Positions 1 through 34,054 of a DNA stretch of 34,054 nucleotides are shown one piece after another. This DNA is from Parvibaculum sp. (GTDB taxonomy: Bacteria > Pseudomonadota > Alphaproteobacteria > Parvibaculales > Parvibaculaceae), in the NCBI RefSeq assembly GCF_002684405.1, contig NZ_NYVD01000001.1:1-34054 (forward strand). The letters run 5' to 3'. Made by a program: the position numbers and the translations under genes. The notes under the pieces are model-generated. The model ran no database searches. It was given only the letters and a program-made list of their open reading frames with translations, and was not told where the DNA came from. Within the stretch, counting starts at the first letter, position 1. Each line of letters starts with the position of its first letter.

Positions 1-412
1 TGAATGCGAAATGACCGGCATCGGGCACAATCCGTCCGGCCAGATAGGCCACGATCAGCGCAACACCGCAGGCCAGGGTGAGTATCGCCTTGCGTGTCCG
101 CCACCAAGGGCCGTCGCCAGGATCGAGATGACCGTTGGCGTGGTCATAGTCATGATCGATCTGGTCCAGCGTTTGATCGCCCGCCCGTAGTGCGGGACTG
201 TCCGGCGAGATGTTGTAGCCCAGCGATTTGACGACGTTTTGAATAGCGCTGAACTGAACCGCGTCATGGACCACGTTCAACGTGCCGGCAGTATAGCTGG
301 CGCCGACTTCGGAAACGCCAGGGATCCGGCTTACCGCGGTCTCGATCTTGCTCGCGCAAGCCGCGCAGTCCATTCCTCCAACGCGGTACTTTGTCTTGAT
401 CGGTTCTGCCAT
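1..412 (-). CDS. Heavy-metal-translocating P-type ATPase (Zn/Cd/Pb type), N-terminal part only
   Basis: Inner-membrane pump that would export divalent soft metals at the cost of ATP. Only the first ~137 residues are inside the window; the ATPase core lies beyond base 1. The visible part has one HMA metal-binding domain (roughly residues 5-68) with the motif GMDCAAC, typical of ZntA/CadA-type pumps, then a His/Asp-rich linker (DHDYDHANGHLD) that may bind metal, then the start of the first membrane helix after WWRTRKA. I chose ATG at 412 because GGAAGG lies a suitable distance upstream; an in-frame ATG at 427 would add five residues. The gene is divergent from a MerR regulator and sits under a MerR-type promoter. 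Substrate cannot be settled from this part; the partner regulator points to Zn/Cd/Pb rather than Cu. Confidence 0.88.
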   Translation of the reverse strand, partial: MAEPIKTKYRVGGMDCAACASKIETAVSRIPGVSEVGASYTAGTLNVVHDAVQFSAIQNVVKSLGYNISPDSPALRAGDQTLDQIDHDYDHANGHLDPGDGPWWRTRKAILTLACGVALIVAYLAGRIVPDAGHFAF

Positions 413-440
413 CCTCGGTCCTTCCATTCGATACCGCGCG

Positions 441-471
441 ATGCTAAATGCTCTAGCGACTAGAGGATCAA
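441..471 (-). promoter_or_regulatory. MerR-type promoter/operator driving the P-type ATPase
   Basis: On the minus strand a -35 box TTGATC (466-471) and a -10 box TAGCAT (441-446) are separated by exactly 19 bp. The spacer holds a perfect dyad, CTCTAG-TCG-CTAGAG (451-465). A 19-20 bp spacer with a central dyad is the hallmark of promoters untwisted by MerR-family activators. The site lies between the two divergent genes and its -35 box touches the AGAGG ribosome-binding site of the regulator, so the regulator probably also represses itself. Confidence 0.85.
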
Positions 472-481
472 GAGGTATTCC

Positions 482-904
482 ATGGCTTTCTCGATTGGCG
501 AGCTTTCGCGCCGCACCGCAGTCAAGGTGCCGACTATCCGGTATTATGAGCAGATCGGGTTGCTGCCCGCGGCACCGCGCACCGACAGCAACCGGCGCCT
601 CTATGGACAAGCCGAGGTCGATCGGCTGAATTTCATCCGGCATTCCCGCGAGTTGGGTTTCGAGATCGACGATATCCGGGAATTGCTAGCCATGTCCGAG
701 CAGCCTCAATCCTCGTGCCACAAGGTCGACAGCATCGCCAACAGCCACCTGGCCGAAATCGACCGCCGGATCGCCAGCCTGACCACGTTGAAGGCCGAAC
801 TGGCGCGCATGATCAGCGAGTGCGGTCGCGGCCGCGTCTGCGATTGCCGAATCATCGAGGTGCTGGCCGACCACGGACAATGCCGGACGGAACACCGCCG
901 GTGA
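482..904 (+). CDS. MerR-family metal-responsive activator (ZntR/CadR/PbrR-like)
   Basis: A 140-aa DNA-binding regulator that would switch on the divergent P-type ATPase when metal binds. Residues 1-70 form the MerR winged helix-turn-helix (FSIGELSRRTAVKVPTIRYYE, then the GFEIDDIRELL helix). Residues 80-112 are the dimerisation coiled coil. Cysteines at 79, 114, 120 and 122 sit where ZntR/PbrR/CadR-type sensors place their metal ligands (Cys79 and the 112-124 loop); another Cys is at 134. Length matches the family. The start at 482 is preceded by AGAGG at 471-475. CueR-type copper sensors lack the Cys79 ligand, so a divalent-metal sensor is more likely. Confidence 0.9.
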   Translation: MAFSIGELSRRTAVKVPTIRYYEQIGLLPAAPRTDSNRRLYGQAEVDRLNFIRHSRELGFEIDDIRELLAMSEQPQSSCHKVDSIANSHLAEIDRRIASLTTLKAELARMISECGRGRVCDCRIIEVLADHGQCRTEHRR

Positions 905-1062
905 CCGCTTCGCATTCGCACTGGCCTCATCATCAACCTTTGCGCAGCCGCCGCCCGCACTACCGCCACGGGCATAGCTGATGGTCCGCAGTCTTCTGCT
1001 GGCCTCAACACACGCGGCGTGAATTCGGCGTCGAATGGATCGAAACAGCCGACACCGCGCGG

Positions 1063-1266
1063 CTACTGCTGCGAAGTGCCGATCCGTGCAATCTCCTGAT
1101 AGGCGTCGATCAAAGGACCGTGCTCCCGAGGGGAATCCGATCCCTCGCGATCCAGTTTCTCCAGTGCTGCGAGCATGAATTCGGCGACGTCCGGTCGATT
1201 TTGCCGGCAGGCACATTTGAATACGCGTAGGATATCCCGCTCCAATATTTCGGCTTTTGAGATCAT
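1063..1266 (-). CDS. Small protein of unknown function, last gene of the copper/redox operon
   Basis: A 67-residue soluble protein, largely helical, with two close cysteines (FKCACRQ, residues 18 and 20) and no signal peptide or membrane segment. The start at 1266 is chosen over an upstream ATG at 1323 because GGAGG lies eight bases before it. It follows ccdA by 86 nt on the same strand and is probably co-transcribed, although no terminator was seen in between. The paired cysteines in a metal/thiol operon may be meaningful, but no family is recognised. Confidence 0.6.
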   Translation of the reverse strand: MISKAEILERDILRVFKCACRQNRPDVAEFMLAALEKLDREGSDSPREHGPLIDAYQEIARIGTSQQ

Positions 1267-1352
1267 CGCTGCTACCTCCCTAGAGATGCCAAAGCCTGCG
1301 CCTTCCAGCGCCGGGAAGGTCAAATCACGTTCTCCTCAGCGGGCTATCGGCC

Positions 1353-2093
1353 TCAGCCGATCGTGGACAACACCGGAAACGTCTCCAGCAGCCAGAAAGC
1401 AAAGGTGGAGAGGTAGCCGGTCATCATGGCGACGCCCATCGCGATCATGACCAATCCGGCCAGCACTCGGAGACTGCGTCCGACGCGCCCAAACGTCTTC
1501 AGCTTGGCGGATAGTCTGTCCGTGAAGACTGCGGCAAGCAGGAACGGCACGCCAAGGCCGAGCGAATAGATCGTCAGTAGCGCAATACCATCGGCGAGCG
1601 TCGCCGACGCGGCGCCGATCGTCAGGATGGCACCGAGGATCGGACCGATGCACGGTGTCCAGCCAAAGGCGAAGGCCAAGCCGAGGATATAGGCCGAGAC
1701 GGTTCGTCCGCCGGGCAGATCGAGGTGGAAGCGTGCCTCGCGCATCATCCACGCCGGGCGGATTGTTCCGAGCATGAACAGCCCGAACAGCGTGACGATT
1801 CCACCCCCGACGATGTTCAACTCGAACCGGTAGCTGAGCAGCAACTGTCCAAGCGCCGAGGCGCTGGCTCCGAGGATCACGAAAACCGTGGTGAAGCCGA
1901 GCACGAAGCAGAGGCTGAGACCGAGCGTCGTGCTTCGGGCGACAACGATCTCACCGGACGGCGAAGCAATGGTCGACCGGCCGGCGACATAGGAAACATA
2001 CCCTGGCACCAGCGGCAGCACGCAAGGCGACAGGAACGAGATAATGCCGGCCAGGAAGGCGCTGAGGATCCCGATGTTGGAGAGCTCAGGCAT
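1353..2093 (-). CDS. ccdA: CcdA-type transmembrane thiol-disulfide reductase
   Basis: Inner-membrane protein that carries electrons from cytoplasmic thioredoxin to periplasmic thioredoxin-fold proteins. The 246 aa are almost all hydrophobic, with about six membrane helices. The first helix carries the conserved FLSPCVLPLVPGY motif with one redox cysteine; the partner is the Cys in GWTPCIGPILGA. Length matches CcdA rather than the larger DsbD, since no periplasmic alpha or gamma domain is present. It lies downstream of DsbA/ScsC-, SCO-, TlpA- and DsbE-like genes in the same operon, which are its likely electron acceptors. Whether it serves cytochrome c maturation or copper-related thiol repair cannot be decided here. 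Confidence 0.92.
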   Translation of the reverse strand: MPELSNIGILSAFLAGIISFLSPCVLPLVPGYVSYVAGRSTIASPSGEIVVARSTTLGLSLCFVLGFTTVFVILGASASALGQLLLSYRFELNIVGGGIVTLFGLFMLGTIRPAWMMREARFHLDLPGGRTVSAYILGLAFAFGWTPCIGPILGAILTIGAASATLADGIALLTIYSLGLGVPFLLAAVFTDRLSAKLKTFGRVGRSLRVLAGLVMIAMGVAMMTGYLSTFAFWLLETFPVLSTIG

Positions 2094-2123
2094 TTGGGCA
2101 AACTTTCAGAGGCAACTCCGGCT

Positions 2124-2927
2124 TCATCGATTCTGATCTTTCCGGGCTTGGTCGATCAGCCGCTGCATGGTTTGCAAGTCAGTAGCGCCGCGCAGGATCT
2201 CGTCTCCGATGACGAAGCCCGGCGTGCCGTTGATCCGCAGCGCCCGGGCGAGAGCGAGATTGCGCTCGATCTCGGCGTCGATCCCGGGGTCTTGCATATC
2301 GATCCGGAGTTGTTCGACATCGAGGCCGATCTCTTCGGCGACAGCGACGACCTGCGCTTCGTCGGCGGCACCTGACACCTGCATCATCGCCTTGTGGAAC
2401 TGCGGGTAGAGGTTCTGCCTGCGGGCGGCGAGCGCTGCCCTTGCCGCGAGCACGGAATTCGGCCCCAGAATGGGAAACTCCTTGTAGACGATCCGCAATC
2501 GGGGATCGCCGTCTTCGGCTTCCACCATCGCCGGCGCGACCTGCCGGCAATAGGGGCAGTTGTAGTCGAAGAACTCGACCAGGGTCACGTCGCCTTGCGG
2601 ATTGCCGCCGACCGGGCTTTCGGGGCTGTTGAGCAGTTCGTCACTGTGCGCGGCAAGGGCCGCCTGCGCTTCAGTCTGTTCCGCCTGCCGTTGCTTGCGT
2701 TCGAGGTTCTGCATGGCCTCGACGAGGACTTCCGGGTTGGCGACGAGATAATCCCGCACCCGCTGTTCGAACGCGTCCTTAGGCAGGTTCTCCGACGCGG
2801 TCGGGGGTTGCTGGCCCGCCCGGAACCCGGGATCGAGTAGATACCAGGCACCTGCCGCAATGATGAGAACCAAGGGCAGGAGAAGGAAGCCAAGGCGGCG
2901 TCCGGCAAATCTCAAATGATGCGTCAA
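2124..2927 (-). CDS. DsbA-family disulfide oxidoreductase with ScsC-like N-terminal domain
   Basis: Periplasmic thiol-disulfide enzyme of 267 aa. Residues 11-31 form a signal anchor. Residues ~48-95 are a charged helical region (DAFEQRVRDYLVANPEVLVE) typical of the N-terminal oligomerisation segment of ScsC/BdbD-type proteins. The DsbA-like thioredoxin fold follows, with active site CPYC at 124-127 and the cis-Pro loop GTPGFVIG near 235. ScsC proteins are linked to copper tolerance in other bacteria and are kept reduced by a ScsB/CcdA-type partner; here ccdA follows 30 nt downstream. It could act as an isomerase or shuffle disulfides damaged by copper. Neighbouring genes are on the same strand with 16-30 nt gaps. 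Confidence 0.87.
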   Translation of the reverse strand: MTHHLRFAGRRLGFLLLPLVLIIAAGAWYLLDPGFRAGQQPPTASENLPKDAFEQRVRDYLVANPEVLVEAMQNLERKQRQAEQTEAQAALAAHSDELLNSPESPVGGNPQGDVTLVEFFDYNCPYCRQVAPAMVEAEDGDPRLRIVYKEFPILGPNSVLAARAALAARRQNLYPQFHKAMMQVSGAADEAQVVAVAEEIGLDVEQLRIDMQDPGIDAEIERNLALARALRINGTPGFVIGDEILRGATDLQTMQRLIDQARKDQNR

Positions 2928-2943
2928 TGTGTTTCTCCCGCCA

Positions 2944-3570
2944 TCAGAACCAGTCCGTCAACCGCTGCCACCATGTCTTCTCGATCGGCGGTTTCCGCGC
3001 GTGGGCGTTGTTGATGAGCCCGTTGATGTAGAGGGTCAGATTTGTCTTGCTGAAATCGGAACCATGGAAAATTCCGGCATGCCTTCCGTTGCGGTCGATG
3101 ACATGCGCCATCGACAACTCCTGGCCGCGGCCGCTAAGCGAGGCAAAGCGATCCGCTGTCGCGGCAGTGGTCTCGTCGTTCGATGGGGATGCGAGCCGCC
3201 AGTTCGCCGCGTCCCACGGAGCCTCGATCGAGGCATCTGCGTCATGAACGGTTACGAACGTGACCATTTCCTTCATGGGCGAAACATTCACCTGTCCTTG
3301 CACGCCTGCGAGAACGGCCTGCTGTTCGACGCATGGACCGCCACAGTCGGTTGGCACAAAGCTCAGCACGACGATCTGATCATGGAGATCACCGAGGCGC
3401 AGGACGTTGCCGCCCGGTTCTTCGAGGCTGAGTTCGGGCGTGGAAGGGCGATCCGTCACCTCGAAGGCCGGCTCCTGTTCGGTCATCACCTCGTCAATGC
3501 GCTCACCGGGATGGTGGGCGAATGCCGGATGGACGATCAGCAGGAGGACTGGGATCAGGAAGCGCTTCAT
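2944..3570 (-). CDS. Divergent SCO-like (redoxin-fold) exported protein
   Basis: A 208-aa protein with a clear signal peptide (residues 1-18, cleaved after AFA) and a thioredoxin-like fold. The motif DCGGPC gives Cys76-x3-Cys80, the CxxxC spacing of SCO1/SenC copper chaperones, and a His in SMAHVIDRNG lies where SCO proteins place their third copper ligand. It differs enough from the second SCO gene in the operon (4016-4657) to be a paralogue rather than a duplicate. Its ATG overlaps the stop of the PCuAC gene (ATGA, 3567-3570), which indicates translational coupling of a SCO-like protein with a PCuAC chaperone. That pairing is known from copper delivery to the CuA site of oxidases. An alternative is a peroxiredoxin-like reductase. 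Confidence 0.78.
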   Translation of the reverse strand: MKRFLIPVLLLIVHPAFAHHPGERIDEVMTEQEPAFEVTDRPSTPELSLEEPGGNVLRLGDLHDQIVVLSFVPTDCGGPCVEQQAVLAGVQGQVNVSPMKEMVTFVTVHDADASIEAPWDAANWRLASPSNDETTAATADRFASLSGRGQELSMAHVIDRNGRHAGIFHGSDFSKTNLTLYINGLINNAHARKPPIEKTWWQRLTDWF

Positions 3571-4019
3571 TCAGCAGCCTCCCTTGGCCCCTGGGCCGCT
3601 ATGCCGAGCACCGAAACCTCGACGGTGACCTCTCCGGCGGTCTCGAAGCTGAGCGTCATAGGGAAAGTCGTGCCCTCGCTGAGTTTGTCTTGCAGTGCCA
3701 TCAGCATCAGGTGCATGCCGCCGGGTGCGAGCGTGACGCGCTCACCCGCCGGCAACTCAAGCGTTTCGATGTGCTTCATGCGGCTTACGTCGCCGTCCTT
3801 TTCGACTGCGTGAATCATGACGTGGCCGGCGACAGGCGTGGTCACACCGAGGAGCCGATCTTCCGCGGCACTCTCGATCGTGAGATAGGCCGCGCCGGGA
3901 CGGGACGCGAGGATGGTCGCGCGCGCCCACGTATCGAAGACGCGGATACTCTCCTCAGCGAGTGCCGGCGATGCAATCGCCCAGACCGCCACCACTATTG
4001 CAATCAGTTTTCTCATCAT
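3567..4019 (-). CDS. PCuAC-family periplasmic copper chaperone
   Basis: A 150-aa exported protein that binds Cu(I) and hands it to SCO or cytochrome oxidase. A signal peptide occupies residues 1-21 (cut after SPALA). The family copper motif H-M-x10-M-x21-H-x-M is represented by VMIHAVEKDGDVSRM and, about 20 residues on, GGMHLMLM. Length is normal for the family. It overlaps the upstream SCO gene by ATGA (4016-4019) and the downstream SCO-like gene by ATGA (3567-3570), so three copper-handling genes are translationally coupled. A second ATG one codon in is an equally good start. Confidence 0.92.
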   Translation of the reverse strand: MMRKLIAIVVAVWAIASPALAEESIRVFDTWARATILASRPGAAYLTIESAAEDRLLGVTTPVAGHVMIHAVEKDGDVSRMKHIETLELPAGERVTLAPGGMHLMLMALQDKLSEGTTFPMTLSFETAGEVTVEVSVLGIAAQGPREAAE

Positions 4020-4657
4020 TGTTTCCCGTTCATTCTTGCGAGGACATCGGTGGCCATCTCTTCCGCGGACTGTTCGCCTTCGCGGAAGACATCCTCAAAG
4101 CGGCCTTCGGGTGTCATCAGGTAGATGTGCCCAGCGTGCGCCATCAGGTATCCGTCCGGCGCCGTTTCCTCTTCCATCTTCTCGTAGTAGACGCGGAAGG
4201 ATTGGGCCGCCGCGGCGACCTCGGCTTCCGAGCCGGTGAGGCCTGTCAGTTTCGGGTGGAAGGCTTGGACATATTCCGCCATCACCTCCGGCGTATCGCG
4301 GGATGGATCGACGGTGATGAAGATCGGTGCGACGCGCTCGACCTCTCCGCTAAGCCGATCCAGCACATTTGCTATATAGGCGAGCGTGGTCGGGCAGACG
4401 TCCGGGCAATGGGTGAATCCGAAGAACACGAGTTGCCAGCGCCCGAGGAAGTCGGCCTCGGTTACGCGATTTCCGTTGTGGTCAATCAACGAAAACTCCG
4501 AGCGAATTGCGGCTTCGCCGACGGTGACCGGCGGCGGCTCGCGGACGCCGATCGTCCGGACGAAGTAAGCGCCACCAAGCGCCAGCACAGCAGCGGCCAC
4601 CAGGATCCATAGGCTGAAGCGTATGCGCCTGAGCTGCGTTGTTTTGGTTGATGCCAT
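4016..4657 (-). CDS. SCO1/SenC/PrrC-family copper-binding protein
   Basis: Membrane-anchored periplasmic copper chaperone and thiol reductase of about 213 aa. The N-terminus has a single membrane anchor (FSLWILVAAAVLALGGAYF), followed by the SCO redoxin domain. The copper-binding CxxxC appears in THCPDVCP and the third ligand His in AHAGHIYLM. ITVDPSRDTPEVM is the standard SCO strand. I chose ATG 4657 because GAGG lies nine bases upstream; ATG at 4666 is possible, and a longer in-frame extension to 4843 has no homology-like content. It begins the coupled trio SCO-PCuAC-SCO-like. Confidence 0.92.
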   Translation of the reverse strand: MASTKTTQLRRIRFSLWILVAAAVLALGGAYFVRTIGVREPPPVTVGEAAIRSEFSLIDHNGNRVTEADFLGRWQLVFFGFTHCPDVCPTTLAYIANVLDRLSGEVERVAPIFITVDPSRDTPEVMAEYVQAFHPKLTGLTGSEAEVAAAAQSFRVYYEKMEEETAPDGYLMAHAGHIYLMTPEGRFEDVFREGEQSAEEMATDVLARMNGKQ

Positions 4658-4791
4658 ATCAGTCATCCTCGAAAGGCCCTGCCCAAGCATGGCCCATCGC
4701 GATACGGCCCCTCGATTGTCTGGGTACGTCGCGATGCCAGCCTGTGCCCGGCCCGCCCTCCGGGATGGAGGGCAGGCCGGGATTGGGCGGC

Positions 4792-5073
4792 TTAACCGTT
4801 CGTCCCTGGGGCGCCGTTGTTGTCGGGTGATTTCTCGCGCCACTGCTCGTTGGGCCGTCCGGAGCCGTCATGGCTCATGGACTGCATCATCCTGTTGCAG
4901 CCCTCCATCATCTCGCTCATCTGCCCCATCATGTTCATCATTCCCATCATGCTGCCTTGGCCCATCATTGCGTCGCCGGACTCCTCTGAGTCATGGGCGT
5001 AGAGCGCGGGTGCAACCGCGAGGCCCGCGATAACGGTGGAAGTAATAGCAAGCGCTTTGATCGATTTACGCAT
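4792..5073 (-). CDS. Small exported methionine-rich protein
   Basis: A 93-aa protein with a signal peptide (residues 1-26, ending ALYAH) and a Met-rich core in which about 15 of 35 residues are methionine (MMGQGSMMGMMNMMGQMSEM). It also has a single Cys in EGCNRMM and a hydrophilic tail. Clustered Met with some His is a common way for periplasmic proteins to bind Cu(I), so a copper-sponge role is inferred. The start at 5073 is fixed by AAAGGAGA eight bases upstream. Its first codons overlap the end of the upstream gene by 8 nt (5066-5073), suggesting coupled translation. No named family is recognised. Confidence 0.82.
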   Translation of the reverse strand: MRKSIKALAITSTVIAGLAVAPALYAHDSEESGDAMMGQGSMMGMMNMMGQMSEMMEGCNRMMQSMSHDGSGRPNEQWREKSPDNNGAPGTNG

Positions 5074-5491
5074 CGGTCGGTCTCCTTTCCCTGAAGTGTT
5101 GCGGTTCGGGGCTTGCAAGAAGGGCGGCGTCGCAACTCATGGGAGCCGCGCGGTCAGGCGATGTGTCGAGAGCAACGGCCTGCGTGACTGGCCCTGCGTC
5201 CTCGATCTCCGCCGGGTCGGAGTTGCTCGCAGCGGTCGAGCAGGACTTGCCGCCTGATCGGCTCATGCACAGACCGAGCGCGCACATGGCGAGGCAGGGC
5301 AACACGCTGATCAGGATCGGCGCGATGCCGGCAGCGGCCAACCAGCTCCAGTTCAACGCCAGGCCCGCCGCGATCGCCAGTCCGGCGAGCACGAGCAGAC
5401 CGCGTCGGCCGCCGAGGTAATAGCGAAGGGCATAGAGCAGGTCGCGACCGAGCGAGCCGTCTTGAGATTGTGACTGTTGTGTATCGGCCAT
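5066..5491 (-). CDS. Two-TM membrane protein with Cys pairs, unknown function
   Basis: A 141-aa protein. Residues ~30-78 form two membrane segments (GLLVLAGLAIAAGLALNWSW and a second helix with ISVLPCLAMCALGLCM, holding three cysteines). The tail is polar, with a Cys in GGKSCSTA and another in PMSCDAAL. Small two-TM proteins with Cys or His in the second helix are frequent in copper operons, but I cannot place this in a named family. GAAGGA precedes the ATG. The 3' end overlaps the start of the Met-rich protein gene by 8 nt. A membrane metal relay or accessory to the thioredoxin chain is possible; this is inference only. Confidence 0.72.
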   Translation of the reverse strand: MADTQQSQSQDGSLGRDLLYALRYYLGGRRGLLVLAGLAIAAGLALNWSWLAAAGIAPILISVLPCLAMCALGLCMSRSGGKSCSTAASNSDPAEIEDAGPVTQAVALDTSPDRAAPMSCDAALLASPEPQHFRERRPTDA

Positions 5492-5504
5492 GGCGGCTTC
5501 CTTC

Positions 5505-6113
5505 TCAGTTTGACGTCAGATGGTTTTTGAGAAATGCGATCATCTCGGGCGTGTCCCACTCGGCCGGACCAACAAGTCGTCCCAATTCGCGGCCCTCGCT
5601 GTCGATGAGAAGCGTCGTCGGCAGTCCCGGCGCCTGGAGGTCGAACGAGGCCCGCATGGAGGCGTCGATGTAGAGGCCAAGGTGCTCGATGCCGATCTCG
5701 GCATAGAACTTGCGAACCACTTCCGGCCCGGCCCGGTCGACCGAAAGAGCCACGACCTCGAAACCGGGACCGCCAAGTTCCGCCTCAAGCGCGTCCAGCG
5801 TCGGCATTTCCTCGCGGCAGGGCACGCACCACGTCGCCCAGATGTTGAGCAACACGGTCTTGCCCCTCAAACGGGTAAGCGTAAGAGCCTCACCGTTCCC
5901 GTCCTCAAACGTGATTTCGGGGAGCGGCCGCGGCGCCTCGTGCATCACGAAGGACCGCGACGAGGCCGTCTCAGCCTGTCCTCCGCCTTGAGGCGCACGC
6001 ACTGGTGTGTCTCCGCTGAAATAAATCACGCTAACGATCGCGATCGCGGCCAGCGCGAGCGTGCCTGCCGCCAGAAATGCGATCGTGCGCTGTCCCTGCA
6101 GGAGGATCCTCAT
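5505..6113 (-). CDS. TlpA-like membrane-anchored thioredoxin
   Basis: Periplasmic thiol reductase of 202 aa. An N-terminal anchor (residues ~10-33) is followed by a TlpA/ResA-like fold. The active site is WCVPC in WATWCVPCREEMP, and the cis-Pro loop is GLPTTLLID. TlpA proteins reduce SCO1 and the CuA site of cytochrome oxidase in rhizobia, which fits the SCO genes downstream; CcdA would re-reduce it. The ATG overlaps the stop of the DsbE-like gene by 4 nt (6110-6113). Confidence 0.88.
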   Translation of the reverse strand: MRILLQGQRTIAFLAAGTLALAAIAIVSVIYFSGDTPVRAPQGGGQAETASSRSFVMHEAPRPLPEITFEDGNGEALTLTRLRGKTVLLNIWATWCVPCREEMPTLDALEAELGGPGFEVVALSVDRAGPEVVRKFYAEIGIEHLGLYIDASMRASFDLQAPGLPTTLLIDSEGRELGRLVGPAEWDTPEMIAFLKNHLTSN

Positions 6114-6715
6114 TGGCCGTCTCCCGGGGCGTTATCGCTTTCCGCCTGACGGCGCAGTTCATCCACGAGCGGCAAGATGGTGCCGGTGAGCGCCTCTTCG
6201 CTCACCGGGCCGATATGCTTGTAAGCAACACGTCCGTCCGCGCCGATGACGAATGTCTCGGGCACGCCGTAGACACCCCAATCGATGGCCACGCGTCCGG
6301 TGATGTCGGCCCCGGTGCGCGTGTAGGGATCGCCAAGGCCGTCCAGCCATTTCGCCGCATCGTCCGGCTGATCCTTGTAGTTGAGGCCGTGCAGCGGCAC
6401 GGTGCCTTGCGCCGCAAGCTTCATGAACAGGGGATGCTCCGCCCGGCAGGCAACGCACCACGACGCGAAAACATTGACCAGCGAGACTTCGTCCTTGAGA
6501 TTAGTGCTCGACAGTCCGAGCGTCCGGCCCTTGACCGGCGGTAGCGCGAACTTGGGCACTGGCTTGCCGATCAACGTGGACGGAAGCGTGCTCGGATCGC
6601 GGGTCAATCCCGAGGCCAGCACCACGGCGAGCATGGCCGCTACAGCAAGCGGCAGGAAGGCCAGGACATTGCGGCGGCGCATTGGGGCCGTGAGATATTC
6701 ATCAACCCTGTTCAT
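6110..6715 (-). CDS. DsbE/CcmG-like thiol-disulfide reductase
   Basis: Membrane-anchored periplasmic thioredoxin of 201 aa. The anchor is at residues ~17-36 after MRRRN. The active site WCVAC lies in FASWCVACRAEHP, and the cis-Pro loop is GVPETFVIG. The GVYGVPE segment and KPVPKFALP entry strand match DsbE/CcmG, which reduces apocytochrome c haem-binding cysteines. Two c-type cytochromes are encoded in this operon, so a role in their maturation is plausible, in parallel with a general ccm system elsewhere. Its ATG overlaps the upstream cytochrome stop by 4 nt (6712-6715). An internal ATG at codon 12 is an alternative start. Confidence 0.9.
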   Translation of the reverse strand: MNRVDEYLTAPMRRRNVLAFLPLAVAAMLAVVLASGLTRDPSTLPSTLIGKPVPKFALPPVKGRTLGLSSTNLKDEVSLVNVFASWCVACRAEHPLFMKLAAQGTVPLHGLNYKDQPDDAAKWLDGLGDPYTRTGADITGRVAIDWGVYGVPETFVIGADGRVAYKHIGPVSEEALTGTILPLVDELRRQAESDNAPGDGQ

Positions 6716-7197
6716 GTGCCATCCCCTTCCTTGGCCGTTATTCGAGCCTGGACCTCCCGCTGGCGTTCGGGCCAGGTGCTCTTGATAAAGGCGAGCACGG
6801 CGGCAATCTCCTCGTCGCTCAGGATTTCCCCGAAGGCGAGCATGTCGCTCTCATAGCCCGGGACGACACCGCCGACGCCGAGCTTGGTGATGGCGAATAG
6901 GTCCTGATCCGAGTGGTGCCAGGTGTGACCGCTTTCATCGTGCGGCGGTGCCGGCATGCGGCCGTTCTCCAGCCGGCGTTTCCAGTCCGGTTGACCCTCA
7001 AGGTTTGCGCCATGGCAGGAGGCACAGTTTTGCGCATAGATATTTTGGCCGAGGGCGATCTGTTCACCCGTCACCGGCTGGCCAAGGAACGTCACGTCCG
7101 CCGCTTGCACATCGCCACCCTGCACTTGCGCAAACGAGGCGATGGCCGCCAGGCTCGCAACGGCGACAGCGGAAACGAGGATCACGTTGTGCCTCAT
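6712..7197 (-). CDS. Exported class I cytochrome c
   Basis: A 161-aa periplasmic electron carrier. The signal peptide is at residues 1-23. One haem motif, CASCH, lies in AQNCASCHGANLEG. A Met from GYESDMLAFGEILS is the likely sixth ligand, followed by the usual C-terminal helix (SDEEIAAVLAFIKSTWP). The WHHSDQDLFAITKLG segment is typical of the monohaem cytochromes that accompany copper-oxidase operons. It could accept electrons from the multicopper oxidase or feed a terminal oxidase. It overlaps the 44-aa gene upstream (ATGA at 7194-7197) and dsbE downstream. Confidence 0.9.
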   Translation of the reverse strand: MRHNVILVSAVAVASLAAIASFAQVQGGDVQAADVTFLGQPVTGEQIALGQNIYAQNCASCHGANLEGQPDWKRRLENGRMPAPPHDESGHTWHHSDQDLFAITKLGVGGVVPGYESDMLAFGEILSDEEIAAVLAFIKSTWPERQREVQARITAKEGDGT

Positions 7198-7328
7198 TGC
7201 GACCCCCGCAGGTATTTCACCAGCGCGAAGAGGCCGAAGATCAGGACAGCGAGGAACAGGAGCGCCCCTAGAACAACTCCAGCCATCATCAACATCATCA
7301 TGGACCCGTCCATCATCGTTCCGTCCAT
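7194..7328 (-). CDS. 44-aa Met-rich single-TM protein
   Basis: A small gene between the DUF411 gene and the cytochrome c gene. The product begins MDGTMMDGSMMMLMM, with 8 methionines in the first 15 residues, and continues as one membrane helix (AGVVLGALLFLAVLIFGLFAL) with a short basic end, KYLRGSQ. Support comes from GAGGA eight bases before the ATG, a start four bases after the stop of the preceding gene, and an ATGA overlap with the next gene. The Met cluster at the membrane edge suggests Cu(I) contact. Similar tiny Met/His-rich membrane proteins are common in copper clusters, but no family name can be given. Confidence 0.78.
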   Translation of the reverse strand: MDGTMMDGSMMMLMMAGVVLGALLFLAVLIFGLFALVKYLRGSQ

Positions 7329-7332
7329 GGGA

Positions 7333-7821
7333 TCATTCCTCGGAGTAGACGGTGACGCCGTCCTCGCCGAAGGCGAAGGTCTTCAGCGTGCCGGTCTTTT
7401 CACGCGCCATGCCGGGCGCGTTGGCCGGCATGCCGGGCAGCGTGATCCCTGTGATGTCAGGCCGCTCGGCGACAAGCCGCTCGATGATCTCGACCGGCAC
7501 GAGGCCGCTGACGACATAACCGTCGATCTCGGCCAGGTGGCACCCAATCCCCTGACGCGGAACCCCTGCCTCTATCGAGCGCTGATCGAAGTTGGGGTCA
7601 TCGACGCGCGTCACCTCGTAGCCATTGCCTTCCAGATAGTCGGCGTAGGCATCGCAGCACCCGCAGCCCGGATCGCGCCAGATGGTGATCGCCTTGTTGT
7701 CCGAGGCTGCCGCGACGGATGTTCCTTGCAGAAGCGCGTTGGGCGAGCCCAGTGACCAGTATGCGATGCCGCCAACGGCAACCACGGCGACGACGGCTAC
7801 AGCAATTGTTTTCCTGTTCAT
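7333..7821 (-). CDS. DUF411 periplasmic copper protein (CopG-like)
   Basis: A 162-aa exported protein of the DUF411 family; CopG of Pseudomonas is the studied relative, a thioredoxin-fold copper protein thought to interconvert Cu(I)/Cu(II). A signal anchor occupies residues 5-24. The redox/copper motif CGCC lies in RDPGCGCCDAYADYL, and the conserved later segment is GIGCHLAEIDGYVVSGLVPVE with Cys-His. The C-terminal TLPGMPANAPGM adds Met ligands. GGAGA lies five bases before the ATG. Position between oxidase/cytochrome genes and thioredoxins fits copper redox work in the periplasm. Confidence 0.9.
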   Translation of the reverse strand: MNRKTIAVAVVAVVAVGGIAYWSLGSPNALLQGTSVAAASDNKAITIWRDPGCGCCDAYADYLEGNGYEVTRVDDPNFDQRSIEAGVPRQGIGCHLAEIDGYVVSGLVPVEIIERLVAERPDITGITLPGMPANAPGMAREKTGTLKTFAFGEDGVTVYSEE

Positions 7822-7832
7822 GACATTCTCCG

Positions 7833-8783
7833 TTATGCGCGCGCGAGCGCGGTCCAGTTCGCGCCGCCGTCGCGGCTCTCAACGAGGCCGCCACCAGTGA
7901 TGGCGACGACATGATCGGCATTGGTGGGGTGAACAGCGACGGCCAGCGCGCGCGTGTTCGACTTCTGCGACCACACGACGCCAGCATCCTGCGATTCCCA
8001 GATGCCCGAAGGCAGCGCGGCGTAAAGCCGAGCAGGCAATGAAGCCGCACTGACCAAGGCGTTGATCGTCTCGCCTTCGGGAAGGGGCGCCTCCGTCGGA
8101 GCCGGTTTCCCCGAGACAAGCGCGTCCATCGCATCGCCCGGCTGCACGTCCTGCCAGCGGCAGAAGCAATCCGGTACGCGGGTGAGACCCAGTTCGGTCC
8201 CGGCATAGATCCAGATGCCGCCCATGCCGGTTGCCAGATCGACCGAGGCCAATGCCGTCAGATCACGCTCGGCGTCTGCGAGCCACGGCCGATCCATCGC
8301 GAGGACCCATGATCGACCGGCATCCCCGCTTTTCCATAGGCCGTCGCCGCGAATGGCGGCATAGATTGTATCCGGCTCAGCCGCTGCCACGGTCACTGCT
8401 GTTGCCGGGGCGGCGGGCAAGCCTTGGCTTCTCGCCTCCCAGTTCTTTCCGCCATCTTCAGAGACGGCGACGCCGCCGCCCGCCAGACCCGCCGCAATCC
8501 GGCCCGGCCGGCCCGGATGCGTCGCGAGCGAGAGGATGCCGCCTGCCGCCGGACCGGACAATTCTAACCAGCCGCCGGCGCCATTGCTGCGGGAAAGGGT
8601 GCCTTCGGCCAGGATCAAGGCATCGCCATCGAAGGCGATAGCGGGACCGCTTGCCCCGGGTGCGGCGCGAAGGCTGGACGGCAGGCCGATCAGTCCGGCG
8701 CCCGCCACCATCGCACCAAGGAAGACGCGTCTGGAAAAACGAGTGGAGTGTCTGGGCGTCGTTATCATGTTGGTGTCTTTCAT
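7833..8783 (-). CDS. Tat-exported BNR-repeat (beta-propeller) protein
   Basis: A 316-aa protein with a twin-arginine signal (SRRVFLGAMVAGAGL, residues ~17-31) and a set of BNR/Asp-box repeats. These are visible as SEDGGKNWE, KSGDAGRSWV, ESQDAGVVWS and ESRDGGANWT, one per propeller blade. A Cys pair (PDCFCRW) occurs mid-protein. Tat export implies folding before transport. The repeats resemble those of photosystem assembly factor- or sialidase-type propellers, but the sialidase catalytic residues are not evident. An enzymatic role is doubtful; it may be a scaffold for the oxidase or cytochromes. The next gene's stop lies 2 nt upstream. Confidence 0.8.
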   Translation of the reverse strand: MKDTNMITTPRHSTRFSRRVFLGAMVAGAGLIGLPSSLRAAPGASGPAIAFDGDALILAEGTLSRSNGAGGWLELSGPAAGGILSLATHPGRPGRIAAGLAGGGVAVSEDGGKNWEARSQGLPAAPATAVTVAAAEPDTIYAAIRGDGLWKSGDAGRSWVLAMDRPWLADAERDLTALASVDLATGMGGIWIYAGTELGLTRVPDCFCRWQDVQPGDAMDALVSGKPAPTEAPLPEGETINALVSAASLPARLYAALPSGIWESQDAGVVWSQKSNTRALAVAVHPTNADHVVAITGGGLVESRDGGANWTALARA

Positions 8784-8785
8784 GT

Positions 8786-9490
8786 TCAGCGCGCCTCACA
8801 GCGTTCGGTGACGAGATGTTCGAGATCGGTGAGGCTGGAGAAAATCACCGAGAAGCGGTCACCGCCCATGCCGGCTCCAAGGATCGCGGCGACGCCGGCC
8901 GGCGGGCCGGATTCGACGCTGTCGATCTTGAGCCGGATGTTCTTCTCCCAGTACGGGGTTTCCCGGCCGTCGCCGGTGGTGATGAAATAGCTGTCACCGC
9001 AATGGCGGATTGCCGTGACACGCATTTCAGGCGGTGGATCGCCGATCGGCTCCGGCGCTCCGGCCCGCAGCCAGCCTGCCGGGATGAGACCGTCGTCAAC
9101 GGCTTTCCTGCCGCCGCCGGGCTGGCCGGCGATTTCGAGGAAGGCGACGAGGTCGGCGCGCGTCTGAGGGTCGTCGATTCCGCGGAATGTCATGTAGGTG
9201 TCGGGGATCATGCCCGCCGGGTCTTTCAGCCAACCGTCGAGCGCGGCCGCATTCCAGGAGAAGCCTGCGTCCCGCAGTCCCGTCGAATAGCGCACGAACC
9301 CCTCCGCCGTGCCCGCCATGCGCCCCATGAAGCCGTCGAGGCTCGGACCGCTCAGATGCAGCCCGGGCTCAAGGGCATGGCACGCGACGCAGGCGCGATA
9401 GACCTGCGCGCCGCGCCGCGCGTCCCCGTCTGCGAGTGCGGCCGAGCTGACCGAAAGGCCGGCCAATGCGGCAAGGGCTATCCGGCTCAT
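8786..9490 (-). CDS. Cytochrome c with long C-terminal extension
   Basis: A 234-aa exported protein. The signal peptide is residues 1-20. A haem motif CVACH lies in YRACVACHALEPG, and PDTYMTFRGI provides the probable Met ligand, as in cytochrome c2-like carriers (residues ~22-125). About 100 further residues follow with one Cys (IRHCGDSYF) and no second haem motif, so this extension is a separate small domain of unknown role. The start overlaps the multicopper oxidase stop (ATGA, 9487-9490), making it the likely redox partner of that oxidase. AAGGAT lies upstream of the ATG. Confidence 0.87.
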   Translation of the reverse strand: MSRIALAALAGLSVSSAALADGDARRGAQVYRACVACHALEPGLHLSGPSLDGFMGRMAGTAEGFVRYSTGLRDAGFSWNAAALDGWLKDPAGMIPDTYMTFRGIDDPQTRADLVAFLEIAGQPGGGRKAVDDGLIPAGWLRAGAPEPIGDPPPEMRVTAIRHCGDSYFITTGDGRETPYWEKNIRLKIDSVESGPPAGVAAILGAGMGGDRFSVIFSSLTDLEHLVTERCEAR

Positions 9491-10968
9491 ATTCGCTCAT
9501 CCTTCCCGGAAACGCGGATCACCCCCATCATCCCGGCGGCCTGGTGCTCGAGGATGTGACAGTGGAACATCCAGTCGCCCGGATTGTCGGCGACGAAGGC
9601 GATCTCGACCTTCTCGCGCGGCGCCATCAACACCGTGTCCTGCCACTCGCGGTGCGCCGTTGGCTGGCCGTCCCGCGACAGGACGCGGAAGGAATGTCCG
9701 TGCAGGTGGATGGGGTGATGCCAGGCCGTCGCGTTGGTCATTGTCAGGACGCAGGTGCGGCCGTGCGGGAGCGTCAGCAGCGGATCCATGACATGGCCGG
9801 TGGCGGCCTTGCCGTTGATGAACCAGATGCCCTCGCCATGCATCATGTTCATCATGTTGCCCATCATGCCGCCGGACGCTCCGTCCCCCATGCTGCCGCC
9901 CATTTCGGCCATGACCATCTGGCCCATCATGCCGCCGTTGAATGTGACCTCGTGGCGGATCGCGTCGCGCAGGTCCGGCTCGGCAAGCGGATTGGCCGGC
10001 AGCTCCACAGGCCAGTCCGGAGGACCCCCCCTCAGGACTGCTTCCGCATGGGCGAGATCGAGCAACCGGTACTCCAGCCCCTGGTAGAACCGATCCACCA
10101 CAGTGGTCCGGCTGCCCGGCCGGCCGGTCATGTCGAGGATCAGGTCCATCCGCATGGCCGGACCGAGCACGACGAGCCCGTTCGCCGGCGCGTGGGCCGT
10201 CACGGGTTGCCCGTCGAGAGCGATCACGATCGGCTCGAGATCGGCAAAATCCAGCGCGAAGATGCGGGCATTGGCGGCGTTGATCAGGCGCAGCCGGACC
10301 CGTTCGCCCGCGCGTACCGCAATGCTCTCCGGGACCCGGCCATTGATGGTGACCGTGTTGCCGATGCGGCCGTTGTGCATCAAGTCATGCCGGTTGCCGA
10401 AATCGTCGCTGATCACCGCGGATTTGGTCAGCCGCCAGTCGTCCAGAATCCAGGTCAGCTCGCGATCGACGCGAACTGGCTCGGCTTCCTCGATAATCAG
10501 GGGGCCATAGAGACCGCGCCCCACCTGCACCGTGCTGTTCTGGTGCGGGTGATACCAGAAGGTGCCGGCATCGACGGCGTCGAACTCGTAGGTGAAGGTC
10601 TCACCGGGAGCGATCGGCTCTTGGGTCAGATGCGGCACGCCGTCCATGGCGTTCGGCGTGCGCACGCCGTGCCAGTGAACGGTGGTTTCCTCATCGAGGG
10701 CGTTCTCGACAATGACGCGCAGGCGGTCGCCTTGGCGGACACGGACTTCCGGGCCGGGCACGGTCCCGTTGTAGGCCCAGACCGGCGTTTCTCCGTAAGG
10801 CCCCGGAACGAGGTGCGTCCGTCCCAGTGCCGCCCTCAACCGGAACTCCTTGACAGAAGCGGCCCGAGCGTTCCGGAGTCCCGAAACCGGAAGCACCGTA
10901 CTGGCCGCAAGAGCCGCGGCGGATGTGAGAAAGGCCCGACGTGTCGGCGCCGGCAGATACAAGACCAT
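9487..10968 (-). CDS. Tat-exported multicopper oxidase (CopA/CueO type)
   Basis: A 493-aa periplasmic oxidase that would oxidise Cu(I) or another reduced substrate using O2. A Tat signal (TRRAFLTSAAALAAS) occupies residues 9-36. Cupredoxin domains follow with all four copper-ligand blocks: HWHG (98-101), HPH (140-142), HPIHLHG (418-424) and HCHILEHQAAGMM (from 469), giving the T1 Cys in HCH and an axial Met. A Met-rich stretch at ~340-375 (GGMMGQM, GGMMGNMMNMMHG) resembles the substrate-copper loop of CueO. Length is slightly below typical CopA (~600 aa) and close to CueO. It is the second gene of the operon. Confidence 0.93.
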   Translation of the reverse strand: MVLYLPAPTRRAFLTSAAALAASTVLPVSGLRNARAASVKEFRLRAALGRTHLVPGPYGETPVWAYNGTVPGPEVRVRQGDRLRVIVENALDEETTVHWHGVRTPNAMDGVPHLTQEPIAPGETFTYEFDAVDAGTFWYHPHQNSTVQVGRGLYGPLIIEEAEPVRVDRELTWILDDWRLTKSAVISDDFGNRHDLMHNGRIGNTVTINGRVPESIAVRAGERVRLRLINAANARIFALDFADLEPIVIALDGQPVTAHAPANGLVVLGPAMRMDLILDMTGRPGSRTTVVDRFYQGLEYRLLDLAHAEAVLRGGPPDWPVELPANPLAEPDLRDAIRHEVTFNGGMMGQMVMAEMGGSMGDGASGGMMGNMMNMMHGEGIWFINGKAATGHVMDPLLTLPHGRTCVLTMTNATAWHHPIHLHGHSFRVLSRDGQPTAHREWQDTVLMAPREKVEIAFVADNPGDWMFHCHILEHQAAGMMGVIRVSGKDERI

Positions 10969-11101
10969 GATGTTCCAACCATCCTAAGAGGGCGCTCATG
11001 CCCGCAGCGCGCTACTTGCGCGAAACGAAGCGGGATCATGGGTGGCCAGTGTGACCGCGCATGATTTCAGGCGCCGCGAACCGGAGGAACTCCGGGCGGC
11101 G

Positions 11102-11440
11102 TCAGCTCAGGATGATGGATCGGGGAGGATAAGGGTCCGGCGGTCCGGTGCGCCCGACTACGCTTTGGAGAACCAGGCTCTCGGTGGTCGTCTCAGCCCC
11201 GGGCAGGCTTGGCTCGTCCGACGGCACAACAGCCAGGATCGGCGATACGCAAGCATTGTCGCACGAAGGCATATCGCCGGTACCGTCCGCGCAGTCTTGG
11301 CAGTCGCCCATGTCCGCGCCATCGATCGCGGCAAGCGTCATCATCGCGCTCATGGTGGCGGCATTCACCGCATGCACGACCGTTCCCGCCGCGAATGCGG
11401 CAAGCATCAGGATCATGAAAGTGCGGACGTACCTTGTCAT
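11102..11440 (-). CDS. Small exported Cys-rich protein, first gene of the operon
   Basis: A 112-aa protein with a signal peptide (residues 1-28, ending VNAAT) and a short Cys/Asp-rich region with four cysteines (GDCQDCADGTGDMPSCDNAC). The tail is Pro/Ser-rich. No family is recognised; small exported Cys-rich proteins of this kind are common at the head of copper operons. GAGG is 13 bases before the ATG, a little far; an internal ATG at codon 8 or 11 would shorten the signal peptide too much. The oxidase gene follows after 133 nt, in which I see no hairpin of note, so co-transcription is likely but not certain. Confidence 0.68.
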   Translation of the reverse strand: MTRYVRTFMILMLAAFAAGTVVHAVNAATMSAMMTLAAIDGADMGDCQDCADGTGDMPSCDNACVSPILAVVPSDEPSLPGAETTTESLVLQSVVGRTGPPDPYPPRSIILS

Positions 11441-11637
11441 CTCACATTGAATACCTCGAAGCCACTGTGCTGTCGATATCCGTTCTGTCGCAGTCGCGAC
11501 GCGGGTCCGATCGGCGATCAGGAAGACTAAGGCTATCGTTTCGTTGGATTCGCATCCTTAATTCAGCTGTTCGCTTTCATCCAAGGAACCATGCACTCAG
11601 CCTGATCCGTGTCTCCTTCACATCCTATTTCGCAATT

Positions 11638-11662
11638 TGGTTGCGGGGTGATTTGAACCTGC
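11638..11662 (-). other. Degenerate tRNA-fMet 3' end, candidate attachment-site remnant
   Basis: On the minus strand, GCAGGTTCAAATC is followed by ACCCCGCAACCA. This is the T-arm and acceptor 3' strand with CCA of a bacterial initiator tRNA-Met, but with the 3' half of the T stem lost (about four bases replaced by one). No D arm, anticodon arm or 5' acceptor strand is found upstream on that strand, so it is not a working tRNA. Integrative elements often use tRNA 3' ends as attachment sites and leave partial copies behind. Confidence 0.5.
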
Positions 11663-11667
11663 ATACT

Positions 11668-11697
11668 AAGGTATTGATTTTATTGAATTAATACTTT
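11668..11697. repeat. Imperfect inverted repeat in AT-rich junction
   Basis: AAGGTATT and AATACTTT form arms matching at 7 of 8 positions around a 14-nt AT-rich spacer. It lies directly beside the tRNA-like remnant. Role unknown; a recombinase arm site or a simple AT-rich fold are both possible. Confidence 0.35.
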
Positions 11698-11718
11698 GGT
11701 CGCTTGCCTCGACAAAAC

Positions 11719-11754
11719 AAAACCCCAGCAACTCGTTGAGTTAACTGGGGTTTT
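11719..11754. terminator. Bidirectional intrinsic terminator
   Basis: AAAACCCCAG (11719-11728) pairs with CTGGGGTTTT (11745-11754), and inside it AACTC-GTT-GAGTT (11730-11742) continues the stem with only a small bulge. A T-run follows on the plus strand, and the A-rich bases before it give a T-run on the minus strand. It lies ~120 nt beyond the stop of the 453-aa gene and would keep minus-strand transcription of the defence side from entering the copper operon. Confidence 0.85.
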
Positions 11755-11758
11755 TCGT

Positions 11759-11791
11759 ATCGATTGGTTGCGGGGGCTCGCAACCACCGAT
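11759..11791. repeat. Inverted repeat carrying a second copy of the tRNA-fMet terminal 12 bp
   Basis: TGGTTGCG (11765-11772) and CGCAACCA (11779-11786) form a perfect 8-bp stem around GGGGCT. ATCG and CGAT extend it outside a small bulge. Its left arm and loop start, TTGGTTGCGGGG (11764-11775), repeat 11637-11648 exactly, 127 bp apart. A 12-bp perfect palindrome, ACATGTACATGT, follows at 11805-11816. The arrangement looks like a recombination site but no recombinase gene is in the window. Confidence 0.5.
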
Positions 11792-11870
11792 ACCGACATT
11801 CGTTACATGTACATGTCTAGTATGGACGCACGCCCAGTTGTGCACGATAGCGTCTTTTGCTGAACATCGG

Positions 11871-13232
11871 TCAGAAGTCCCCTTCGAAATGGAGCGCAAG
11901 TGTTTCGTGCTGCTTGCCCAGAGTCCCGTCTTTGCGGAACCGCGTACCATTGAGGATGAAAGTGGCCCCCTTATCGCTCGCGTGAAGGCTGACGTCACTC
12001 ACGGACAAACGCAGGAAGCGGCCACGATTTTCAGCGACCACGATATCTCCGAACTCGACGCCCAGAATCGACTGAGCCAGTGCGGATCGCTCGGCTTCGA
12101 GTTCGCTCTCCCATCGCTCCAACTCGTCCTGCAAATGTTCCCACGCTTTGCGTGCCGCTCGAAACGGATTGCCCTGGCCGAACCATATTCTGTCTGCCAG
12201 TGCGAGTGTCTGATCAGGAACATTCCGCTCCATTCCATAGGCCGAATGAGAAATCATTTCGTGAACGCGATCGAGTTCCAGAAGGGCTTGAAGACGCTCG
12301 CGATACGGCCTGATTGCGGCTCTTGAAATTGCCGGAGACAACGACACTTCCCGGACTGGCATGTAATCGATCGGCATGATCGACTGCAGGTTCAGTCTGC
12401 CGATCGTCACACGTTCCGGCGGATCTTCCTCGCGCCAGGCCTTGCGCATCGCTTCAACCCAGATTTCGGTTCTCGATACACACAACGTGCTTTCCAAAAG
12501 AAGATAGGTGTCCGGGCCATGGACGTGATGAGCGGACCAGGCATGATCGCATGCCATCAAAGGCATGACGACGTGACGCAATTCATGTTCGCGGACCAGG
12601 CGAACAAGCGACGCAATCCGTTCCTGTAGCGGCACCGTCAAGCGCACCAGCACCGCTGGACCGCTCGCCCTGTACCAGTTTCGATTTCCTTCGCTCTCGA
12701 ACATCAACAGTTGCGGGCGCGCCATCGGCATGAGCTTCTCGACGACCTTCGATGCACTCGCCTGTACGGAGTGGTTCCATCGCGTCTCCACCGCCCCGTC
12801 CTTGACCCAGTCATGTCCTCGACCCTGAATAAGAAGCAGGATTTGAGAAGCAATGTCCGCATCGAGATCGGGCAATCGCCCCGCCCGCAATTCGGCCTGA
12901 TCGATCCCAATGCCTTGGCGTTTAAGATCCGACAGCGCAGCTTGGTAGAATTGTTGCTGTAGCTTCGACAGCAACCCCGCGGATTTGGCTCGCACGGTTT
13001 CACGTCGCCTGCGATCAACCTCTTCTCGGAAGGCAGCCAACGGCGGGCGCCTTGGCGTCTGCCCTGATCTCACGCGAGCCCAGTACCCGCGCGGCGGTTT
13101 CGGAACCTGAAGCCGCGCGCACAACTTGGCGATCGCCACGTCCGACACGCCGAGTTCCTTTGCCACCTCCTGAGTTGGTTTCTCCCAAACGAGCGCAAAT
13201 AGCTCTTCTCGCGAAATATCTCGTCTTGGCAT
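11871..13232 (-). CDS. HTH-containing protein of unknown function (453 aa)
   Basis: Residues ~5-62 (SREELFALVWEKPTQEVAKE, then LGVSDVAIAKLCARLQVPKP and PRGYWARVRSGQ) form a helix-turn-helix. I recall this as a conserved N-terminus of uncharacterised proteins in accessory regions. The remaining ~390 residues are soluble and helical, with no catalytic motif I can name. A WHAR-like His segment (EHELRHVVMPLMACDHAW) and a C-terminal beta-rich part (EFGDIVVAENRGRFLRLSVSD) are visible. It is on the same strand as the defence operon but separated by 166 nt with a hairpin, so it probably has its own promoter. The ribosome-binding site is weak. It may be a regulator or an effector of the island. Confidence 0.75.
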   Translation of the reverse strand: MPRRDISREELFALVWEKPTQEVAKELGVSDVAIAKLCARLQVPKPPRGYWARVRSGQTPRRPPLAAFREEVDRRRRETVRAKSAGLLSKLQQQFYQAALSDLKRQGIGIDQAELRAGRLPDLDADIASQILLLIQGRGHDWVKDGAVETRWNHSVQASASKVVEKLMPMARPQLLMFESEGNRNWYRASGPAVLVRLTVPLQERIASLVRLVREHELRHVVMPLMACDHAWSAHHVHGPDTYLLLESTLCVSRTEIWVEAMRKAWREEDPPERVTIGRLNLQSIMPIDYMPVREVSLSPAISRAAIRPYRERLQALLELDRVHEMISHSAYGMERNVPDQTLALADRIWFGQGNPFRAARKAWEHLQDELERWESELEAERSALAQSILGVEFGDIVVAENRGRFLRLSVSDVSLHASDKGATFILNGTRFRKDGTLGKQHETLALHFEGDF

Positions 13233-13272
13233 TTCAACTTCATAGCTTCATGTAGCGTCAGGTTTTAGCCCA

Positions 13273-13295
13273 CCGGTAGAGTACTGGTATACCGG
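13273..13295. promoter_or_regulatory. Inverted repeat upstream of the 453-aa gene, possible operator
   Basis: CCGGTA (13273-13278) and TACCGG (13290-13295) flank an 11-bp spacer that itself overlaps the palindrome GGTATACC (13286-13293). It sits 40-60 bp upstream of the ATG of the 453-aa HTH gene, where a regulator would bind. No convincing -35/-10 pair was found, so this is a weak call. Confidence 0.35.
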
Positions 13296-13364
13296 CTTAA
13301 GAAGACAAAGATTTTGCTTTAGAAATTACAGTACCCAGCTCGGGACAGTGGCTACCATCCATTG

Positions 13365-13389
13365 TGGAAGAGCCTGACAGGCTCTTCCA
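13365..13389 (-). terminator. Strong hairpin 10 nt after the defence operon, likely transcript end
   Basis: A perfect 10-bp stem, TGGAAGAGCC / GGCTCTTCCA, with loop TGACA, placed just downstream of the DUF499 stop codon at 13399. No T-run follows in the direction of transcription, so it may act as a 3'-end stabiliser or a Rho-assisted stop rather than a classic intrinsic terminator. Confidence 0.6.
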
Positions 13390-13398
13390 ATCAACCAC

Positions 13399-16300
13399 TT
13401 ATTCGATCGATTTCTCGATGAAGCCGAGCGTATTAGCGTTCTCGACCAGCGTTCGTACCTTGGAGCGCTCGAGACCGTCCGGCACTTCTGCCTCGATCTC
13501 CAGCCTGAGCTTCACCTGGCTGCCCGGCAGCGTCGTGAGTTGCTCAACGATCGCCTCGACGATCTGATGGATGTCCCTTGCCGGCCGCTCTGACGAGATC
13601 ATGACAGTCCCGGCAAACCGGGTCGGCATCTTTTCCGAAGGAGGCGAGGCTGGGATCCCGCCCGCGGGCTGCTCTCCGGTCTCCGGCGGTTTCTCGCCAG
13701 GCGCCTCTGGACCACCGGTCGGGCCAGGCTGCGCAGCGGGCGGCCTGTGCGCTTCGGCAACGTCAGGTTTCACGATGACGCTGTCGCTGTCGATGACCAC
13801 GATCGCATTGCTGGCTCGTTCGATTGCGAGCCCCAGATAGGAGACCGTCTTCTCGTCCCATCGCTCGGCATAGGCGAAGGGTCCGGGCAGCATGCCGCTG
13901 ATGGCTGCCTGCACGGCCTTGATCAAGACGTCCTGGTTCTTCAGCCGCGGCAGATAGATGTGGCGGTTAAGATATTCCCGCAGATCCTTCAGCGACAGGT
14001 GCGGCTTGCCGTTCCAGATGTATTTCTGGAGGTCGCGATCGAGGCGCGATGGCCCCAGTTCGGTGAGCAAGCCTTCCTCGGCCACGAGCTTCTTGCTCGC
14101 GCGCGCCAGCAGCCCGTCCTGCGCCGGAATTTTACCCGACACCCACTCGACATCGGCCTGGGCACTCTCCTGCGCCGGATAGTGCAGATAGCACCACGCC
14201 TCCTTGAGACGCGTCTTAATCGTCTCGTTCGCTTCGGCCAGTTTGGCCTTGGCGAGCGCGCTGTCGCTCTGGGTGAGGTTGAGCCGATCGGTATCGCGAA
14301 CGATCTCGCCCCACGCCAGAGAGGCGCGCACGGCGTCTTTCAGGTTGTCGAGCTGGCGGGCATCCGCAGCGATGAACACCAGCGTATTCCGATACACGCG
14401 CGGCGTGCTGCCGCGCTGCATCAGGATGTCCTTCGCCTCGATAAGCGCTTCCGAGGTGTCGCGCCCGTTGTGCGGATGCGCGACCCCCAGTACCACGGCC
14501 CGCACGCCGCCGGCTTCATCGGGCACCTCGGCCGATGAGGCTGGCGCGACCTGCCGGGCGTCGAAATGCCCACGATCCGCGAGGCCATTCAAATATTTGC
14601 CGAGTTCCGCGTCGATCGTCACGTCGACCAACGCCGCCTCGATCTGCGCCGCCTTATCCGCGGCAATACGGTTGAGGCTGGCCGACATGGAGTACCAGTA
14701 GCGGCCAAGATCGGCGTGCATGAACTTGGCCTGGTTGGTCAGCCGCCGGAGCGCATCGCCGAAGATCGCCGGGCGCTCTCCGGGCTGCACGACTCCAAGA
14801 TTGATCTGCTTGTCGTCCAGACCGGTGTTCTGCTGCTGGTGCGTCGGCGCGGTTCCCATGAAGATCGTCCGGGCGACCCGCCTGGTCGCCGAGTATCGGT
14901 TCAGGTTCGGCGCCGACTGATCGATCTTGTAGGGCGTGGACGTCGTGCCATCGACATCACCGGCTATGATCGACTGCCAACTCACGTCGAGATAGTGCAG
15001 CAACTCCGGCTCGACGCGCGGCGAGCTAACTGCGACGCTGCCGGGCATAATCATCACAGAGGGATCGCCGTTCATCCAAAGTTCGTGGATGGCCTGTGCC
15101 ATCAGCCGCAGCACACCGCGTGTGCGCTGGAATTTTTCGAGCGACCCCCAGCTCGTGTAGAGCTGGTCGAACAGCTCAGGATGGATTGGGTAGGCCTTCT
15201 CCAGCTTGCGCCGATAGTCCTCGTCTGCGCAGCCCTGTGGGAAGTCGTTGGCGTTCTCCCGATAAAGCTTCGCGAACTGCTTCAGTGTGTTATCGCGGTG
15301 ATGGAACTTGTCGCCAGGGATTTCCTTGAACAGCCGCCGCCGGACAATCTCATAGCTCTCCTCCTGGCTCGCCGGGCGCCACGAGGATTCGACCCGGCTG
15401 AAGGTCTGCTTGAGACGGGCCAGCGCTTCCTGACCACCTTCGCCGCCGACCTCGATCTGAGACGCCGGCAGGGAGGCGACCAGCAGTGTCCGCGGGCTGG
15501 CCTTAACAGCTTCGGTGAGCGACTGGACGAACGAGAGGTTCGCATCGAACGAGCCCGAAGGCAGCCCCTCGACCTTATAGATCTGCCGCAGATAGGCGAC
15601 CCATTCGTCGATCAGGATGAGGCAGGGCGCGCACTTCTTGAAAATCGCCTCAAGTACCTCGGAGCCGGGTGCGATTCCGCTGGCATCGTTCTCGGCGATC
15701 ATGTCGAACGCTTCGGCCCCGCCAAGCTGCCACGCCAACTCGCCCCAGGTCGTACGGATCTTGCGGCCACCCTCCGCATTGAGCACGTCCTGTGGCCCCC
15801 GCGATGTGCCTACCAGCACTGCGCGATTGATACTTGCGGGCACACTCAAGCCATGCTTCTCGATCAACTGATCCAGTCCCGACAGGTCCTGAGCCAGTGT
15901 ACCACCCGCCATGTGATAGAGGGCGAGCATCGAGTGCGTCTTGCCGCCACCGAAATTGGTTTGCAGCTCGACCACCGGATCGCCGCCGCTGCCGGAGAGC
16001 CGCTTCGCTGCCCCGATCAAGAGCGCGCTGAGGCCATCCGTCAGATAGGTTCGGCTGAAAAACTGCTTGGGTTCGCGATACTCGGCCGGCGCACTTCCCG
16101 AATGCACCTTGGCCAGATCGGCTGCGAACTCGGCCTGCTGGAACTCACCGGTGGCGACATCCTGGTGGGGCTCAACTACCTCGCGCCAAGGGAGCAGGCC
16201 CGCGACGGTCTCGACAGAGATTTCCAAGCGCTGGGTTTTTCGGCGCTCCTCGTTGCGCTGAAGCTCGGAGAATTTCGTACGCAGGATTGTATCCCGCATC

Positions 16301-16695
16301 TTGGAAAGCTGTTCGGCTGTCTCGCCGGCACTGATCGCTTCCATCAGCCGCCGCATGGAGTCGAGCGCGCGTTCGGCGTCGTCATAGGTGAAGTTCTCAT
16401 TGTGCGAGAGCTTGTGGCGGACATCGAGCAACTCGTTGACGATCGACCGTTCGGCGCGGCCAAGGACCGCCTTGAACGCCTCGGGCCAGAAGCGGTCCAT
16501 CGTGTTGAAGAGCGCTGCCTGATCCCAACTAACGGTGCCGTCGCTGTTGGGGCGAAGGTTCTGTAGTTTTTCGAGAATCTGAACCTGCCAGTGCCCCTTG
16601 AGCGAGCTCTCAAGCCTCTTTTCGACGAAGGGAATGAGCGCCGCCGGCAGCAGCTCCATTCCTTCAAATACGTGTTGACGTGTACTCTTGGCCAC
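13399..16695 (-). CDS. HEPN-DUF499 ATPase of a defence operon
   Basis: A 1098-aa cytoplasmic P-loop protein. Residues ~5-130 are a Swt1-like HEPN domain with the motif RHKLSH (R-x4-H, near 93-98). From ~200 a DUF499 ATPase domain follows. Its Walker A is the unusual NFGGGKTH (near 248) and its Walker B is CLILIDEW (near 350-358). The C-terminal third holds a Pro/Gly-rich linker (TGGPEAPGEKPPETG) and a small terminal domain. DUF499 ATPases are relatives of the PglY/BrxC group and occur with DNA methylases in anti-phage loci. The start is GTG at 16695 with AGGGGA six bases before it; the upstream methylase stop lies 11 nt away. HEPN domains can be ribonucleases or mere interaction modules; the intact R-x4-H leaves RNase activity possible. 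Confidence 0.88.
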   Translation of the reverse strand: MAKSTRQHVFEGMELLPAALIPFVEKRLESSLKGHWQVQILEKLQNLRPNSDGTVSWDQAALFNTMDRFWPEAFKAVLGRAERSIVNELLDVRHKLSHNENFTYDDAERALDSMRRLMEAISAGETAEQLSKMRDTILRTKFSELQRNEERRKTQRLEISVETVAGLLPWREVVEPHQDVATGEFQQAEFAADLAKVHSGSAPAEYREPKQFFSRTYLTDGLSALLIGAAKRLSGSGGDPVVELQTNFGGGKTHSMLALYHMAGGTLAQDLSGLDQLIEKHGLSVPASINRAVLVGTSRGPQDVLNAEGGRKIRTTWGELAWQLGGAEAFDMIAENDASGIAPGSEVLEAIFKKCAPCLILIDEWVAYLRQIYKVEGLPSGSFDANLSFVQSLTEAVKASPRTLLVASLPASQIEVGGEGGQEALARLKQTFSRVESSWRPASQEESYEIVRRRLFKEIPGDKFHHRDNTLKQFAKLYRENANDFPQGCADEDYRRKLEKAYPIHPELFDQLYTSWGSLEKFQRTRGVLRLMAQAIHELWMNGDPSVMIMPGSVAVSSPRVEPELLHYLDVSWQSIIAGDVDGTTSTPYKIDQSAPNLNRYSATRRVARTIFMGTAPTHQQQNTGLDDKQINLGVVQPGERPAIFGDALRRLTNQAKFMHADLGRYWYSMSASLNRIAADKAAQIEAALVDVTIDAELGKYLNGLADRGHFDARQVAPASSAEVPDEAGGVRAVVLGVAHPHNGRDTSEALIEAKDILMQRGSTPRVYRNTLVFIAADARQLDNLKDAVRASLAWGEIVRDTDRLNLTQSDSALAKAKLAEANETIKTRLKEAWCYLHYPAQESAQADVEWVSGKIPAQDGLLARASKKLVAEEGLLTELGPSRLDRDLQKYIWNGKPHLSLKDLREYLNRHIYLPRLKNQDVLIKAVQAAISGMLPGPFAYAERWDEKTVSYLGLAIERASNAIVVIDSDSVIVKPDVAEAHRPPAAQPGPTGGPEAPGEKPPETGEQPAGGIPASPPSEKMPTRFAGTVMISSERPARDIHQIVEAIVEQLTTLPGSQVKLRLEIEAEVPDGLERSKVRTLVENANTLGFIEKSIE

Positions 16696-16706
16696 GTTTC
16701 GTCCCC

Positions 16707-19622
16707 TTAGATATTCAGCTGAATCTGGCGATCGCCGCTTGTGTCGTGGATTGCCGCAGCTTGCCGTGTCAGTTCTGTCCAGTCGGCGATCAATGCGTTG
16801 TAGGCCGTGGCCTCCTTCGCATCCTTCCGCTTGTTGGCGCTAATGTCGTAGAGGCAGTAGGCGAGATCCTTCACGGCCTCGGCCTTCGTATTGATCCTCC
16901 TTAACAGCACGGCGGTATCGTGCGAAATCCCATCCCGCTCATGCTGTCGGACCAGATGCTGGAGACACTCCCACACTGTCAGGTGACGGTCGTCTTCCGG
17001 GTGCCAATCGTTGTTCAACTCGTCGCGCGTAAGTATACGAACCTTGCCGGCGGCGCTTTCCACGATCCCGGCGTGCTTCACACTCTCCACCGAAATTCCG
17101 CGGGCGCGGGCGAGGTTATCCGCTATGCCGTAGTCGCCCTTACCCACCCCGTTCTGCTCAAACCAGGTGATGGCAAAACGGGTGTCGGCGTCAAACTCGC
17201 CCTGTATGCCGCCGAGATAATCGTCGAGCTCGGCATTGATCAGCTGCAGTGCGGTCTTGACCGTCATCGGGCTGTCGTCGGCCTCGAGTACAGCAGTGTA
17301 GCGCGAGAAGACGCCCATGCCGGGGCCGATGGCCGATTGCGGCATGTCGGCCGGAGCAATGTTCGCAGCCTGAAGCTCGGCGATGGCCGCGGGCAGTTCG
17401 CGCTTTAAGGCGCGAATGAACTCGGCGCGGGTGATGGTGTCGGCGACGCTCGACCGCACACGGCAAGATAGAACAACAGAGTTTGCAAGTGCGTTCGTGC
17501 CAACGGCGATCATGCGACCAGGTTTCTCCGTTCGCATTGGCCAAGTAGCATTGATCTCATAGCCGGACTCAATAACTGCTTGAATGAAAGTTGCCCAGCC
17601 AGTCGAGACAATGCCCTGGTCTTCAATTTCGCTCTGCTTGAACGCATAGTATATTGCAGTAGGAAACTGCGGTGAGCTCTGCTCGACCATGTTCTCCACG
17701 GCAAGCTTCATGCCGGACAGAAAGAATCCTTCTGCCTTTTCGCTCCCGCCATGCCGATAAGGCGCGGCAATGAGTTCCTCATTCTTTGGCACCGCAAGAG
17801 TCCCGGTAATCTCGGGAAAAATCTCCCGCGTGTTTCGACGAAGCCAAACAAAGAAGAAGTCGGAAAGGTCAGCGTACGTGATATTGTCGTAGTAAGGGGG
17901 ATCGCTGGAGACGACTGATGGACCCGGATACCGAACACTCTGTGCATCCCCTTGGGAAACTTGACCTCGTGCAGCAGGGCAAAACGCACCAAGGGACTTG
18001 TAGACCCACTCTACGGATGCGTTTGTCCAGTTTCCGTTACTGTTGCTGAATGGATTGAGCTCAACAAAGTCCCAGACCATAGGCAAAGCCTGTCTCGAGA
18101 AGGTGCTTCTTGAGGCCTCAACGGAATTTCGCCAGCTTACTTGCGCACTCCACGCATCTGCGCTCCGATCAATTGCGAAAGCTAAGTAGACACTGACAGC
18201 TTCTGCATATGCTCTTGCTCCGCTACCGCCTTGATGAAGCGGGGAATCATCTACTGCGCGACCTGAATTCAACGCGTCCGCCACGATCCGCTCACGAACT
18301 TCCTTCAGAAGATCGCAGAACACATTCAACGTAACCAGCTGCCTGTCTGTGAAAAGGTCTCCGAAGCGGGTCAAACCATAGTCAACTGTCCAAAAATTCC
18401 GTGGATCGTTGGGCAAGCTGGTATCCGGTTTCCAATTCGGGCTCTCTGAGCGAGCTCGGCTTACGTGTTCTGCATTTGGGGCCACGTAGATACGCCGCCC
18501 CTTGCCTTCAGCCGCGATCCCGATGAGCACCGTGCTCATCTTGCCGGATTTCCCCATGTTCTTGACGTAGTCAGGAGTAATCGCCGTGTCGGAGATAAGG
18601 CAGCGGAAATTGGCGCCGCGACCTGCCTTTGTCCCATCCTTAGCCTTTGCGATTTCGGCTTTGCTCCCGCGCTCACGGATACGATAGGAAATGCTCTTCG
18701 CTTGCCGATCCACTATCGGCTCGATCCAAGCCTCTTTACCCGCCTTTGAGCTCAAGAGAAAACTTGATGCGATAGGGACCTGAACGTCTGAGAATGCCGG
18801 ATCGGGGCTCGGCACCGTACGTGCCCAAAACCACGCAATCACAGCGCCCTTGCCGCCGCCGTACTCCTTCGGCAGGTCCACCTGCGGGTAGAGATGCCCG
18901 ATGCGCTCCCACGCCTTCTCCCGCATCCATTCGCCGTAGTATTTCACGTCCTCGGCCAGCCCCTCGGCGTTGCGGTAGAACGACCGCTCCTTGATGCCGG
19001 GGTGGATGGGGGGCATGTCCCTGAACTTCGGCGGGATCTCGATCATCGCCTTGCCGATCATCACTGCCACGGGGTTCAGGTCGGACCCATAGGCGGGCAA
19101 TCCCAGCCGCTGCGCCTCGAGCGGGATAGACCCGCCGCCCGAGAACGGGTCATAGACCGGGGGCAGCTCGCCGCCGCAGCTGCGCCGGATCTCGGCCCGC
19201 GCGCGTTCCAGCACCTCCTCGTTGGTCGAGTTCTCCCACTTCACCAGGTCCTCGATGATAGCGAAGAGCCGCTTGCGCTCGATCTCGACCGTCACGTCCT
19301 CTATCGTCGGCTCCGGTGTAACCGCCGCCGTCCCCTGCGCCGAAGCCTTGCTCTTCTCCCAAGCAGCGAAACGTTCCGGTAGTTCCGCTTCCGCCTGAGC
19401 ACGGAGTTTCGAGTCGGCGAGCAGTTCTTCGACGTGAGAGGAAGGATCGTCGACGAGTTGGGCGAAAAGAACAGCTCGACACGCTGCCAACGGCCGTCGC
19501 GCCCACCACAGATGCAGCGTTGATGGATGGCCGTGCCTGATCGACTTCTCGCGCGCAGAGGCCGCATTGATCGCTTCGAGCGGAATGGCGACTTCGATGA
19601 GTTTCTTTTTGTAAGTTGTCAC
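16707..19622 (-). CDS. DUF1156-type DNA methyltransferase
   Basis: A 971-aa S-adenosylmethionine-dependent DNA methylase. It opens with the DUF1156 region (LIEVAIPLEAINAASAREKS, then HGHPSTLHLWWARRPLAACR). The SAM-binding motif DPFSGGGSIPLEA lies near residue 156, with SDLNPVAV after it. The catalytic DPPYYD is near residue 570, typical of N6-adenine or N4-cytosine enzymes. The C-terminal part after ~725 has no motif I can name. The start is GTG at 19622: GAGG lies seven bases upstream and the codon overlaps the previous stop as GTGA. An upstream ATG at 19640 is less likely. G+C falls to 50-52 % at ~17450-18780 against 60-67 % on both flanks, so the middle of the gene looks exchanged. The expected role is host DNA marking for the operon's restriction activity. 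Confidence 0.88.
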   Translation of the reverse strand: MTTYKKKLIEVAIPLEAINAASAREKSIRHGHPSTLHLWWARRPLAACRAVLFAQLVDDPSSHVEELLADSKLRAQAEAELPERFAAWEKSKASAQGTAAVTPEPTIEDVTVEIERKRLFAIIEDLVKWENSTNEEVLERARAEIRRSCGGELPPVYDPFSGGGSIPLEAQRLGLPAYGSDLNPVAVMIGKAMIEIPPKFRDMPPIHPGIKERSFYRNAEGLAEDVKYYGEWMREKAWERIGHLYPQVDLPKEYGGGKGAVIAWFWARTVPSPDPAFSDVQVPIASSFLLSSKAGKEAWIEPIVDRQAKSISYRIRERGSKAEIAKAKDGTKAGRGANFRCLISDTAITPDYVKNMGKSGKMSTVLIGIAAEGKGRRIYVAPNAEHVSRARSESPNWKPDTSLPNDPRNFWTVDYGLTRFGDLFTDRQLVTLNVFCDLLKEVRERIVADALNSGRAVDDSPLHQGGSGARAYAEAVSVYLAFAIDRSADAWSAQVSWRNSVEASRSTFSRQALPMVWDFVELNPFSNSNGNWTNASVEWVYKSLGAFCPAARGQVSQGDAQSVRYPGPSVVSSDPPYYDNITYADLSDFFFVWLRRNTREIFPEITGTLAVPKNEELIAAPYRHGGSEKAEGFFLSGMKLAVENMVEQSSPQFPTAIYYAFKQSEIEDQGIVSTGWATFIQAVIESGYEINATWPMRTEKPGRMIAVGTNALANSVVLSCRVRSSVADTITRAEFIRALKRELPAAIAELQAANIAPADMPQSAIGPGMGVFSRYTAVLEADDSPMTVKTALQLINAELDDYLGGIQGEFDADTRFAITWFEQNGVGKGDYGIADNLARARGISVESVKHAGIVESAAGKVRILTRDELNNDWHPEDDRHLTVWECLQHLVRQHERDGISHDTAVLLRRINTKAEAVKDLAYCLYDISANKRKDAKEATAYNALIADWTELTRQAAAIHDTSGDRQIQLNI

Positions 19623-20911
19623 AGTTCCACCTCGATCCATTCGAAATCAGGAAACGGCTCGCCCGGACGCCGAAGCCTTAGCTCGCCCATCAAGGAACCG
19701 TCAGAAAAAACACTGCCGTAAAATGTCCCGCCATCCAGATCGGCGGGCGTGTCTCGCCGCTCCGACGGCTCCAACGCCATCAACTCTGAAGCACCAACCG
19801 TTTGTGCCGTCGAACTCAGGGCGCGTAGGACTTTCAGATCAAGGCCGACAAGTTCGATGTCGATGCCATTCCGGAACCAGGGGAAAGGCCAAAACCGCCA
19901 GTCTCGGAATTCATCCCAGAATTCGCGGCTAGACAGGTCGGGATACCTCGGCGCCACGGATGCGATGCTGACGGCATATTGGTGTCCACCCACGGAAAGT
20001 AGAGGAAACTCGTATCGCCGCGGCTCCCCGTCGCCTTCCCGAAGCCGAGCAGCCGCGTTGTCCAATCCCATCAGCGATAGCCACGAGGCATAATTGGCCC
20101 TGCGAACCGTGTCGCGGGGGAATTCGACAGGATTTTCAGGGACCTCCGGTTCAGGGTCGACGAAAGCTATGAGCGATGTCTCGCCGGAAGTATCTCCGGT
20201 TTCCCGTAGGAAGGTGCCAATCGCAAAGCTCTTGATTGGCTGGGGGTTAATATGCTTATCCCAACCGTCGAGCTGGGTCAGTCCTTCCCTTAGAGCCCCT
20301 TTGATGGGCGGCTTCCGTCCAGGAGTCGTGAACCCACCCTTGGACTCGGCGAGCACCCATTCCTGTAGCGCGTTTTCAGCGATGAAGTCTGGTGCCTTCG
20401 TTTTGTCTGCTGGCCATTGCTTATTTTGCGTGGCGGCGCGTTTTTTCCATTCGGTTTCAAAGCGACCGACATAGGCATAGCCGTTGTCCTCCAGGAGGAG
20501 TAGAGCCATACCTTGTCCAATCCGACCTGCTATGCCAGTGCCGGCGAAGTCAGCATAGAAATTTGACATGCCCTCGTTCAGGCACCACTCGCTCGCGCTC
20601 CAATCGAACAGGTGGCCGTTTTCGAGAAGAAACCCGGTAGCCCCTACCCACCGGATTGGCGCGGCTGGCCACCGCAAGCAATCAGCCTTCTTGACTGCGT
20701 GCGCGAGACGCCAGGCACTGAAATTCACGGTGCCCGATGCTTTAGGTAGCGGTCGTGTACGACCGTGGGGCCGCTCCACCTTGGCCTTCGCCAATTCGTG
20801 GACGGGGAGGTTGCTGTGCCCGTTAAACGCTCGAAGGACCCGTCTGGAAACGGCACCCCAACGAGCCATGTGGTCGGGCGGCGATGCCGTAGGGCTAGTC
20901 GTCGAGGTCAT
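19619..20911 (-). CDS. Unknown protein with PD-(D/E)XK-like nuclease signature
   Basis: A 430-aa soluble protein of no family I recognise. A helical stretch (GIAGRIGQGMALLLLEDNGY, 126-145) is followed by PDFIAE (Asp175), then VLAESKG with Glu189-x-Lys191, and a downstream Gln in GLTQLDGW. The order helix-D-ExK-Q is that of PD-(D/E)XK nucleases, here with D-to-E spacing of 14 residues. The rest is beta-rich, with many Trp (DEFRDWRFWPFPWF). Its start overlaps the end of the sacsin-like gene by 17 nt and its stop overlaps the methylase GTG, so it is integral to the operon. It may be the cutting subunit. The absence of a second ExK-like candidate supports the assignment, but the fold is unproven. 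Confidence 0.72.
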   Translation of the reverse strand: MTSTTSPTASPPDHMARWGAVSRRVLRAFNGHSNLPVHELAKAKVERPHGRTRPLPKASGTVNFSAWRLAHAVKKADCLRWPAAPIRWVGATGFLLENGHLFDWSASEWCLNEGMSNFYADFAGTGIAGRIGQGMALLLLEDNGYAYVGRFETEWKKRAATQNKQWPADKTKAPDFIAENALQEWVLAESKGGFTTPGRKPPIKGALREGLTQLDGWDKHINPQPIKSFAIGTFLRETGDTSGETSLIAFVDPEPEVPENPVEFPRDTVRRANYASWLSLMGLDNAAARLREGDGEPRRYEFPLLSVGGHQYAVSIASVAPRYPDLSSREFWDEFRDWRFWPFPWFRNGIDIELVGLDLKVLRALSSTAQTVGASELMALEPSERRDTPADLDGGTFYGSVFSDGSLMGELRLRRPGEPFPDFEWIEVEL

Positions 20912-23900
20912 AAACGAGCCTGTAGGTTGCCGGATGAATGGTGATCTCTCCGCCGTCGCGCAGCGCGCGTAGGTGAGTCCCCGTCATCTCGACGGGCTCA
21001 CCCTCCGGGTTGACGAGAATGAATGAGTAGATGTCCGGCTTCTGATCGAGCAGGCCCCAAATGTCAGCTTCGATCTGAAGCGCGTCGCGCTCCAGACAGT
21101 GTTCCTTCGGATAGTAGTGACACAACACTTCGCCGCTCGCCGAGCGGCGCTCCCAGGGAAATCTCGCGCCATTGGCGCGGCCGATCCAGCTTCCGTCCGA
21201 ATTGAAAAAGCGGTCGTCGCCATCGGCCTTGTACCCGCGAGCGAGCGCGAAACGCGCCATGACACTGGGGCGAGGCGGCTTCGGAGCCGCACGAGGCTTG
21301 GTGACGATTTCATCGTCAATCAAGCCATGATCCGGCTCCATGGGCTGCTGCTCGGGTTCGGGTGGTGTGGCTAGCTCATCGTCCTCCGATAGTCGGGTTC
21401 CGTCCATCGCGGTCGACGCAACATCCACGCCGGCCTCCACGAAAGACTCGTCTACTACATCATCGTCAATCGGCTCGGCTTCGGGCGGATGTTCGACAAC
21501 CGGCGCAATAACCTTTTGCTCCGGACCAAGCGTGAAGTTTTCCTCGAGGTAATCCTTGATGTCCTCGGGCGACCGATCGAACGCATAAGCCAAGGCCGCG
21601 CGGATATCGGTAGTCAGGTTCTTTCCTATCTCCTCGGGCACGCGCTTGGCGAGCTTCGCCTTCGGTATTGGACTGACAAACAGTTGGCGGTCCAACCACA
21701 GGACATCAGTAAGCCGTGCAGTGCCCGCGGGGACACCATCAAGGTAGGGAATGACCTCCAGCTTGGGCGCCTGGACCCAGCTCGTCGCCGCGATCGCTTC
21801 TGCTAGTGCTCTCACCCGATCGGTGTCGGCGGGATCAGCAAACTCGATCCGCCCGAGCTGAACTCCAAACGCTGTCAACCAGGCCCGCCGGTCTTCCAGA
21901 CCCGCAAGTGACGGAGGTTGGTTGAATCGCTCTTCGACAAGGTCCGACAGTGCAGCCATTGACGCGAACGGCACAGCCTGAACCGTGTCGGCCGAGAGCT
22001 GACGGAGATCCGCAGTCCTGCGTTTTACCCAATCATGGAGGTGCCCGTAAGTGAACAGGCTCTGCATACTGAGCGTGTACTTGAGTGTGTCCACCGGAAC
22101 CCACTCGCCCAGCAAGTTCACCCAGTGGCCGCACTCTTCCCAGATTCGTGTGGGGTAGCGTCCCAGTAAGGTGCGAACGCGGCGCGCATCGTCGGGCAAC
22201 AGCACCTTTTCTGATTCCAGAGTACCCAGCCATTGCAGGGCCAGGTCTGCTGACGGGCGATCAGCGACACCGATGCGCCGCCATAGGCTGAGATCGACCA
22301 CGGAAGCCCGGATTGTCGCAGCGCCAGGAACATCCTCTTCATCCCCGGATAGGAACACACCACCGGCCGTTACCCACGTGCCGTCGTGGGCGAGAATGAG
22401 TTTCTCGGTCCTGAAGGCATCCCTGATGTTCTGCGCGTCCGTGGTCGAGCTTCCGTCAAACATCTGATCGAGACGGCGATACCATTTCTCGACTTCGTGG
22501 GTCGGAGCCCTGTCCGACTTCGCCAAGGCGCGCAATCGGTCGAGCAAGCGCTCGGGGCCGCTCGGTGCATTCCGGACGCCAATCAGGTCCAGCAGCGGGC
22601 GGGTCGTTTCCCGGTCGAGCAGCCCATGCACGAAGGGCTCGACATCGATCAGCGCTTCCGTCTCCGGGGTGCGCCGCAAAAGATCGCCGGGTTTGTGCAG
22701 AAAGCCCCGCACATCGCGAAGGCACGGTAGCTCCCGGAGCCGCGAGGCCCACATCGGAAGTAGACCACGACGCAATACAGTTCGTCGATGGCCGTTAGAA
22801 GCTTCCTCGACGATTGTCGCAGATGCCTTCTGTGACCAGAAATCGCTCTTCTCCGCAATCAGCCTCTCCGCGACGGCGGCCCATATGCCGTCGTCCGTCT
22901 TTGCTGCGCGCTGCCAATGAGTCCAAAGCTCGGCTGGAAAGTCCCAATCGTGAACATGGAACCAGGGGTCCTTGTACCGATACTCAATCCGTCCCGAGAA
23001 TGCTCGCTTCTTCAGCTCGACATTCAGCGAAGACTCACGTCCCGAGAACGTCCGCGTCTCTTCAAGGGGAGGGAATGTCCGCAGCCCTGATTTGCCAGAA
23101 GAGATCCATTGTAGCCACTCGTCGCGGGTACAGGACTTGAAGCTCGCCACATAATCTGGATGCAGAAACCGTGTTTGCTGGATCGCCTCCGGCAGCAGCT
23201 CCTCCAGCGCGCCATTCTCGTCAAACAGCACGGCCTTTTCGATGGAGCGGAGCGTTCGGTCGGCACTGGCGTACCGGAACGATTCACCGATGGTTACACC
23301 AAGCTTCGCTGCGATCTGGGCAAGCTGGACGCATTCGACCAACTTTGGTTGGCCGGACTTGAAGTAGTCGGCGGCGACGCGTTCGATCACGGCATTAACG
23401 TCGCTGGTCCCGTCAAGGCCGATCTCTTCCAGCACCGCGAAGGCGGCCTCGGCTGTGTCTCCGCGCCCAGTGTCCTTGGCACTTCTGCCGCGGCGCTGTT
23501 CAGCTAAGAAACGCGTCCAGTTCTGGTTAAGTACGATCAGATGGTCGGCTAGGAACTCCCAGTCCTCGTCGGACTGCAGCAGCTTCTTCTCGCCGAGTCG
23601 TACGACTTCCGAGGCTGAGTAGAGCACTTCCTTGCCTTGGACCGGAACGATCCGCAGGCGGTCGGTGTCGTGCCATTGCCAGCCGGTTACCTCGGGCGCG
23701 ATATACGACCACAAATTCAGCAGGTGCCGCCACGTGGACGGTCGGGGGAGATGCTTGCTGCGCAATTGCTCAAGCAGATCGGTTTTCGAAAATTCCTCCA
23801 CTAGGCTCCAATGAACCAGCTTAGTTCGGTCTTTCGACGACACATGCTGGCAGAGCACCGGTCGTGACTGTTCATCGAGCAAGGCCATCGCCTGGTCGGC

Positions 23901-25127
23901 GGGCCAGATATCAAATATCGGCTGTGGGACAGCGATCGCGCCGTTGGCGGCGGCGACCTGACCTGCTTCGGTGAGCAGGACCGGCCGATCCCCGATCGCT
24001 TCGTCAAACGCCAGCTCGACAATGGCGGCACAAGACCCTTCGAGCGTGCTCGCCTCTCGGTCGACGTCCGGGAGAAACCCGTAGGCATCCGCCCTGTCGC
24101 GCGGACTGGCCTTGGTCTGTTCGAGCCACTCTGCCATCGCATTGGCGGCGAGCTCTCCGGCGCGCTTCAGCAGCCAGCGATTGGTCGGCGACGTCTCTGG
24201 ATCCTTGATCTTAAGGCGCGCGGGATCCTGGATGAAGGGAGCGTTGCAGGCGAAGGGAAGCGGGGTCTCAACACCGGTCGGCAGGACCACATAGAGACGT
24301 CCTTTTGCTCCCAGGACGATCTCCACCCGGCAGGGTGGAAAGTCGCCGCCGTCCTCGGCGCCAATCATACGCTCCTTGCGGATCTCGTCGAGCGCATCGA
24401 CCGGAAACTCCTCTTCGGCCGAGCGGACCAGCAGGAAGGGATCATCCGCTTTGTCGTCAAGGGCCATCCATTCGCTATTGGTTATGGGACCCGGGCCGAT
24501 ACTTTGCCAATGCACTGCCTCATCACCGATTTGAAGGCGCCGAATCGTCTTGAAGAAGAGCAGCGACACCGGGCTTTTCAGCCATTCGTCGAGGTTCTTC
24601 TCGACCTCACGGCGCAGCAAAGGATTGGCGATTGCCACCTCGACACGCGTGGTTCCCGATGTGGTGTTCCCACCGTCGATCCAGCGCGGTTCGGTAAACC
24701 GGGTGCGTTCGAAGGCGACAGCGAGCGTCGGCGTGAAAAGTTCAACCCGATCGCCCAGGCTGAATGTGCTCTTGAAGCCTATTCCCCGAAAGCCGATCGT
24801 ATGGAGGGCCCGCTTGTTCGAGTAGCCGAAGCGGCAGATCGACGCGAAATGAGCCTCAATGAAGTCTTCGCCATCATGCTCGAACACGAAGCGATCATTC
24901 TCAATCGATACCCGCGCTTCCTTGGCGCCAGCATCGTCGGCGTTCTGAAGCAGCTCCGAGAGAATGTGTCGCGGGCTTTGCACCTGCTTGAAGAGCTGGT
25001 GCCAAGGACCCGCAAGCTCCGGGTCCGCTTCGAGCTGATCCCAACGTCTCGACGCGCTTTCCCGGATCCGATGAAAATAGTCGGGAGGAGCGGCGGCGCC
25101 GGCCGCTATTTGACGCCCCGCGCTCAT
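20895..25127 (-). CDS. Sacsin-like GHKL ATPase, 1410 aa
   Basis: A very large cytoplasmic protein. The first ~180 residues form a GHKL/HSP90-type ATP-binding module. The N box is LSELLQNADDAGAKEA (near 57), the G1 box is HDGEDF, and the G2 box is GFRGIGFKS. This matches the sacsin/NO-VEIN N-terminal ATPase. About 950 residues without recognisable motifs follow. Next is an acidic Pro-rich linker (~1180-1260, with PIDDDVVDESFVE and PPEPEQQPMEPD) and a C-terminal ~110-residue domain (GSWIGRANGARFPWERR). Such ATPases occur in several bacterial defence loci, but their action is unknown. The start is ATG 25127, overlapping the previous stop as ATGA; GTG at 25136 is an alternative. Confidence 0.85.
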   Translation of the reverse strand: MSAGRQIAAGAAAPPDYFHRIRESASRRWDQLEADPELAGPWHQLFKQVQSPRHILSELLQNADDAGAKEARVSIENDRFVFEHDGEDFIEAHFASICRFGYSNKRALHTIGFRGIGFKSTFSLGDRVELFTPTLAVAFERTRFTEPRWIDGGNTTSGTTRVEVAIANPLLRREVEKNLDEWLKSPVSLLFFKTIRRLQIGDEAVHWQSIGPGPITNSEWMALDDKADDPFLLVRSAEEEFPVDALDEIRKERMIGAEDGGDFPPCRVEIVLGAKGRLYVVLPTGVETPLPFACNAPFIQDPARLKIKDPETSPTNRWLLKRAGELAANAMAEWLEQTKASPRDRADAYGFLPDVDREASTLEGSCAAIVELAFDEAIGDRPVLLTEAGQVAAANGAIAVPQPIFDIWPADQAMALLDEQSRPVLCQHVSSKDRTKLVHWSLVEEFSKTDLLEQLRSKHLPRPSTWRHLLNLWSYIAPEVTGWQWHDTDRLRIVPVQGKEVLYSASEVVRLGEKKLLQSDEDWEFLADHLIVLNQNWTRFLAEQRRGRSAKDTGRGDTAEAAFAVLEEIGLDGTSDVNAVIERVAADYFKSGQPKLVECVQLAQIAAKLGVTIGESFRYASADRTLRSIEKAVLFDENGALEELLPEAIQQTRFLHPDYVASFKSCTRDEWLQWISSGKSGLRTFPPLEETRTFSGRESSLNVELKKRAFSGRIEYRYKDPWFHVHDWDFPAELWTHWQRAAKTDDGIWAAVAERLIAEKSDFWSQKASATIVEEASNGHRRTVLRRGLLPMWASRLRELPCLRDVRGFLHKPGDLLRRTPETEALIDVEPFVHGLLDRETTRPLLDLIGVRNAPSGPERLLDRLRALAKSDRAPTHEVEKWYRRLDQMFDGSSTTDAQNIRDAFRTEKLILAHDGTWVTAGGVFLSGDEEDVPGAATIRASVVDLSLWRRIGVADRPSADLALQWLGTLESEKVLLPDDARRVRTLLGRYPTRIWEECGHWVNLLGEWVPVDTLKYTLSMQSLFTYGHLHDWVKRRTADLRQLSADTVQAVPFASMAALSDLVEERFNQPPSLAGLEDRRAWLTAFGVQLGRIEFADPADTDRVRALAEAIAATSWVQAPKLEVIPYLDGVPAGTARLTDVLWLDRQLFVSPIPKAKLAKRVPEEIGKNLTTDIRAALAYAFDRSPEDIKDYLEENFTLGPEQKVIAPVVEHPPEAEPIDDDVVDESFVEAGVDVASTAMDGTRLSEDDELATPPEPEQQPMEPDHGLIDDEIVTKPRAAPKPPRPSVMARFALARGYKADGDDRFFNSDGSWIGRANGARFPWERRSASGEVLCHYYPKEHCLERDALQIEADIWGLLDQKPDIYSFILVNPEGEPVEMTGTHLRALRDGGEITIHPATYRLVYDLDD

Positions 25128-25615
25128 AGCGGCCACTCAAGTGTTGAGGGAGTGGCCACCAGTTCTGGTCCGCGCGGTGGGGAGCTTTTGCGCCAGCCAC
25201 CCTTGACCGTTTGGATTGCGGAAATCGGCAAGCGTTGCGCGGCAGCCAGTTCGCACAGTTCGGACACGTGCCAAAATACCGCCCAGTGCCCTTGATTATC
25301 CGACGAATATTGCTCCGTGGTCGGGGGGCGATGCATCATGCCTTTTGAATGCTTGCCGTTTCCGCTTTCCTCACAACCGACATACCATCCCACCCAGGAC
25401 ACAATAAAACTGTCCTTCGCCGGCACGTCCTCATGCGACGGATATATGAGGACAGGAACACGCTGACCGGCACGCAGTTCGTCGACTTTGCGGAACAGCT
25501 CCCATTTGCGCGAGCCAAACGCAACGAAACCGGTATTGCCGGAGATTTCGGCTCCCGATTGAAGGTGCTCCAGCGGAACAGGGGCGAGGATGGAGAAATC
25601 CTGGATATCAGTCAC
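25124..25615 (-). CDS. 163-aa protein of unknown function in the defence operon
   Basis: A compact, beta-rich soluble protein with many aromatic residues (FIVSWVGWYVGCEESG, GHWAVFWHVSELCELA). It ends with a basic/Pro tail (VKGGWRKSSPPRGPE). It has no signal peptide, membrane helix or clear catalytic motif. The Trp/Phe-rich strands recall small barrel domains such as EVE/PUA-type readers of modified bases, but the similarity is impressionistic. It lies 9 nt after the helicase and overlaps the sacsin-like gene by 4 nt, so it is under tight co-expression with both. A modified-base reader or specificity factor would fit the context. Confidence 0.7.
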   Translation of the reverse strand: MTDIQDFSILAPVPLEHLQSGAEISGNTGFVAFGSRKWELFRKVDELRAGQRVPVLIYPSHEDVPAKDSFIVSWVGWYVGCEESGNGKHSKGMMHRPPTTEQYSSDNQGHWAVFWHVSELCELAAAQRLPISAIQTVKGGWRKSSPPRGPELVATPSTLEWPL

Positions 25616-25624
25616 GACACCCCC

Positions 25625-28600
25625 CTAAGCTGGCTCTTGCGCCCGCTCCAGCAGGCGACGAAGGTCGAATTGAATTGCTGTTTCAAGGAATGACGGCTCC
25701 CGCTCGACGAGCGGGCCACGCACGTAGCGCGGTACATGGGCGAAGCCGTCGGCAACCGCTACGATCGCCAGAATGAATTTCTCCGGCTCGTGCAAGGACG
25801 TGATGACTTCCTGGCGCGTGATCATCACGGAATTTGCACCATCAATTCGACCTTTGACCTCTATGAACCGCAGGTGCCCGGATTTCGGATCATGTGAAGC
25901 AATGTCGTAGCCAACCTTCTGGCCGGAGACATCGACAGGAGCGTGTCCCAGAGCGCGTTCCGCCGCCATCACCGCTTGCATCGCGGCGATCTCGATTTTC
26001 TTGCGAGCTGCGGGGTCTTCCGCGAAATGGTCTCGAACTCGGGGGGCATCCCGCGCGGCCAGAAGGCCATGCGGAATGACCACCATGCCGCCGCGCACTC
26101 GTGGCGGTTGGGATGAAATAAACCGCTCCTGCTCAAGCTGGTCCATCCGGCGCTTCTGCCGCTCCGCGAGCTCCTCGGCACGACGCTGCGCGTTCTGCCA
26201 GTTTAGCCGGGTTCGCTTACCGGCCTTTTCTTCTTCCTTCAGTTCGAAGGCTCGCGAGTCCCAGTAATTGATCTCCTTCTTCAATCGGGCACGGACCTCC
26301 TGCTCGACCTTCTCAACTTCAGGCAACCGGCGGGCCTTGACCTCAGAGACATGTTCCTGGGCCAGTTCCACCGTGGCAAACCTGATCGCAGACTTTTCCA
26401 GTTCGCTGGTCAGCCATTCTTCATCGAGCAGATCACGCACAGCGTCGATCTCTTCTGTCTTTGCCGGTCGCAGGTTGAGATGAGGCGCGAGTCCAGCGTT
26501 GACCGTCTCGCCGGCCCGGTCGATTGCGGCGAACTGGAGCCGCTGCGAGATCACATGCGGCTTCCCTGCGCTTGTGGTCCGGCCGTCCTGTACCGTGTGC
26601 TCCAGAAGGAAGATTGCCGAAATCGCATCGCCCGGATCCGTCTCGTCGACCATGATCGCACCTTGGCGCATGATCTGCTCATATTGCTCGCGGATCAGGC
26701 TGATTACGGCCTCCAGAAGCGGGTGACCGGGACAGACAAATGAAGCGACTGGCTGCTGGTTGATCTGGGCTTTGTCGAAACAAATCCGTTCATATTGTTT
26801 CTGAACAGGCGCTCCGATACCGATCTGCCGATCGCGCTCGCGGATGCGCACCGGAACGTGCGTGATCTCCCAGCGCCCGTCTTCGCGACGCTTGAGACGA
26901 CCACCGAGATGCTGGAACGCCTCAATGAAAAAGCTCTGGATGTGATGAGGCTGGAGCCGCTGCGCTTCGGCACGCTCCATTTCCAGCCGCAGCTCATCGA
27001 CCTTGGCCGCGGGCATTGTGTCGTTGGTCAGCGCGCGCCGCCGAAGCAACTCCAACAGATGGGATTGATCGACTGCTCCATCTACCTGGCGGAAGAGGTG
27101 TGCTTTCACATCCTCCCGCTCGCTGTACTGAACCGCCTGGAAGAGTAGATCCTTGAGCGACGTTCCTTCAAATAGCTCGCCCAGCACATCATAGACGCGA
27201 CCGCCCAATGCCTCCCGCGCCGTCTCCAGTTTTTCAAGGAGCCGCGCATAGACTTCACCTTCGCGCGTGTCAGCCGCCACGAGATTCCACAAGTGACATA
27301 CCTCGGACTGCCCGATTCTGTGGATGCGACCGAACCTCTGCTCGATCTTGTTGGGATTCCATGGAAGGTCGTAGTTGACCATCAGATGCCCGCGCTGAAG
27401 GTTCACGCCCTCGCCGGCCGCGTCGTTTGCGATAAGGACAAGCAGGTCCTTGTCCTGCATGAATCGCTCGATAACTTTTCGACGTTCCTCGCGCGATACA
27501 CCGCCGTGAATCACGTCGACTGCTTCGGGATTGCCGAGGCGCGCACGTACCTTGTCGAGAAGATAGTGAAGCGTGTCTTTGGGTTCTGTGAAGATGATCA
27601 ACTTACGGCGATTGCCCGCCGCGTCAGTCATGAGATCATCGTCGAGAATACGATTGAGTTCGGTCCACTTCGTGTCCACGCCGGAACGCAGGACGCCCAT
27701 GGCTTTGGACTCGAGGTCTTTCAGCGTCTCGACTTCCAGCGCAAGCTGTTCGATCGTCTCAGCCGTCGTTGCGCCGGTCGAAATCAGATCTTCAAGTTCG
27801 TCGATCTCGTCCTGGCCGTATTCCTCGATGTTGCCCAGCATATCGGCGTTGAGCGCCGGCTCGGCGACCCCGGCACGGCGCCCCTTGGCCGCCAGCCGCG
27901 CTTCGCCCAACTCTGTCTCCAAACGCTCGCGACGGCGTTTCAGCGACTGGTAGATTGCTGCCGGAGATGAAGCGAGGCGCCGTTGCAGGATCTGTAATGC
28001 AAAACCAACATTGTTGCGCTTCTTGTTATCCCCTTCAGCAAACCGCTGCACACGGTTCATTTCGGTACGCACATACTCGGTGACGGCAGTATAAAGGGCG
28101 GCCTCGCCTTCAGAGAGCTCGTACTTGACGGTGCGGGCACGACGCGGCGGGAAAAGCGGCCGGCCGTCGAACTTGAGCAATTCCTCCTTCGTCAGCCGCC
28201 TCATCATGTCTTCGGTGTCGGCGTAGTGTACGCCATCCCGGAAACGGCCTTCGAAGCGATCGCCGTCGAGCAGCGCCATGAAGAGTTGGAAGTCCTCCTC
28301 CTTGCCATTGTGTGGGGTCGCCGACATGAGCAGGAGATGACGACAAACTTGCCCAAGCTTCTGCCCGACTTGATAGCGGCGTGTGTATTTCACCTCGCCG
28401 CCAAAATACGTCGCTGACATGCGATGTGCTTCGTCACAGACGATCAGATCCCATTCGCGGGCGCTCATAAGCTTCTCCTGAAGCTCCTCATTGCGCGCCA
28501 ACACATCGAGCCGGACAATCAACCGGTCTCGATCGCTGAACGGGTTGCCCGACCGCGAGGTTTCGATCATGTCACGTGTGAGGATGTCGAATTCCAGATC

Positions 28601-29128
28601 AAATTTTTGCCCGAGTTCGTCTTGCCACTGCTCAACAAGACTGCCAGGCGCGACGATCAGGCATCGTTCGAGATCACTTCGTGCGATCAACTCCTTGATG
28701 AGCAGGCCGGCCATGATCGTCTTACCGGCACCAGGGTCGTCTGCGAGGAGGAAACGCAACGGCTGGCGCGGCAGCATCTCGCCGTATACTGCTGAGATCT
28801 GGTGCGGCAACGGATCGACCAGGCTGGTGTGAATGGCGAGGTAGGGGTCGAAATAGTGTGCCAACTTGATGCGGTTGGCCTCGGTCACGAGACGCAAAAG
28901 CGCGCCATCGGCATCGAACGACCAGGCTCGACCGCTCTGCTCCACCTCAAGGCGATGTTCATCGTCGCGATAGAGGACCGACTCCGCCACCGCTCCGTTA
29001 TGGTCGCGGTAGACGACGTTAATCGCCTGGTCGCCAATCCAGTCGACCGAAACGACATGTACCGGCCTCGCCGAGGCAATACCGCAAATCGACGCGCCGT
29101 TCTTTACGTCCTCGAGTTTTGCACCCAT
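25625..29128 (-). CDS. SNF2-family helicase with C-terminal DUF3883 domain (DrmD-like)
   Basis: A 1167-aa DNA translocase. After a ~100-residue N-terminal region come the SF2 motifs: Q-like PLPHQISAVYGEM, Walker A DDPGAGKT (near 130), DEAH in VCDEAHRMS (near 230), and motif III LMSATPHNG. After a helical insert with a coiled coil (~390-480) the second RecA lobe has VLIANDAAGEGVNLQ and IEQRFGRIHRIGQ. The C-terminus (~1050-1110) is DUF3883/NO-VEIN-like, with GYDIASHDP and FIEVKGR. These form a D...ExK arrangement of a restriction-endonuclease-like fold. The build resembles DrmD of class 1 DISARM and helicases of other methylase-linked systems. GGGGGAAG precedes the ATG by ten bases; the WYL gene ends 25 nt upstream. 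Confidence 0.9.
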   Translation of the reverse strand: MGAKLEDVKNGASICGIASARPVHVVSVDWIGDQAINVVYRDHNGAVAESVLYRDDEHRLEVEQSGRAWSFDADGALLRLVTEANRIKLAHYFDPYLAIHTSLVDPLPHQISAVYGEMLPRQPLRFLLADDPGAGKTIMAGLLIKELIARSDLERCLIVAPGSLVEQWQDELGQKFDLEFDILTRDMIETSRSGNPFSDRDRLIVRLDVLARNEELQEKLMSAREWDLIVCDEAHRMSATYFGGEVKYTRRYQVGQKLGQVCRHLLLMSATPHNGKEEDFQLFMALLDGDRFEGRFRDGVHYADTEDMMRRLTKEELLKFDGRPLFPPRRARTVKYELSEGEAALYTAVTEYVRTEMNRVQRFAEGDNKKRNNVGFALQILQRRLASSPAAIYQSLKRRRERLETELGEARLAAKGRRAGVAEPALNADMLGNIEEYGQDEIDELEDLISTGATTAETIEQLALEVETLKDLESKAMGVLRSGVDTKWTELNRILDDDLMTDAAGNRRKLIIFTEPKDTLHYLLDKVRARLGNPEAVDVIHGGVSREERRKVIERFMQDKDLLVLIANDAAGEGVNLQRGHLMVNYDLPWNPNKIEQRFGRIHRIGQSEVCHLWNLVAADTREGEVYARLLEKLETAREALGGRVYDVLGELFEGTSLKDLLFQAVQYSEREDVKAHLFRQVDGAVDQSHLLELLRRRALTNDTMPAAKVDELRLEMERAEAQRLQPHHIQSFFIEAFQHLGGRLKRREDGRWEITHVPVRIRERDRQIGIGAPVQKQYERICFDKAQINQQPVASFVCPGHPLLEAVISLIREQYEQIMRQGAIMVDETDPGDAISAIFLLEHTVQDGRTTSAGKPHVISQRLQFAAIDRAGETVNAGLAPHLNLRPAKTEEIDAVRDLLDEEWLTSELEKSAIRFATVELAQEHVSEVKARRLPEVEKVEQEVRARLKKEINYWDSRAFELKEEEKAGKRTRLNWQNAQRRAEELAERQKRRMDQLEQERFISSQPPRVRGGMVVIPHGLLAARDAPRVRDHFAEDPAARKKIEIAAMQAVMAAERALGHAPVDVSGQKVGYDIASHDPKSGHLRFIEVKGRIDGANSVMITRQEVITSLHEPEKFILAIVAVADGFAHVPRYVRGPLVEREPSFLETAIQFDLRRLLERAQEPA

Positions 29129-29153
29129 CAGTCGACGCTTCCCCCCGAAATCT

Positions 29154-30017
29154 TCATAGCTGAAGCTCCGCCTTTTCCAGCGCCGCCTCAGTCTCCTTGC
29201 GGTTTAATGCAACGATATGCTGCGTACGAGGGCTTTGCTTTGCCGCATCCACAAGCAAGCCTAGTCGCTTGAGAACATAGAACAGCATCGCATAGCGAAC
29301 CGAAAGAACGCCGCTCCCGTGGTCGAACCCGTAGTCTTTGGCGACAACTTTTTTCTGGCTCTCCGTCAGATCGGGATGCGGACCGATGACCACGTCGAAA
29401 AAGTTGTTCCACAGCCAGTCCTGCTCGCCAGTTGCACCTGAGTCGCCTTTGCGGCCGACTTCAAGCATCCGTGGCAACAGGAAGTCCTTGAACTTGTGCT
29501 CGAGATGACAATAGGCGCGAACATGCCAACGGAACCCGTCATAGCCAAACGCATGCGGCGTGATCCTTCGCCAAATCGGATCCGGACGAACTTTGTTCAT
29601 AGACTGATAGAAGACATCCACGGAGACGCCTTCGCGCACGGCATCGAGAATCTTGCGCAGAACCTCGATGTCGACATCCCGCTTGGGCGTTAGCGCAACA
29701 TCGGTCTTGGGGAGTTCCGCAATCCAGGAATCATTGGACGGGACGGAGCCTTCGGCAACTGAACGAAGCTGGGCAAGATAGACATAAGGGTCGGGATCCA
29801 GGAAGCGCAGGACAAACTTCTTGGCAGCGACATAGCGCTTGCCGCGCTTGTCATACTCCATGTTTCCGGGCGCCCTCTCCTGATAAAGCGTCAGGTCTTT
29901 CGAAGACTGCGGAATCGACACGCCAAAAAACTCAACGATGTCAGCGCGGTTGATCGAGCCCTCCCAGAACAGGCGAAACTCAATAAATTCAAGCCTTTGC
30001 TCAACACCCCAGCGCAC
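29154..30017 (-). CDS. WYL-domain transcriptional regulator (BrxR/CapW-like)
   Basis: A 287-aa DNA-binding protein that probably represses the operon it heads. The N-terminal winged helix (~18-65: SINRADIVEFFGVSIPQSSK) is followed by a linker and a WYL domain (RRITPHAFGYDGFRWHVRAYC, near 165-185; then KFKDFLLPRMLEV). A C-terminal WCX-like region completes it, as in BrxR and CapW repressors of BREX and CBASS loci. WYL domains are thought to sense nucleic-acid ligands. I chose GTG at 30017 because AGGGAG lies six bases upstream; a TTG at 30038 is in frame but lacks such a site. It is divergent from the AddB-like operon, so one regulator may control both directions. Confidence 0.88.
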   Translation of the reverse strand: MRWGVEQRLEFIEFRLFWEGSINRADIVEFFGVSIPQSSKDLTLYQERAPGNMEYDKRGKRYVAAKKFVLRFLDPDPYVYLAQLRSVAEGSVPSNDSWIAELPKTDVALTPKRDVDIEVLRKILDAVREGVSVDVFYQSMNKVRPDPIWRRITPHAFGYDGFRWHVRAYCHLEHKFKDFLLPRMLEVGRKGDSGATGEQDWLWNNFFDVVIGPHPDLTESQKKVVAKDYGFDHGSGVLSVRYAMLFYVLKRLGLLVDAAKQSPRTQHIVALNRKETEAALEKAELQL

Positions 30018-30168
30018 TCTCGGCTCCCTGATTGCCAAAAACTATACGGCTGGCCGCATCGATGAGACTATAAACTATATGGACATCGCGACCAGTCCGT
30101 GTAATTATTATTCCCATTACGGCCGTTCGTCAACGGCAGAACATCGCTAATTTCCGAAGGAGAGGGTG
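30018..30168. promoter_or_regulatory. Divergent control region between WYL-led and AddB/AddA-like operons
   Basis: An AT-richer 151-nt gap between divergent starts. It has a direct repeat AACTATAYGG at 30040-30049 and 30073-30082, 33 bp apart (about three helical turns), with a third ACTATA at 30067-30072. It also has a perfect inverted repeat GCCGTT-CGTC-AACGGC at 30122-30137 and a looser one, GTAAT-n10-ATTAC, at 30101-30120. TATA-rich elements could serve as -10 boxes for the minus-strand operon. BrxR/CapW proteins bind inverted repeats in such positions, so the repeats are candidate operators. Confidence 0.6.
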
Positions 30169-30312
30169 ATGCCCAAGCGCAGTGCAAACCGTGAGGTCAC
30201 CGGCAAGAAGGCGGCGAGCGCAGCCGCGAAGGTCTTGCGGGACCCAAAAAGCAGCAAGGCCGCCAAGAGCGCGGCAGCGTCGGCGCTGACCCAGCGCCCG
30301 AACAAGAAGTAA
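30169..30312 (+). CDS. 47-aa Lys/Ala-rich basic protein
   Basis: A small gene ahead of the AddB-like gene. The product, starting MPKRSANREVTGKKAAS and ending LTQRPNKK, has about 10 Lys, 4 Arg, 14 Ala and one Glu and one Asp, so it is strongly basic and probably helical or disordered. AAGGAGAGG lies just before the ATG, a near-ideal ribosome-binding site, and the next gene starts 18 nt after the stop. I recall similar short Ala/Lys/Ser-rich proteins ending in a 'SALxQR' pattern in other proteobacteria, without known function. Charge and setting suggest nucleic-acid binding, which is inference. Confidence 0.78.
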   Translation: MPKRSANREVTGKKAASAAAKVLRDPKSSKAAKSAAASALTQRPNKK

Positions 30313-30330
30313 CCCGGAAAGGGGGCAGCG

Positions 30331-32985
30331 ATGACGGCCGCGAAGCGATCCACCCTTGTCGTGTATGGTCGCCTGGCAATGCGGGAGGCCCGCCTTGCGG
30401 CTGCCCGCAGCGGTCAACACGGCCTCCAGATCATGTCGTTCGAACAAGCCGCGGTGCGGCTCGCGGGCGGCTTCGCCCGCGCGATCGACGAAGAGAGTCT
30501 GCGCGCGGCGATCCAGATGGCCCTCCCTGAAACACCGATGGGCGAACTGGAAGATATCAAGATGCTGCCGGGCATGATCGGCGCGGCCGCCGACACACTG
30601 CACAAGGCGTGGCGGGCAGGTATCGATCTTGCCTCCAGGTCAGCTGATCATCCAAGGCTTGAAGCCATCGCTCGCCTGGAAGCCGCTGTTCTCACCGAGC
30701 TTCCGGGCGGCATGATGCGTCCGATCGATATCGTCGCCGCAGCCATCAGCCGGATCACCCATGCGCCCGCCATATTCGGCTCGATGGAAATCGTCGGACT
30801 GACCGAACTGTCTCCCTGCTGGCGGCCTCTGCTGAAGGCGCTCGCCGAGCACATGCCCATGCAATGGACGTCAGGTCCTCGCCCTGTCCCGGCCTGGCTC
30901 AAGGAAAGCGGCGTTGCTGTCGCTCGAGGCGATGCTGAGGCGCCGGCCATTCGATCCGTCAGTGCCGCGACCGCTTACCATGAGGCAGTCGAGACACTGC
31001 GTTGGGTCCGGTCGCTGCTTGCGTCGGGCATATCGCCCGCCGACATTGCCATCGCCACCGCGTCGCCGGCCGACTACGACGATCACTTTCTCGCGCTGCG
31101 CGCCGATGCCAATATCGATTTGCATTTCGTCCATGGCGTCCCGGCCGTCACCACACGTGACGGACAAGCGGCAGCGGCACTCGCCGACATCGTCGTGCGC
31201 GGGCTTTCGCAGTCGCGCTTGCGCCGTCTCGCAGCCCTGTGCCGCAATTCTGCACCTCTGGCTTCCCTTCCTGATGGCTGGATGCGCGTCCTTCCAAGCG
31301 ATGCACCCCTGTCAACGCCGTCCGCCTGGAACCAACTGCTGGCGCGCCTCGCGCCGGACGACTGGCCCGACGGCATGGATCACGCCCCGGTGTTGCGTGC
31401 TGCGGTCGATCTGCTGGCAAAGGGACCGGACGCGGTACAGGAGATCGGTGAAGCCTTCCTTATGGGCCGGGCATTGTCCATCTGGCGCAAAGCCCTTCTG
31501 GCAGGGCCCGCCGGCGCGATCGACAGCACGCTGGAATCACTGAAACAGGATGACGGGCTCGATGCCTCCGTCTCCGTGGCCTGGATGCCGGCCAGCGCCC
31601 TCGCCGCGTCGCCGCGACGCTTCGCTCGGCTGATCGGTCTCAATTCCTCCCGCTGGCCACGCGGGATCGCCGAAGATCGGCTGATCCCGGACCATATCAT
31701 TCCAACGGGCGAGCTCGACCCGCTTCCCGTCAATCTCGCAGATCGCCGTGACTTTGATACGATCCTCGCCACTACGGGCAGCGACGTCGTCCTCTCCCGC
31801 GCTCGACGCGATAGCGACGGCCGGCTGCTGGGTCGCAGCCCCCTCCTCGCCACCTATGACGAGGAAGCCTATCTGCGGCGCAACGCCGTTCCCGCCCATG
31901 CCTTCAGTGAAACCGACCGGCTGTTGGCGCGGCCGCAGGAATTCGCCGCCGATCCCCAGGCATTGAGTGCGCGTTCCTGCTGGCGCGATTGGCGCATGGC
32001 CGATGTGACAGCTCATGATGGCCTGGTCAGGTCCGATCATCCTTTGGTTCTCGCGATCCTCGGGCGGACCCAGTCGGCGAGCTCGCTCAAGACACTGCTG
32101 CGCAGCCCCCTCAATTTCCTCTGGCGCTATGCTCTCGGTTGGAAATCCCCGCAAGGCAGTGCCGAGCCGCTCGTGCTTGACGCCCTGCAAACCGGCGACC
32201 TCATCCATCTGGTGCTCGACCGCGCCCTGCGAAACCTCGAAGCGACGGGCGGCCTGGCGTCGGCCGACGTGGCTGCCATCCAGGCTGCGGTGGACGAAGC
32301 CGCTGGTGCGGTGGCTGCCGAGTGGGAAAGCGAGCGGCCCGTTCCGCCCGCTGTTATCTGGGGCCGGACGCTCGGGGACGCGCGCGCTCTTGCCGGACAG
32401 GCGCTTGCCTATGGCAATGATCATTTGCCGGGCAGCCGATCCTTTGGCGAAGTCCCGTTCGGCGGGTCCGAGCCCAAGTCGGAGGCGGCACTGCCCTGGG
32501 ACGCCAGTGTGCCGGTGATCATCCCCGACACCGGATTTCACATTGCCGGCTATATCGACCGGCTCGACATCGCTGATGACGGCAGCCGGGCACTCGTGCG
32601 CGACTACAAGACCGGCAAGCCGCCCAAAGGCGACATACGCGTGAACGGCGGCCGCGAGCTTCAGCGTTGCCTTTATGCCTTCGCCGTCAAGGCGCTCCTG
32701 GGCGACCACATCGCGATCAGCGCCTCGCTGCTCTATCCGCGTGAACCGCTTGATCTCCAGCTCGACGAGCCGGAGATCGTCCTGGCGGAGATCAAGGCAT
32801 ATCTGCGGGCGGCGAGAACCGCCTTGGTCAGCGGCGCTGCACTGCCCGGGCCGGATACGGGAAGCGACTATGACGATCTCGCCTTTGCCCTGCCGGCAAA
32901 CGCAGGCGCCACCTACTGCAAACGCAAACAAGCCGCCTCGACTGAGCGGCTCAGCGAGGTCGCGCCGATCTGGGAGGCGGAATGA
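30331..32985 (+). CDS. AddB-like PD-(D/E)XK nuclease
   Basis: An 884-aa protein resembling AddB/RexB, the partner of AddA in end-processing helicase-nucleases. The N-terminal two thirds have an inactivated helicase-like build without a Walker A. The C-terminal RecB-type nuclease domain is complete: GDLIHLVLDRAL (His626), GYIDRLDI (Asp743), VRDYKTGK (Asp758-Tyr-Lys760) and the QRCLYAF motif (Gln778). Only one Cys (TYCKRKQ) is near the C-terminus, so the AddB iron-sulfur cluster is probably absent. It is shorter than usual chromosomal AddB (~1000 aa), fitting an accessory paralogue. GGGGGCAG lies upstream of the ATG. Its stop overlaps the next start by ATGA. Confidence 0.85.
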   Translation: MTAAKRSTLVVYGRLAMREARLAAARSGQHGLQIMSFEQAAVRLAGGFARAIDEESLRAAIQMALPETPMGELEDIKMLPGMIGAAADTLHKAWRAGIDLASRSADHPRLEAIARLEAAVLTELPGGMMRPIDIVAAAISRITHAPAIFGSMEIVGLTELSPCWRPLLKALAEHMPMQWTSGPRPVPAWLKESGVAVARGDAEAPAIRSVSAATAYHEAVETLRWVRSLLASGISPADIAIATASPADYDDHFLALRADANIDLHFVHGVPAVTTRDGQAAAALADIVVRGLSQSRLRRLAALCRNSAPLASLPDGWMRVLPSDAPLSTPSAWNQLLARLAPDDWPDGMDHAPVLRAAVDLLAKGPDAVQEIGEAFLMGRALSIWRKALLAGPAGAIDSTLESLKQDDGLDASVSVAWMPASALAASPRRFARLIGLNSSRWPRGIAEDRLIPDHIIPTGELDPLPVNLADRRDFDTILATTGSDVVLSRARRDSDGRLLGRSPLLATYDEEAYLRRNAVPAHAFSETDRLLARPQEFAADPQALSARSCWRDWRMADVTAHDGLVRSDHPLVLAILGRTQSASSLKTLLRSPLNFLWRYALGWKSPQGSAEPLVLDALQTGDLIHLVLDRALRNLEATGGLASADVAAIQAAVDEAAGAVAAEWESERPVPPAVIWGRTLGDARALAGQALAYGNDHLPGSRSFGEVPFGGSEPKSEAALPWDASVPVIIPDTGFHIAGYIDRLDIADDGSRALVRDYKTGKPPKGDIRVNGGRELQRCLYAFAVKALLGDHIAISASLLYPREPLDLQLDEPEIVLAEIKAYLRAARTALVSGAALPGPDTGSDYDDLAFALPANAGATYCKRKQAASTERLSEVAPIWEAE

Positions 32986-34054
32986 TGAGCAGCGTGAAAG
33001 TTCTGAATGATGATGGTGCCCGGCATGACGCGATCAGCCGTCACGACCGATCCATTCTGGTTGAGGCCGGCGCGGGATCGGGCAAGACCGCCGTGATGGC
33101 CGGCAGGATCGCTGTCATGCTAGCGCAGGGCGTCACGCCAAGTTCCATCGCGGCAGTCACGTTTACCGAACTGGCGGCCAGCGAGCTCCTCCTGCGCGTT
33201 CGGGATTTCGTCGAAGATCTCGCCGCCGGCCATATCGCACCGGAGCTCCGCGCCGGCCTGCCGGAGGGACTGTCTGCGGCACAGCGCGAGAATCTGATGT
33301 CGGCCAGCACGGCGATCGACGAAATCACCTGCTCGACCATCCACGGCTTCTGCCAGCGATTGATCAAGCCCTACCCGGCGGAAGCGGATATCGATCCGGG
33401 CGCAGCGGTCATCGACCGCAACCAGGCCGATCTCAACTTCCTCGAAATCGTCGATGGCTGGCTGCGCGAACGATTGTCTGGCGATCAGGGCGGTGTCCTC
33501 GCCGAGATGGTGCTGCATAACCCGGGAGAGACCGTCGCTCTGATGCACAAGATCGCCGAAGCCCTCCGGCGGTCGAGGAATCTGGTCGCACCGGAGGCGA
33601 TGCCCTTTGCAGGTCACCTGCAAGCCTTCCAGCAGGCGGCCGACGAACTTTCGGCCTTTATGCAAGGCGCCGGCGTCGATGAGCCGGAAACGGAGGTCTT
33701 CGCCGCGCGCTTTTCTGAAATGGCGGCTGCCCTTCCATCGGCTGCAGATGGTTCCACACCCGCCGGGCTCGTCGGGTTGCTGGTTGCACGCCCGCATCCC
33801 GACCTTACGACCGGGACGGGCAGCTTTTACGCCTACCGCAAGAAGGGCAAATGGGCGGCAGCGGCAAAGCAGGCAGGGCTGTCCAAGGCAGACGGCGACA
33901 GGCTGAACGATACGGCCAGCGGCCTGTACGAGGCGTGCTGTGCCGCGTGGACCGCACTGCTCCAGGCGGTATCCGGCCAGGTCCTTACGATATTGATCGA
34001 CGAAGCACGCACAATCCTTGCGCGCTATCGTGAGCACAAGCGCGCCAGCGCCCA
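32982..34054 (+). CDS. UvrD/RecB/AddA-like helicase, N-terminal part
   Basis: The open reading frame runs off the window end, so only ~357 residues are seen. Walker A GAGSGKT (30-36) sits in ILVEAGAGSGKTAVM. Motif Ia is AAVTFTELAASELLLRV, and the RecB/AddA-specific STIHGFCQRLIKPYPAE is near residue 118. This is a superfamily 1 helicase; a C-terminal nuclease domain, as in AddA, would lie outside. The start at 32982 overlaps the AddB-like stop (ATGA), and GGAGG lies four bases before; the next codon, also ATG (32985), has better spacing. With its partner it should form an end-resecting or DNA-degrading complex. Confidence 0.87.
   Translation, partial: MMSSVKVLNDDGARHDAISRHDRSILVEAGAGSGKTAVMAGRIAVMLAQGVTPSSIAAVTFTELAASELLLRVRDFVEDLAAGHIAPELRAGLPEGLSAAQRENLMSASTAIDEITCSTIHGFCQRLIKPYPAEADIDPGAAVIDRNQADLNFLEIVDGWLRERLSGDQGGVLAEMVLHNPGETVALMHKIAEALRRSRNLVAPEAMPFAGHLQAFQQAADELSAFMQGAGVDEPETEVFAARFSEMAAALPSAADGSTPAGLVGLLVARPHPDLTTGTGSFYAYRKKGKWAAAAKQAGLSKADGDRLNDTASGLYEACCAAWTALLQAVSGQVLTILIDEARTILARYREHKRASA

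Follow-up and report, generated by a model that had tools for sequence, protein, structure and literature searches.

RecBCD and AddAB enzymes are housekeeping barriers to phage DNA. Recent work reports, in addition, that two defence systems share RecBCD as a processing hub and that phage inhibitors target it (PMC13192584). WYL/BrxR regulators head BREX and other defence operons (PMC9122601, PMC9122589), and regulators of this kind can sense single-stranded DNA, as described for DriD (PMC12340889). A 2026 survey classes Hma, the system that adjoins the genes described here, as a Type-1 BREX-related system, and lists the auxiliary nucleases of BREX and BREX-related systems as HNH, HKD, REase, OLD, HEPN, Schlafen and PIN types; AddB, RecB and UvrD go unmentioned in its main text (PMC12839542).

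Layout of the locus

The window (the whole 34,054-nt stretch of DNA analysed) carries an AddB/AddA-like gene pair facing away from an Hma operon, with the following features.

13399..16695, minus strand: HmaC, a DUF499 ATPase with an N-terminal HEPN_Swt1 domain (PADLOC HmaC 949 bits; Pfam DUF499, HEPN_Swt1)
16707..19640, minus strand: HmaB, an adenine methyltransferase (PADLOC HmaB 1198 bits)
20895..25136, minus strand: TmtA-like protein with a sacsin/HSP90-type ATPase domain, within the Hma operon (PADLOC TmtA 177 bits; NF047352 above cut-off)
25625..29128, minus strand: HmaA, an SNF2 helicase with a C-terminal NOV_C domain (PADLOC HmaA 1594 bits; Pfam)
29154..30038, minus strand: BrxR-like regulator with a WYL domain, heading the divergent defence operon (PF13280, E 3.1e-8)
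30076..30117, no strand assigned: two-box element TATATGGACA-N13-GTGTAATTATTATTCCCAT in the divergent WYL-AddB gap, conserved across loci
30169..30312, plus strand: gene for a 47-aa basic protein
30331..32985, plus strand: AddB-like protein, 884 aa, starting with ATG (PF12705; invariant catalytic residues; AddB fold)
32982..34054 in the window, continuing to contig position 36378, plus strand: AddA-like SF1 helicase-nuclease, 1131 aa (UvrD-helicase, UvrD_C)

The earlier note had described a tiny basic protein ahead of a translationally coupled AddB/AddA-like pair, divergent from a defence operon, and all of these points held. The operon, which that note had called a methylase system, is more specifically Hma, a Type-1 BREX-related system: PADLOC places the HmaA helicase, HmaB methylase and HmaC DUF499 ATPase within one operon, with the WYL gene first. 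The AddA-like gene begins with an ATG at 32982, in a 4-nt overlap with the AddB stop, and is complete on the contig, which extends past the window to 47,526 bases (L008:3983-7378, 1131 aa; some of its bases are ambiguous). Only 15 nt after it comes the gene for a 1112-aa ResIII/DEAD helicase, followed by ArdC, an alpha/beta hydrolase, a ParB-like protein and a strawberry-notch-type helicase.

The small gene runs from its ATG at 30169 through a last codon ending at 30309 to a stop ending at 30312, and its product has a net charge of about +11. Position and length are kept in about 25 loci, the AddB start lying 19-25 nt 3' of the ORF in relatives. Among 21 same-length homologues pN/pS is 0.215 in frame and >2 in both other frames, so that a chance ORF is ruled out; judged by this codon test, the ORF is a real, conserved coding sequence. 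The gene also stands first in the multiubiquitin/ThiF operons of two other plasmids.

Enzyme architecture and the canonical addAB

The AddB-like protein combines an inactive helicase-like N-terminal part, in which no Walker A was seen, with a C-terminal PD-(D/E)XK nuclease of the RecB family. The latter provides its only Pfam match (PDDEXK_1, PF12705, E 1.4e-18, residues 582-806), and the complete nuclease motifs claimed for the 884-aa protein (G622xxxH626, D743, D758-Y-K760, Q778xxxY782) proved invariant in 50 homologues. A sequence search against PDB chains returned no match at E<=1, and fold comparison alone succeeded: the best PDB match of an AF2 model was AddB (4ceh_B, Foldseek E 1.3e-15), with AdnA next, and the model aligned with 4ceh_B over 596 residues (VIA Z 17.1) at an rmsd of 15.9, a value that would fit domains shifted relative to one another. 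Confidence in the model is moderate (mean pLDDT 66) because the underlying alignment is shallow.

The full AddA-like protein matches UvrD-helicase (E 1.8e-46) and UvrD_C and carries the Walker A motif GAGSGKT; with the close L012 copy as query, its best PDB sequence match is AddA (3u44_A, E 3.7e-34). C-terminal DWKSD (D-W-K-x-D) and Q..Y motifs are conserved in 46 homologues, and the fold of this part best matches the AddA nuclease (4ceh_A, E 5.1e-8). The broad outline of an AddAB enzyme is present, with an SF1 helicase bearing Walker A and a C-terminal nuclease in one subunit and an inactive helicase-like part joined to a RecB-family nuclease in the other. Because the motifs are invariant or conserved and the folds are nearest AddB and AddA, both nucleases look intact, and the predicted enzyme would have two nucleases and one motor.

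The canonical addAB is found elsewhere in the genome, on contigs C98/C181 (addB_alphas 961 bits, cut-off 486), in the order nucleotidyltransferase-addB-addA-trxA-folC, where the genes beside addAB are what we take them to be from reading the ORFs. Against the same equivalogs (TIGR02786/TIGR02784) the window pair stays far below cut-off, the AddB-like protein scoring 21 bits on addB_alphas (cut-off 486.5) and the AddA-like protein 194 bits on addA_alphas (cut-off 860.8). The cut-off of TIGR03623, a probable DNA repair protein, is missed as well (42.6 bits, cut-off 299.6); around the AddB-like gene there is no housekeeping addAB synteny. A canonical gene scores above cut-off in all eight AddB-like carriers tested, this genome being one of them. 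With a canonical copy in trxA synteny elsewhere, the pair was rejected as the housekeeping addAB, and its standing as an accessory copy is well supported because this genome and every tested carrier also have a canonical addAB. Of the accessory DNA-degrading complex proposed in the earlier note, the accessory half is upheld by the separate addAB and by the mobility and defence linkage described below; the DNA-degrading half rests on intact motifs and fold. That note had also remarked on missing iron-sulfur cysteines. The quartet is indeed absent from the AddB-like alignments, the 50 homologues included, but housekeeping AddB of Alphaproteobacteria, including that of this genome, likewise lacks C-terminal cysteines in the sequences we read. 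The absence is thus not diagnostic and was dismissed as the mark of a special enzyme.

The AddA-like protein is 28% identical to host AddA, and the AddB-like protein, far from housekeeping AddB, aligns with its host counterpart just around the DYKTG motif. Such distance would suit a decoy or backup for a host AddAB inhibited by phage, a divergent copy that escapes inhibition and restores end processing for the linked defence. This reading is speculative, and we consider it improbable.

Exchangeable neighbours on mobile replicons

A further 80 loci were fetched for comparison; 91 loci had enough upstream sequence, and 71 were retained after removal of near-duplicates. A divergent WYL gene lies directly before AddB in 46 of the 91 (35 of the 71 dereplicated), relatives in this position being 49-92% identical, and the WYL-led operons linked to the pair are of several kinds. 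Behind WYL in the 35 dereplicated loci we found Hma (14), BREX (13), type III RM (4, with an HKD-SNF2 helicase), Zorya (1) and unclassified genes (3). The Zorya, one type III and two divergent BREX cases were assigned using PADLOC profiles on single loci, the remaining type III cases by similarity to PADLOC-identified loci. Upstream of the pair in non-WYL loci are Shango (SngABC) or a UvrD-multiubiquitin-ThiF-DUF6527 set, while a ResIII helicase or Azaca (ZacABC) occurs downstream.

AddB copies more than 90% identical stand beside different attached systems in many pairs of loci. The contig and Shango-linked plasmids, for example, share 95% DNA identity over a block that opens at 30346, 15 nt into AddB, and closes with the helicase gene at 39728; outside this block they are unrelated. 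In other loci homology breaks at the end of AddA. Breaks at gene ends indicate an exchange unit bounded by gene borders. The AddB/AddA-like pair is the constant core of modular, exchangeable defence loci in Alphaproteobacteria.

Sequence correlation between HmaA and WYL is high (rho 0.94), and that between AddB and WYL is 0.24 across all systems and 0.74 within Hma. WYL sequence tracks that of the defence system better than that of AddB, and exchange therefore falls mostly between WYL and AddB. Among 12 sampled Hma loci, the WYL family of this locus occurred only in the three with AddAB; the equivalent BREX comparison in the class sample comprised three BrxA genomes, too small a control.

The element in the divergent gap takes the general form TATATGGACA-N14-GTGTAATTATTATTCCCAT across WYL loci, and exact patterns miss the window copy because its gap is 13 nt instead of 14 nt. 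It is present in 29 of the 35 dereplicated WYL loci against none of the 36 others, with conservation of 99% and 89% in the boxes and 67% in the spacer. Scanning the gap for promoters gave two where 0.2 were expected, a sigma70-like promoter toward AddB (TGGACA-17-AATTAT, 30080-30108) and another on the minus strand (30133-30104), and both overlap the element. Matches in 385 genomes of the class numbered three, against none for a reversed-pattern control: two at WYL-AddB, and one next to a BREX-WYL where the 47-aa gene is broken and a short remnant of AddB is left. Among 72,556 plasmids there were likewise three, all AddAB-like carriers. Putative control of both operons by WYL through this element is the most likely reading of these patterns; such shared regulation is not essential, because about half of the loci are without WYL and the element.

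These results bear on whether the AddB-like and AddA-like proteins form a two-gene defence system of their own, sharing islands and a promoter with their neighbours and cooperating with none. The pair is the sole constant part while the flanks change completely, and some loci have no recognised attached system (22 of the 71 dereplicated loci fall under 'other'), as a stand-alone system would predict. The repeated divergent pairing with WYL-led systems and the conserved shared element, however, go beyond what would be expected of a random neighbour in an island, and we regard a stand-alone system as possible but rather doubtful.

Nine of 385 class genomes (about 2% of the Alphaproteobacteria sampled) have an AddB-like sequence, at least in part. 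Plasmids that carry one number 64, with copies 36-97% identical and hosts chiefly among Rhizobiales, Rhodobacterales and Sphingomonadales; 52 of these plasmids are conjugative or mobilizable. A phage-borne origin of the gene was rejected, with no match among 50,697 phage records. The pair is mobile and moves horizontally. Could it then be a replicon-borne repair or recombination enzyme that maintains a plasmid or conjugative element? AddAB enzymes function in repair, plasmids account for most of the annotated matches, and ParB and ArdC are close by. Several aspects of the distribution nevertheless render this unlikely. Firstly, there is no single backbone, as replicons, relaxases and neighbours all differ between carriers, and certain copies sit on chromosome-sized contigs. 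Secondly, the constant partners are defence genes, not replication genes, and carriers retain their own addAB.

Proposed function and likeness to described systems

We think it probable that the pair is a mobile AddAB-type DNA-degrading module, the core of interchangeable defence loci, co-expressed with the attached system and attacking invader DNA. In such a module the AddA-like protein would provide the motor and one nuclease, and the AddB-like protein a dead helicase scaffold and the second nuclease. Infection or damage would yield single-stranded DNA or another ligand, on which WYL would alter the divergent promoter and, via the two-box element, turn on the 47-aa/AddB/AddA operon at the same time as the defence system. 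The linked system would stall or cut invader DNA; the AddAB-like enzyme would load on free or cleaved ends and degrade them, and would in this way complete or feed its partner's attack (Hma at this locus, and BREX, Zorya or type III RM at others). Single-stranded DNA sensing by the WYL of this locus is a lead suggested by DriD, and by analogy with RecBCD the mobile AddAB could be a processing hub that is carried along. The anti-invader role and the cooperation with the linked system, like enzymatic activity and WYL control, are what we infer; adjacency alone is no proof of cooperation, since defence genes cluster anyway.

A more tentative proposal, which we would not yet favour, is a portable inducible hub, in which a single AddAB-type enzyme, expressed from a single divergent promoter under WYL control, would partner unrelated, exchangeable recognition systems, supplying both invader degradation and a feed-forward single-stranded DNA signal to WYL. 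The partners named in this proposal are Hma, BREX, Zorya, type III RM, Shango and Azaca.

Should the DNA-degrading module operate as proposed, bacteria would have packaged end degradation as a reusable immune part. This would offer a handle on the way in which BREX, Hma and similar systems clear DNA and on the reason why defences do better in combination, and the idea of a shared DNA-processing hub could be tested on a single cassette that nature has combined in many ways.

Housekeeping AddAB (Bacillus subtilis; addA_alphas/addB_alphas) shares with this pair the addB-addA order, the coupled start, the SF1 motor in AddA, a nuclease domain in both subunits and the AddB/AddA folds. Its AddB is about 1024 aa long, against 884 aa here, and the present cassette differs in its mobility, its residence in defence islands, its extra 47-aa gene and its divergent WYL promoter. 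Gabija resembles it through the UvrD-like helicase motifs of GajB, and the AddA-like protein matches the PADLOC GajB models over those motifs only. The AddA-like helicase, however, has a nuclease of its own, and its partner is an AddB-like protein that has no match or model in PADLOC (2023); there is no OLD/TOPRIM GajA, and membership in Gabija was rejected. The repeat-array system (PMC10910872) also includes an AddB-like nuclease with an inactive helicase domain, but was set aside as no direct or tandem repeats were found near the AddAB-like locus.

The auxiliary nucleases of PMC12839542 are modules that similarly adjoin BREX or DUF499 (Hma) cores; the AddAB-like enzyme differs from them in being a two-subunit AddAB-type enzyme that is common to unrelated systems too. 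Relative to the known WYL/BrxR islands (PMC9122601, PMC9122589), the same divergent element here faces the AddAB cassette whatever system stands behind. Our search for a plasmid-borne or second AddAB in defence covered open-licence PMC papers and returned no description. The enzyme type is known; measured against that literature, its mobile, defence-wired clade and plug-in architecture look new.

Probable plasmid setting and genes downstream of the AddA-like gene

The copper, cytochrome c and thioredoxin cargo genes at window positions 1-11000 are ~82% identical to Roseibium plasmids, a similarity which makes a plasmid the probable location of the window. Two features follow in L008, the stretch of this contig which completes the AddA-like gene past the window end:

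L008:7393-10731 (contig 36392-39730): ResIII/DEAD helicase, 1112 aa, directly 3' of the AddA-like gene
L008:10913-18443: genes for ArdC, a ParB-like protein and a strawberry-notch-type protein, located downstream from the defence block

Judged by eye, the C-terminus of the helicase resembles a PD-(D/E)XK nuclease (EIADVV...HCKYS). Close copies of this helicase follow AddAB-like genes on Rhodobacterales plasmids, and distant copies occur on many plasmids, including those of Klebsiella. The ArdC, ParB-like and strawberry-notch-type genes are a component of a mobile element backbone, and some of them likewise lie near AddAB at loci L063 and L095.

The 47-aa leader and a natural deletion of AddAB

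The BREX-WYL locus of genome G189 (L144:1923-2300, contig 4) is an AddAB deletion occurring in nature: BREX, WYL and the two-box element, the conserved sequence of the WYL-AddB gap, are accompanied by a 47-aa gene interrupted by an internal stop and by a short remnant of the AddB gene start.

Relatives of the 47-aa protein are encoded by the first gene of multiubiquitin-ThiF-DUF6527 operons without AddB (loci L019 and L020, both at 9001-9126). The gene for this small protein thus serves as the leader of at least two kinds of defence operon.

Additional genes in the Hma operon and at other loci

Three genes lie between HmaA and HmaB, within window 19619-25615:

TmtA-like sacsin-type ATPase, 1413 aa
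163-aa gene
430-aa gene

Many AddAB-linked Hma loci also carry TmtA (e.g. L035, L048, L050-L055, L087 and L100).

A distant AddAB-like pair, carried outside the Alphaproteobacteria, is found on a Desulfosarcina plasmid (L016, 10513-20152), where nucleotidyltransferase, ThiF and JAB genes immediately precede it. At a further locus, a 1263-aa protein encoded behind a WYL-like gene (L081:3549-7340) weakly matches the LmuB and mad3 models, and may represent an unrecognised Lamassu/MADS-like system occupying the same slot.
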